A stretch of 64,000 nt of DNA, from contig NC_092403.1 in NCBI RefSeq assembly GCF_009017415.1, forward strand, positions 186,001 through 250,000. The letters run 5' to 3'. Within the stretch, counting starts at the first letter, position 1; every line of letters begins with the position of its first letter. This DNA is from Aspergillus flavus (taxonomy: Eukaryota; Ascomycota; Eurotiomycetes; Eurotiales; Aspergillaceae). Position numbers and translations under genes: made by a program. This document shows, piece after piece, positions 1-64,000 of this stretch. The notes under the pieces were generated by a model. The model worked only from the letters and a program-made list of their open reading frames with translations, searched no databases and was not told the DNA's origin.

Positions 1-484
1 AACCACCACGTGAGCAGTGTACCAGACAAACGCCACAACAAAAGTACCAAAAGCAAAACAAGGCCTGGGAAAAAGCAAAGTCTTTTAAGTTTCGCATTGG
101 GGTGGGATACATGAAGAAAGCGCCAAATATAGGGAGCTCCACGATTGATTCTCATTGCCATGACCCCGCCCCCACGCGGGGGAAATTCAAGCAAGGAATG
201 CTCAGCAGCCTCATAAACCCAAACCGAGACTCAATTTTCAGGATCATCCGCCTCTTACCATCTTGAGAAGGAAGTCAAGGCTGCCAGATGACCGTGTCGA
301 TTCTTTGTCCCTGGTGATTAGTTGCCTTCCATCGGCGGAACTGCGGATGAGGCCTCCGTGTCGGACCTGCGCTCTGGCTAGGGGTATATAAATTAATGAA
401 ATAGGAGCAAAGGACGTTGAAGAATCGAACTATTTAATTCACTTGGTACTATCATCTTTCATAGCCCAAATTATAGACCCAGAC
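1..484 (+). promoter_or_regulatory. Upstream region of the proline racemase family gene, with TATA box
   Basis: No coding sequence is seen here. A TATA box (TATATAAAT) lies at 385-393, about 92 bp before the ATG at 485, and supports that start over the upstream in-frame start at 443. A C-rich then G-rich stretch at about 165-182 (CCCCGCCCCCACGCGGGGG) could bind a zinc-finger factor such as a CreA or stress-response type, but this is only inferred from base composition. Confidence 0.5.
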
Positions 485-1525
485 ATGCCTACGTCCCGAA
501 CCATCTCCATTGTCGGATGTCACGCCGAGGGAGAAGTCGGCGATGTGATTATCGGCGGAGTCCTCGACGTCCCCGGAAAGACCATGTTCGAGAAGCGACA
601 GCATTTCCTATACAAGCAAGATGAGGTAAGGTCTCTTCTTCTCAATGAACCTCGAGGCCGACCAGGCAAACATGTGAACCTTATCCTCCCTCCCTGCGAT
701 CCCCGTGCTGATGCCGGGTTAATAATTATGGAAAACGAAGAATATGCACCCATGTCGGGATCCAACTGTATATGCACGGTCACCGTACTTTTAGAAACCG
801 GCATGATCCCTATGAAGGAGCCCGTGACCGAGCTTACGCTTGACACTGCAGCCGGACTTGTCCAAGTGAGGGCTGAATGCCGGGGAGGCAAATGCAAGAG
901 CGTCGCCTTTGATAACGTCCCGTCCTTCGTGTTTCAGCTCGATTACAAGATTGACGTTCCTGGTATCGGCACTGTGTCTGTCGATATCGCCTACGGAGGC
1001 ATGATGTACATACTCGTCGACGCGGGATCACTTGGCCTGAGAATCCGGAACGCCGATGGCCCAAAGTTAGTCGAGGTCGGCGAGAAGATCAAAAAGGCAG
1101 TCAACGCAGCTTACACCCCGGCACATCCCGAGAACCCCGATATCTTTGGCTATAGTGTTCTCGCGTTCACTGAACCTGTCGAAGAGCTTTCGGACGGAAG
1201 TGGCAAGACGGCTATCAATACAGTTGTTACTTCTCCGGGCAGATTTGATAGAAGCCCTTGCGGCACGGGTAGTTCTGCCCGTCTAGCTGTCTTACATGCT
1301 CGAGGACAGATTGCCGTCGGGGAGAAGTTTGTGCATAGGAGTATTCTGGGAACTGAGTTCATCACCCATATCCGTGGGACGACCAAGGTCGCTGATTATC
1401 CGGCCGTTTTGCCAACTATCCAGGGTCGGGCGTGGATTACGGGTTATCAGACGGTTGTGCTAGACTCGGAGGATCCTTTCCCCCAAGGATTCCGTGTTGG
1501 TGATCAATGGCGCTGTAAACTTTGA
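485..1525 (+). CDS. Proline racemase / hydroxyproline epimerase family protein
   Basis: This 346-residue single-exon gene matches the full length of the proline racemase family (PF05544), whose members racemise proline, epimerise 4-hydroxyproline or dehydrate trans-3-hydroxyproline. The first active-site loop reads MSGSNCICT (residues 90-98) and the second DRSPCGTG (255-262). Aligned to the classical MCGH motif, the first catalytic position is Ser91, not the nearby Cys95, while the second is Cys259. That makes it a Ser/Cys subtype rather than the Cys/Cys of true proline racemase, so hydroxyproline 2-epimerase or trans-3-hydroxyproline dehydratase activity is more likely. The start at 485 is chosen because MPTSRTISIVGCHAEGE fits the family N-terminus and a TATA box lies 92 bp upstream. 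It is probably cytosolic, as no signal peptide is seen. It is probably not part of the metabolite genes downstream. Confidence 0.88.
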   Translation: MPTSRTISIVGCHAEGEVGDVIIGGVLDVPGKTMFEKRQHFLYKQDEVRSLLLNEPRGRPGKHVNLILPPCDPRADAGLIIMENEEYAPMSGSNCICTVTVLLETGMIPMKEPVTELTLDTAAGLVQVRAECRGGKCKSVAFDNVPSFVFQLDYKIDVPGIGTVSVDIAYGGMMYILVDAGSLGLRIRNADGPKLVEVGEKIKKAVNAAYTPAHPENPDIFGYSVLAFTEPVEELSDGSGKTAINTVVTSPGRFDRSPCGTGSSARLAVLHARGQIAVGEKFVHRSILGTEFITHIRGTTKVADYPAVLPTIQGRAWITGYQTVVLDSEDPFPQGFRVGDQWRCKL

Positions 1526-1930
1526 GTATGGTGCTCAGTAGCTATCAATACTACTTTAACAGTTGTTGTGTCGATGTCCTGAAGACAAGAACCTAGTCCG
1601 GGAAGTTTAATAGCACCACGATTAAGGCTCTACAGTTCAATAAAGAATTAGAACCTGAACCATATATAACTTGCATCATGAAGTACACCAAGCTGTCGCA
1701 AGATAAAGAGAAGAGTCCAAAGAATCTCGTCAAGGCGTAAGTACAGAACAGATTACACGCACAGCACCCAAAGTACGACACCAAGCCATTGTCACGGCGA
1801 CAATGTCGTACAAGATGAGCGGGCCACGTCAAGGATATTAACCTCAAGCCAAACGTCCATCCCTCTTCGCGGGTACGTTTTCGCAGGATAATCCATACCA
1901 AAGAAGTCCACATACCATAACCCCGACAAG
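1526..1930. other. Intergenic, no gene seen
   Basis: About 400 bp between two plus-strand genes, holding the 3' end of the racemase-family gene and the promoter of the monooxygenase gene. The minus-strand open frame across it has no recognisable domain. Confidence 0.5.
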
Positions 1931-3529
1931 ATGCCCCTGCCACACTTCAAGGTCATCATCGTGGGAGCATCCATCGAAGGCATTACCTTAGCATACTGTC
2001 TGCACCGGGCAGGGATCAACTATCTTATCCTCGAAAGGCGCAACGAACGTGTTCCTCCTCGAGAGGACCTACTGATTGTCATGCCAAACGGAGCACGGAT
2101 CTGGGATCAATTAGGCTTACTGGATCGAATAACGGACTTTATTGTGCCAATAGAGAAGGCGTACATGACTCTACCAGATACGGGCTCACACGAGATTGGG
2201 TTCCCTAGAGTTCTACGTGAACGGTGTGTATACCTTCGTCCCATGCAATCGTCACTCTAAGTATCACTTAGATTCGGATATTCGCCGGCGTTCATGAGTA
2301 AACGGAAAGTGCTTGAGATGTTATATACCCACCTTCCGCGAAATGATAAACTCAAGTTCGACAAGAATGTTGTCCGCATAGAGACTGGGCCGAATTGTAT
2401 GCGGGTCGTAACGTGGGATGGATATGACTACGGAGGCGATCTTGTCGTTGGAGCAGATGGTGCGCACAGCAAGGTACGGGGTGAGATGGCTCGACTGTCG
2501 AAACTAGAGGGATTAACGATGGATGTCAACAATTGTAGGTTTATCAATAGCCATTCTGGCTGTAAGGTACCCTACTAATGTCTCCTTGCAGATATGACCG
2601 TCGAGTACGTTCGTATTACAGGAGTTTCCACGCAAGATTTGGACTATCCAGCATTGACTCGTGGCACCATGTTGACCAGTAATTGTGCAGGGCAGAACAT
2701 AGCATGCTTGGTGGGGAAAAATGCAGAGATAATCTGGAGTATCTTCTTGAAGTTCGACTGTAAGTACCCCTACGGCAGTGCTCCAGAGCTTTCGGAAAAG
2801 GAAATACGACAGCGCTGTGAGAATACCGAACTATACGACCAGGCTCTATCCACCGATCTGAATTGGCGGGACGTGTGGGATAGGCGAAAATCGGTCAGTA
2901 TGATGCCAATGGAGGAAGGGCTACGTGAAAGGGGGCATTGGAGGGACATAGTCTGTATTGGCGGAAGCATGCACAAGGTGCTCTCATAATCCCCGAGATT
3001 CACGTGGGGTGATCTGACAATGATATAGACGGCACCTCATACAGGACAAGATACTAGCTGCTCTATCGAGGATGCCGCTGAGCTGGCTAATTTGTTGCAT
3101 GGCCGCCTCCGGGGGAGGCGCACAAAGCCCTCGACAGAAGAAATCAACATACTACTCGGTACATTCACGCAACGTCGTATCCGACGCTTGAAGCCTATAT
3201 ATCGCGAAGCCAAACGAGCAATCCGCCACATGACATTCTGCGGGCCGTGGAATCGACTTATTGCGAGATATTACCTTACGAGAAATGAGCAGGTCATTGC
3301 CGAATGGTTCTCCAAAGATGTAGCAGGTGGAGTCTCAGTTAAATTCCTCCCACTACCTGAACGTTCAGAGCTGGCATGGTCAGATATTCAGCTCGAGCAA
3401 CACACGTACTGGGGTGGTGTTGGTACTACGCGGATTCAATGTGGTTCCTGGGCTGCATTACACACCGTGGTTGTGATCGAGTCGCCCAGGTACATCGGTA
3501 GAAGAAAGCCTGCTTTATGTCCACTATGA
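1931..3529 (+). CDS. PaxM-like FAD-dependent monooxygenase (four exons)
   Basis: Exons 1931-2223, 2272-2534, 2592-2977 and 3029-3529 join in frame to 480 residues. The introns are 48, 57 and 51 bp, and the second holds a TACTAAT branch-point-like site. The protein matches FAD-dependent monooxygenases of the PaxM / salicylate hydroxylase type, common in fungal terpenoid and polyketide pathways. It has an N-terminal FAD loop VGASIEG (residues 11-17), then MPNGARIWDQLGL, a GADGAHSKVR motif, and a late segment with SIEDAAELANLL. Two family signatures are altered: the dinucleotide loop has Glu where Ala is usual, and the FAD ribityl-binding segment reads GQDTSCSIEDA instead of the usual GQGAN-type motif. 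The C-terminal membrane helices seen in PaxM are not obvious. It could be a functional divergent enzyme or one losing FAD binding. It stands at the head of the metabolite-type gene run. Confidence 0.82.
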
Positions 3530-3859
3530 TATTATGATATAAGCATTAATTGTGCACATGGAACCCGTGTTCTCATTGGGGGTCAAACATCAAGCATGTA
3601 GAAATATGCAACGGTCGCAAACCACAGGAAAGAAGAGGAATGAATGGCTGCCCTGAATGCAACCTGCTAAGATAATCAATCATGCATGCATGAACCTGGA
3701 ATTCCACTCCATCTGATCTCACATGACCCCGCCAACCCCTTCACCGACTTGCTTCTCATTTATAAAATCCCCCTACCACAAACAAGATCACCGCTCACTC
3801 GCATAAACTCCACCCTATCCCTACGACCTGATCGTCATAGAAATCCTGCTATAATTACA
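3530..3859 (+). promoter_or_regulatory. Promoter of the FSH1-type hydrolase gene
   Basis: No gene is seen. A TATA box (TATAAAAT) at 3761-3768 lies about 99 bp before the ATG at 3860, which favours that start over the in-frame ATG at 3686. Confidence 0.5.
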
Positions 3860-4641
3860 ATGACCAAGTCACTACCGCGCATCGCCTGTTTTCACGGTGG
3901 CGGGTCCAAAGGCGCCATCTACGAGGTTCAATGCTCCCAGCTGGCCGGACTGCTGAAAAACGACTTTCAATTCGTTTTCTTCGACGGTCCTTTCGAAAGC
4001 GGACCAGGACCAGGCGTTCTGCCCGCTTTCCGTGACTATGAACCTTTCCGGTCATGGTTCAAGAAGGATGGATCGGAAATCGAGCAGAGTGATGGGAGTG
4101 GATACGACATCTCGGGGCGGGATGGTGTGGAGCGCGTTTGGAAATTGATGGAGGCGGCGGGTCCCGGTGGAGAATGGGTGGGTGTAATGGGATTCAGTCA
4201 GGGCACCCGCATCACCGGTGGACTATTGTTGGACCAACAGCGGAGGACAGCATTTGGGGAACTGGGAAATACTCCGAAGCTGAAGTTTGGGGTGCTGTGT
4301 ATGGGTGCGGGTGCACCCATGGTGTCGGAGATTGGTCATCGTATGCTGCTCTTTCTCCTTGCTTTTTCGACGCTCTGAATATTTGTATTGACTACTTGAT
4401 TGTTACAGAGATGGCCGATACGGGATCGACGGATTTAGTGAAGATACCCACGCTACATGTGCATGGACTGAAGGACATGTTTTTGGCATTGGGAAGGCAA
4501 CAACATGCGACGTATTATGAGTCGGGTACATCAAAGGTATACGATGTTGATTATCATCATGCCATGCCTTGGTATAAGCATGAAGTCCAGCGATTGGCAG
4601 AGTTGATCCGCGAGTTGTATCGAGAGTCCACTGGATACTGA
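3860..4641 (+). CDS. FSH1-family serine hydrolase
   Basis: Exons 3860-4340 and 4409-4641 (68 bp intron) give 237 residues, the usual size of the FSH1 family (PF03959), alpha/beta hydrolases that include thioesterase-like enzymes of fungal polyketide clusters. The catalytic set is complete: Ser113 in GFSQG, Asp183 in GLKDMF and His210 or His211 in DYHHAMPW. The N-terminal RIACFHGGGSKG forms the oxyanion region. Without splicing the Asp and His would be lost. No signal peptide is seen, so a cytosolic place is expected. The substrate is unknown; release or trimming of a polyketide is a reasonable inference from context. Confidence 0.88.
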
Positions 4642-5713
4642 GTACAGCGTGGGCTTGCGAGGTCAATGCGAATGGGTACTTTATCTCGAGTGTCTGGTGA
4701 ATATTTAACGGCCCGTCATGAGGCTCAACCAGACTACGGAAGGCGTTATAGACGGACATTTTGTTTAATCTCAAGTTTCCTCATGTGGCAGGGTAGGAGT
4801 TCGAGGTAACTATAGCGTAATGAAATACGGTTGTCGGAATTGTGCTCCGTATCCGTCATGGAGTATATGATCAATTCAATGTCAACGAAGACGATATTGC
4901 CGAAGCTAAGAGATATATGCCTCTTCTTGAGACGATGAAACCGAACCTAGGTGTATATGGTGGATCTACCTATAGCTTCGACGCACTCATTCTCAATGGT
5001 GGCATTGCCAATCTCATACTTGATGCTAGGTTAACAACTTCATAATATGAATTTCCTGCCTAGCCGTCTGATACTGGAGAAGACGAGGAATTGCCGACAT
5101 TGTCTGTCATCATCGCCTTTGTTTGCTTCGGATTTAATTGGTGATAGTAGCACCAAAATTGATAACAGGGCTAACAACCACAGAAGATATTTACGCAAGC
5201 AACTCCCTACTTTTGGTCACCTACGAGAATCGGCGTCGTGGTGAGATTCAGATGTGCGCTAATCCCTTTCTCATGTATGCAAATATGTTGATAGAGACAG
5301 GATGCCCAGGATGCTATTGCAGCGCTAGTGCTACACCTTCGGAAGTGTTTCCGACACGGGTCTGCTACAAAAAGCCATCCTATTATATTCAGTCCTCTCT
5401 GTACCTGGTGACTTTACCTCAACAACATGGAATTGTGTGTTTATGGTGTTACGCATACACAAGCCAAAGTGGTAGGGGTACAAGAATGGTCCAGCCCGCA
5501 ACAAAAAGCGATAAGGTGAAATATAAAGGTGCAACAATACAAGCTTGGTGTGGTGTGCATTGCTGGAAGGCCCCTATATCACAGTTCGCATCGAAGTCGA
5601 TTGTGGTTTAATATTCAGGCTGTTGTAGCAGTCCTGCTCCGGGGCCCCCACTTGCACTGCTGCATCTCGACAATACAGAAAAATCTGTCAAAAATGCAAT
5701 TCCCGCCGTGTTC
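4642..5713 (+). other. Intergenic with two unrecognised protein-like segments
   Basis: Two plus-strand stretches look like former coding exons. One at about 4842-5030 translates to an acidic segment including MKPNLGVYGGSTYSFDALI. The other at about 5138-5290 includes KLITGLTTTEDIYASNS and FLMYANMLIETG. I do not recognise the family. They lie in compatible order, but no start codon, splice pair or stop gives one continuous product, so a decayed gene is more likely than an active one. Confidence 0.3.
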
Positions 5714-6556
5714 TCACTTTCCCTTTGAAAGTGCTGCACCGCTCCAGAGTGACCCAGGATTTAGCCGTGACGGATACAACTTCATCATACGCGAATAAAC
5801 CTCTTCGGCGGTCGTCGACTCCGCTACGACTTGATTGAAGGTTTCAAAGTAGGTCTTCGTCTCCGTGATAGCATCCGGACCGAATGAACCGTTTGGGTCG
5901 CTGTGTCCACCGATGACTACCTTCGGATTCAAGGCAGCAAGTTTATCCAGCGCCACAATCCAGGCAAGGCGCGATTCAATGGTCCCAGATTCCCCCATAT
6001 AAGGGTGCGTATTGCCATAAACGGCGTCCCCCGCCACAAGCAGACCAATCGAGGGCACCCATAGAGCAGTAGTGTCGTCGCAATCCGTGTGGCCCAGTCG
6101 CACTACCACCAGCTTTTCATTTTCCAGCTCAAATTCGTCCGCCGGAAGAGCTTCAGCGGACGTGAACGAGTTTGTGATCTGTCCAGGGAATAGTTTTTCC
6201 CACACACTCTGCAATCTCTCTGGCGAGTGCTCGTTCTCCATCCTGGACGCAACCTCTGGTATCGCTAGAACCTTCGCGCTGGGAAACTGTTTTAACAGAG
6301 TCGAACTGCCGAAATGGTGATCGCCGTGCGCATGAGTGATATAAATGGCTACTAGGTTTTTCCCACTATCAACAACCCAGTTGGCCAACTCTTCCGCGGC
6401 TTGGACCGTCAGCTGAGTATCGACGAGCACAGCATCATTTTCGCCGTAGATAAGCGTAGAGCTCGTGGGGACCCATTTAAGATCATCAGCGCCTGCAGGG
6501 CCAGTTCGGGTGGCACTCGGCCGCTTGCTGAAGAAGACTTTATGTTGGAGAGTCAT
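5714..6556 (-). CDS. Metallo-beta-lactamase-fold hydrolase
   Basis: A single exon of 280 residues with the metallo-beta-lactamase fold. The zinc motif is ITHAHGDHHFG, with ligands His75, His77, Asp79 and His80. RLGHTDCDDT and LLVAGDAVY supply the later His and Asp ligands, and IGGHSDPNG supplies the last His. Proteins of this fold in fungal clusters often act as stand-alone thioesterases for polyketide synthases, and others are lactonases or glyoxalase-like enzymes. The gene is transcribed away from the reductase gene to its right, across a 1 kb gap. It appears intact. Confidence 0.9.
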   Translation of the reverse strand: MTLQHKVFFSKRPSATRTGPAGADDLKWVPTSSTLIYGENDAVLVDTQLTVQAAEELANWVVDSGKNLVAIYITHAHGDHHFGSSTLLKQFPSAKVLAIPEVASRMENEHSPERLQSVWEKLFPGQITNSFTSAEALPADEFELENEKLVVVRLGHTDCDDTTALWVPSIGLLVAGDAVYGNTHPYMGESGTIESRLAWIVALDKLAALNPKVVIGGHSDPNGSFGPDAITETKTYFETFNQVVAESTTAEEVYSRMMKLYPSRLNPGSLWSGAALSKGK

Positions 6557-7597
6557 GATTATCTTTTCCAGACAAGTCTGAGGGTTGGGAGGTACGCAAA
6601 TATGGACATTATTTAAGGATAACTCGACGGAGTCATTTCGAAAATTCCAGTTCCCTCAAGTCACTGCCGGATTTGTCATCCCCCAGCTATTACTCTTTAT
6701 CCTCGGCCGCGAGAGTTTTGATGAGCGATCATGAAAGCTTGGTGGCAGCCGACTGCGCCAGAGCTACTACACCGCAGACCTCCGTCCGGCGATCCACCGC
6801 CACAAGTATGCCATGGTGAAGATTGATTTTTACAGAAATAACATCAAACATCGTGGCAGAGCCAGTGTTGGCCCCCTTCACTTGTACTAAATTCGCTTCT
6901 CGCCATGGTTTCTGTAGTGTGCAGATATGCCAACAAAAGCCGACCCGAGATCGGCTCGGCGAGGTTAGGGTTTTCAGCATATCGTCTAGACAGGGTCCAC
7001 AATAGAGCCCAATTGGCCTTCTCTCCCCACCATTCGCATCTGCCGAGCTCGGGTCGGCATTGATTGACTGTGGAGATTAACTTTAAATTGCTCATTTCAT
7101 TAATGGAGCTGTCATTGAACACGGAAAGGCCACATTTCCTTATAGTTGATCAATAAGCAACAGTCCCGCAGTTAGTGATTATTCATCATTATGATTAGTT
7201 ATAGAACCCTACTTGGTTTTCAAGTAAGATGACAGAGTTTCCAGTCATAAATCCATGTCTATTATTTATTTATTAAACGAACTAGCCGGCGAATAGCCGA
7301 CGAAGAATAAGTATAAGCCGTCCGGCATTGTCCAACATTAGAGTCAGATTTGTCCTGGTCAATACCCGTCCCAGCATATCGAAAAGGTCATTAACTCTAG
7401 TATACCGGATCATTCCGTGGGATAATAGATAGGTAAAATTCCAGCTGTGGTTTCAATCCCCGGTTGGGGCCTCCGAGGGTGGACTATCTACGTTTACAAA
7501 CTTAATGATGAAGTAAAGGATTCTGAACGTAGGGACACCCAGTGGACTTAATAATGCGAGATATTAATCAAAGTGAGTTATTCAACGTCATATTAAC
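6557..7597. other. Intergenic, no gene seen
   Basis: About 1 kb, AT-rich between roughly 7140 and 7440. Short open frames overlap on both strands and show no recognisable domain. It holds the promoter of the hydrolase on the left and the 3' end of the reductase on the right. Confidence 0.45.
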
Positions 7598-8684
7598 TTA
7601 CAAGGAAGCCTCGACTTCTCTCAACCTCAACTGCTGCTCCAGCATCGCCTCGACAATTTCATCTTGCCTCCTCCAATTCATTCCCAACATCCTCTCCGCA
7701 GTCCGTGTATCAACTGTCCACCCTCCTTCGATCGGTCCCTCTAATTTACAGCCAACAAAAGGGAACTTCCGCCTCACCAACTCCCTTACTTCTTCCCATG
7801 ACGCCGCCGGCGCCGACAAAAGAAATTCCGTCCCAGACGGAATCTCCGTCTTAAGCGCTTGAAGATGCGCTTCCGCCACATCACGTACATCCACCCACAC
7901 GTTCGGCATTGTCGGCTTCTCAGAACGCAGACTATTCCAGAAGAGCGCGTTGATTCCGTCTATCCCCTCTGGTGTTTCCTGGATGAGACTCTCACCAAGA
8001 ACAAAAGTTGGATGGAGCGTAATGATAGTAAAGTGTGGATTCTGGCGGGCCAGGAAGTCCCGCGTGGCTTGGTGGGCGCAAATCTTCGAGGCGCTGTATT
8101 TCAAGCCGTGTCCACGGGGGCCTTCAGGTATAACTGTAGGCAAATCAATTGAGATGATCTCGTTGGTGTTGTCTACCCCATTCTATCAGTCTTGGTCCAG
8201 GTACCGGCATGTGGTGGAGGGAAGCAGAAAGATCTTCACCTTTCACGAATACTTCCTTCTGTTGCAGAGCAGTAGGGGGCACTAATGCCAGGACCGAGGA
8301 TACAATGATCACCTTCTTGATCTGAGGGAATGATAGAGCAGAAAAGAGAACGGATTCGGTTCCTTTGACGGCCGGCTCGATATAGTCTGCTTGCAGATCG
8401 GAACCGCGACCTGGCATCGGTGAAGCCAAGTGGAAAACATAGTCCACGCCGGTAAGAGCAGGCTTGAATGCGTCTCGGACGGTGATATCCGTAATGATAG
8501 AGATTTCAATTTGGTCGTTATAGTCAGGGTATCGGGCTCGTAGAACGGCTTCCTGCTCGGGTTTGCGGATGACTAGTCGCACCCGGTAGCCCGCCCGTAG
8601 GGATACAAGAACGACTTGTGAGCCGATGAACCCGGTCGCCCCGGTAATTAATATAAGAGGGGTAGAGTGATGGGGAAGTGACAT
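7598..8684 (-). CDS. Extended short-chain dehydrogenase / DFR-like ketoreductase
   Basis: Two exons, 8684-8240 and 8172-7598, joined over a 67 bp intron (8173-8239), give 339 residues. The N-terminal NAD(P)-binding loop is ITGATGFIGSQ (residues 13-23). The catalytic pair is Tyr174 and Lys178 in YSASK, and VSSV supplies the catalytic Ser region. This matches the extended SDR group with dihydroflavonol 4-reductase, cinnamoyl-CoA reductase and fungal ketone reductases. Splicing removes an in-frame dead end and brings the YxxxK motif into the correct place. A minus-strand TATA box (8742-8749) lies 58 bp upstream of the start. It shares a short divergent promoter with the tautomerase gene. The substrate is unknown. 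Confidence 0.9.
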
Positions 8685-9050
8685 GTTGAGCTGATTCTGG
8701 GGATTCTCCGTGGATAGGTTGTTCTAGCCGGATGTCGACACTTTTTATACCACCGCGGGGCCACAAAGTAGAAGAAGCAAGCAATAGTGATGGCGTAATC
8801 CACCGCGTTGACTCAGTTCACTAATCATAACTAAAATTGATTACCATATCTGAAAGTTTCCTTGGTTGACGTAACTCACGATTTCTAATCTAGCGTTTTG
8901 CTCCGAACTCGCACCTGTCTCAGCGGGTATACGATATCCTATAAAGAGGCCTCTACGCAAACCCCAGCCCCTGATTCTCTCATCTCTGCCATACTATCAG
9001 AGAGATATCGCTCCCTCCTATTCACCGTATCACATACCATTCCCAGAAAA
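8685..9050. promoter_or_regulatory. Divergent promoter between reductase and tautomerase genes
   Basis: A 366 bp region with opposed TATA boxes: TATAAAAA on the minus strand at 8742-8749 for the reductase, and TATAAA on the plus strand at 8940-8945, about 106 bp before the tautomerase ATG. The arrangement suggests the two genes are co-expressed. Confidence 0.6.
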
Positions 9051-9527
9051 ATGCCCCTCTGGCAAATATACCATCCCCCAGGGACCTTTACCACTTCAAC
9101 GGAAAAGGAAGCCTTTTCCAAAGCCATAACGGAAAACTACACATTCGTCGGCCTCCCCGCCTTCTATGTTGTTGTCCAATTCCACGAACTGGACCCTGAA
9201 AACGTCTTCGTGGGCGGCGATCAACGGTCCAAAACAGCCAAGCCCTTCGTCCGGATAGTCGTCGCCCACATCGCCATCCGTCTGCCAGACGCCGACGAAT
9301 CATACGCCCGGGTCACCGCCAGTATCGACCGGGTGCTGAAGCCCCATGTACTGGACAAAGGGTATGATGTTGAGTATCATGTTGATGAGACCGAACGGCG
9401 GTTGTGGAAGATCAATGGGATGATCCCACCACCGTGGAAGAGTGAGGCGGAGCAGCTGTGGGTGAGGGAGAATCGGCCTGTTGTTTATAAGGGGGCGTTT
9501 CCTGAAGGAGGGAAGACGGCGCTCTAG
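9051..9527 (+). CDS. Tautomerase, cis-3-chloroacrylate dehalogenase-like
   Basis: 158 residues in one exon. The start MPLWQIYHPPGTF places Pro directly after the initiator Met, as needed for the N-terminal catalytic proline of the tautomerase superfamily (Tautomerase_3 / cis-CaaD-like group). The upstream in-frame extension to 8898 is rejected because it would bury that proline, and a TATA box at 8940 fits the shorter form. The length and the motif ENVFVGGDQR agree with fungal members. The reaction in fungi is generally unknown; isomerisation or hydration of an unsaturated acid intermediate is possible. It sits beside the reductase and PKS remnant. Confidence 0.85.
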   Translation: MPLWQIYHPPGTFTTSTEKEAFSKAITENYTFVGLPAFYVVVQFHELDPENVFVGGDQRSKTAKPFVRIVVAHIAIRLPDADESYARVTASIDRVLKPHVLDKGYDVEYHVDETERRLWKINGMIPPPWKSEAEQLWVRENRPVVYKGAFPEGGKTAL

Positions 9528-10163
9528 CTTTGGATTGAAAGATGTTTTTCTACGGACTTACTTGCGAAACTTACACTGGTTTTTCATGGCGGAGTCAAAA
9601 GGAGTACGAAGTACTATCATTGTATTGCATTCTATTATCGATAGTCTGATATTAGTTACATGTAGCGAGCATATATATCTCAACAACATCTCCTATGGCT
9701 TTGTCTTTCTGTTTAGCGGCTTTCTGGATTAACATTTAACAGCATAACTAGTAGTGTTGTCCATCTTTGAATATAACTCGATCTTTATACCAAGGGATGA
9801 AAGCCGAGATTACAAGCTCGTCATTAGCTTTATATTGATTTCTGTTACAGTACGCTGTCCAATTTTGGAATGCCGTTGTTTCATTCCATTCCAAATATTG
9901 TTTAGTTTTGTTTCACCTTGTATTGCTGGAACAATCAAAGAGTATAAGTGGCTTAAACGAGCTCCTAGGCATCAACTCCGCTCTGAGTCTCATTAACGTA
10001 CACCACGATAATAACCATCTCAGTCCTGGGTATCTCGTCTGTCTGGAAGCTCAGCCTCGTCTCTGTCTTTGCTGTTCTTCCTGACCTTCATCTTGCTCTG
10101 GTATTCCCTGACACAGTCCATCAACTTCCTCGTTATGGCACTTGACTTCTGGTACGGGGGTAA
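9528..10163. other. AT-rich gap upstream of the PKS remnant, no gene seen
   Basis: This is where the ketosynthase, acyltransferase, dehydratase and most of the enoylreductase of the adjacent PKS should lie if it were whole. No frame here encodes any of them. The base composition is AT-rich with long T runs. Confidence 0.5.
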
Positions 10164-11710
10164 GCTAAGCTCGACCGGGGAGTACACCAAAACGCGACAT
10201 TCATCATGTTCAATGTCCGTTTGATTGTCACGGAACGTCCGGCTATTTTCCGTCGAGATCTTGAAAAGGTCATGGAACTGTTCGCGGAAGGCAAACTTCA
10301 TTATGCACTTCCATTGAAGATCCATGATATCTCACATATAAAGCACACGTATGAGGAAGCTCATAGAGGCAAAAACGTGGACAAGTATGTATTCAAAGTG
10401 TCCCCTGAATCCGAGGTTGAGGTAAGACACCCCGCTCCTTTACATAGAGCACAGGCCTAAACATCGTAATCCAGGCGACCATCGACAACAGACCGACCTT
10501 TAAGATGAACCAGAATGAGACCTTTGTGATTGCAGGTGGCCTTGGAGGCATTGGTCGTGCGTCAGTGGGGTGGATGGCTGCCCGTGGTACAAAGAATCTA
10601 GTCTTGCTCTCCCGCTTCGGCCCACGCACTGATCCCGGTATTAAGCTCATCGAAGAACTCAAGGTCATGGGAGTCCGTGTTGAGACTCCTGCGTGTGATG
10701 TTACTGATATAAATGCCATGCGCGCGGTCTTTAACAAGTTAATGCCAGAAATGCCGCCTATCAAAGGCGTCATTCAGGCGTCAATCATTGCACGAGTAAG
10801 TGCAGCTCCATGTTTGAGTCAGCATAACTACTTAACTTACCTTGTAGGACTCTCTTTTCGATGACTTGGAGTTCCCAGATTGGAAAGTAGCGGTGGAATG
10901 TAAAACGGTCGGCTCCTGGAATCTTCACACCGTTTTACCTCACGGACTGGACTTTTTTTTATTCTCTTGGCATCCGCATCTGGCCTTGCAGGAATTAAGG
11001 GCCAGGCGAACTACGATGCCGGAAATACATATGAAGACGCGATTACCCGGTATCGGGTGTCTATAGGAGAGAAAGCTGTCTCTTTTGACCTCGGTGCCAT
11101 GGCTGACGACGGGATATTGGCTGAGGACAAAGCCCTTCTCAGTCGTGTCCACGGCTACGGTGCATTGGATCTCATCAAGAGGGAGACATTCTATGGAATG
11201 CTTGATTATTACTGCAACCCAGACCTCCCTCTTTTGACTCCCAGGGAATCTCAGCTCGCGTTTGGCTTAGGAACTGCTGGGGGCGATGCGCTCGAGAGTT
11301 TGGACCACGCCCGACAGCCAATGTTGCAACCTCTCGTCCTAGAAGGGCAAAGAAGGTCTACGAAGACCGAGACCGGTACCCGAACTACTAATATGAAGAA
11401 CATAGAGCGATTCAGAGCATCCGAATCTCTTGAAAATGCGGCAAAATTATTTGCTGAGGCCGCTATTGGAAAGCTCGCAAAATCGCTCGCTACAATGCAA
11501 GATGGTGCATCGGTTGACCGAAACAAGCCCTTGCAGGCATATGGGGTTGACTCTCTACTGGCTATTGAGCTTCGGAATTGGATATCCAGAGAGTTTAATG
11601 CAGATCTGGCAGTCTTTGAGACTCAAGGATCTTCGACGCTTGGAACTCTCAGCATGTTGGTTGCAGGAAGAAGCACCATCAAACACGAAAAATGGTCGAT
11701 CATGGAGTAG
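10164..11710 (+). pseudogene. 3' remnant of a highly reducing polyketide synthase (ER end, KR, ACP)
   Basis: Exonic segments are about 10164-10421, 10475-10795 and 10848-11710, with introns of 53 and 52 bp. The first encodes the last part of an enoylreductase domain, including KVMELFAEGKLHYALPL. The next two encode a ketoreductase with GGLGGIGRAS and GQANYDAGNTYEDA. An acyl carrier protein with the phosphopantetheine site GVDSLLAIEL follows near the C-terminus. Ketosynthase, acyltransferase, dehydratase and most of the enoylreductase are absent upstream. The ketoreductase also carries a frameshift: the open frame before the T8 tract at 10953-10960 is one base out of step with the frame that continues from 10967. 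A full highly reducing PKS would be about 2,300-2,600 residues, and under 500 remain. It is therefore a truncated, frameshifted gene, unless the T tract is a sequencing error in an otherwise expressed fragment. Confidence 0.9.
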
Positions 11711-11840
11711 GTTCCAGTCACTGAAAGATTGCACTCTCGGCGAAAGGTGAATTTAACATAGTAATATGCTGTTTATGCATAAAGGGTAACACTTTGCTGA
11801 ATCTGAGAACCCACCTCCACGACCTCCGCTATGAATCTAG

Positions 11841-13052
11841 TTATATATTCGCTTTTCCCCCGCCCTTTTCCAATTTTTGTGCCGAAGGTATGATATGTGC
11901 AGCGTGTTGACTAACGGCAATTAACTCCATGGTTTCGTCACATAGAAGAATTTCCATATCCATTCTTCCATCTACAATACGCTTGACCTCACTGCGCAAG
12001 TAGAGCCATCGAACACCCTTCCGTGGCAGATTTCTCTTTACCTCGGTCGACATAGATAATGTGACATGAACAGTCTGCGTAATAGGTTCCTTAGACCCAT
12101 CCAGCTCTAGCTCCCTCCAGTTCGGCCTTCCTTGGATCCGAGAATCTCTTTGGGCCGCTGCGAATTCGAGCGTAGCAGCAACACTACCCATGGGTAATCG
12201 CTTTGATCGCGGGAAAAAGTTCTCCTGAACTGGTAGACTCATGTCTATAGCAAATTGTATCATCTCTGTTGTCCATCGTGCTTTTTCCTCGTCTTTCTGC
12301 ACTGCACAGGATCCTTGAGGGAGGCAGTCCCAGCCAGGTAGGATCCATTGCTCTGTGAATTTTATATCAGAGGGCCAAGACTTTGGGATGAAATTTTTCA
12401 CATAGGAGTGAGCACGCCGAAATCCATTTGGATGAAACGCCGTTTGGTAAGATGTCCAATCAGGGTCACAATCCATTTCCAGTTTCGATAGATCAACTTG
12501 ACGGGTAGTCAAATGCCAACCGGTCTGAAGACTGATGCCCGGTAATCTGAAGTCAGAGAGCCTGAATTGTATCAGCGTCTGATTTAAAAACATTTGAAGT
12601 CCAGTTTAATTGACCAGGGTCCCCCACCATAGATCTGCAGATGCTGCAATCTTGCCAAATTGGGACGTCTCAACGCGTAGTGTGGACCATGCTTTACCGA
12701 GGCTCACTTCGCGTAACTGCATTTGGACTGGCTTTGACGCAATGATCGGACGATAGAACTGAACCAGCGATGTCCGAACATCTGTTTGCGTTCGTAGCGT
12801 CTCATGCTTCGAAGCATGAACGACGGCATATTTTGCCATCAAACTGGCTACATAACCCCCACAGCTGACTGGGGACGTTCTTTTGTTAGTCCTGTAGCCT
12901 AGATCTTTCACCTTGACAACACGGAAGGCGTGGATAAGGTCGAACTCACCTGCTCCAAATGCAATATCCGTTGGAAGCTCCATAGAAAACTGGTCGCCGG
13001 AAGGAGAGATGTCCAATGCGGTGGACAGGCTGGTTGGTAGTGCCTCTGCCAT
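11841..13052 (-). CDS. Thioesterase-like superfamily protein (4HBT_3 type)
   Basis: Three exons, 13052-12950, 12868-12628 and 12561-11841, with introns of 81 and 66 bp, give 354 residues. The protein fits the fungal thioesterase-like family with two hot-dog halves (PF13622 type). The first splice restores the segment FGAVSCGGYVAS, matching the family's HGGYVAS-type helix. The second joins SADLW to LSDFRLPGISLQTG. The C-terminal half contains FHPNGFRRAHSYVKNF and EQWILPGWDCLP, both typical. The predicted role is hydrolysis of an acyl-CoA or acyl-carrier thioester. It shares a 304 bp divergent promoter with the 2OG oxygenase gene. The upstream ATG at 13154 is possible, but the start at 13052 fits the family better. 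Confidence 0.8.
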
Positions 13053-13356
13053 CTTTTCTCGTTGAAACAAGGGTGGGGAGAAACTTTCTATTTCGTGTAT
13101 AAAACCACCACTGATGACGTGTTCGGTGCAAAGGAAAATGGAAATGAGAAACAAAAAGACACCACAGAAGGCAGCCCTAGAGCATATTAATAGTAGGCAA
13201 TGGCGACTTTAGCGCAGTCCGATGCAAGGATTACGGAGCATTTCGGGGCTGGATTCATCTCTCTAGTGCCTGACCGCGGTAAAAGAACACAGATACATAA
13301 GCCCACTTGTAACCCACACTTTCCCCCCTCAGGCCCCATTTCGTTTGCTGCCGACA
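13053..13356. promoter_or_regulatory. Divergent promoter between thioesterase-like and oxygenase genes
   Basis: A 304 bp interval separates the two divergent start codons. A TATAAAA on the plus strand near 13099 is too far from the oxygenase ATG (13357) to be convincing. No other site is recognised. Confidence 0.4.
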
Positions 13357-14527
13357 ATGCCGACAACCAGATATTTTGACCAATGCCCTCCATTCCCATC
13401 CAATCTTCATATTGTGCCCTTGCCAAAGGTGTCTCTGGAAGGCCTTCAGAATGGAAGCGAGCACGAGAGCCAACTCTTATTCCAAGCCTGTCAGGAATGG
13501 GGATTTTTCTCGCTAGATCTGCGCCAGTCGGACAAAGGCAATGAGCTTCTAGGGGACGCGGAGCAAATGTTCGATCTGACAAGGGAAACCTTCGACCTCG
13601 ACCAGTCGGTTCTTGATAACTATGCCTACAAGCCGCCTCATGACCTAACCGGGTAAGATCCCAATCACTTCGATATAGTCTTGCAACACGCTGATGATGA
13701 GAAGGTACAAGCGTAAGGGTCAACATAGGACAGATGATGGTAAAATGGATTGCATGGAGCTTTATTCCATAAACCAAGACGATATTCTTGGTAACCGCCC
13801 TCCACGAAGGAACGCCGATTCCATTGAAGCCAGATGAGCGGAAGTGCGGCAATTCATTGAGAACTCCCATTCTGTTATAGGTATTCAAGGCCACAAACCG
13901 AAATCATAACTTAGGATGTGGAGTCTCATTTCCATAACAGATATCATATTAACTTGTCTTGACCATCAACTGGGGCTTACACCTGGAACCCTCAGTGCAC
14001 TCAGTCCCTTAGAACAAATCTCTGAGACATCGGTCCGATTACTACTGAGTCAGTCCCAATCTAGCCCTAAGTACGATAATATCACTCTCGGTGGGCATAC
14101 TGATATTGGCTCCATCACGCTGCTATTCAATGTGGTTGGTGGACTACAGATCCTCCCGGCAGACCGTGAAAACAAGCTAGAAAACTGGCTGTATGTGAAG
14201 CCGGAACCGGGGCATGCGCTGGTGAACATCGGCGATACCCTTGTTGAGTGGACAGGTGGACTTCTGCGAAGCTCCTTGCATCGTGTTTTAACGGCCCCGG
14301 GGGAGCAGGCGCTGGTGGGCCGTCAAAGCGTGGCCTATTTGGTGCGCCCACGGAACAGTGCCTCCATGCAGAGGCTGAAGGGCGGCATTATTCCACCAGT
14401 GGAGGAGGGTCAGGATGATGAGACACGCTCGGTCAATGAATGGGCTGGATGGCGCGCTAGGCAGATCATGCTTGGCCAGCTTAAGCCACAGACAAGGGGC
14501 GGGAAGTCGGTGGTAACACCGGCGTAG
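13357..14527 (+). pseudogene. 2OG-Fe(II) oxygenase with an in-frame stop
   Basis: Exons 13357-13652, 13705-13880 and 13941-14527 (introns of 52 and 60 bp) keep one frame over 353 codons and encode a full-length isopenicillin N synthase-like oxygenase. Visible are the N-terminal domain, the GYKRKG and DDGKMD segments, the iron motif HTDIGS, and SSLHRV with the later His and NSASM-type end. In the middle of exon 2 a TGA (13835-13837) interrupts the frame after SIEA-R, while the homology continues immediately after it (AEVRQFIENSHSVI). I tried an alternative intron removing the TGA (13797-13842 region); it leaves the wrong frame. The gene is thus a single-nonsense pseudogene, or there is a sequencing error or readthrough. 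Members of this family oxidise secondary metabolites. Confidence 0.8.
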
Positions 14528-14708
14528 TGATTCACCTACTATCGAGCCCGGACTTGGCGCAAACCTCTATGTTCGGTTGACCTTGGATATGCTTCTTGAT
14601 GTAGCTGGATAATGAATGGTACATCCGATGATGGGTGATGGTTCAGCAAATGATGTGACTGCGGTTTATTCGAAGTATTATATTGTATCACAAAAGTCAC
14701 GCATGCTG

Positions 14709-16265
14709 TCAAGGAATAAGCCCAACTTTAGTCCCATTCCTCGGGCAAAGCGTCAAAACCAGGCCTTCTTCCCAAGACCCCGGATCCCGACTCTCCAGCC
14801 CGCGGAACTCCTGCGCCATCCGGACAAGAACGTAGCTCGCTTCGGTCAATGCATAGCGCTGGCCAAGACAGATCCGCGGCCCGCCATTGAACGGCAAATA
14901 TCCCCAGCGCGGTTGCAGCTTACCGTCCTCCCAGCGCTCTGGGCGAAATTCTTTTGCATCGGGTCCATAGAAGTCGGTTCGGCGATGCATCGCGTAGATA
15001 TTATAGCCGACAAGGGTTCCTGCTGGGACGAAAACGGGCGAAAGGCCGTCGTTACCTCCGCCCCGTGGGAGGACTGTGTCTCGCATTGCTTTGCGTTTAT
15101 TGGTAGGCACAACGGGGTGAAGACGGAGGGCTGGGGGTTTGATGTTAGTGAGAGCGAGGTCAAAGGAGTGGGAGTCCATACATTCATTCACACAGCACTG
15201 AACATACCGCAGCCCGCGAAGTTCCTCATATGTCGGTGGCCGATTCTGCAGGACAGCAACTTCTGCACGCAGCTTCGCCCAAATCACGGGATTCTTCGCT
15301 AGCATAAAGAACAGATTCCCTAGCAGACTTCCTGTTGTATCACGACCGGCCAGGAGCACATTTATCAACTCATCTACCATACGCTGCTTATCGGATGTCC
15401 GTGACGCCAGCTTATGCGATAAAATATATCTTCGTTTCGTCTCCGTCGTTCTGCTTTCTTTTTCTTCTTTCTTTGGTCCAGCAGCATAGACAGCCTCTTC
15501 AACATACTGCTGTACAAAATCTCGACAGATTCGATTACACTCGTCAGCCTTTCGATCACGGTAGACTGCATTCAACGGGCCCAGCATGTCGCGTACAGGA
15601 ATAGCTTTAAGGGCATACTGTAAAGCATCTGCGAACGCGAGTCCAGACTGACTCTTCTTCAATGCGCCAACAGACTGTCCAAACAAAAGATCCGTCGCGG
15701 AATCAATCGTGTACCGGAAGAACAGTTCCTGTAAGTCCACTGTTGTACTATCCCGTGGAAGCAACACAAAGAGATCCTGCATCAACCTCTCTAACAGGCT
15801 TAGGTTGGCTACCTGCTCACGGGCGAAACTCGGCCGGATCAGCGCGCGCGACGAGGCCCAATGTTGGCCATCGGTATTGAAGATGCCTCTGCCTAATAGC
15901 GGCATAAATAGCTCGAGACGGTGTCTGAGGGTATAGTCCTTGAAGTTCAGCGATAAGACTGCTTGGATATTTTCATGCTCAATAGTCACGATGGCACTTT
16001 GATGCAGCTCTTTGACTGTGAAAGTGTTGCCGTATGCGCGAAATATCTCACAACTTCTCCCGAGAACCCGATGCTGCCTGATCGCGCGGATTGTCCCGGG
16101 GATGGTATCAAGGCCTAGGAAAGGATCCTTGCTGAAAGATCTCGCGACTGGTTGACAGCCGCAGCGGCGTGCGAACTGGCGCCGGTTGAGGAAGCGCCGG
16201 ATGGATACACTTGCAATCCCCAGTGCAGCAAGCAGGAGGATTACGAGCTTTGGAAGGAGTTCCAT
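14709..16265 (-). CDS. Cytochrome P450, CYP52/CYP539-like
   Basis: Exons 16265-15182 and 15130-14709 are separated by a 51 bp intron (15131-15181) that has no stop and is a multiple of three, so the unspliced frame is also open (518 codons against 501 residues spliced). The spliced form is preferred because it creates the K-helix motif ESLRLHP (ExxR), which the unspliced reading lacks. An N-terminal hydrophobic anchor (residues 5-20), the I-helix AGRDTT and the haem loop FNGGPRICLGQR are all present. The overall look is of fungal P450s that hydroxylate fatty acids or alkanes (CYP52 clan). It converges with the oxygenase gene. It seems intact and could hydroxylate an alkyl polyketide or fatty acid. 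Confidence 0.9.
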   Translation of the reverse strand: MELLPKLVILLLAALGIASVSIRRFLNRRQFARRCGCQPVARSFSKDPFLGLDTIPGTIRAIRQHRVLGRSCEIFRAYGNTFTVKELHQSAIVTIEHENIQAVLSLNFKDYTLRHRLELFMPLLGRGIFNTDGQHWASSRALIRPSFAREQVANLSLLERLMQDLFVLLPRDSTTVDLQELFFRYTIDSATDLLFGQSVGALKKSQSGLAFADALQYALKAIPVRDMLGPLNAVYRDRKADECNRICRDFVQQYVEEAVYAAGPKKEEKESRTTETKRRYILSHKLASRTSDKQRMVDELINVLLAGRDTTGSLLGNLFFMLAKNPVIWAKLRAEVAVLQNRPPTYEELRGLRYVQCCVNECMDSHSFDLALTNIKPPALRLHPVVPTNKRKAMRDTVLPRGGGNDGLSPVFVPAGTLVGYNIYAMHRRTDFYGPDAKEFRPERWEDGKLQPRWGYLPFNGGPRICLGQRYALTEASYVLVRMAQEFRGLESRDPGSWEEGLVLTLCPRNGTKVGLIP

Positions 16266-17058
16266 GGTGACTAGGATATCACGAAGAATGATGAGACAGG
16301 AACAAGTGAATGTCTATTCCTCTGACGTATTTCACGCAGCAGTTGTGGTGAGACCCGTCACGTGTGAAGCCCTAGACAGAGATGTGGAAGTAAGCCTAGA
16401 TCTTGGTAGAAGTTTGGTTTGCCCTGTAGGAAGTCTGCTCTTAAACTTGAAGATACCTTGTTTGGCATTTGAAATCCAGATGCTTTCTTCTGTTCCTTGT
16501 CTCATCCGCCTTGAGACTGGTTTCTTGCTTTAAAGTATCCTTGGTTTATTGCGTCATATGGGGCTTAAGATAGGTATGTAGATCCTCGATAGTGAGGCCC
16601 CCAGAGCCATATACTCTACGCTTAATAACCTGTTTTTCCTATACTTCCAGAGTGTTGAATAGCCTGTTTCGTAGGTAATTTACGCTGCTTCAGCCAGAAT
16701 AGCTTGCAGTGAGATGGTCGGAATAATCAGGACAGAAAAGAATAAGGTTTATTAGAAAAAGAATATAAACTATCATTACCTCTTACTACCTCCGAAATCT
16801 AGGCAAAAACAAATTTTATATTGGCCGGCTTCTAGCTATAGTCGCGGACTAATTCGAATCAAAGGCAACCGGACAAGTCTCTGAGAGATTCTCATATCAG
16901 TGTTCGGAAGACCCCTCTGAACAAACAACGACGTCTCATTTTTACGCCATGCTTGTTACCGCACAGTCATCTTGCGCGCTTCTTCCTCGTTACCTGACAG
17001 TAAATCCTACCTGTCAACAGATATACCACATTGCCGGGGAACAAGAAAATTGATCCAG
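16266..17058. other. Intergenic, no gene seen
   Basis: About 800 bp containing the P450 promoter. The open frame at 16186-16533 overlaps the P450 start and shows no domain. The region from 16540 to 16900 is AT-rich without clear coding signal. Confidence 0.45.
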
Positions 17059-17690
17059 GATGGCTTCTAGAGGTCGTCGGAAGAGGCAATTGGACAAGAT
17101 GGCCAATGCATAGCTCTACCTATATTGTCTATCTTTCATCACCTTGATACCTGGGAGATTCACTGACAGTCAGCTTGACAGATGTGAGCAGTGTAAGAAG
17201 AAAAAGGTCAAATGCTCGGGACGCTACCCCTGCGAGTCATGCTTGGCCCGCCATTCGCAATGCATCTTTGAACAGGCAGAAAAGAGAGTTATTGTATCTA
17301 AAAGGTAACGGTACAGTCCACAGCGCTATATTCACCCTATTTAGATATGCTATTGTCAGTTATCTACGCAAGCTACAAGAGTCCTACACCAAGAGGCAAG
17401 AAAAGCCTGTCCTGACCCGTGCGAACTGAGGGGATGTATCAATTCCGGAGCTCAATGCCGACTTGTCTCTCGGGCATGGTTAGCAGATACACTAAGATCA
17501 GCAGAGAGTACCTGCTAAATAAGTCAAAGGAGGTATGTATACTGCCGGAGCGAATGCGGCCGATGGAGAAGCTATTACGAACCCCTTGGTGTCTGCCACT
17601 TCCTTCTATCTTCAAGACGCCCCTATGCGATACCGTGAGTCAAACTATAACTTCCAAAAAAGGTGTATGATGCCTATACTAGGTTAGTTG
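17059..17690 (+). pseudogene. Remnant of a Zn2Cys6 transcription factor
   Basis: Around 17183-17290 one frame encodes a perfect binuclear zinc cluster with spacing CX2CX6CX5CX2CX6C, starting CEQCKKKKVKC and ending with the sixth Cys after LARHSQ. A plausible 60-70 bp intron leads to the coiled linker YLRKLQESYTKRQ, then a stop. Further scraps in another frame near 17540-17650 (ADGEAITNPLVSATSFYLQDA) resemble the start of the middle homology region of fungal Zn2Cys6 activators. No frame continues into a regulatory domain, and upstream in-frame stops cut off the basic N-terminus. It probably was the regulator of the adjoining metabolite genes and is now dead. Confidence 0.75.
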
Positions 17691-18785
17691 TATACTGCTG
17701 AATTAAGGGGTCGACCTCGCTTATCGCTTTGTTCTCCCTTGACAATTCCAGGGCTAGAACCTAGAAATGTACGATAGGGTTCAAGTCGACAGAACAATGA
17801 AACGGCTCAACGCGTCACTCTCTGTTTCAGCCTTATGGTACGCTTTTCACTTCCACCGTTTTCTTAGTACATAGAACTACCTTTCAAATATTTGCTGTAA
17901 TAAGACACTTCTGGCTGGAAGGATAGAACCACCTAGTAGAATTGTAACCTCTTCAACTTCGTCGGTCAAATTTTATTTCTATTTTTGGTCAAATTGGGAT
18001 GTGATGGTGGAAAGTCAAGGACACCGGGCGTCAAAACTTGGAATCCACATCTCTTTGTACAAACTCGATGTCCAAACCCCACCGAACTGCCCGTCTCCAA
18101 CCATTGTCAAATTATGAGTAGTCGAATTATAACTTAATAGCATGTCTGATGATTGTTTTCGGAACATTTCTAGAACGTGGACCGTGGCTACGGTTCATGA
18201 ACCCTGCTATCGATGTTGCACGAAAATGGCCGGATATGATATTGATCGTGAATGTGGCTTCCAGTGCGGGCTTTATGCTTTCTTCGTCTACACTCTTCCC
18301 GCTGTCTTTCATTCTATACCTCATTCTATTGATTGTTGTCCTGAGTCCACATTAGATGGAATGAACAATCCCCACTCCTTCGTTGAGCGTTCTCTTTGTT
18401 GTCGGGCAACTAGAGAAATCGCGCACAGAGACGGATATACAAAGTAAGTACTCCGTAGAATGTTAATTAGCTCGACACGGGTTGCCGTTCTCCGATGATT
18501 TGAAATTTTCTTATTATAGAACATGGTTCCTGCCAACATCGGTGTCTATTCTCGGTATGAATGGCCCAGATCCGCCAGGACCAGGATAGCGACACGACGA
18601 TCCGCTCTATAAGCCGCTCTCCCGCCATGGGTCGGCATTGCCCTAGGTATCAGGAGACCAGCCATGGCAGCATGAAAACTGTGTTGATCCGTGACACATA
18701 TAAGTTTCGATCTTCGGAGTGACACAATCCTGCTATTTTCCAGTGCAACACAGATACCCTGATACCCCCTGCCTTGCAAAGCACC
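17691..18785. other. Intergenic, no gene seen
   Basis: About 1.1 kb. Several short open frames overlap on both strands around 18127-18450, none with a recognisable domain. A TATA-like ATATAAG near 18698-18705 lies about 85 bp before the ribonuclease ATG. Confidence 0.4.
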
Positions 18786-19496
18786 ATGAAGATCAGCGTC
18801 GCTCTGGGCCTCATCTCACTGGCACTAGCAGTGCCTCGCCCTCCGAGCCCAGCTCTCAGTGATACAGGCGTTAGCAACTACAACAACGTTAACAATGCTG
18901 CACCTCCCAATCAACGTCCCGCGAGTCCCGCGCAGAGTAACACGCAACCTGCTACCCCGAACCCCGTCCCCGCCAACATCGAAGGTCTCGATACCTCATA
19001 CAGCGTGAAATGTGGTACGCCATTACCCCTACCCCAGGACCCAGATTCATACTAATCCAGAACACACAGGAAGATCCACATTCCCGGGAGCAGACATCCA
19101 CCGCGCAATATCCCTAGGTGTCGATCTAGACCGCAATGGCAAGCAACTCGGCAGTAAGATACATCCACCCTTCTACATCAACCTTCTAAACAATATACTA
19201 ACAAAAGTACAGCATTTCCCCATGATTACACCAATTACGAAAACTTCAATTTCCTGAACAAAAAATGCAATGGCAAAGGTGGGCTCCGCCGGAGAGAGAT
19301 CCCCATTGTTAGAGGTGGGTATTTTAATGGAAAACTGGATGCAAAGGACAACGTGTTCCGAGCTATTTATTTACATAATATTTGGGAGACGGCTGATGGG
19401 CAAGGGAAAGCGCCTGCTATATATTGTGGTACCATCTATCATCCGAAGGGAGCTCAAACGTTTCAGGGGTGTGATGTTAGGAAGGTGAAGTCATAG
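18786..19496 (+). CDS. Secreted guanyl-specific ribonuclease (N1/T1-like)
   Basis: Three exons, 18786-19014, 19070-19153 and 19213-19496, with introns of 55 and 59 bp, give 198 residues. A signal peptide (residues 1 to about 16) precedes an Asn/Pro/Ser-rich segment to about residue 68, then a microbial ribonuclease domain. Family hallmarks are PHDYTNYENF with His108, REIPIV with Glu133 and CGTIYHPKG with His181, matching the His/Glu/His catalytic set of RNase T1-type enzymes. The Tyr before the first His is Phe106 here, and the usual catalytic Arg position is not clear (DNVFRA). Cys76, Cys123, Cys176 and Cys191 could form disulphides. The domain is larger than classical T1 enzymes, and the Pro-rich N-terminal part is unusual. 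The product is expected outside the cell. Activity is not certain. Confidence 0.78.
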
Positions 19497-20520
19497 GAGG
19501 AGGGGCTTGGGAGAAGAGTAAATATATTCGAGTGGTAAGTTTTCACTACTCGGTCGCTGTTGATGGGGTATCCAGTGTCGAGTCACTATGCTATTTGTTT
19601 ATTAGGATTAGAGGAAATGCTGTATATAGAGCCATATCTTGATAGACTGTCACATTCAGAGTTGCTTCTTGTATATATCAGTTCTTCTAGTGAAGGTTTG
19701 GCATGCGCGAACAGTCAATTTGCGTATGAATCCAAATAACCAGAGAGAAAAATAAAGAATTAATGTCTTATTTAAGCCTGAACTCAGCCTGCTCCATTAT
19801 AGTCCTCATCTCACTACCAGCAACAACAGAGAACTGGTAGTACTGCTGTGTCGTTACCGTTGCCCCTTGCGGCCAGTATCTTTAACACCGACACGGAACG
19901 GAGTTTACCGCTTCGATACGAAAAGACTGCCTTGTCAATTGGCTCTAAATTCTGCCGTTGTGCCCGACATCCAATCGAAAGCACTATCATAAAGCGGAAG
20001 GTAATGAGCAGAAATCAAGATAGTTCTTCCAACTAGGTTTAGTTCTTTCTCGACGCGTTTTCTCCAACTTGGTGGAACTATAGGAACTACTCTGTACTAT
20101 TGTTTTGGATCTTTTGAATTTAGGGTGGCAAAAGAATTAAGGCCCAGATCACAAGCGGCTTGTGGCGGTGTCTCATTAAGGCGCCGCTTGGGATCATATT
20201 ATGACCTGTTGTTTTCTAGGGCTCTTCTGGTCTTCCACACAGCAGAAGTGGGATTCTGGCGGTGAGCATCGTAAGGCTCGAAGAGCATCTTTTGCTGTAT
20301 ACTATGAAGATACTTGATATGATCGATATTGAGATGGTTGATTGATTCTAGTCTACAACAAACGTCGTCTAACAACAAAGGGGGTAATATAAGAAGAATA
20401 TAGTTTCAAAAACAGCCACAGTTGATGGATCACATTTCGAATCCGATCAGAGAATATTCACAAAGCGAAGGCAAAAGACAAAAGCTTAAAAATCAACATT
20501 CCAAACACAGAAGAAACACT
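19497..20520. other. Intergenic, no gene seen
   Basis: About 1 kb between convergent genes for two secreted proteins. It holds their 3' ends and no recognisable coding sequence or repeat. Confidence 0.45.
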
Positions 20521-21091
20521 CTAGCATCCACACATCTGCGTGGTAGGAGTGGCGCATAACGCAGCCTCCTTCTTACGACGGTTGTCCAAGACTCCATTGA
20601 GGGTATTGGTATGAGGGAGATCCGCGCAGATGCTGTCGAAATTCTTACTTGTCATTGCTGCGGTCCACGCCTGCTGCAGACCACCACAGCCAGTGTTAAA
20701 TGCATAGCTGACAAGGGCGCCATACTGATTGGCGTTGAGAGCCTTGGCATTTGGCAGTGCGCATACACACTGCTCAAAGCCGGCCAGATCCTTTTGTAAG
20801 ATCTCATCACCTTGAGCATTGCTGATCGGCGCCTTGATGCTGTCGCAGTCCTGTTTCGCGACACAATCGTGACCGTAGCCTGAGAAGTTAGGATAAGAGC
20901 GAAGGGAGTCGGGATAGAAAGGACATACCAATGGTCTTGTGGCCCATCATATCGTAGAAGTCGGCGCGGAAGCCCTCAACTTCACCGATGAGACTGACGG
21001 TAGCAGCGCTGGCGCCACGGCGAACAACTGTTGCTGGAAGCGCAACAGCGCTGAGGGTGAAGAGAGCAATTGCAGCGATGGAGAACTTCAT
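20521..21091 (-). CDS. Secreted GH24 (phage-type) lysozyme
   Basis: Exons 21091-20929 and 20879-20521 (49 bp intron) give 173 residues. A signal peptide MKFSIAAIALFTLSAVALP is followed by a GH24 muramidase domain. VEGFRADFYDMMGHKTIGYGH carries the catalytic Glu39 and the substrate-cleft TIGYGH, which is created across the splice. Later, NQYGALVSYAFNTGCGG and the closing NRRKKEAALC segment are typical of T4-lysozyme-like fungal enzymes. Eight cysteines suggest an extracellular disulphide-bonded protein. A minus-strand TATA box (21196-21203) lies 105 bp upstream. The likely role is cleaving bacterial peptidoglycan. It converges on the secreted ribonuclease gene. Confidence 0.93.
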
Positions 21092-21498
21092 TTTACTAGT
21101 TTGGTCAGGAGGATGCACGGGTAAAGTGGTTATTGTGGAATTTGTGGAAGCTCTGATCAGACTGGGTTGGTCAATCGAGGTCGGTGCTTTGCTCCCTTAT
21201 ATAGAATAACATGAACGGAGGCTACAGGCCTAGATACTTTATTCTCAAATCACTAGCTCATCTACCTGACGGCAGACCTCAGTGGCTCGACCCTGGCGAT
21301 CACTCCTATGTTTCGCCGATCCCCTTTTAGCTCAAAATGTTTCGTGTTTTGCCCCTAGGGCTTGCAGATCCTTTAATGAGATAGATGTCGATCCCAAGGT
21401 TTATACCATTTAAAGGGGTGTTTTCAGGAGCTATCACATTTTGGCATTGCTGTGGGGATATTCTCACAGCCCCTTTTCCGACGATCGACACCATGATA
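21092..21498 (-). promoter_or_regulatory. Promoter of the lysozyme gene
   Basis: The minus-strand TATA box TATATAAG is at 21196-21203. The rest of the 400 bp shows no gene; the short minus-strand frame at 21327-21521 has no domain. Confidence 0.5.
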
Positions 21499-22425
21499 CT
21501 AAACCAGGTACCGGCTTGCATACTCCTTCACTGACAAAACATTGACTCCGGATTCATGGTTCCACGTTGTAGACAAATCCCATGCAACACCACGACCCTC
21601 CCCAAAGACCACTTGATATTTATACAGCGAATTATCCGGTTCCTTTGCTAGATCGGCCTTTGCAGCCTCAACTGTTCGTACACTCTTTGTGAAAGTCCTT
21701 CCTGTGACATCCTCCACTATGCGCAACAGTTCCGCATAGCTAATCGTGTCGCCCGCAACGAAAGTCGGTCGGTTATCGAATGCTACATCTGGTTCCAGGC
21801 CGAGAACAATTTCCGCGGTGAGCTTTCCAATGTCCTCGGGTGCCGTCACAGTAACCTTCGTGTCCCAGCCGCCCAAGGCGCAGATCGAGCTATTTTCCAT
21901 ATCGACTACACCGAAGGAGGGTTCAAAGAGAAAGCTGATAAACATGCCCGTGGAAATAATTGTCCACCGGGTCTTTGTCTGAGAGCGAAGGAGGTCGCGA
22001 ACATCAAGCTGCTCATCGAAGAGATCCTGCGCGGATCCTCGTCCAATAATGTCATAATCCACACCAAACTGCCAAGGGATATAGCGAGGGACTTCAGCGG
22101 CGAGTACAGCCTGCGTTACTTTGCTTTGTGTTCCACGACCGGCAACAAAACCTGTACAGCCGATGATTGTGTCGTATCCGCGGAAGGTTTGGGTCAGCGA
22201 TTCCTGAGAGTCCGCGACGAGGTCACCCGGAACAAGCTGAATGTTATGTTCGCGAAGTAGCGAGAGCTCCCGTACCTTTTGTGGTTGCGTGGACGCGATG
22301 CTGGAAGGTCGTAAGAGGACGGAAACAACAATGTTATTCAAGCGAGAATGCTGGGCGAGGGATAGTAGTACTTGCGTGCCTAGTTCTCCAGCCCCGAGAA
22401 CGAGAATTTTCTTGATTGATGACAT
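21499..22425 (-). CDS. NmrA-like / isoflavone-reductase-type NAD(P)-binding protein
   Basis: A single exon of 308 residues. The N-terminal dinucleotide loop is VLGAGELGTQVLLSL (GxGxxG at residues 11-16). FRGYDTIIGCTGF and RYIPWQFGVDYD are typical of the NmrA/isoflavone reductase group, and APEDIGKLTAEIVLG and VAGDTISYAELLRIVED mark the C-terminal part. The ATG at 22425 is chosen over the upstream 22488 because MSSIKKILVLGAG starts the fold directly, and a minus-strand TATA box (22532-22538) lies 107 bp upstream. The group includes both redox enzymes and regulators that sense NADP. The substrate is unknown. Confidence 0.88.
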   Translation of the reverse strand: MSSIKKILVLGAGELGTQVLLSLAQHSRLNNIVVSVLLRPSSIASTQPQKVRELSLLREHNIQLVPGDLVADSQESLTQTFRGYDTIIGCTGFVAGRGTQSKVTQAVLAAEVPRYIPWQFGVDYDIIGRGSAQDLFDEQLDVRDLLRSQTKTRWTIISTGMFISFLFEPSFGVVDMENSSICALGGWDTKVTVTAPEDIGKLTAEIVLGLEPDVAFDNRPTFVAGDTISYAELLRIVEDVTGRTFTKSVRTVEAAKADLAKEPDNSLYKYQVVFGEGRGVAWDLSTTWNHESGVNVLSVKEYASRYLV

Positions 22426-22891
22426 GTTCGGGTTATGGATGTACAGCAGTATCTGGGTAAGTCCTCGTCCTGGACACAGCGTTCGCATGTTTTGTATAGA
22501 CTAGCCCGTGCATATTATTAATACTCGGAGACTTTATACGGAGACATATGTGAGGATTACATCGGGTGATCGGGGAGATTGGAAAACTCCGCTCCGATCC
22601 CGAGCATCTGAGATTCCTCTTTGGCATCGTGCTCAACATCTACCCTACCAGATCGTCTGAAGCTAGATTGTGTAATCACCCAATCCTGTAGGATTGTGAT
22701 ATCATGGCAGTAACCGTCAAGTCAGCCCCCACGCTCAGTCCACGTAAGATTCCTCTAGGACTTTCGGGATCTTTCTAGAATGCGTATGGCTCATATTCAA
22801 GATAAAAGATCATTAAAAAGCTCGGGATGGACTAGTTATTCGTATACATTCTTTTCTAGGATAAACAAGAACCGAAAACAACGAACCAACC
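22426..22891. promoter_or_regulatory. Divergent promoter between the NmrA-like and GFA genes
   Basis: A 466 bp interval with a minus-strand TATA box (TATAAAG, 22532-22538) for the NmrA-like gene. No TATA box is obvious for the GFA gene. Confidence 0.45.
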
Positions 22892-23410
22892 ATGGCCGAA
22901 ACAACCCCACAACCACCCACAATCAACGGATCCTGTCTCTGCGGAACAATCAAATACCACATCACCGGAAGCCCAGCCCTCAAGATACTCTGCTACTGCC
23001 AAAACTGTCGGAAATCGACCGGGTCGTTGGGAATGGCCAACAGCATATATCACCGCTCGGTAAGCCTCCTGACACTTGCTGTCAAATAATGATCACTCAC
23101 TAACAGTATACAGAACCTAACCATATCCCAAGGCCACGATACACTTCGCACATACAAGGATAGCGCAACTGATAGCGGTTCACCTGTTGACAGGTCATTC
23201 TGCGGGAATTGCGGGTCGAATCTCTTCTGCGAGAACAAGGAGAAGGGGCCGGGACTTGTGATCGTGACATCGGGTACGATGGATTTGGAGGATGGACAAT
23301 CTTGGCAGCCGGTGATGGAGTTTTATTGCAAGGATAAGAAGACTTGGTTGGAGACGAACCTGGAGACGAAGAAGTTTGAAACTGTTCCGACGACGTTAGA
23401 AAATCTGTGA
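22892..23410 (+). CDS. GFA / CENP-V family zinc-binding protein
   Basis: Exons 22892-23059 and 23114-23410 (54 bp intron) give 154 residues, the usual size of the GFA family (PF04828). Zinc ligands occur in the expected order: SCLCG (Cys15, Cys17), CYCQNC (Cys34, Cys36, Cys39) and FCGNCG (Cys86, Cys89). The acceptor was chosen at the second of two close AGs because it alone keeps frame into NLTISQGHDTLRTYKDS. Family members are named after glutathione-dependent formaldehyde activation, but the fungal ones are mostly uncharacterised. Confidence 0.9.
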
Positions 23411-23838
23411 TTGTATTGTAGGTGGGACTTTGGAGTAAGGGTTGCTGATCTTGGTGTTGTGAGGGGGTTTATACAGTGAGTAAGCCTTGTTTGTGGAGTT
23501 GAGTATGGTTACGCCGGTATATAGGGCATTAGGCCAACTATTTGATGCTTCGTTCGAGCATATAAGTGCAGCTAAGCAGCAGTGATGCCTCTTCTCTGGC
23601 GATCATGGTGGTTCGGTTAGTATTTCCAATTACGTCCAAAGCTTCGAGATATAAATGTAAATTGAATAAGTTCCTTAAGGTGAGAGAACTGCAAATGAGA
23701 GGAAAGGTAGTAGTTCTATATGTTACTCCACAAAATACCAACCCGGAGTATTATCGCCAATCCTCCTATTAACAGCCTACAGTACACTTAAACCGTGACT
23801 TGCACAATGAACTATGCGACTAGATCGCCGGCATGCGG
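23411..23838. other. Intergenic between convergent genes
   Basis: About 430 bp containing the 3' ends of the GFA and reductase genes. No coding signal is recognised. Confidence 0.45.
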
Positions 23839-25224
23839 TCACAGCTTACTGACTCTTTGCTGGTCTCCAAACCTGTGGTCAGAGGTTCTCGTGGCTAGCC
23901 ACGCCTTTTCATCTTTTGGAGCCGTGCGGTCAAAAATATAGCGAAAGTGTTGCACCTGTTTCGGCAAGAGGTCGCTTACTTTGACTCGGCTGAAGAGCTG
24001 AAGTTCTTCACGTTCTTCGGGTGAGAGAGCGTTTGATAATTTCACAGTTCGCCTTTCCGAGAAGGCATATGAGACTCCAAGTAGGTTATACCGACGGCAT
24101 AGAAAATGCTGATTCGGAGACCGCCAACCATTTGGATCCCACACCAGTTTCAGATCCCAGGGGATCGGCCGGAATTGCATTGCTTGCTCCCAGACGTCGC
24201 GCGTTTTATATCTTGCCCTCTCGCCGCTCACAGCATGGATGCAGCCAGTTGTACCGGCAGCAACGTGGGTGATAAGTCGGTCGGCGACGACATCAGCAGG
24301 GACTCCATCCAAGGTTGCCTGTGAGTCAGGGTCGGTCAAGTTTGTTCCAATGCGCATATCCCGCGACGTGCTCAATGCCATCCCAGCCGCGAACATAAGC
24401 AATGGAGCGGATAGAGGGAGACAAAAGCCGGGGTATGGTACACTTTGGGAAGGCCCGATAATCGATGGACGAACCATAAGCAACTTGTTCGTCGCCCTAT
24501 GGTCTTGAAAGCGCCGAACGAGGAGTCGCTCAGTCAAGTTCTTAGCGTACGCGTATGGCCAAGGGAAATCATGCGCCTCATACACCTTGCTAGTGCCGTG
24601 TTTTTCAACCTCGGATAATTCCTCTATGACACTCGCTGAGCTGCCCGGATCATATATTCTCTCATCGACTTCAATGTCACTAGTGTGACCTGAAGGGCCG
24701 AGGTGACCGTTCGCGTATGCTGTGGAGACATATACAAACCGGTCAAGCTTTGGACATGAGAGAGCAAAGCCACCAATCATATCACTGGCCCGAATGATGA
24801 CATCGAACAGACCGGCAAGAGGTTTAGCAAGGTTGATTGAAGATGCCGCATGAATAATTACATGCACATGTGTTCGCACCATGTCAAGTGTATCCTTCGT
24901 TAGGCCCATGTCTGGCAGGAGGATGTCGCCATCGAATGCTGTAACTCGCGATGGGTCGCATAGGGTGTTCAATATCGGTTCAGGTAACCATTGAGTCCAG
25001 CTAGATCGCAAGCGTCTACGCACGACGTAAGTTAGCTTTCCTCTAGTTGACATTATTTTGGACAGAACTGACTCCGGGCCTCCTCTGCAAAGCACATAGA
25101 CATGCTGGACTTCGCACAGGGTCACTAAGCGATAAATGATTACCGTGCCTAGAAACCCCGGTGCTCCTGTGACGAAGATGGATTTCTTCTCGTAGTATTC
25201 GAACATCTTGAATGTGCTGTTCAA
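23839..25224 (-). CDS. Fatty acyl-CoA reductase-like protein (NAD_binding_4 domain)
   Basis: A single exon of 461 residues. It opens with FVTGAPGFLGTVIIYRL, the NAD(P)-binding loop of the male-sterility / fatty acyl-CoA reductase family (PF07993). VYVSTAYANG gives the Ser/Thr region and YAYAKNLTE the Tyr-x-x-x-Lys catalytic pair, followed by MVRPSIIGPS. The alternative start MFEYYEKKS (25206) is equally possible. The C-terminal half (KYIFD-type segment RYIFDRTAP) resembles the FAR_C end. The expected reaction is NADPH-dependent reduction of an acyl thioester to alcohol or aldehyde. It lies in the same orientation as the SEC14 gene to its right, 755 bp away. Confidence 0.85.
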   Translation of the reverse strand: MNSTFKMFEYYEKKSIFVTGAPGFLGTVIIYRLVTLCEVQHVYVLCRGGPESVLSKIMSTRGKLTYVVRRRLRSSWTQWLPEPILNTLCDPSRVTAFDGDILLPDMGLTKDTLDMVRTHVHVIIHAASSINLAKPLAGLFDVIIRASDMIGGFALSCPKLDRFVYVSTAYANGHLGPSGHTSDIEVDERIYDPGSSASVIEELSEVEKHGTSKVYEAHDFPWPYAYAKNLTERLLVRRFQDHRATNKLLMVRPSIIGPSQSVPYPGFCLPLSAPLLMFAAGMALSTSRDMRIGTNLTDPDSQATLDGVPADVVADRLITHVAAGTTGCIHAVSGERARYKTRDVWEQAMQFRPIPWDLKLVWDPNGWRSPNQHFLCRRYNLLGVSYAFSERRTVKLSNALSPEEREELQLFSRVKVSDLLPKQVQHFRYIFDRTAPKDEKAWLATRTSDHRFGDQQRVSKL

Positions 25225-25978
25225 TAGCTATGGCTTCAAAGCTCTAGAACGATTCCAAAGGCAAGTCAAACACGCCTCAGACGACCAAGGAAGAGTGGCA
25301 AAGGTGTTCTTTGATATGCTTATGATATATATTGTTGCTGAAATACCCTACTCCCAAATCTGATGGATGACGACATGCTGAATTTTCTTGGTCAGTACCT
25401 ATACATAGTTTGAGGATGAAAAAAGCGATCTAGTAGCTCTAGGGCAAGCTGTGGCTTGGCCATAGACGTAACTCATGCTGTTAGTTGGTGTAGAGTTTGC
25501 ATATCCTTGCTTGGATATTTATACCCGGGTTCTAGAAACAGGAATTCCTACAGAGCCGAAAGTAAATTGCTGATGCTACATACCCGATAGATACATTGCC
25601 ACCACATTTTGCTTAGATACTTGATGTGTCTAACGTAGTAGTATTTTCCGAGTAATAGAATTCAGGTTGCTTGGTGCTAATTACATCAGATGCACTTAGG
25701 GTTAGAATGATCTAGAGGATTCATGACTACCTAGGTTCTACCTGACGCGACGGTTGTTTGTTAGTCCGGCTGAACTAGCATCTATGTATGTTCTATGCTA
25801 TATTTATAAATTATGCGAATTGACAGAGCTTCTACGATTGAAATGGCGACAATTGCCTGGAGTGTCGTCGGTGCAGGAGGAGCTATTATCCTGGCTATCT
25901 TTTATCATACCGTTCGGGGAAAGAGTAGTAACGAGGACCTGTCATGGACGTGCCTATCAAATGCTTGAGTGAAGACGT
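25225..25978. other. Intergenic, no gene seen
   Basis: About 750 bp with AT-rich stretches. It holds the promoter of the reductase and the 3' end of the SEC14 gene. The plus-strand frame at 25754-25972 shows no domain. Confidence 0.45.
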
Positions 25979-27144
25979 TTACTTTAGCTTTCTAAGAACA
26001 GCAATCTCTTCAGTTCTTTCAATACCCCCGACACACCCTGTCGCTATTGCTTTTCTATCTTCCCCATCTTCGATCCACTTTAGAGGTCCAGGAGGAAGAG
26101 AGCTCTCGGAATTAATCCAAGATAGAGTCTGACGAATGCCCTCATCCAGATCAGGAAGCATGCCGTTTTGGAAAACAAATTCCCCCCCGAATTGTTTGGG
26201 AATGTTGACGTGATCGATGCATTTTTCCAATGTGGAGTACACCTCGGCCGATTTCAAAACCACCAGCTTCTCTGCTGTTCGAGGATCCACGAAGTTCTTA
26301 ACAATGTTCCACATCATAGCAAACGAGGACGGGGCATTGCAGAGCTGTATAATTAGTGTTATGCCGCTAGTAAAGAATTGTGACTTACAATAATATGGCT
26401 AATCGTTTCAGGATAGCAAGTCGCTAAGATCCAGCTAACTTCCTGTGCAAAATCTCTCATATCCCACACCTGCTTCAACGATAGCGCAGACCCATCGACC
26501 AGATAAGTCGACTTCGTCACTGGAATAGAACTGTCCGGCCGATCATTCATCGCTGTACAGAGCGGCAAGATAAATCGCGTCAGGCTATCGTGAAAAACAC
26601 AGACACGCTGTGCCATATCGGGAGATGAAGTCGCTGATGCATCCGCACATGGTATATTGCGAGTTTGTCTCCATCGAGTCATGGCCTCGTTCTTCAGATA
26701 AGCTAAATCGATCATCAAGATGGGTTGGCCTTGTTTGTCACGACGACCGGTCCAGTGAGGGTACTACACTACCTGAATGATTAGAGACAGACATAGAAAG
26801 AGAAAGAGACGTACCAATCGCCTCGTATCTTCATAATCGTCCACTGAAATGACATTGTAGAATGCGTGCACATTTTTCTCCGCGTGGAATGCAGTCGCTT
26901 CCTGGAACTGCTTGAGAGCGTCGTGCGGCTTCATTCTCCGTGCTTGGAGGAAGCGTCTACCCCATTAACAGGTCTGTATATTGAATGTCAGAGGATCCAC
27001 CTACAGCAACGCTGTCTCATCGTTGATTCCATCGACAACATCGTTTCCACTTAATTCGCTCGGTCGTTTCAAGAGGCCTTGTTCGATGCATAGCTGGCTG
27101 AATGTGGCCAGGGCAGCTGCCTCATCCGCGTTAAGGCTATGCAT
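25979..27144 (-). CDS. SEC14-like phosphatidylinositol/lipid transfer protein (CRAL-TRIO)
   Basis: Four exons, 27144-27005, 26956-26815, 26763-26389 and 26344-25979, with introns of 48, 51 and 44 bp, join in frame to 340 residues. The N-terminal CRAL-TRIO-N helix bundle includes DETALLRFLQARRMKPHDAL, part of which is created by the first splice. LYPHWTGRRDKQGQPILMID is formed across the second splice and is strongly typical of Sec14. The third splice gives SHIILCNAPSSFAMMW, then VKNFVDPRTAEKLVVL. The family moves phosphatidylinositol and phosphatidylcholine between membranes in the cytosol. All motifs are kept. Its promoter region is shared with the divergent prenyltransferase gene. Confidence 0.92.
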
Positions 27145-27252
27145 TGTGCCACACAATTGCTAAGAAGTCAAGAGTGAAGAGTGGATGGGATATGAGAATT
27201 CGGTTCAGCTCAACCTGACTAGTAAGCGAGTCACTACGAGCCGGGAAAATAA

Positions 27253-27280
27253 GGAGGAGGAGGAGGAGGAGGAGGAGGAG
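27253..27280. repeat. (GGA)n microsatellite
   Basis: About nine uninterrupted GGA units on the plus strand. It lies roughly 110 bp upstream of the SEC14 start, within its promoter or 5' leader (as TCC units on the transcribed side). Simple repeats of this kind vary in length between strains. Confidence 0.9.
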
Positions 27281-27764
27281 TGCGTTGTCAGACAACGTGT
27301 CAGGAGCGGTGTGCTTTGCATTGTATTTATGTGCAGCCAACCCTTGCTGCCGGGGTTCGGTTAACCTGCATACACAGGGATAGCCGGTATTGGTACTCAA
27401 GACTTCCACCTGCATATGTGGAGCTCTAGCCGGAACCCATGATATGACACCTCACATCGGACTAAGACGAGCGCAGGGGATTCGCGAACGTGTGTTCAGG
27501 AGCCCATCCATCAACGAAAAATGCTGAAGAGCGCTTGGAGAAGCGTGTGTCTCATATACGGACTTCTCTCTCTTCCCAGGAAACTCGGCTTCCCACCATC
27601 TGCGCAATGATTGGTTGAGGGATAAGCAGGTGTTCGATAATGAGTTGGAGCTAACAGAGAGGGTACAGCTAGACTGACTATAAAATTTACTCTATATGGA
27701 TGTAGTATAGTGCGACACTTAAAAAGCTCAATGATAGGCTTATCGAGAACCTATAGGTAATTAT

Positions 27765-27799
27765 TTAAACCCCCGCACTAGTCAGATGTGGGGGTTTAA
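27765..27799 (+). promoter_or_regulatory. Inverted repeat / RNA hairpin upstream of the prenyltransferase gene
   Basis: Arms 27765-27777 and 27787-27799 pair over 13 bp with one G-U wobble (TTAAACCCCCGCA against TGTGGGGGTTTAA), leaving a 9-base loop. It ends about 80 bases before the prenyltransferase ATG at 27879. It could be a leader hairpin, a protein-binding palindrome, or the terminal inverted repeat of a small lost transposon. No target-site duplication is recognised. Confidence 0.7.
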
Positions 27800-27810
27800 T
27801 AAATTAAACA

Positions 27811-27862
27811 TTTTCTCCCTTTTCTCCCTTTTCTTCTCTTTTCTTTTTTCTTCTTTTCTTTT
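27811..27862 (+). promoter_or_regulatory. Pyrimidine-rich leader of the prenyltransferase gene
   Basis: A 52-base tract of almost only C and T, with repeated TTTTCTCCC and CTTTT units, ends 16 bases before the ATG. CT-rich tracts just before the start are typical of core promoters or leaders of well-expressed filamentous-fungal genes. Confidence 0.6.
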
Positions 27863-27878
27863 AAGAGAAAGCTGTACA

Positions 27879-29335
27879 ATGACTTCTGACAGCCTGTTAC
27901 AACTGGTAAACCCATTCTCTCTAGATTCTATAACTTCTAATTGATCAAAAGTTCAGCAACCCAGATTCTATCCCATCTGACCCAAGATGGAGTCACCTTC
28001 TGGCACCGTATCTCGGGAACGGTCTGATTCATGCCGCGACGTATAGCCTGGAGGAAATCCGCAAGCATGTTGACTTTTTCATCAAGCATATTGGTCCTCA
28101 TTTGGGCCCTGGTCCATTGGGAAAAGATGGCTACCAACCCCGGTATCCGTCGGCTATGACCGACGATTTGACGCCCTTTGAGCTCAGTCTGTGCTGGAAA
28201 GATCCAAAGCAACAGGGTAGGCCAATTGTTCGATTTGTCAGCGATATCATTCCTGCAGATGCGGAGAGAACTCGCATAGCGTCACTGCTGCAGTCGCAAC
28301 GGTTGATTGAAGCTCTACGGAACATTGCTGAGGATACCTCCGATCTTACGCTGCATATGTTGCCAGATATTTGGAAGGCCGTCTCCCACACTTTGAAGGT
28401 TTCTGAAACGCTCATCCACTCTGGCAGTTGCTCTCCATGCGGCTCATCCTCTGCCTTTATCGCCTTCGACCTAAAGAAGTCCGTCATCAGCGGTAAATTC
28501 TACTGGCGCCTACCGTTTTGTCTCGATGTCCCTGGAACACTAAACCTAATGGACCAGGTGTTCAGTGCCTGCTTTGCGGTCCACGAATTCTTCGGCTCAG
28601 CTGTTTTCAGCACGTCATGGCACCAGATCCGCGAACACATTCGCAATCATGCCGACACTCTCTTACCGCGCATGATATCCATCGATGCGACGGCCTTTCC
28701 AGCCCCCAGAATCAAAGTCTACGTGAACTGTCGCTTCCAGGGCGAGCGCAACTTTGACTCATGGGAACATCATCTCCGCTTCAACGACTCGGTTGCCTGC
28801 CCGGAGGATTTCCGATCGACTTGTCGTGATCTCTGGAATTCGCTGACAACAAATCCACCAGAGTGGGCCCAGACGCGACCAGATGCAGGACCAAGATCTT
28901 GCCTGTTGCTCTACGAGCTGACTGCGTCTTCTGCTAAAACCACCGATGAACAACGCCAGAAGCTATCTAGCAAGCTGTACATCATGTGTCAGGAGATTCC
29001 ACTCCCAGATTCGGTAATTGCGACACAGCTTCTTCGCCATTGTGAGCTGGCTGGAGATGCAGATATTCTCAAGTATGTTTGTCTATTTACCTTTGAAAAC
29101 AGTATAACTGACTGTGTAGATTCTTTGCCGCCGGAAGGAAACCCACTAATTTCATTTCCGAGTATGTCTACCCCGAGTGTGAAAATGATCGAGCTAACTG
29201 TGTAGAATCGGTCTTGCTCCACGTCAAGTAGGAACCGAAGTGTCGATCTATCTCAACCCGAGTTATTTTGCCAGGAAATCCTGGAATGTAGCAGAGGACG
29301 GATACATGGCCAAGCCTCGTATTACGCTCAGCTAA
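27879..29335 (+). CDS. DMATS-type aromatic prenyltransferase
   Basis: Four exons, 27879-27905, 27952-29072, 29120-29161 and 29206-29335, with introns of 46, 47 and 44 bp, give 439 residues, the normal length of the dimethylallyltryptophan synthase family. The tiny first exon (nine codons) reads MTSDSLLQL and joins to FSNPDSIPSDPRWSHLLAPYL. Family signs are the IGPHLGPGP segment, then DDLTPFELSLCW (substrate-side Glu), RPIVRFVSDI, and KVYVNCRF, DKSW-like and IYLNPSYF strands of the ABBA barrel. Introns 2 and 3 were placed because the 14-codon exon between them (FFAAGRKPTNFIS) restores the last repeat into IGLAPRQVGTEVSIYLNP. The enzyme would transfer a prenyl group to an indole or other aromatic. 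No NRPS or other partner core enzyme is nearby. Confidence 0.9.
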
Positions 29336-30187
29336 CAGTATTACCCGCATAATCTAGCCTATTTTTGCTCTCTGGCCCCCAATCGAGTCCTTAGATTTGG
29401 CAGAAATCGCGCAGCACCAAGTCATCTTTTCAATTGTTGTTGCATCACGTTTCTGCGGGCTTCGGGGGCATCTGGACGGATAGCAGATACGCGGTGCGTG
29501 TCTTCCCACACTTCTGTAGATATATTTACCATGTCTATATAAATGATTTGAGTGGGGTTGGATACAAGGAAGTTGGGCCTCCGAGAAGGAAGGATTGCTT
29601 ATTGATTACTAGGGCTGTAGAACTAGCAGATAGCGAGGAGGTATAGTCCAACTCATATGTCACTCACCAAAGATGAGACAATGCCCCGCCCTAGGGTTCG
29701 AATACGATATGATGACCAGTCCCGTCTATGCAGTGTGCATGAACCCATGCTTTGCTATTTTCGTTGGGGACTCTCACCAGACTACGGCACGCCGTATCTA
29801 AGTTTGAATAGGGCATTATGTATGGCTATCATGGAGCAACCGCAACAACAGTCCCAAAGGAGGGAGAGAATGGAGTGTGGGTTGAATGGATACACCAGGA
29901 CAATGACCAGTGAAAATGCTACGTAAAGCAAACGGAGACGACCAAGATATCAGTTCCACAATTCACACAAGATGTGCCTTATCTGACAACAATCTTAATA
30001 TTACAAAGTAAAATTGAGTAGCCCGGTGAAATACTTGCCGAGAACAAGGGAAAGTATGACTATACAGAATTAAAGAAAAGATGTTATAAGCGAGTGACAA
30101 GCACCATTCCAGCTCTGCCGGAAAGAATGCTGATTAGAGTACTGAAAAGATGCAGACCATGATGGGTATCGTAAGTGCATACATAGC
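29336..30187. other. Intergenic between convergent genes, no gene seen
   Basis: About 850 bp. Short plus-strand frames at 29434-29646 and 29657-29926 show no domain. Confidence 0.45.
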
Positions 30188-32324
30188 CTATCCACTTTGA
30201 TGGAGTGCTGGTGAGGAAGGACAGCGCTGGCTATAAAAACGAGTGAGGGGCGACATGGGTCGCGAGGAGCTGAGCGATGTTGTCGAGACGTTCTTCAGCG
30301 GCGGGTATAACGTCACCTCGCTTACATTTCTGGGGCTCGGGGCTCTGCTTGTCGGCCATATCGAAAGGCAGGCTCGGGGCGCCAATCCATCTTGGCCAGT
30401 CTCGCGGTTGAGACAGTGTACCTTTGGTAGAGGCATTAGCTCACGAAACTAGGGGAAATGAGAAAATGGGATCACATACCCAACCGTGGTCATAGACCTG
30501 GAATATCGTTACAGACTGACCTAGACCCAGCTTAATCTGAGTATCATTGGCAGGAGAGTGCTCCATCTCGACGCTGTATGTCTTGAATGTGGCAGGTGCA
30601 TAGGAGGCGACAATCCTGTTGTCTTCGTCATCTGGAATCGTTGACAGCTTCTTATCTTTCTCTTCAGCCGAGGATCCTTTATAGAGCGAGTTTCTACTGC
30701 CAATTCTGGGCAGTTTGGCGAGCCCGGTGACACGATCCTTGAAGGATCCCCTCGTCTTGAGCGGCGGGCGCTGGAATCCGTTATTATGGTCACCATCGTC
30801 ACCGGAAGTACTGCGGGAGATATTGGGGCTCTCTGTGGCATGATCGCTATCATCGTCCGACGTGCTGCGAGGTTCACTGTTGCTCTTATTGGACTGCTGA
30901 ATTCCAGGGGAGTGACAGGGTGTACTATGTTCACTATAAGTACTGCGGCGGAAATGCGTGCGGCTGTCATTGGACTGTTTCAGGTCGCGATGATGTGCGG
31001 TAATTCCATCGATAATTATCTCGTTAGGGGCGCTATTGCAGTGACGGTGGCCTCGTTTGGGCTGTTGTTTTGAACGGGTTGGCCGAATGCTCGCGACGCG
31101 CTCTGTGAACCGCCTGTAAAGTCCAGGACGGTGATCGTTTGCTTCATCGTCTGAGCTGTCGTCCGATGAACTGCAGCCATCGTAGTTCAGTTCAGTAGGC
31201 TGCCGGAATGTTGGATGACGAGAGGGTGTGCCCGCGACTGTACTGGCGTCGGAAATGCTCGAACCATCAGTATGACTCTTTGCTGGTGTCCTGTCATCCT
31301 TCGTCGCGACGTCTTGAGACTTCCCATGTAGAGCAGGGTGAATAGATGCTATTTGCCTCTCCTCTGGACTGCGATTGCTGCACACCTCGTCCTTCTCATT
31401 AGTCGACCGTAAGGAAACCACGCTAAATAATGCTGTTTTGCTTGCTAAAAATAGGTGTGGCAGGGTATTAAGGCCACTGTTTCTTTCCAAATGTGCAGAC
31501 TTCGGTTCCTCATCTCTTCTCATGCGCTCTTTGGCCCTGGCTACTGCCTTGGCTCGTTGCCGCTTTCGGTATAATGAAAGTAGGACCAAGCCAGCTATGA
31601 GTCCGACCACAGCGCAAACCGCAACAGCAGCCCATGCGCTGTTGTCCAGCTTTTTAGGTGCCTGATGGCCTGTTCCGGTGCTCATCGCGGCGGTATCAGT
31701 TGCCGTGGCGGTCGCCTTGTGACTGACGCGAGTCTGCAGTGTTGTGGGTTGAGTGCTGGTACTGGTGGATTGACTGTGGGTGGTCGTCGTGTCACTCGAA
31801 GTGGTTGTCGCCTGACTGGTAGTGCTCGTCGTCGGACTGGTAGTACTCGTCGTCGGACTGGTCGGCGTCCATTGGCTGAGAGTGCTCGTCGCTGCACTTT
31901 GCGTGTTTGTCTGCAGTTGAGGTGTCTGCAGTTGAGGTGTCTGCAGTTGAGATGCCTGCCCGGCGGGCTTCCACGTGTATTGACCGTTGTCTTCTGTTGA
32001 ACCTTGCTGAAGCGCAGTACTGGCACCCGGTACTTGTGCAGCCACGCCCTGGCCAGGGGCTTGCGCCACACCCAACCTCTGGCCCCAGGAGGTCTGGCCC
32101 CAGGAGCCCTGGGCACCGGTCCCTGTGTATTGCCCATTCTGATTTTGACCGTTGTTTGCAACGGGTGCCGCACTTGGAGCACCCCATCTTTGTACGACCC
32201 GGCTGGCCAGTGGCTGGTACCAACGAGCAGCCTCGACCGGGCTGCTTTCGAATGACCCCTCTACAGCTTGCATAGCGACAAGGACTTCTGTGACATACAC
32301 CAAAGTGGCATTAGTTATACTCAA
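30188..32324 (-). CDS. Single-pass membrane protein with C-terminal SH3 domain
   Basis: Exons 32324-30480 and 30421-30188 (58 bp intron) give 692 residues. Residues 1 to about 225 are Ser/Thr/Gln-rich with short tandem repeats, and are likely extracellular and O-glycosylated. One hydrophobic helix spans about 231-252 and is followed by basic RKRQRAK, predicting an N-out, C-in orientation. A long Ser/Asp-rich cytoplasmic region leads to an SH3 domain (about 580-640): TYSVEMEH, LGLGQSVTIFQVYDHGWV and ETGQDGLAPRACL. The splice reconstitutes the core between HGW and CLNRETG. The layout resembles fungal membrane adaptors with a mucin-like ectodomain (Sho1/Fus1-like), but it has one membrane helix rather than Sho1's four. 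No clear signal peptide is seen at this start, so a missed upstream exon is possible. Confidence 0.82.
31911..31951 (-). repeat. 15-bp tandem repeat inside the SH3 protein ectodomain
   Basis: Two complete and one nearly complete copies of a 15-bp unit (CTGCAGTTGAGGTGT) encode the residue repeat QLQTP on the minus strand. A further 21-bp unit repeat at about 31815-31860 encodes SPTTSTT. Both keep the reading frame. Confidence 0.85.
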
Positions 32325-35300
32325 TTGGGGGTGAGAACAGAAACAAAGAGAACGCCGGGCGTTTCGTGGCTTTGTACAAATAGATCAGGTTGGCTGATTC
32401 AATTTCGAGTATTTAGCTGAAGTTAATATGGAATGCTTCTTGCCGTATTTGGTTGTTTGTACCATGCTCTAACTTGCTCTCGAAAATTGGGATGCAGATC
32501 CGAGAATGCAAGACAGCTCAAGAATCCAGCTTCGCTACAGGCATTCATTTGGATATACGGAGTACGAACAGATCGGTGGACATCAACCACGAGGGCGAGG
32601 GGGTTGATAGTCCATATTTCCTTGCCCCTTGTCTCGAAAACCATACTTACTATGTTTACCTTTAGCTATGCTCTATTCAACATGGAATATTCGAATATCG
32701 CCGGTTCTGCTTTCCCTTCTTTCCACATGGCGTCTGCACCCCCGACGGCACTCCCTGAGCTCGAACACGCATTGGATTGCGTACTTTATCCTCATTCAGC
32801 TATATTCATTACTCTATAACCACATTTCCGCGGTCATCTGTGCACGACTCTGTTGTGTATATGTTTTTGTTTATGGAGAGCGGTTCATTTATCCGAGGAA
32901 TCTGAATCATCTAGATTCAGGTTAGGGCTGCATTCCAGTTCCGACGACCCACCACGGCCATGGAAAAAAACAACAAGCTGATTGGGTCCACCCAAGAACT
33001 TGCGATGAAATCCTCAAGGGGTAGGAAATAACTGTCTTTCCTTTTTTGGTTGTTGTGTTGAGGTTTCCAATGTCGCTGGTGCATTGTCGGAACCGACTTT
33101 TTATCACCGGCCGAATATCCGTCTCCCAGGCTCCCACATCACACTCATACACATCACTGTGATTTTAAATATCACACTACATCTTCAAAACGCTCCAACA
33201 AGCATGACATTTGTCGATGATGGCTGTGGGAACGTAATTATGCGTAAATAATTTTTAGTATTATGATTTTTCTCCTGGCGCTCACAGGTATGGAATGTCC
33301 CGCTGGTACCAAAGCGGATACGCTTCCTCGCCTCAGGAATGCCCACGGGTATGCCAATCGTTACCATTTATTACTACATACAATAGGTGTAGTAAACCCT
33401 GTTAAATCTACTTGGGGATAGTTTAGCGGCCAGCATAATGAAAGATCGATGCTGATCCTATACAAGTGGCGCAATAGCGAGCTATTTGACAAGAACATTA
33501 GAGACGTGCTAAGCGACGCCTTGACCCTAGAGTGGAGCCTGGACAAAAATGTCACTCCTTTAGAAAGGCGATATCAAGGGGCTACACATCGAGAGCATAC
33601 TACAAACCTACTACTTTCTACGATTGTGTACTACTATGACATGGCTGGCTGGGTGCGCATTCGCCATAAACTGCATTTCCGAAGGTATAAGCGGTAGCCC
33701 GGGAAGCACCCGCTTCGGTCGTTACTTAGCAAGTACAACTTCTTCTGTATACCTTTTGCCCCTGGTTTTCGTAATTGGCCTTATGTAGTTATTTTCGGCT
33801 TTCGCTTATTTATCTATTTGTTTTATTCTTCTTTGGAAAATGCTTGTTTGTGCTTGACCTGGCCCACCCCACTGCGATCGACCGGACTGTTGTATCTAGC
33901 TTTAAGATAGGATCTCAATCAGCTTCACATCAATGAAATTTAATAGGAGAGAATAAGCAGCGCCACCTAATTCATCTTCGGCCAGTAGTAATACATTTAG
34001 TATGAATTGAAATGGCTTGTTTACTTTCCTTCCTATTTCAATTTATTGCAAGCTTCAAAATGTTTTGGCGCCCGGAGCAAGCCACGCCGCTTCAAGAGGG
34101 TCATATCATGACAATGTCAGTCAAAGCCACTGACGTCTGCGCAATATAGATTCTGGTACTTCTGATCCATGTACTTGGGATATGATCATTTAATCTCTGA
34201 CACCTCGACTACAGTTGACTTTGTCCAGCAAGCAGTTGTTCACATCCGAACTAAGTAATGATGCACCGTCTTCGCTGGCGATCGGTGCTTCCGAATAACT
34301 GCCGTCTCTACAGCAATAAGACTTTCCATGATAATTAATTGTACGGGGTATAATAAATTAATTTAAATATTTAGGGCATTTGATCTGCGTTCTTGATTTA
34401 TTGATATTCGTAGTAGTAATGTGTCACAATTCCATGTCAGACTAAAATATATTGGTCTGACAGGTGGGCTGTTTAGTGCAATGGATGAAAATATATATAT
34501 TGTGACAACTAGTGTTCTCACAACTACTAATGAACTGGACCATAGATAATGGATGTTCTAGAACTACGTACAGACATTGATACTCATAAGCTATTCCTTA
34601 CTTTTCATATTTGCTTCTAGCATCTCGTTATCTTGTTACTTTTCTACGGTTGTTTTGTGATTTGTTGTGGTGTTTGTTTTGATCCATCCCTATACTAACA
34701 ATACGAACTCAACATCAATTTGACAATTACCCAAGCGTAGACTTCAGCAGCTGTTGATCCTCTCTTTCCTCGGCATAACTATTACAAACAAGAATTCCAT
34801 TACCTTGTTATGCACATTAGTGGTCCAAAACATCGGAACATTCCAATTCCCAATGTGTATCCCTTGCTCCGTGCACTGCGACAAATTGCTGCGAGCATCC
34901 GGATGAAACAGCCCCAACAAACCAGACGCTGTGTTCCCTAAGCAGGTGGGGCCTTCAGCTCTTTTGACAGCACGCCACAAGGAAATGGGCGTGGGTGGAA
35001 AGTTACCTGACTCGCGAAGGGAGATAGTATCCCTTGACGGAGTGGAATAAGGGGAATCAGATTATGAGAAGGACCTCAGAATATTTTGCTTATCGATAAC
35101 GGGCGTGGTCACTATTCTGCCACTGAAGGACCTTATTACCGGTAGTGACTGGGACAAATGAGTTTGAACATTGTTATGGTTATTAGGTTGTTTCTTTTGA
35201 AGGGCTTACGGGACCCACGGAGTACTGGTAAAGCTGGTAGGTGAAATGTGGTGCCGCAGATGCTTGAAGAGCAGGTTTTTCTCAGCGATCTAGGAATGTC

Positions 35301-38300
35301 TTGTTGCTCGGACTCAGCTGCCAGAGCACATAGTGATTGTTTATTTTTCGATGTGACATGTCGCGTCGCGTCAATGAGTCTCCACTTTTATAGGGATGTC
35401 GAGAACATGGCAACGAAGAAGCATTCACAAGTACCACACAATCGGGACCCTCTACCGTCCCAATGCGCGGCCACCGATTGATCGGCATTCACGACAATAC
35501 TAGTAGCTAAGTCCTCCTCGATGTCGACAGCTCAGTTTGCGATGACATGTCGGATTGCATTCTGTCCCTCCCATACAACACCTTGCGCGTACATCTTCCC
35601 CGTCACATTTATCGCGGCTTGAAAATTACCAATCAGCTCTGGATCGATGGCCAAAAGCATGCCTAACATGAAGATAGCTTCCAAGACCGCCTCTCTCATC
35701 CACGATTAGACGTGGCAAGAATTCGTAGACGGTGTGGTCACAGATTTACGTGGCAATACCCCGGGCCTTTGTATCTCATGCTGTATGCGCGTGATTTAAA
35801 GATGCCATACGCAGCCCTCGGGGCTAACAGTTTAACGGGACTGACACCAGATTCACTTACAGCAACTGATGCTGGTGCACCGCTGGCATAAAAGAAGTAT
35901 TTGTTCCCGTCCCCTTCATATCGCGCGAGGGAAGGAAGCGAGTACATCCCGGTAAGGCTCGACCATCTTAGGCTAATATGAGCTGGAATTAGAGGCCGAT
36001 AGGTAAGAAGCCAAACATCCATCAGTTCTTTGCTCTTAGTTTCCCCGGGACCGTGGACTCTTTCTCTCTTCCTCCGGGCCCTGGTTTCTGTCCGGCGTCC
36101 GGATCGTATATCTTACCTACCATTGTAAAACATTCTCCTGGAAAGATGATACCATTCAAAGAGCGCATAGTCAGTCCTGCTCTAGAGCACTTAAGTAACC
36201 GATGGCTTGAACCAGTGTGTCCAGCAAGCGGCCTAAAGCCCTGCGGGGGAGCGCCATTTGGGTACACTTTGGTTTACATCTGACTTCAGTAGACGGGCAA
36301 CTTGGATTGTTATCTACACACGATGAAGATCATAAGAGTTATAATTTGCAGGGTATCTTATCAACCCACTCAGTCGCACGCAAGTCAGCACGAATGGCAG
36401 TACATGAGCCATTGGCCTTCCCTTCCAATCAAAGAGTAGCTATTCTTGCTTAATCCCATATCACAGCCAAAGCAACCCCCTCTGTCTTCATACCCCTGCC
36501 CACCGATACATGGGCTCAGTTTGTGATCTCCCAACGTAGCACCGTATGAAAGACAACCCTAAAAATGGAAGCATTTTGGTTCGTTATTTTAGTAGCCGCA
36601 ATAAGTTCCTGCCACACTCGGCACCTGGACGTGGAAGGCCATTGTCGCAATACATGATGTGGTCTTTGCCAGTATTGCCGATGTGTAATTTCCATGTCAG
36701 TAAGTGATCGCGAAATTGATAAATAGTGATACTAGTTAGCCTGTTCTGCTTCACTAGAGAATTGAACTCACTGTTAATGCCACATGCGCGCGTGCCAGGT
36801 GCAGGCAAACGCGAGGCCGAACAGGGCGGCGAGGGACGGTGATTATGGATCGCATTATGTATGATAGGCTTTTAGCGATATGTATGTAGGAAGATGGCGA
36901 TGAGGTTATACCAAAATTGGTTGGGGTAGAATTGAAAATGAGAATATAAGTCGTGGCCATACCTAGGGTTTATATAGCCACGTTGGTTGATGAATATATT
37001 GTCAAACGGAATATGCGGTATAGGTAACGCATTACTGCAATATGCATGGGGAATTACATCTATCACTATACTAAGTTCTATCAGGCCAGCTTCACGCCCG
37101 ATACTGTCCATTCACAGGACCTTGCCCTCGTCTGATCTCTCAAATTGAGTTCGTACATCCAGCCATACCTCTTGGCTAGCAGCCACCCAACTGACACTAA
37201 CGTATTCGGTCTTCGGTTTGTCGATCCCGATGCGCATCAAGGGTTAGCCTAGACCATGGGGACGGCATCCTCTTCCACCTAATAAGAAATGACCATAGAG
37301 CTCATCGTACAAGAGCTAGTTACGCAAGTTTCAGTTCAGGTTCTCACGCACAGAATATCATGGGCTGCTTCGCTTCCGAATTTAATCCATTCGATCTTGG
37401 AGACGAACACCTCTCTGAAGTATTGCATGAGTAGCGCTCTCCGCATGTACTCGGCAGTGAGAATTCGCGTTGGACAAGGTTGGAGACGGAGATCCCCATG
37501 ACCTTGGCATTTGCTCTTTTTGTCATTTTAGTCAGCACTAGCAAGTGAGCTGCATCGTTCAAGCCATGAAGTGGCCCTATCCGAACCATGAGCTGATCAT
37601 ATAAAGTGATATTGGCACCAGATCGTCACTGCACAGCAGAATAGTGCGACATGGTAGCAAACAGGACGTTCTGAGCTGGAGCGGTATTCCCTATACGGAA
37701 GACCCTCATACTTCCAACGAGCATTGGTTATCTGAGCTTTTTACGCTCTTATAGAAACACTATTTGTCAACACAGGTGTCACGCTTATGTACTGGCCTTT
37801 GATCATATTGAATTGAGGAGCTCTGCTGAATCATTGGCTTGTAGCGTAGAGGAAGGAGCAGGTTGTTGTGTCAATGTATACAACACACAAATCGATAGGT
37901 CCTGGGGGCCGGTGCCATTGTGCCTATGCGGGGATAGCTATCATGAGCTATAACTGTCTAGCAGAGGATACATTGTTTGTGTCAAACGTTTCCTTCTATG
38001 TTTAGCCACGTCTGGTTGACAACACGTTCTATGGTTATTAATACTAAGTTTCTTTTGCGCCAGATTCTTTCGATTGGATAAACATGCCACTTTTTCACCG
38101 TCTATTCTCATATGTCATTCGTATTCATGTTGAATGAAATAGTTTAGGACATTGAGTGCTACCTCGAATCTCGCTACTTCAGTCTTGTACCGTCCCGATG
38201 CATGCCTAGTTTACCATCATTACCTAGGTTGTATCCAACAATCTCGCTTGTGTCGATGAGATTGAAAAGCACACGCCTGGGAGCCAGACGTTTTGGCTTA

Positions 38301-40605
38301 CTTCGACTTCAATCGAGGATAATTTGCTTGAGCATAGCATACTGGTGATAGGCTTTGGTCGCTGAATCGACGGGCCCACCACAGCCTTGTCATCTAAGTG
38401 CTACCTGCATTCGTAGCGCACTGAAGACTACCCATTCTAAAGCATATGCAGACCTCGCGCAAGAAACATTTGCACTCTGATGATGATGCCGTTATCCTTT
38501 CCCACCGAATTGAACCTTACAGACCTTGCTGTTATCTTGAGTACCAGCCCGTGATGTGATGAAGTGATCCTGGCATGTGGCAACCCATGGACACTCTCCC
38601 GTTCTGTACCACAGCTCTAATATTAACACCCTTGCGCATCATAATGAAACGACAATGGATTCTTCATGATGGTCGGGCGTGGCGGGAGAGCCGAAATGGC
38701 TTACATTCCACGGCCCGTGTTCGGTTCTGAAGCGAAGAGATCCGTAATCATAAGGCCTCGCCCCTACATTCTCCAGTGCTCGGGAGGGTGCGTGAATCAG
38801 ACAACACATGATTCAATTCAGATCATGTTACAGCTACTCCTATTGCCTGAACCGGAGTTATACTATGGTTTCATGACATTTTATCGCCTCGGGAAAGAAT
38901 TCCGGGTGTAAGAGACCAGACGACGTTTTGAGTTGGTAGTATGACGAGAAAATCGATCGTTTTGTCTCCAGTATCAGGCTGATTCCAAAGCTTAATCACA
39001 AGAAATGGAGCCGACTCGGTCAAGAGACGGTTGGGCCTGAGTCGGGCCTTGTATAGCGCCACTTGGGATGCATGAAGTATTTATCCCGAAGGTTATAGGA
39101 GGGCCGCTACGATTGTTGCGCTTGGAGATTGGTTAAAAGCTGGTTGAGACACTGTCATGGATCGCTGACTTAGATGGCGGAGATAATATGGGGAAAGCCC
39201 CCGGTATCCTATCTTATTTGCTTACTCGAATGAACATGAAATGTATAGCTAGCGACCGGAACCTGTTTCCGGTCACTATTCCTTATCTGATAGGAGAGCA
39301 TCAGTCTTATAGCAAGAAAGGGAAATAACCACCGAGATGGACATTTCGGTAGGCGTTGCGTTTTCTTTTCGTATCATATTTGAGTATCATGTAAGGACGT
39401 GAGCATCAGCTTGTTCTTGTTGACTCTGGAAACGCAAATAACTAACCCCTAGAAATTGGTCAAGCTCGGAGACCAACATTTTCTTACGCTGGCTCCAGTG
39501 GAATAAATTTATCCGAAGGCACAACGGCCTTCGGGCGGCATATTCCATGTGGATCTTGGATGAGACTATCTCTAGAGTCGAGGTTATCATTGGCCTATTC
39601 AATCTCAAACCCACGGATGCGACAATTGACCGGGTTAGTTTCACCGCGGAAATTAACATGTCTTGGCTTTTGAAGACAATCTGTTTAACAGAAACCGGCC
39701 TGACACGTTTACCGTCGACGGATGCTTCATCACGCCGAGTTGCATGGTTTCAATACTGGGATAGTGCGATACTACGGCAGTTATGAAACAGTGCCTGCAA
39801 TATTCTTTGGCCATAAGCTTAGATAAGGATATGCTCAATTTACCGAGCATGAAGACTCTCGGTAATCGAAGGAGGCTGTGCAGCAAAGACGCTTGGGATG
39901 CCAAGGCTTGATCGATTGCGTCGTAAATGTTCTGGCCTCATGTTGTCTCACGGGGTAGAACAACGGAGTCCGATGGAGAAAGGATCCCGCTCCTTAGGGT
40001 CCAATGAGCTTGATCTGGGGTTTTATCAGATCCTTCCAGGGACATACTAAGGATCTTGGCGTTCCAAAATTGAAGATCGGCCACCGTCTCATCGAGGACT
40101 GGACTGATATGATAGCAAACTATACACCATGGATGTGGTTGATCTTTGGTTCAATTTATGCAAAATATATTAAGCTGTACCCGCTAAGTCAGATTATGGT
40201 TCTCTTAGCCTAACGTTTTCAGGTAAGAGCTCTCGTAGAGCTTTGATCCTTCACTCTAATCACACTGTCGCGGACGTATTCCGCCACCATATACTGGATT
40301 GGTCATGATTAGCAAGCAGCATTGGCATGCTTGATTCGGGTTCCATGATCACCCTGTGCCATTTAAGTCAGGGCTCGTGTCACGACCCCGTGCCATGCCA
40401 AGAAGTGAAACTCGGTGCCATGTGGTCGGGAATGCACCTGGTGACGTCTAACTGAGTGCCGATGATATACCGATCCGGAGCCCGGTCCAGGTAGTGGCGA
40501 TGGTGTAGTGCTTATAATGGACGTCTTCGCCGGGTAGGTCGTAGTACAAAGGCTGGACTCCCACTTTAACGTTCTTTACAGATTCAACTCAGTCACTCTT
40601 TAACA
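32325..40605. other. Gene-poor 8.3 kb stretch
   Basis: No open frame longer than about 130 codons occurs, and none except the remnant at 35738-36285 resembles a protein. I looked for transposase, reverse transcriptase and integrase motifs in the translations and saw none. A perfect 8-bp hairpin (GACCGGAA/TTCCGGTC, 5-base loop) lies at 39254-39274. AT-rich patches occur around 33740-33850 and 34330-34700. The stretch may be old decayed transposon or former gene sequence, or may carry non-coding RNA that cannot be recognised by eye. Confidence 0.5.
35738..36285 (-). pseudogene. Unrecognised gene remnant
   Basis: Two minus-strand frames look like neighbouring exons. The first (about 36285-36144) includes GFRPLAGHTGSSHRLLKC and LTMRSLNGIIFPGECF and ends at a good donor (ATG-GTAGGT). 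The second (about 36022-35738) includes WSSLTGMYSLPSLARYEG and KYFFYASGAPASVAVSESG. I do not recognise the family. No start codon with upstream coding and no clear acceptor was found, so it is either a fragment or a small gene whose ends I cannot place. Confidence 0.3.
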
Positions 40606-41875
40606 ATGCGTTCCACGTTGTTTCTCCTCCCATTCCTTCCCACAGCTCTTGCAACTAGACCTTTCCTCAATGAGCCGGATACTGGGTATGAAAGGCAAAG
40701 TATTTTGATGCTACACAAGCTGACTGAAGATTGACCAGCATCGAGGATGTCCTCGGCGACACCCCGGCGGGCACCCTTCCAGACCTAGAACGCATCGTCG
40801 GCCTTCCTGATTTCGAATGGGCCGCCAGGCGCTACATGAACGCTTCCTCATACACATACTACCGTAACGGCGCGGCCGGAGAATGGTCTTACAGGAACAA
40901 CTTGGAGGCCTACGGCCGATTCCGCTTCAAGCCACGCATGCTGGTCGACGTCACCAACATTGAATCCACCCTTCCTACAACCATCCTGGGCCACAACTTC
41001 TCCGCCCCTTTCTATATTAGCCCCTGTGCTCGTGGGGGTCTGGCCCATCCCGAAGCCGAGAAGAACTTCGTCAAAGCTGCCTATGAAGAGGATATCCTGT
41101 ATATCCCATCGCTCTATGCATCGCTCTCCGTCGATGAGATCGCCGCTGCTAAGCCATCCAATGGCTCCCAGACTATTTTCCAGCAAGTGTATCTCACTGA
41201 AAATGACACCGAGACGAAACAGCTCTTCGAGAAGGTGGAAAAGCTGGGTAGCAAGGCGATCGTCTTCACCGTCGACTCCGCAGCAGACGGAAACCGTCAT
41301 CGCGCCGCTCGCTACGGCGTCGGGTCAGCAGACAGCTCATACACCTACATTACCTGGGATTACTACAAGAAGCTCCAGAACATGACTTCATTGCCTGTCG
41401 TCCTGAAGGGCATTCAGTCCGTCGAGGATGTTAAGCTGGCCGTTGCACACGGCGCCCCGGCCGTTATTCTTTCTAACCACGGTGGACGTCAGCTCGACGG
41501 TACCCCATCGCCTCTTGAAATTGCTCTTGAGATTCACGAGGAGGCCCCGGAGCTCTTCGAGCAGATCGAAATCTATGCAGATGGTGGTGTTCGGTATGGC
41601 GCGGACGTTCTGAAACTACTTGCACTGGGTGTTAGGGCTGTCGGTCTCGGTCGTCCGTTTATGTTTGCGAACACGTACGGTGTCGAGGGAGTTAAACATG
41701 CGATTCAACTTCTCAAGCATGAGATTGCCATTGATGCTGGTAATCTTGGTGTGGGCGATTTGAAGAAGCTGGATGCTTCTTATGTGAGTTTCTAGTTCCA
41801 TTCCCTGGCCTTACTGGGTGTTGTCTGTACTAATGGGTGTAGGTCAAATGGACAAACAATGGCTGGTATAGCTGA
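40606..41875 (+). CDS. Secreted FMN-dependent alpha-hydroxyacid dehydrogenase/oxidase
   Basis: Exons 40606-40685, 40739-41783 and 41843-41875 (introns of 53 and 59 bp) give 385 residues. A signal peptide (MRSTLFLLPFLPTALA) is followed by an FMN-dependent dehydrogenase barrel (PF01070). It has the PCARGGLAHPEAE substrate-side loop, FTVDSAADGNR, LKGIQSVEDVKLAVAHG with the FMN-contacting Lys, and SNHGGRQLDGTPSP with the catalytic His and Arg. YADGGVRYGADVLKLLALG and GLGRPF close the phosphate-binding site. The last ten codons (VKWTNNGWYS) lie in their own small exon. The family oxidises lactate, glycolate or mandelate-like acids. No cytochrome b5 domain is present, and a secreted location is unusual but known among fungal members. 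Confidence 0.9.
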
Positions 41876-42574
41876 ATGGGGACTCTTGGGACTACCGGCA
41901 TTTGACAAGGGGTCAGGGGAGACTAAGCAATGGTCAGCTACGGCCTTAACTTAAATTTGTATAATATTTATTGGCAGAGGCTGAGAGAAGCAAAGAGCAA
42001 TGTTTGTAATTTGAACAGTCATTGAGAGCTCACGTCTTCTATACCATCAGTCATGGCAGTTCAGATCGCAATTCCTAGTCTTTGTAACGAGGCTCATATC
42101 GATTTCTAGGAACCCGAGTGACTTTGTACATATGCGACCTTGCTACAAGGATAATTCTCTAGATGCCGTTGTAGGTATACCTTTAGTCTTAATCCTACGG
42201 CCTCCGCATAAGGAATGGGCACGCAATCTGCTGCATTCTCGAGCTGAAGACAACCTATAACAGATGGCCACTGACCGGAAAGAATATGCTGATCACAGTC
42301 GTCATGCCTGGGATAATTGTGGTCAGCGTTACATTGCATCCAGCTCAGTATGGTAGTCCATGGTCTGTCCACAGTGATGTGTGTGGGTAGAAGAATGTAG
42401 CATAAAATGAAGGTTGTGCTACCAGCAGGGATTAAATTCGCGACCGCAAGAACTCTGCCGGTACGCCTCTTTGTTTCCCCTCCACCGACCATTCTTCCTT
42501 CTTTCAAGCTCCCAATCTCAATACCCATCCGTACTAGCCAAACAGTCTCTGACCCCCCTTCAGCAGAATTTTAA
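41876..42574. other. Intergenic, no gene seen
   Basis: About 700 bp. A minus-strand frame at 42106-42528 shows no domain and overlaps the promoter of the acetyltransferase, so it is not called. Confidence 0.45.
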
Positions 42575-43320
42575 ATGACTACCTCTCCAAAATTCCGAAT
42601 CCGAGACGCTGGGGCCGTGGAAGGTGACGACCAGTTCGTTGTCGCAGCCTTTGACGCAGTCATCCCGTACTTAACCTCGATCGGAAGTCATGAGCAGTGG
42701 GGGACAATACCCTTTTCGCACCGCGAAGGCTGGGTCGATGAGACTGTACAGCAGATAGGGGATTCCTCAAAGAGTTCTGCCTTCCAGGGCGACCAAAATA
42801 AGAATGGCGTTTTACGTATCTTCATCGTCGAGAAAGAGTGCAACGCAGACGGTCCAGAGTATTTCGATCGTCCGCTGGCGCATTATCGAGTCTCGTCCGA
42901 CCGTCGAAGATATCTCTCTGTTGGCTTTGCGTTCGTGCGGGAAAACTGGATCCCGGGCTATATTGAGTCGCAGAAGCATCTGCAGATACCGGAGGCTGAA
43001 CGGGAGAACAACATCTACCTCGAAGTCATGGTTACGGATTGTCGGGTTGGTTCATTGCGCCGTGGAGCGGGAAGTGCTTTGATCCAGGGGATTCGAGACT
43101 ATGGCCGCAAGAAGCAGAAGAAGGCTTTTTGGTTGGATGGTTGGGCTGGGAATGATAAGAAGCTGGTTCAGTGAGTGCCTCTACTGCTGTAGCTACCATC
43201 AATTGCTCATTTGAAACCAGTTACTATGAGAACCAAGGCTTCCAGGTGGTCGGAGACTTTAGCCTGCCAAGAGCGAATAAGGCGCCATGGGTAGGGACGC
43301 TGATGCGGATGGATATTTAG
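42575..43320 (+). CDS. GNAT-family N-acetyltransferase
   Basis: Exons 42575-43170 and 43221-43320 (50 bp intron) give 231 residues. The C-terminal half carries the GNAT features: NIYLEVMVTDCRVGSLRRGAG for the acetyl-CoA beta strand and pyrophosphate loop (an R/Q-x-x-G-x-G/A variant), LIQGIRDYGRKK for the next helix, and YYENQGFQVVGDF for the final motif, which is created by the splice. The N-terminal half is less conserved. The acceptor substrate is unknown. It is probably cytosolic. Confidence 0.85.
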
Positions 43321-43669
43321 ATCGATTCTCCCAACATGCCAAGAATCATGTATTCAGCCCTGTATCATCTCGGAGAAATTAAAAATGTTTCAGAATACCT
43401 GGTTACATGCAAATCCTCCAATCGGCGCAACATTTCCAGCAAGTTGCCGAGAGTCGGACGCCGGCAGATTTGCGGAAAACAGGAACGTCTACCTTAACCC
43501 TAATTTCAATTCTTCAGAGAATCCACCAATAATCACCTAGTACACCTCCCCCCATGGTTCATACACTGCCTGACAAGGCTTGTCGATGAATGCCGGAAGT
43601 GGATAAATATCAGCAGACGATCGTCCGGTCTCCTGCTCGATCAGAGTATCAGCTCCAACTACGTTCAAC
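43321..43669. other. Promoter region of the pectin lyase gene
   Basis: About 350 bp. GGATAAATATC at 43602-43612 is a weak TATA candidate about 65 bp before the ATG. No gene is seen. Confidence 0.35.
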
Positions 43670-45073
43670 ATGAAGTTTGCTTTGCTATCCGGTGTCGCCG
43701 CGGGACTTTTACCCGTTGTAAGCGCAGTCAGTGTCTCTGGTGCTGCAGAGGGTTTCGCCAAAGGTGTGACTGGCGGTGGCTCTGCTGCTGCCGTGTATCC
43801 TACCACTACAGATGAGCTAGTGTCCTATCTGGGTGATTCGTCTCCTCGTGTCATTGTCCTGGACCGCACGTGAGTATTGTATTGTGGAAATACCAAACCC
43901 CTGAACCTAATCACAATACTAGGTTTGATTTTACTGGCACCGAGGGTACCACTACGGCCACTGGGTGTGCACCGTGGGGAACTGCTGCGGCCTGTCAACT
44001 TGCCATCAACCAGAATGACTGGTGCACCAACTATCAACCTGATGCCCCTTCGGTGTCCGTCACATAGTAAGTATTGACTTTAGACAGATGATGAGTATCT
44101 CTGCTTAAGTGACGACAGCGACAATGCCGGTATACTCGGAATAACGGTCGCCTCCGACAAGACTATCCTCGGTTCGGGCTCCAGTGGTGTCATCAAAGGC
44201 AAAGGCCTTCGAATTGTTAGCGGTGCAAGCAACATCATCATCCAGTACTTACAGTCCCTTGTCTACTGGTGTATCCACCTCTAATATAATCCAGAAACAT
44301 TGCCATCACAGATCTAAACCCCAAGTACGTGTGGGGAGGCGATGCCATTACCCTAAACGATGCGGATATGGTCTGGATTGACCACGTTACGGTCCGTATT
44401 TTATCCCCAGCTGAACACCGCGGAGCCTTATACTGATCCTCCTCCCAGACTGCCCGTATTGGCCGTCAGCATCTCGTCCTTGGAAACGACGCCGACAATC
44501 GCGTGACCGTGTCTAACAGCTACTTCAACGGTGTTTCGGACTACAGCGCCACGTGCGACGGATACGCATACTGGGGCATCTACTTCGCTGGCTCCAGCGA
44601 CCTCATCACCTTTAAAGGCAACTACATCCATCACTTTAGCGGTCGCAGTCCCAAGGTCCAGGAGAACACCCTTCTTCATGCTGTTCGTCTACCTTCACCT
44701 TCCCTTGTATTGGACCCGCACTAACACTGATCAGGTCAACAACTACTGGTACGACTCGACCGGCCATGCCTTCGAGATCGGGGCGGGCGGCTACGTCCTT
44801 GCAGAGGGCAACGTCTTCCAGAACATCGACACCCCCGTACAGTCGCCGATTGAGGGACAACTATTTACATCGCCCGACACGAACACCAACACTGTCTGCG
44901 CCACATACCTCGGTCGGAACTGCGAGGTCAATGGGTTTGGTAGCTCGGGCACTTTCAGTCAAGCAGACACAGCCTTCCTGGTGAACTTTGAGGGCAAGAA
45001 TATCGCGTCGGCTTCGCCGTATGCCGATGCGCAGAGCTCGGTGCCAAGCAGCGCTGGACAGGGAAATCTTTGA
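43670..45073 (+). CDS. Secreted pectin lyase (PL1)
   Basis: Six exons, 43670-43869, 43923-44066, 44119-44244, 44295-44391, 44449-44682 and 44735-45073, with introns of 50-57 bp, join in frame to 379 residues, the size of Aspergillus pectin lyases. A signal peptide ([19 protein letters not shown]) is followed by the right-handed parallel beta-helix: [61 protein letters not shown] and [13 protein letters not shown]. The closing [13 protein letters not shown] segment is also typical. It lacks the Asp cluster of calcium-dependent pectate lyases, which favours pectin lyase (beta-elimination of methylated galacturonan). The number and position of introns fit the fungal pectin lyase family. Confidence 0.93.
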
Positions 45074-45433
45074 ATATCATGCCATGTGAGACTTAGCGGC
45101 CTTTTGGAGTATTTTGTCTCTTGGTCGGTATCGTCTTCTTTCTGTCACTATGTGTACATATCTCGTTCTCTACCTAGTCCGACGGTATCCCGAAATATAG
45201 TTAGCTTCTCTCCATAGTCATGTTTTGTGGGAGGGCTTACTGACCCGTCACGGGGCAACAACCCCAGGAGATTTCCGTCGGCTAAGATCATCAGCCCAGA
45301 ACTTTAGCCACACACCCCTTCATGCTATATCTTAGGGCTGTCGCGAGCATTCAAGGCTGCAAATTGACTCCTCATCTCCTAACGTTATGGTATACCTTTT
45401 TTTCTAATTGTCTTTCATACATAACTCGTGACT
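45074..45433. other. Intergenic, no gene seen
   Basis: About 360 bp between two plus-strand genes. No repeat or regulatory site is recognised. Confidence 0.4.
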
Positions 45434-46356
45434 ATGGAGCCAGTCACTGAGTCTCGCGATCGGTACAATCTCCGCAAAGAACTTACCCTCATGGAAAGGG
45501 ATATCAAAGCCCTGGAAGAGGCGAATACACATACCTTGGACCAAAGCGTTCTGCACCAGTGCAGAGTTCGAGCTCTACCTCTGACCCCTGATGCCGACGA
45601 CTCGCTCACACCAAAGTTTTTCACTTCTTTTGCCCCCAAAGACATGCCAGAGCCAACATAAGAATATGTCGACAGAGAATACAACACCGACAGACTAGCT
45701 CTGTCCAGTGAATGCGGGCGACTAATCTACATTTACCTTCAGTCATACGTTCGCAAGTTGATGATCGACTTCCCAGAGATCCGACGAATGTGGTCAAGCA
45801 ATCAGTAAGTCCCCGGTACTACCCCTTGTTCAAATATTCCTTCACTCACAGTGTCTCCAGGATCGGCGACTACAATTTTCCTAATCTATACCGGATGCTT
45901 GAGCCTGAGTTTGGCACATTATCGATATTCCATGTTGCTAAGGCCTCCAAGCCGCATATTAAACGTATCATGCACAACGACCTTGGTGTAGATGATAGTC
46001 ATCTGCTTCGCGGGGAAGTATTGACCGTCATCCGGATCATGTTGGGTCAACTGAAGCAGAACGTGTTTGTCAGTGAGATGGTCGCACCGGTAACCTGACC
46101 TCCTTCTGAGCATCCTCAATAGAAAGGCTGATTATGATGTTGTCAGGTCCTACTCTTTTCTCTGAATCGACGGCATCCACGTGTTATTGAGGCATACTTT
46201 GATGGCCTGGAGCTGTTGGTACGCCGTACTAAGCCCTATGATTTTACGTTCTTGAATGCAGCTGGGTTCAAGACCTTTGCACAATGGCTCCTGGGAAACC
46301 CTATAGGTGATACGTTCAAAAGGACGGACCAGACGTATGGATCAATCATGGGCTGA
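45434..46356 (+). pseudogene. Uncharacterised fungal protein with an in-frame stop
   Basis: Exons 45434-45804, 45861-46089 and 46147-46356 (introns of 56 and 57 bp) keep a single frame over 270 codons. The predicted product starts with an acidic, coiled-coil-like part (LRKELTLMERDIKALEEAN), then EYNTDRLALSSECGRLIYIYL, IGDYNFPNLYRMLEPEFG and a C-terminal FAQWLLGNPIGDTFKR. I do not recognise a domain. A TAA at 45659-45661 interrupts exon 1 after DMPEPT, with coding character continuing at once after it (EYVDREYNTD). No donor/acceptor pair removes it. It is a recent nonsense pseudogene, a sequencing error, or two genes, of which the first option fits best. Confidence 0.6.
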
Positions 46357-46890
46357 GGGTACCTGGGTTATGGTGTTTCCAGAGTTCTACGGTCTTTGGA
46401 TGGTTTCATACTTTTCGTTTCTGTGCTTTGGGGTTTCATTATAGCGAGGGCACTTTTCATATGCTCTATATCCGCTTCAACCTACACGATAATTCTCATT
46501 CACCATTCTTACAACCCGTTTTATACTCAGCTGCCCTTTATTAGAAGGCAGGCATATCGTACAGTATGAAATAGTATCAGATAAGCAATCCGGGATCGCT
46601 CAGGCCACACAGTTCTGTGCTTATCCCACGCTTTGTGGCCGCTCAGTGAGCCAAAAGCGGCGCCAAATCGGGCCGAAAGCGGGAAGGGAAAGAGTACCTC
46701 CTGTCAGTATCCGTACTATCTATTAAGGTGGCCCTTATCGTGGGGGTGTTTTTCTCCACACTTCCTCGGTCGGATTTACCCCGAGACGAGGGGTGAGTTG
46801 CCGAGGACGAGAGACTTCACTGGGAACTCTTCTTTGCATCTCTTCCTCACTCCTACAATCTCCTCAACCTTCAAAGATCAAAAGTTCACC
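46357..46890. other. Intergenic, promoter of the aldolase gene
   Basis: About 530 bp without a gene. The open frame from 46633 runs into the aldolase start codon but has no domain before it. Confidence 0.4.
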
Positions 46891-48112
46891 ATGGCCTTGA
46901 ACGTTGCGCTCCGTACCTCCCTCGCACGCCAATCGACGGCGTACGGCTTCTGGCTTACGTGCGTACTCCTTCCCCGCATTCCACCATGCGTGTATTTCCT
47001 CGAGCTCGTGCTCCCTCAAAGCGTCAGGGAGAGCCTGCAAAGTTGCCAGAATTGACTAAAATCTCAAAAACACTTTGTTGACACCCAACTAACTCGCAAT
47101 TGCAAAATACAGCGTCCCCAGCGCCCCCGTCGCCCGAACCATCCTCCGCGCTGCAACCGCCTCGCCGGTCGAGGCTTTCAGCTGGGTCCTCGTCGATGCA
47201 GAGCACGGATTGATCACAGACAGAGACTACTACGACGTACGTTTTGTTATATTCCAGTTCTCACACTAGCTAACCAGAACATGTAGCTCACAACAGCGAT
47301 CGCCGCAGAAGGCGCCAGCCCCATCATCCGCGTACCCTGGCAAGAAGAGTGGATGATCAAGCGTGCTCTGGATTCTGGCGCTCATGGAGTTCTGACTCCT
47401 ATGTGTCACTCAGTGGTGAGTCATGCACTTCTTCCTGAGTGATCGATGGCGATGCGGGGGGGCGATTTGCGTCAATGCGTACGTGTGATCTGAGTGGCTA
47501 ATTTTGTACCCTTCCTGGGTTAATAGGAGGATGCCCGCCGTATTGTGAGATACTGCAAGTACCCGCCCGTCGGTTGCAGAGGCTATGGGCCGCTGTATGC
47601 GCCCCACGCTTTCCCCGGTGTCCAGGCCGGAGCTCAGTATGATGACAACGCCGATCAAAACTTGATGGTCATGGTCCAGATTGAGTCCAGGTCCGGTCTG
47701 GACAGCGTAGAGGAAATCGCAAAGGTGGAGGGATTGGATGTGCTTCTGATCGGTAGGTTTATCAAGGCTTGCGACTCATCTCACAACGAGGAACCCAGTG
47801 AAGCATGGGGTGCTTAAGACATGTGCTAATATTTCCCCAGGCCCCTTCGATCTCGCAAAACAGATCGGCGTCGTCCGCGGCGGAGACGAGCACACGGCGG
47901 CTATTGATCGCATTCTGAAGGCCGCCAAGTCTGCCGGAAAGAAGGCGGCGATCTTCTGCACAAGTGGTGAGCAGGCCCGCCAATATGCCGAACAAGGCTT
48001 CGACATGGTATCAGTCATCACCGACCAGGGTGCTATGGGAGATGCTATGGTGCAGTCTCTGTCGGCTGCACAGGGCCGCGACGCGGACAACAAGCCCCGG
48101 GATGGGTACTGA
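46891..48112 (+). CDS. HpcH/HpaI-family aldolase
   Basis: Five exons, 46891-46958, 47113-47236, 47287-47415, 47527-47752 and 47841-48112, with introns of 154, 50, 111 and 88 bp, give 272 residues, normal for the HpcH/HpaI aldolase family (PF03328). VLVDAEHGLITDRD carries the conserved His, PIIRVPW and DSGAHGVLTPMCHSVEDAR follow, and MVMVQIESRSGLDSVEEIA holds the metal-binding Glu. LLIGPFDLAKQIG, created by the last splice, holds the metal-binding Asp. The family splits 2-keto-3-deoxy acids or 4-hydroxy-2-oxo acids to pyruvate and an aldehyde. The substrate cannot be deduced. A short N-terminal extension of about 20 residues with Arg and Ser could be a weak mitochondrial signal. Confidence 0.9.
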
Positions 48113-49071
48113 GTTGTCATTGATCCTGGTAATGCTTGTTGAACTGCTGGTTGGCTATTGCATACTAGGAAGATATCCGGAACGCGTTATTTATTTACTT
48201 ATCAATGTATATATTGCGATGAAATGCTTCCGATTCCTTGGATCCTAGATTAGGGCTACACTTACTACTTACTCCATAGATCGTCGCTCTTTGCTAGCAA
48301 TGGCTGGTGCATAAGTTGGACTGCATCCTCTCTGGATTTCCACCACACAAGAAACATAGCGTACGACATAATACGGTTATGTGCCTCTTAATATGCTCTG
48401 ATCATCATATAAACTGACATGAGGAGTAGTGGCCTCTACACCTGGATCTAGTTAGGGTTTATGTTTTATTTTTATTTTTTTCGTTACATAACTGGTACCT
48501 CAGGCATCAATATCATATTGGCATTTGAAGGGAATGAAGGCATCAAAGAGCCTGTGATTGGTTATAACACATTCTATGAGATGGGTGATGAGGAAAGGTC
48601 TCCTTTTCCAATATTTGAAAAAGATTCACGTCTGATCACGTTGACTGAAGTTTACAAAGTACCGGACAGAAAGCAATCCATCCCGGATTCCTTTTCCATC
48701 TATTCGAAAACATGGTCCAGACACATTCCAAAAGCCACAATTCATAGTTCCTAGAGAATCCCACCTAAGTATAGAAGGGGTTGTGGTAAAATGATACGTC
48801 TCCTGCACCATTACATCATCCGCGAACTGCGCATCCCGATCTCGTGGTTGACAGCTGCAGCGCATCGATCGATCGTACTATACATTCATTCGTTGTGGTC
48901 GATCGGTTCATACTTTAAAAGCAAAGGTTGCCTTCAGCTACCTGGAAATGGGTCAGAACGCGACAGTCCAGAAGCGATCTTTGGACATATCATGAGGGCG
49001 TATAGGAGTCCTCGGGGTATAAAACAGAATGGACTCCACGGTTCGTTCCAAGCGCTGAACAAACCGGCGTC
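48113..49071. other. Intergenic, no gene seen
   Basis: About 960 bp. A plus-strand frame at 48791-49276 overlaps the RGS-LOV start in the wrong frame and is a shadow. Confidence 0.45.
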
Positions 49072-51021
49072 ATGGAAAGATACACCTGCTTCGACGCAGA
49101 CTCTCTGCGATCATACAGCTCTACCGTCGCATTGGATGAGTATCCCCCGTCAAAGTAAGCGCTTTTTCCACGCAATTCCTAGACCAAAACTGACCGGCAC
49201 CATAACAGTCCTCCCGAAGAGCTCATTACATCCTTTCCACGTCCCCCAAGTGGCGCGCGCAACCTCGATAACGTAGCAGCTAATAGCCCACGAGCTTCCA
49301 TCAAAACACTGCGCAGAAATTATATGGTCCATGAACTGCCACTCCTGCAAGAACCAAATCCTTGGGATGGGTCGGACCAATTCCATCCCGTCCAAGAAGC
49401 TGGCTGCTCATATGACCTGATCGTCCCTTTTGACGACTCCTGCAAGACACCTCTGCACAGTTTGGAGGGTCTCGCAGATATCATGTTCTCTCCGGAGCAC
49501 ATGTTATCCATCCTGAACAACCCCCGATATCTGGCGCGCTTTCGCGAGTTCCTGCTTGAAGAGCGCCCGCGGTCGCTTGAGTTACTGACATACTACTTGA
49601 ATACACGTAAGGCGCTAAAGGCACTCGAGTACGTCAACGCTCTGGTCAGATGTGCCGTCGACTTACCTCCATCAGCGATCACGGTCACGGAACAGGTTGG
49701 AGAAAGCTGCAATCCCGCCTTGCAGCGTCGTGTCCACGAAGCGCTCCAAGCACTCACAGATGAAGAGCTTCCTGCTTTCATCACCTCGCGCTGCATTGGG
49801 ATTACGAGTAGGGTGGTTGAGGAGCGCGTCCGAGGAACCCTCCCGCGCAAATTTCAGGGGACTTCCGATGCGCTGGCTGAGGTCTTCTGCCTGACCGATC
49901 CGTCAAGACGGGATAATCCTATTATTTTTGCTTCGGAAGGTATGTTCCTGATCGAGGTGGTTCGCTGATGTAGGGTGGATGTTAATGGAGCGGCAAACAG
50001 AGTTCCATCGCACTACGCAGTACGGCATGGATTATGTTCTCGGTCGCAATTGTCGGTTTCTCCAGGGTCCCAAGACAAACCCGAACAGTGTGAGGAGAAT
50101 CAGAGAGGCCATAATAGCAGGAAGGCATCACTCAGAACTCTTCCTCAACTAGTGAGCTCACGGCATTCATGTATGACATTGCACGGGACTCAAGGTTACT
50201 AACTATACGACAGTCGCCGTGACGGCTCCCCCTTCATGAATCTCCTTCAATGCGCTCCCCTCTGTGACAGTCAAGGTACAGTCCGGTACTTTATTGGCGC
50301 CCAGATCGATGTGTCCGGCCTAGCCATGGAAGGTGCGCAGATGGACTCGCTGTGCGCTTTGTTAGACAAGCAGAAAAACGGGGAGGCAGGGGCCGATGCC
50401 GAAGACGGAGAGATGAAGGAGGACGTTCGTCCAGACAAGTTTCGTGAACTCAGTGAATTATTCAGTCCACGAGAGCTGAGTGTGGTACACCAGGTAGGAG
50501 GCAATCTTTTCAAGCCTATCCCTGCAGTGTTCGATCGCTATGGGAAAGGCCATAGTCGCACCTGGTCAACGGCGGATACAGTGGAGATGGAGGCTATACG
50601 CGAGAGAGATATTAAAACGGCGTTGTTCCGGGGGTCGTTAACAGGCGTTTACGAAAATGTAAGTCTTTCCTGTCAGGCCTCCGATTCCCAGGCCTTTTTA
50701 CCTCTCAGGCCGTCCTCGTGCTAATTATTCTAGTACCTCCTTGTTCGGCCGTACCCGTCCCTCCGGATCTTGTTTACTTCGCCAGCTCTCCAGATCCCCG
50801 GCATTCTCCAGTCCTCTTTCTTGTCACGTATTGGCGGCAGCCCATTAGTACGGGAACAATTGCTAGATGCATTTATGGCCGGGCGTAGTGTTACTGCGCG
50901 CGTTAAATGGGTAACGAGATTTAATCCCCAGGGGAGAGATCGATGGGTTCATTGTACGCCGTTGCTAGCAAGTAATGGTGAAGTTGGTGTTTGGATGGTG
51001 ATTGTTGTGGATGATGATTGA
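49072..51021 (+). CDS. RGS-LOV-PAS photoreceptor
   Basis: Five exons, 49072-49154, 49209-49939, 50001-50151, 50214-50658 and 50734-51021, with introns of 54, 61, 62 and 75 bp, give 565 residues. After a disordered N-terminus, an RGS-like helical domain lies at about residues 115-240 (SILNNPRYLARFREFLLEE). It is followed by a LOV domain at about 250-360: FCLTDPSRRDNPIIFASE, then GRNCRFLQGPK with the flavin-adduct Cys289, SELFLNYRRDGSPFMN, and GTVRYFIGAQIDVSG. These are the full LOV signatures and are split between three exons. A second PAS-like domain (YLLVRPYPSLRILFTS) forms the C-terminus. RGS-LOV proteins are blue-light sensors thought to act on G-protein signalling or at membranes. The start at 49072 is the first ATG giving an open join; an upstream exon is not excluded. 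Confidence 0.9.
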
Positions 51022-51555
51022 CTGGTTCATGTATACTATTCTCAAGTGATACAAAATTCTAATGATGTATATCAGTGTTGTTACTATGCACTTAGTCATG
51101 AACAAGTATATAGCGACTGGAGCCCAGCGTATATATATTGAGGCGAAGGATGATAATACTGCATCCTTGGCTAGTTGATACTTTGCTGGCATCAGGTCAA
51201 ACCCCAAAACAATGATAATTTCACCTATTGGAATAGGCCTTTGTCTTTGTCTTTCTCTTTTTCTGTGTGCGTTGAGCAAGACCGTGAAGAAGTAAAGAGT
51301 GAGGTGGTAGCAAAATCCTGCCAGATGAATCAGGCACCGAATGATTGCACTCCACCAAGCAAACAGGCCCCACCCAGGACTAGTTCCCCGTAAACCGGAA
51401 AAACCAGAGCCCGGAGGCTTATCAGCTATCCACATCAGGAAATCTCCCTAAAGAGCTCAGGTCGCGTCAACCGCATCACTACCGTTCCCTGAAGACGGAT
51501 CGGTAAAATGCGTGAGTAATTCGCTACTTCCTAGCCATCATGATTTGGGAAACTA
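51022..51555. other. Intergenic, no gene seen
   Basis: About 530 bp. An ATG at 51508 followed directly by GTGAGT could be a mini first exon for the next gene, but no support for it was found. Confidence 0.4.
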
Positions 51556-54126
51556 ATGTTTGAGGCAAAAGCACCCAAGAGTGCGCAATTCCTGCGACGG
51601 AGATCTGCCCGTGCTGGTCAATCGCGTCCCAAAGCTACCGCGACCCGCTCGAGGGTGACCCGGTCAAGACCTGCAACGCAGCATAAGGGATTATCGGTCG
51701 TTATCCCTGTTAAGGCGGACCTTAATAAGAAGAAAAAAAATGGCGAGAAGAGAACGGATAACCGTGTTAGTGTGGAGATTGCAAATAAATCACCATGGAG
51801 CGCCATTGATATCGCCAGCCAGGTATTGGACCTTGAGGAAGCCGGGGAATGGAATGATCTAGACAGTGAGCTACAAGATGAACAGGAGGATGAACGGTTG
51901 AATGAGGAACAAACCCCGTCAAAGGACGTCCTTCCACCCGACCCTTTTCTACCGAACGGTATCCGAGTTACCCAAGCACGTGCGGCATACGACGCCGGCC
52001 AATATCGATCCCTCAAGGCCGCCGCTGCCGCGTGGGGAATCTCACAGACGATTCTCAAGCATCGGGTGAAGGCGCCGCGGCCATCAAGGCGGGAAGCTGC
52101 GCATTCCCTCCAGAAGCTCGATGCAACAGACGAGGACTCGATCAGTAAAGAGGCACTACGACGGGTGGAAGAAGATGACCGTCGACCGACCAATGTGTTG
52201 ATCTGGGAGGTTGCGAATGATTTATACAGGGATAAATGTGGTCATTTGGGCCTCGAATTTCAGCCGATTGGTAGCCAATGGCCCCAGCGCTTCTTGGTCC
52301 GCAACCCAGATTTTCGCAAGACCTGGTCGCAGTTGATAGAGGCTAGAAAAGCTCCGCCGCGTGCTCCCCGTCCCGGTGTTTCTTCTGGTCCCCATCCGTG
52401 GCGCTTTGCAGAAGATGCTAGCTCGATCGTGGACGATGACTTTTCGAAGTTCGATATCCCAAAAACTGAGGCTGAGTGCGCTACATACTTTCGACAGATT
52501 CGAAGCGGACCAGCTGCCACTGCTGTTCGGATCCAGAGATTCCTTACCCATCTACTAGTGGAACAGGCGAAGAGCGTTGATATGCTTAGTCGTGTGAGAA
52601 AGGCCCTGGAAGAACCAGAGCGGCCTAATGAAACGGCACCCCAGGTGGCCACAAGAGAGCACCAAAAGCAATCAGGACATACCCAGGGCTCTGCGGCGGC
52701 TGCTGCTTCGGATAGTCGGCAACCTCCGGCAACTACAGCTTCGACGCCTATAGTCGGCACTGGTGTTGGAAACTCTACAGCTGCATCATCTCAACCATCT
52801 CAATCTACATCCCAGCCACCGACTGATAACATACCACAACGCCAGGAAGCGCAGGTACCGCAGGTACCTCCCAATACCTCAAATCCACCACCCAAAGCCA
52901 GCATGCGCTCTGAGGAACGTGCAACTATGGCGCGCCAGGCATCCAGCGCGTCTTTACCACTTCCCACAAATCCGTTAGCTCAACCGCAGCCATCGCAGGA
53001 CACCTTGAACACCGCAAGTTCCACACCTATCCTCAGTAATGCCTCTTCAACCTATACATCTACGCCTTCTCGCCCATCCATCACGACGTTCCAGCAGTTC
53101 TCTAGGAATCACATATCGCAACCGTCGCAACCTCCCGACCAGCAAGAATCTCGTGAGCCGCAGCAACCCCAGGGTACTGCTGGATCGACGTCTGTAATTG
53201 GAAACGCCTTGGGCAATACAGCGGCGCCGCTGCAATCATCCATGGAATCATTCCAGTCATCTTCTGCGCAAGACCCGTCACTACCCCTGCAGGCTTTGCA
53301 GTCTCCGCACACTCAGGAAGCTCAGCGGGATGAAGCTACTGCAGATTCCAACCCTACACTCGATAACGCCTCCCCAGCCCATCTCTCCGAAGCCCCCCAT
53401 TCAAACCTGTCATCATACCAGCCTTCGACTACCTCCATACCTCAGTTGCTGCATCCCCCAGAGCCCCAGCAGTCTCATGAGCCCGAGAATTCCGAGGATG
53501 CGGCCAACTCCTTGTCCTTGCTCGGCAATAGCCCCCCTAGCCATGCACCTGCATCACTTGAAACATTATTGTCATCCTTCCAAACTTACCCGACAACCCA
53601 CGTCCGGCAATCTCCTCAATCTCGAGGGGCTCAGGGGCCTCAGAATCCCCAGAAACCTCAAAAGCCTCGGAAGCCCTCTCAGCCCCGAAAGCCTCAGCAG
53701 CCTCGCGCTCGGAAGCCTCAACAACCCCAGCCCCAGCAAACCCAGCAGTCACAGCAGCCGCATTACCAGCAGCAGCAACAACAGCAACAATCGCAACCTC
53801 AACACCAACAGCAGCAATCACTGCAGCTACCACAGCCTTCTGAACCATCACAGCCTCTTCAACCACCTGAATCTCCCCACCGGTCATCTAATCATATGGC
53901 CAGCAGCATGGCTCCATTCACTGGGTGGGGCAGTGGAGCTCTGAGTATGACTAGTTCCAGCCCGTACCACTCAGGTAACTTTGCAACAAATTATGGCAGC
54001 AGCCAACCTACCCGTCCGCAGTATTATCCGAACGAGTACCTGCTCCGCACCGCTGTGGACCAGTCGTCGAAGCGCCGGCGCATAGATGACCCAATTCATT
54101 CGATCAATCACCCAGGGTACCAGTGA
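51556..54126 (+). CDS. Protein with pogo/CENP-B-type DNA-binding region and long low-complexity tail
   Basis: A single exon of 856 residues. After a basic N-terminus and an acidic patch (about 92-122), a Psq-type helix-turn-helix lies at about 136-172 (AYDAGQYRSLKAAAAAWGIS). A second Tc5/CENP-B-type helix-turn-helix lies at about 185-268, with EVANDLYRD and QWPQRFLVRNPDFRKTW. Together they match the bipartite DNA-binding end of pogo/Fot1 transposases. The DDE catalytic domain expected next is absent. Instead residues 360 to about 830 are Gln/Pro/Ser-rich with long CAG/CAA runs, and the protein ends in a basic SSKRRRID likely nuclear signal. It is best read as a transposase-derived DNA-binding protein, perhaps a transcription factor with an activation-type tail. 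The very long intact frame in low-complexity sequence supports selection. Confidence 0.78.
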   Translation: MFEAKAPKSAQFLRRRSARAGQSRPKATATRSRVTRSRPATQHKGLSVVIPVKADLNKKKKNGEKRTDNRVSVEIANKSPWSAIDIASQVLDLEEAGEWNDLDSELQDEQEDERLNEEQTPSKDVLPPDPFLPNGIRVTQARAAYDAGQYRSLKAAAAAWGISQTILKHRVKAPRPSRREAAHSLQKLDATDEDSISKEALRRVEEDDRRPTNVLIWEVANDLYRDKCGHLGLEFQPIGSQWPQRFLVRNPDFRKTWSQLIEARKAPPRAPRPGVSSGPHPWRFAEDASSIVDDDFSKFDIPKTEAECATYFRQIRSGPAATAVRIQRFLTHLLVEQAKSVDMLSRVRKALEEPERPNETAPQVATREHQKQSGHTQGSAAAAASDSRQPPATTASTPIVGTGVGNSTAASSQPSQSTSQPPTDNIPQRQEAQVPQVPPNTSNPPPKASMRSEERATMARQASSASLPLPTNPLAQPQPSQDTLNTASSTPILSNASSTYTSTPSRPSITTFQQFSRNHISQPSQPPDQQESREPQQPQGTAGSTSVIGNALGNTAAPLQSSMESFQSSSAQDPSLPLQALQSPHTQEAQRDEATADSNPTLDNASPAHLSEAPHSNLSSYQPSTTSIPQLLHPPEPQQSHEPENSEDAANSLSLLGNSPPSHAPASLETLLSSFQTYPTTHVRQSPQSRGAQGPQNPQKPQKPRKPSQPRKPQQPRARKPQQPQPQQTQQSQQPHYQQQQQQQQSQPQHQQQQSLQLPQPSEPSQPLQPPESPHRSSNHMASSMAPFTGWGSGALSMTSSSPYHSGNFATNYGSSQPTRPQYYPNEYLLRTAVDQSSKRRRIDDPIHSINHPGYQ
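53691..53850 (+). repeat. CAG/CAA-rich imperfect repeat inside the pogo-like gene
   Basis: Dense runs of CAG, CAA and CCT codons encode (Q/P)n and RKPQQP repeats. The tract is likely to differ in length between strains. It keeps frame throughout. Confidence 0.8.
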
Positions 54127-55108
54127 ATAGTACATATCTTAGGCTCTTAGTATAACACGACCTTGTATGACTTCGCTTCAAATTTTATGTCAAGATTCAT
54201 TCGTTGTATGAGTAGTATTCCTTAGTGATACATCCTCTACCCCGGTATAATCTGCTGTTGCCCCGAGACACAATTTGATAGCCATTTGCTTGAGATTACC
54301 CTGTCACAGACCATGTGTTCTTTGATCGACCCACGTAAGACACAAGGTGATTCTTCCTCTGATCCATATTGCCGGTACTTCACAGGGATGTGGAGCATTG
54401 GAGAAAGCCATGTGCACCTGGACCTTCTCACCACTTCTACTTCTATGTGACGCAAGGTTTGATCCATGGGGGCTGCAAACATTGGGCTTCTGGTAGACTC
54501 TGCTTGATAGATGCCGTTCCTAGGGAATAATGAAGCTACCTTTATCAACAGGAATGCTTAAACCAATTAGTCTCCCCAATCAGCAAACCAAATGATCACA
54601 AAATAAATCTAAAATTAGGATGACCGTCTCCAGAATCTATAACATCATCCATTACCTTCGTCCCATCCACCTCCCCATGCACAGCATCCCGCCGTTTATT
54701 TTCACAACCTATTAACAAGCTCAAAACCTGTGCAAGGACAGCCGCCAAAAACAAAAGCCCAGCTCCAGTAGCCACACCCTTAAACGTAATCCGGTAGGGT
54801 CTCAGTGTCCCGAACCTACGCATCAGTCTTCAATGATATCGAGAGTGACAACAGAAATTACAATTATTCCTTTAAATAATGTAGCAATCGTGTATTTTCC
54901 TGGATATACACGTCACCGGATAGTTCATACATCTACTGACAACTCTCTATCGGAAGTATTTCCCGATACCCGGCATCGGACTCTCCCAAAGAAAGTCCGC
55001 CATGATTGGCAAGTTGGATACCTAACTGAAACTGAATATGTCCACAGTAAGGAAACTTGCGGTTGGTTATCGCTTTACAGTACATACAATTTCAATATAT
55101 CACCTTGT
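54127..55108. other. Intergenic, no gene seen
   Basis: About 980 bp. A minus-strand frame at 54596-54823 contains one hydrophobic stretch (TGAGLLFLAAVLAQVLSLLIG) that could be a membrane helix of a small protein, but there is no further support. Confidence 0.4.
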
Positions 55109-55790
55109 TTATATTCGGCTCCGCAACCTGTCATTTAAACCGCCACCCAGTTGTCCGGACATCATCGCAGCAGACGTGGAAACCTCTCTCCCAGCCCAGA
55201 ATCGGTCAATCGTATACCAGTACCGATCAGCATGATCCCTCACAATAGCACAGTGTGGACTATCTGGAAACGCCACCCCTTCAGGACAGCACCCCAACTG
55301 AGGCTTAGCCTCAGCCAAATGCGATTCCACGTCCTCCCACCTGACCATCTGGTCAGCTGTAGAATATAGATATAACCGCTTAGCTGTAGCTCCAAACACG
55401 GCCGGATCATTCAATTCTGACCGCAATTGGGAAACTGAACTCATTAGTCCTGTCCGCTGGAGACCAGTGATAAAACCAATGGCAGGATAGAGTAGTAACT
55501 TTCCCAAGGCTTGTGCAGGCATAGATTGAGACGGCAATGAAATAGCGGCTGCCTGGTATGCACGCAAGAAGGAGGTATCTCCGGGGCAGCAATCGAAGAT
55601 AACCCCACGAAGATGGGATCCTAGCTCCAAGGGTGGATGAGCGGCATCCTGGCGGAGAGACAGAGCTAGTTGAATCGCCGTGTTGCAGCCACCGTGCGAG
55701 AAGATGTGCAGAAGAATCGAGTGCGCCTCTTTCTCCCTTGAGACCTTACGTCGAATGTATTCGCGAGCGGGAGCTAGACGGGAATGTAGG
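55109..55790 (-). pseudogene. 5'-truncated PaxU-like (DUF829 / TMEM53-type) alpha/beta hydrolase
   Basis: A minus-strand frame open from about 55770 to 55109 encodes the C-terminal two thirds of a DUF829 protein (PF05705), the family of the indole-diterpene protein PaxU. Seen are RLAPAREYIRRKVSREK, LLHIFSHGGCNTA (nucleophile-elbow region), GVIFDCCPGD, TAKRLYLYSTADQMVRWEDV with the acid residue, and FPDSPHCAIVRDHADRYW with the catalytic-type His. The N-terminal 90-100 residues of the family, with the first strands and the CTW-G-A type motif, were not found in any frame upstream to 56213. The fragment is likely a pseudogene with lost 5' end, unless a distant first exon exists. Confidence 0.65.
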
Positions 55791-56213
55791 ACCCTGTGGC
55801 ATTTTTAGCCCTCTGGCGTTGGGAACCTTTGTAAGATCAGCAAAATCGATTAACGGTCCACGTCGTGTGCGATGCCTATTAAGCGGAATATAATAAAAAT
55901 GAAATTCGGAAATAGATATTTATCGAATGGGAAATACATCGTGCAATTTATGGTCGAAACTGGAACTGCGTAAGGCCTTCCTATTTGGGATTCCCCACAG
56001 CGTATTTATTTCCCTATTCGGCATCATCATCATCCAAAGAGCTAACACGAAATACCTATAAAAGGAGACGACATTGCATTTTTCATGGTCTTGTTAACTC
56101 TCTTAGAACAAGCTAAAACATTGCGCACTCGCTCTTCATCGGCTAAATCTTTTCAGACGCGATTCAGCTGCCCATCTGCTCTATGAGTACATCTTGTTCA
56201 ACAGACTGAAAGC
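55791..56213. other. Intergenic, no gene seen
   Basis: About 420 bp between divergent coding segments, AT-rich. This is where the first exon of the DUF829 gene was searched for and not found. Confidence 0.4.
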
Positions 56214-56981
56214 ATGCATTTCCTCGTGTTAGGAGCCACAGGTACCTATATTGACTAAGATTATGCTTTAAAATAGTCAATATCTGACACGCAATACATA
56301 GGAGCCATTGGAAGCAAATTCTGCGCCCTTGCGCTGAACAAAGGGCATCGCCTAAGTCTACTAATTCGCAACCCCAAGAACCTCCCGCCTAGCCTCATGC
56401 AAAACCCAGCAGTGGAGATCATCGAAGGCACTCTGGATAATGAAACAGTTCTGGACCGTGCGGCGAGTTGTGGTGCCAGCATCTTTGTCTCATTCGCTGG
56501 ACCCCGGATTGGGACAAAGGGAACGGTGCGATATTCTCTTAAGCCTACAATTAACGAAGTGTGTTAATCATTCATATAGCCTCTGACATTAGGGTACAAA
56601 GCCCTGGTTCCAAGGCTAATAGACCAGAACTTCAAGCGCATCCTCATTTTATGCACTCCGTCCTACCATGATGCCGCGGACACCATAACCTTGAAATGGC
56701 AAATAGGAGCATGGTTCATGAGGCTATTCAGCGCTGGGCAATATCGGGAGATGGTTGGTATAGGGGAATATATAGCGTCATTGCCTGTCGACAAGCGTGT
56801 GCAGTGGACCCTGTTTCGGGTTGGTGGACTGACAGAGGGAGAAGAGGCACCGGTTAAGGCGACATCGCTAGGAAGCGGTGATGATGGCACTTGGATCAGT
56901 CGGGCGAGTGTTGCAACTTGGGTCCTAGATGAAATTGATCGAGAAAGATGGTTTGGGAAGGCACCTTATATCTGTAATTAG
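56214..56981 (+). CDS. Small NAD(P)-binding (NmrA/SDR-like) protein
   Basis: Exons 56214-56241, 56302-56525 and 56580-56981 (introns of 60 and 54 bp) give 217 residues. The first splice forms the dinucleotide loop LVLGATGAIGSKF (GxxGxxG). IIEGTLDNETVLDRAA and FVSFAGPRIG are typical of the NAD(P)H-binding atypical SDR group (PF13460). RILILCTPSYHDAAD and WTLFRVGGLTEG follow. No YxxxK catalytic pair is seen, as usual for this group. Function unknown. Confidence 0.8.
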
Positions 56982-57455
56982 CCACTAGAATCTATTGCGA
57001 AACTCTTCTACCAGATCCACGCTTAATTCAAAACATGCAGCACAAGGTCTTTGAGTTGGTAAGACGTAATATCTAGCACAGATGGTCAACTAGCCGCATA
57101 AGTAACATTAGATGGTCACTCGAATTTATAGCGCTGATTGGGTCCCTTACTTGTATTCGTCAAATCATCGAAGCAAGCGTGGTTCCTTTAGGTTGCCTCT
57201 CCTTCCCTTTACTACCCGGTATGGCTTATACCTGTCTCCATATCCCTGTATCTATACTCTACATATAGGGAGTCCGGATGTCATCAGTAGTTTGTATACG
57301 GTGGAAACCGCGACTACCTTCATACTAAACTTATGACAAAAACATGCCAAGGACTGAAGGCAATTTTGTATCCGCTAAATGAATCGAGTTCTCCACATCA
57401 ACTCCTTCCCTGCGATCTCTCCAGGAGCAATATTTTCTTCACGTGCCTAATTGCT
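56982..57455. other. Intergenic, promoter of the Zn2Cys6 gene
   Basis: About 470 bp. The in-frame extension of the regulator to 57333 lacks any domain and is treated as leader. Confidence 0.4.
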
Positions 57456-58661
57456 ATGCCACGCAGGCGTGCTCACACGAAGTCCCGTCACGGCTGCGAG
57501 CGATGTAAAAGACGCAGAATCAAATGCGATGAAGCCGGCCCTCCCTGCAGTCACTGCGCCGCTCGAAAGGCCGATTGTCGGTATGCTATTGGGGGACTGT
57601 TTCGGCATTCAGAATGGAGCGAACAATGTCAAAATCCTCCTATCTCAGCAACATACCAAATTAACCAGTCAGCAACATCATATGAGTCTGGGACCAACCT
57701 GCCGTTCGCATCCGAGGCATCGTATAATGCACTGACTCCCGTGCCGAAGGGCCGCATGAGAGAGCTTCAGTTGATGCATGTTTGGTCCTTGAAAACCTGC
57801 CGCAGCTTTTCCTCGAACCTTAGTGGCGTCTTCCAATCCTTCATGGTGGAACAGGCTTTTCACCATCCATTTCTCATGGACTCACTGCTGGCACTTACTT
57901 CGTTACACATAGCCAGTGGCACCGCCAGTAGCAATGATAACGATGTGAATAATCATCACGGTTCACTAAACCTGGCTCTTGTCTCAGAGTACATCGATGA
58001 CGCACTTCATTATCAAAATAGCGCCGTTCCTGCTTTCAGTAGCGCACTGGAGAATATCTCCCCTTTGAATTGCGATGCGCTTTTCGCATGCTCGGTGATC
58101 ATGATGGCTTGCGCTTTTGCTGCTCCCTTGATTGGAAGCAGTCGTGGAAACACGAGAGAAAGCTTAACTTCTCCATTTCATTTCGTCAAGGGCATACATT
58201 CCGTGATTGATAAGGCCCGGCCGTGGATGGCGAACGGTCCTTTTCGATTTGCAATTATAACCCATTCTGACGATGACTGGGAGTCGTCCCAGCAAGATAA
58301 CGAGGTCTTTCATAGACTGCGAAAACTCTGTTTCCACGGGGATCCGGCTATAAGGAACATTCTGTTCCATTCTATTACACTCTTAAGAAACTGCTTTGCG
58401 AAAGACGAAACGATGGCGATTCCGTGGATCGTGGTTGTTGGGGAGGATTTCGCGGATCTCGTACAGCAAGAAGTGCCCATGGCCTTATTGGTATACATGT
58501 ACTGGGGTGTCTTGCTTAGTCGCTTGAAGGAGGTATGGTGGGCAACTTTATCAGGGAGAGGAATTGTGAATGATTTGGCAAAGGAGCTCGCAGGGATCGA
58601 TGGCTGGACCGAAGCTATACAATGGGCAACTGAGGAGGTAGGCACAAATAAAGAGAATTGA
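57456..58661 (+). CDS. Zn2Cys6 transcription factor (Upc2/sterol-regulator-like layout)
   Basis: A single exon of 401 residues from the ATG at 57456 (MPRRRAHTKSRHGC). The binuclear zinc cluster is CERCKRRRIKC then CSHCAARKADC, with spacing CX2CX6CX6CX2CX6C. A linker leads to the fungal-TF homology region: LLALTSLHIASG, ISPLNCDALFACS and a C-terminal MYWGVLLSRLKEVWWA. This short layout with a C-terminal regulatory domain resembles the Upc2-like and secondary-metabolism regulators. It is clearly related to the regulator at 62400-63849 on the other strand. The upstream start at 57333 is less likely, because the cluster normally starts near the N-terminus. Confidence 0.9.
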   Translation: MPRRRAHTKSRHGCERCKRRRIKCDEAGPPCSHCAARKADCRYAIGGLFRHSEWSEQCQNPPISATYQINQSATSYESGTNLPFASEASYNALTPVPKGRMRELQLMHVWSLKTCRSFSSNLSGVFQSFMVEQAFHHPFLMDSLLALTSLHIASGTASSNDNDVNNHHGSLNLALVSEYIDDALHYQNSAVPAFSSALENISPLNCDALFACSVIMMACAFAAPLIGSSRGNTRESLTSPFHFVKGIHSVIDKARPWMANGPFRFAIITHSDDDWESSQQDNEVFHRLRKLCFHGDPAIRNILFHSITLLRNCFAKDETMAIPWIVVVGEDFADLVQQEVPMALLVYMYWGVLLSRLKEVWWATLSGRGIVNDLAKELAGIDGWTEAIQWATEEVGTNKEN

Positions 58662-58951
58662 CATGATCATTTGACTATGCTTGTATAATACAAATCTCTC
58701 ACAGGAAATGTTATCATGATATGAGATTATAGTGTCGCATGGAGGTCGTACCTCTTGTCACTTGCGACTCCCATCGCTCTGAGAAAGACATAATAGTCGC
58801 GGCCAGGATGGTTATCATTCAGTCTCTTACTCATACGGTCTGGAGTGACCATGAGCAGAACCGTCATCTCAATCTCGGTTTTCTTCCGTTGCTCTGCGTT
58901 TGGAGTTAATGATCAGGGATCACGGCGTAGTGCGCCGTTGGTGTGTCCAAT

Positions 58952-60470
58952 TCAACCCCCAGTCACCATAAAGGCCGCTATTCCAAGCCATATACCCACA
59001 ACAACCACCGTCGCAATGCTGGCGCCGACACGGTCTCCTGTCGTTATCTCTCGTGGCTTGTCCTTCTCCGGTTTGCGACTCCCCGTTCCTGCACTCGGAT
59101 CACCTTTGCTAGTTCCTCCAGTGTCCGCCGTCAATGGACCTTGATCACGGTTTCCGGTCTTGAATGGAACCATATTCGCAGTGAAAACGCTCAACGCACA
59201 CATATGCTCACGGAGGCCGGTGACCCCATCGTATTTATCAAGAAACCATCGCTGTCCACATATCTTGTCTGGGGAGGGTCCGGAACACTGTTTTGCTGCT
59301 CCCTCTGCAGACCCCTGTAATTTGGGCAAGATCTGGTCCAGTGTCTCGGGCATGATAGTGGTCGTGAAGGCGAGCCAAGCGGTGACCAAACTCTTGAATG
59401 TGGACTGATTGCCATCGCATGGTACAACTCCTTGCTTTTGAGGCTCGCATGGTTCAACCATGATGTTACCCCCATACTCCTGTGGGAAGAAATTGCGCCA
59501 TGTAGTATTCAATAAGCCTTCCACGACATTTTTCCATTTCGTATCGCCATTGGTCTGTGCAATATGTCAGCACACATTTCAAGGCTATATCGGTGTGGTA
59601 CCTAGGGGTTGAGTATCGCTGGCCATCCGTACCAAGTTATACATGTACGCAGCACCATTAAAGTAGATGCCATAATTGTAAGACCATTGCATCTGGTTAG
59701 GTGCCTGGCAATTCGATTCCACCGTAACCAGATCATTGATAGTCCACCCTTTCTCGATGATCAAAGGAACAGATGTGGCCCAGGTGAACGCCTTCTCTGC
59801 CCACTCAGTATAAGTTTCATTCTTGGTATATCGTGCAAGACGAGCAGCGAGCTGGAAGAACCCTCCGTTGGAGACGGAATTCTTAAGATCGTACCCTCCA
59901 TTCCACGAATTTCTCTGCCACCGCAGGCCACCATGGCAAGTATCCGGGTCCCATTTCTCCGCCTGAGTGTTAAACACTCCTTGCGCCAGTGCGAGCCACG
60001 ACACCTCTTCATCTTCGGGGAAATTCAATTCGGCGGCAGTCATCGCGGCGAGACCCCAGAATACCTGATCGTCGTTGCCCAAATCTTGGGTATAATTGTC
60101 CGGTAGATAGTCATTGTGGCCTTTTTGCCAGATCAAGGCTTGTTTGGTAACATCGTTGTATGAGGTATCTCCTGTCCAGTACCAGTACTGCACCAGTGCC
60201 ATGAATACCTCACCACCCGTCCACCATGTGCCCGGAAGCTTCCCTGGAATTTGACCGGATTCGTTGCCGTGATAATAGGTCATCATCCCGTAGGCGGCGG
60301 TTGCGGCGGCATCTTTGATCGAATCTATTTATTGTTAGAGTTGCAGGATCAATCTTCTACCAAACGAGAGCGGAAATACTCGGATCATTGATATCAAGCT
60401 GAATGCCTGCGGTAAGCCGTCCTAGCGTCAGCAACGCTGTAAATGCAATATGCCAGAAGTATGACCACAT
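58952..60470 (-). CDS. GH76 endo-alpha-1,6-mannanase (DCW1/DFG5-like), cell-wall anchored
   Basis: Exons 60470-60380, 60324-59633 and 59554-58952 (introns of 55 and 78 bp) give 461 residues. A signal peptide (MWSYFWHIAFTALLTLG) is followed by the GH76 (alpha/alpha)6 barrel: SIKDAAATAAYGMMTYYHG, GTWWTGGEVFMALVQYW, the catalytic pair in GNDDQVFWGLAAM, CHGGLRWQ, YNYGIYFNGAAYMYNLTNGD (formed by the second splice) and WLAFTTTIMP. The Ser/Gly-rich end TADTGGTSKGD leads to a hydrophobic C-terminal segment (ASIATVVVVGIWLGIAAFM), fitting GPI-anchor addition. Fungal members are thought to link GPI-anchored mannoproteins to the cell wall. It lies between two related regulators. Confidence 0.93.
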
Positions 60471-62399
60471 TTTGAAGGTAACATAGGCGGAGGCATTGAA
60501 ACAATAAACGAGAGAAGCACTCTTTTTACATACTGGACTTTGATTAAAAGTTGACCAGCTGTTCCTGCAGAACCTAATGTATGTCTCTGGGAAGGCAGTG
60601 CACTTGCTTAATGAGACCCTGTAGGATTAGACCCTAGTGTTCAACGTTTCCTGATTTGGTAGCGTAGATACATTAGGGCATAGACCATGTAACCACGGAT
60701 GATATAGCCTTGTAATTGATTGATACACATGAATTGCTGTCGGTCCGTTCCATTCTCGTGAGACTGAGAATTGGGGCAATGTCTGTACCCTGTCGATCGG
60801 GCCAGTGGAAATGAAAGACAGGGGTCTCACGCTACATTGTAGGCAGCCATCATCCTGTGGCCATTCAGAAAGGAGACCCCAAGGACCGAGGCTCTTGGCT
60901 TCTTGGTAGTCGCGGACATGGAGGGGCTGACAGTGTGCTTTACTGGGTCGCTCTGGATCATAACGCTCCACATTTATTTGAAGCTAATGACATTGTAATA
61001 CAGGAATTATGACAACACTATCCCTCCCTAGCTACAAGAATAGAGGAGATCCAATCGGCATCTTGAGTGTACATTACTTCCACCTGTTAAGAATAAAAGC
61101 GGCTACCCAGTTAGGGCTCGGTTTGGCCCCCACGTCAGTGCCTCGGACGAGGTATTTTTAGTGTTGATCACTTATCCAACGGTTGGTAATTTCCTCCCGC
61201 CCTCCGATCACCGAGTGCCATGTCTTTCGAACGATGATGAACCCTTCGACTGTTTCCCCGGATATAGCTAGTCCAGATAAGTACATTGACAGCTTCTCTA
61301 AAAAGCTTCTCGTGCTTGGACTTCTGCTCCTACCGCGCTAATAAATGGATACACTCTTTGTACATCCTGCTTGGCGGGTCTAGTCGGTGTTGTGCCTGGC
61401 TATCCCTGTCGCGACCCCTACGAACTACCCAGGGTAGAGGCTTCTAAGTGCAGTTTCATCACATATCACAGCCCCCATGGATGACGGCTTGGGAAGAATG
61501 AACTATTTAGTCATGTTGATCCCCTTGATAGGCGACAGTCATTCCGTGGTTGCCGGATATTAGCATTACCATATATGTCATTCACATTGCTGATCAGAAC
61601 CACCACACCAAGTGATCTGGGTCTCTTGGATTTCTCATATTTCCGTCTCCTGAGGGAATCCAAACACCATTGGCTGATTGACCCTTACTCTATTGGAGTA
61701 GATCTCGTCCCAAAGCGGTAACTGAGTTGTAACCTTCCGCACTGCCGGGTTTCACGTCGAAGTGATATGAGCGCTACATAGCCTCATCTCTTGTATCAAG
61801 CTGAAACAGTGCTAACAGTAGCAGTTCAGTGGAGTCATAAGTGACAAATCGTTATGAACACAAGAATGGTGGGCTTTTATGTGTATTGTGGAGTTCGTCG
61901 GGGGCGTACCGATGTTATCGGCTGCTTACCGACGATATCGGGTTTTCCGATGGTGTTTATATCTTTGGTTGGAGGTCGTTGCCTGCAAGCTTTCTCCTTT
62001 TCCTTTCTTTCTGTCTTATACTAAGCCCCCAACTAATTCTTTTGCTGTAAGGAGTAATGTCAAGCTCAACCCGTGGCAAGAATATTCTGACCACCAGCTC
62101 ATAAAGTCCTTTCCTTGTTATAACTGCAGACAACACGCAATTTCATGAGATGGAATGATTTCAGTAATCCTGTAAAAATATTAAACAACTCTTATACTAT
62201 ATACTATGTGAATAGCAATGTACGTTGTTAATTATATACTTCCGCAGGACCACCGTCTCCTGAGTACCATCCCAAATCGGGAGACGGCGCGATATATGAA
62301 TCCACGAACATCTAAAAAGTGCTAGCAAACGGCAATAAACAAGCCAATAGAATAGTCATAACCCTTTTAAAAAGATCTTCAACCCTATTACCAGAATGA
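60471..62399. other. Gene-poor 1.9 kb stretch
   Basis: Short frames on both strands (60627-60971 minus, 61841-62148 plus) show no domain. It contains the mannanase promoter and the 3' end of the second regulator. Confidence 0.45.
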
Positions 62400-63849
62400 T
62401 CATAAACGCAACTCCCGCTTCGGCCACAACCAAGCATCCCCATACTCAACAACACCCTTCCTACAAACACTCAATATGTCCGTGACCAAAGCCCTCCCCG
62501 AGTTTGAAGCCCACCAAATCTTGCCATCAAGCTGACCGAGTAAAACCCCCCAATGTCCGAGGATAAGCAACGAAAGAGGCTCCAGACCCCTAAGCATATC
62601 AACGAATCTTCTATTAACCACAGCTAGCCAAGTAACAACCGAGCCCGGATCTTTCATAGTGCTGTACCGACAAAAGCACCGCCGCAGCAGATCTATCGCC
62701 TCATCAGTAATAAGATGTTCTTCTGGTAGAGTGCTATTCTTCTGATTATTTAGCGCCGTTAAACGGCTGAAGGCTTCTTCCGTTTCACTATCCAGACACT
62801 TGGCAGCTGGGGCCCAGTAATCCCCGACTGTCGGGAAAGAACTCTGCGACGACCATGCGCGAGTCATTTTCGAGATCTCGGTGGTCCCTTGCAGTAACTC
62901 GAAGACGTGGAGGATGTTTTCAATCATGTTCGGACCTTCGTTATCCCCTATTGCTAAATGGGGCATTGCTATACGACTGGCGATGGTGATGAGGGAGTAG
63001 GCATAGATGGCATCACAGTTTGCCGGCGAGATGTTGTTAAGAGCATGTCGGAAGGGCGTCAATGCTCGGTTCTGGTATTCTAGTGCCGTGTCAATGTATG
63101 AACGTGCTTCTAGGGGGGGTTTTGTTGCCGCGGTGTGCAGTGAGGCAATTGATAGGATGCCGTCTAGAAGGAAGTCGAATTCAAGTGCTTTGCGAGGCAT
63201 GGAGGTTTGCCATACTCGGTGGTCTAAGGCGTCGCTAGAGAGACTGTAATAGGTCTCTGTTGAGAATTTGTGCATGAGCTCTAATGAGCGGAGATCGTAG
63301 TGTGTGGTGGCTGGCGGTGATTGACTGGGGATGGCGTTTGGGCTTATGGACACCTGCGGAGAGCTAGGGCTCGCTGACACTGTGTTTGGCATGAGGGCCC
63401 CAGCGGGTGTGCTGGAATAGGCGCATTCTATCCCCCGGGTGGTGCAGTTACTGCAAGGTGGGCCGCGCTCGTCACACTACGAGGTGGTTAGATAGGGCTC
63501 ATGCACATCGATATTTGTATCGATCATATGTAGAGGGATTGGTGAATTCAGCTGCATATAGCAGTAGTCCTATTCCAATACAACGCAGAATGACGGTTGT
63601 AGTCCCTGTTTAATACGATACACATCCCAAATTGCTCCATAACAAGGACCCTTATTACTGAGGTTTAGAGAAGCCTGGGTAAGGAAAGATAAAAGCGCGA
63701 AGATGCAAATAAACAAATACAAAGAAACAGATGATGAAATGGAACTGTTGGACTGGACTAAATTACTGAACCTGACTCACCTTTACTCGTCTCTTTTTAC
63801 ACTGGATACAGCCAGTGCGTGACTTCTTATGGGATCTCCGAGGCGGCAT
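62400..63849 (-). CDS. Zn2Cys6 transcription factor, paralogue-like of the one at 57.5 kb
   Basis: Exon 1 (63849-63781) encodes MPPRRSHKKSRTGCIQCKKRRVK. A 304 bp intron (63477-63780) follows, and exon 2 (63476-62400) begins with CDERGPPCSNCTTRGIEC. The zinc cluster CX2CX6CX6CX2CX6C is therefore split exactly between the exons, and joining gives 381 residues in frame. The regulatory domain shows IASLHTAAT, YIDTALEYQNRALTPF, NISPANCDAIYAYS and GHWGVLLGQLDGKIWWAS. These segments match the same places in the 57.5 kb regulator, at around half identity by eye. The intron is long for this window but has normal GT and AG ends. The target genes are unknown; the adjacent mannanase is a candidate. Confidence 0.88.
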
Positions 63850-64000
63850 CTTGATGGCCCATGTGAGAAGCACAACCCTACTCAGTACAGAGAGTCAACT
63901 CATTAATGAGGCGGAGTCGCCGGATAATGGGCCAGTGGGTCTCGCCAACATGTGGCAGGCAATCAGATTGGCCTTTGAAACAACGGCCCATTGCCAAGAG

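What the first reader, a model, noticed from the sequence alone, without database searches (positions are those of the whole stretch)
1931..17690. A polyketide-type gene cluster in decay: dead core and regulator, intact tailoring genes
Nine metabolite-type genes and a regulator relic lie side by side: PaxM-like monooxygenase, FSH1 hydrolase, MBL-fold hydrolase, SDR reductase, tautomerase, PKS remnant, thioesterase-like protein, 2OG oxygenase, P450 and Zn2Cys6 relic. Three carry independent lesions: PKS truncation plus frameshift, an oxygenase nonsense codon, and a fragmented regulator. The rest keep full frames and catalytic residues. This is what a cluster looks like soon after losing its scaffold enzyme. 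The combination of cis-CaaD-like tautomerase, MBL hydrolase, FSH hydrolase and thioesterase-like protein with one HR-PKS is unusual, and an intact orthologous cluster may be undescribed. That the genes formed one cluster is inference.
Basis: partly seen in the sequence, partly recalled or inferred. Interest (0 to 1): 0.8.

Follow-up and report, generated by a model that had tools for sequence, protein, structure and literature searches.

The report
Truncated fungal polyketide synthase beside thioesterase
In the mould Aspergillus flavus a gene for a large metabolite-making enzyme has lost about its front four-fifths while its partner gene still looks whole, a related gene pair elsewhere in the same genome has been cut in a similar way, and only half of the proposed gene cluster can be tied to it.

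Summary
The polyketide synthase (PKS) remnant matches about the last 19% of full-length relatives. It has one frame change in an eight-T tract and no stop in its exon pieces. The missing part is not elsewhere in the genome at orthologue-like identity. The 2OG oxygenase carries an in-frame TGA. The regulator keeps a perfect Zn2Cys6 motif, but no Pfam domain was found after it. One correction: the PaxM-like monooxygenase has an open frame but has lost its FAD motif (GD to GG), so it is not clearly intact.

"One decaying cluster" is half supported. The tautomerase, the one left-hand gene tested, shares a contig with either in 0 of 8, A. pseudotamarii included. The other left-hand genes could not be tested.

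Chromosome 7 of the same genome holds a second, about 62%-identical PKS remnant beside a thioesterase, also lacking the PKS 5' part. This is ordinary loss of metabolite genes, with a repeated pattern worth following.

The parts
1931..3529 (+). PaxM-like FAD monooxygenase, 4 exons, 480 aa; open frame but GD motif reads GG and GQG reads GQD
   Evidence: link to the PKS not shown
3860..4641 (+). FSH1 serine hydrolase, 2 exons, 235 aa, open frame
   Evidence: link to the PKS not shown
5714..6556 (-). MBL-fold hydrolase, 280 aa, single exon
   Evidence: link to the PKS not shown
7598..8684 (-). SDR-type reductase, 2 exons, 339 aa, open frame
   Evidence: link to the PKS not shown
9051..9527 (+). 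Tautomerase_3 (cis-CaaD-like), 158 aa, 95% to A. sergii, 80% to A. pseudotamarii
   Evidence: contig test against linkage
9528..10178 (.). interval that holds the PKS break; 9528-10200 is single-copy in the genome
10179..11710 (+). PKS remnant: end of ER, KR, ACP; about 81% of the protein missing on the 5' side
10953..10960 (+). eight-T tract where the PKS reading frame changes
11841..13052 (-). hot-dog (4HBT_3) thioesterase, 3 exons, 354 aa, open frame
13357..14527 (+). 2OG oxygenase, 3 exons, with in-frame TGA at 13835
14709..16265 (-). cytochrome P450, 2 exons, 501 aa, open frame
17054..17684 (+). Zn2Cys6 regulator relic; zinc motif complete at 17183-17263, no Pfam domain found after it

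Best explanation
The right half (10179 to about 17.7 kb) is what is left of a highly reducing PKS locus: a KS-AT-DH-ER-KR-ACP synthase paired with a separate hot-dog thioesterase, with a P450, a 2OG oxygenase and a Zn2Cys6 regulator as probable tailoring and control genes. When whole (inferred from the families), the PKS built a reduced chain on its ACP, the thioesterase released it and the oxygenases oxidised it. About four-fifths of the PKS was deleted from the 5' side, the break lying between the tautomerase and 10179 (shown: that part has no match of orthologue-like identity in the genome). The frame change, the TGA and the loss of the regulator's body came before or after (order unknown). 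Inactivation is recent on the scale of the species group (supported, not proven). The five left-hand genes are neighbours of unproven connection; the deletion may have brought them next to the PKS end (inferred).
For: PKS homology in the window only at 10179-11707. A full-length relative finds at most 39% identity over long N-terminal stretches of this genome, and 45-58% over shorter conserved ones, against 73% for the remnant itself. PKS and thioesterase on a contig of equal length in 6 of 10 species, in Kalmusia with neighbouring tags 011265/011266; of the window's own PKS type this is seen in one, P. capsulatum. No stop in 1413 bp of remnant exon pieces, against an expected 0.95 at 2% change and 4.75 at 10%. 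Remnant branch 0.093 against 0.15 and 0.15 for its sisters. Tautomerase linked in 0 of 8 species.
Against: Contig length is a proxy for linkage, and 4 of 10 species do not fit it (A. pseudotamarii, A. tubingensis, O. unilateralis, P. angulare). Most tautomerase relatives compared are about 60% identical and may be paralogues; only A. pseudotamarii is closer. No full-length PKS of this type is listed for A. flavus, A. pseudotamarii or A. bertholletiae among the best 120 of 354 hits, which could mean an older loss than the stop count suggests. The link of P450, 2OG oxygenase and regulator to the PKS rests on position alone.
Confidence: 0.68

Rival explanations
1. One reading: all ten genes were one cluster, which recently lost its PKS and now decays.
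For: The genes are adjacent with short gaps, and their classes occur in fungal metabolite clusters. The FMO also shows damage to its FAD motif, as would be expected if it decayed together with the PKS.
Against: Tautomerase and PKS/thioesterase share a contig in 0 of 8 species, and in A. pseudotamarii the closest relatives are on contigs of 877,666 and 818,040 bases. Besides the thioesterase beside the PKS remnant, none of the window genes tried has a match in C7:420001-460000.
Confidence: 0.2
2. The KR-ACP stub and the thioesterase are kept as a working pair, so this is domestication and not decay.
For: Stub and thioesterase lie side by side at two loci of one genome. No stops in the C8 stub and a normal branch length. 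Thioesterases of this clade occur in A. pseudotamarii, A. bertholletiae, P. malachiteum, P. herquei and P. lividum, for which no full-length PKS of this type is listed.
Against: The C8 stub changes frame. The C7 thioesterase appears to change frame in its first exon. Recent loss explains the missing stops as well.
Confidence: 0.07
3. The lesions are partly assembly errors: the T8 frame change in particular could be a homopolymer miscount.
For: The change sits exactly in a run of eight T.
Against: It cannot explain the missing 81% of the PKS, the TGA or the regulator.
Confidence: 0.05

Closest known systems
Full-length HR-PKS of Penicillium angulare (P0179), P. glandicola (P0180) and P. capsulatum (P0181)
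   Same: 79%, 80% and 73% identity over the KR-ACP piece; same clade
   Different: They are 2270-2432 aa with the domains of a full HR-PKS; the window keeps about the last 19%. No product is named in the hit table
Second PKS-thioesterase locus of the same genome, C7:441.6-443.9 kb
   Same: KR-ACP end of a related PKS beside a related thioesterase (62% and 54-55% identity), PKS 5' part missing
   Different: Other subfamily (that of A. novoparasiticus P0188, 95%); cut further downstream; thioesterase upstream on the same strand; no match there to the other window genes tried
A. flavus S/L morphotype differences on chromosome 8 (PMC6288828)
   Same: PKS genes broken or lost in L strains; seven deletions within metabolite clusters relative to S strains, two PKS genes among the losses (section 14)
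   Different: The inversion lies at C8:316-852 kb by its primers, not at 196 kb; whether one of the deletions is this one is unknown, as I could not open the tables

Membership tests
Highly reducing type I PKS | KS, AT, DH, ER, KR and ACP in one protein | tested here: not met
   Only the end of ER, KR and ACP remain; a relic of the family, not a working member
Highly reducing type I PKS | sequence clusters with full-length HR-PKS | tested here: met
   Clade with P. angulare and P. glandicola, support 100/99
Hot-dog thioesterase (4HBT_3 type) paired with an HR-PKS | both 4HBT_3 domains and a full frame | tested here: met
Hot-dog thioesterase (4HBT_3 type) paired with an HR-PKS | lies on one contig with such a PKS in other species | tested here: met
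Hot-dog thioesterase (4HBT_3 type) paired with an HR-PKS | releases the PKS chain | not testable with these tools
   inferred from family; no solved relative beyond E 0.86
Single fungal biosynthetic gene cluster of ten genes | genes stay together in relatives | tested here: inconclusive
   met for PKS and thioesterase, against for the tautomerase; other genes not tested
Class A FAD monooxygenase (PaxM-like) | GD motif that binds FAD (its role is recalled) | tested here: not met
   GG in the window; GD in 6 of 6 paralogues aligned there
cis-CaaD-like tautomerase (Tautomerase_3) | Pfam family and N-terminal proline after Met | tested here: met
   182.5 bits; starts MP; closest solved relatives RhCC and AU4130
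Zn2Cys6 regulator | six-cysteine motif | tested here: met
Zn2Cys6 regulator | regulatory domain after the motif | tested here: not met
   none of six open pieces matches Pfam at E <= 1

The most novel reading that the evidence does not exclude
Loci of one PKS-thioesterase gene family are repeatedly reduced in the same way: the 5' bulk of the PKS goes, the KR-ACP end and the thioesterase stay, because the thioesterase, or the stub with it, has a use apart from the PKS product. Two such loci are in this genome, and five other species list this thioesterase type without a full-length PKS of its type.
Probability: 0.1. Interest if true: 0.55.

Novelty: new member of a known kind. Interest (0 to 1): 0.33.

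Why it matters
It shows how a fungal metabolite locus comes apart: the scaffold enzyme goes from one side while a releasing enzyme persists, at two related loci of one reference genome. It points to a PKS-thioesterase pair that is linked in several moulds and that my nine paper searches did not show to be described. It also warns that genes side by side in a low-synteny chromosome arm need not be one cluster.

Tried and rejected
The known chromosome 8 inversion as cause: rejected. None of its four primers is in the window at up to 2 mismatches, and the two that I sought genome-wide lie at C8:852,414 and C8:316,352. Fragment as a recent copy of a complete PKS: rejected. Front part moved elsewhere: no match of orthologue-like identity. 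Repeat at the junction: 9528-10200 is single-copy (that search skips simple repeats). Structured RNA: no Rfam match at gathering score in the window. Telomere repeat in the window: none. Nine paper searches found no description of this locus among the rows listed; I read section 14 of PMC6288828 and passages of PMC6288828, PMC7046712, PMC7534430, PMC11061970, PMC8313989 and PMC6028093, and saw all others as listings only.

Not settled: linkage of FMO, FSH, MBL, SDR, 2OG oxygenase and P450 in relatives, because the three protein searches went to the tautomerase, thioesterase and PKS piece. Dropped were unnamed metagenome rows, named tautomerase species without a counterpart, A. flavus AFGD_005950, Bogoriella and Lojkania (thioesterase), and Letrouitia, Thozetella, Xylaria flabelliformis and all weaker rows (PKS). 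The first C7 comparison held a wrong 7-residue MBL query and no 2OG query; one search repeated it with both and found none.

Full report
Source. The window is C8:186001-250000 of a genome of 37,736,778 bases in 8 contigs; C8 has 3,252,168 bases. This fits the 8-chromosome, 37.749-Mb assembly of A. flavus NRRL 3357, given with chromosome lengths of 6.510-3.252 Mb in a passage of PMC7534430. Our total is about 12 kb smaller and contig C7 (3,085,000 bases) is below that minimum, so the match is good but not exact. The thioesterase is 99% identical over 48% of its length to A. flavus AFGD_005950, whose 288-aa model is spliced differently.

What is there. Pfam confirms each enzyme class; models are. 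The thioesterase model has the same length, 354 aa, as relatives in A. pseudotamarii (88%) and A. bertholletiae (76%), which supports its introns.

Lesions. (a) PKS: tblastn with eight relatives finds matches at E <= 1e-3 only within 10179-11707. P0179 matches from residue 1960 of 2432, so about 81% is missing. The frame changes at a run of eight T, 10953-10960; the exon pieces counted hold no stop (introns and a few bases round the tract left out). (b) 2OG oxygenase: TGA at 13835 in exon 2. (c) Regulator: complete Zn2Cys6 motif, then no Pfam match in six open pieces. (d) FMO: open frame, but CIGGS in place of the GD motif found in 6 of 6 paralogues aligned there, and GQDTS where all six keep QG.

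Age. A simple neutral estimate (Poisson, transitions weighted 2:1) gives a 39% chance of no stop in 1413 bp at 2% change, 9% at 5% and 0.9% at 10%. The remnant's branch is 0.093, against 0.15 and 0.15 for its two sister sequences. Both point to recent inactivation. Against this, no full-length PKS of this type is listed for A. flavus, A. pseudotamarii or A. bertholletiae among the best 120 of 354 hits. So the loss is wider than one strain, or happened more than once, or gene models hide the gene. AF70 and NRRL 3357 differ at 1.78% of the aflatoxin cluster (passage of PMC6028093), a distance at which the stop count cannot exclude loss before their split.

One cluster or two groups? Contig length served as a proxy for linkage. 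Ten species are in both the thioesterase and the PKS list. A. pseudotamarii, A. tubingensis, O. unilateralis and P. angulare do not fit. Five of the six are wider relatives; only P. capsulatum has the window's own PKS type next to a close thioesterase relative. The tautomerase shares a contig with either in 0 of 8 species. In A. pseudotamarii the tautomerase relative (80%) is on a contig of 877,666 bases and the thioesterase relative (88%) on one of 818,040. So the PKS-thioesterase pair is real and the tautomerase is probably not part of it. The PKS break lies between them, at 9528-10178, so one event may have both cut the PKS and made them neighbours; that is inference. Chromosome 8 has low synteny in section Flavi (PMC7046712, passage) and the highest nucleotide diversity in A. 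flavus (PMC11061970, passage).

A second case. The KR-ACP piece has a 62% match at C7:443084-443836. The open piece C7:442997-443857 holds the end of KR and ACP. A thioesterase paralogue (54-55%) ends about 170 bases upstream. None of FMO, FSH, MBL, SDR, tautomerase, P450, two 2OG exons and the zinc-motif piece has a match within C7:420001-460000. The full-length relative in A. novoparasiticus is 95% identical over this piece (tree support 100/95). The C7 thioesterase seems to change frame in its first exon. Two members of one family have thus lost the PKS 5' part in this genome.

Alternatives. The published S/L inversion maps to C8:316-852 kb. A full-length PKS as query finds 39% or less over long N-terminal stretches and 45-58% over shorter conserved ones, so the missing part is not elsewhere as an orthologue. 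PMC6288828 states that L strains carry seven deletions within metabolite clusters relative to S strains, with two PKS genes and four P450 genes among the genes lost (section 14). This locus may be one of them, but I could not open the tables.

How it would have worked. By family, the HR-PKS builds a reduced chain (P0179-P0181 list no methyltransferase domain), the thioesterase releases it, and the P450 and 2OG oxygenase oxidise it under the regulator. Only the PKS-thioesterase link has comparative support. In its present state the locus should make no such product.

Verdict. A real and mostly ordinary decayed PKS locus. The single unusual ten-gene cluster is not supported by what could be tested. 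The repeated 5' loss at two related loci is the part worth following.

Noticed in passing
L024 (C7:440001-450000), C7:441560-443857: Second PKS remnant (KR end and ACP) with a thioesterase paralogue just upstream; the thioesterase seems to change frame in exon 1.
   Followed up: partly
27934-29205: DMATS-type prenyltransferase gene (Trp_DMAT, 162 bits), with an NmrA-like gene, a male-sterility-type reductase and a CRAL-TRIO gene between 21.5 and 26.8 kb; perhaps a separate metabolite locus.
   Followed up: no
392-1525: Intact-looking proline racemase family gene (427 bits) just left of the monooxygenase.
   Followed up: no
18787-19496: Small secreted-looking protein in pieces with a weak ribonuclease match below the Pfam cut-off (17.3 bits).
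   Followed up: no
57291-58661 and 62400-63476: Two further Zn2Cys6-type regulator genes near each other (the second scores below the Pfam cut-off in the stretch given).
   Followed up: no
C8:848995-854115 (outside the window): PKS matches next to the inversion primer at C8:852,414, probably the fused PKS gene that PMC6288828 describes for L strains.
   Followed up: no
P0128 (A. flavus AFGD_005950): The public model of this thioesterase keeps the first intron as coding and lacks a middle stretch, a probable annotation error.
   Followed up: partly
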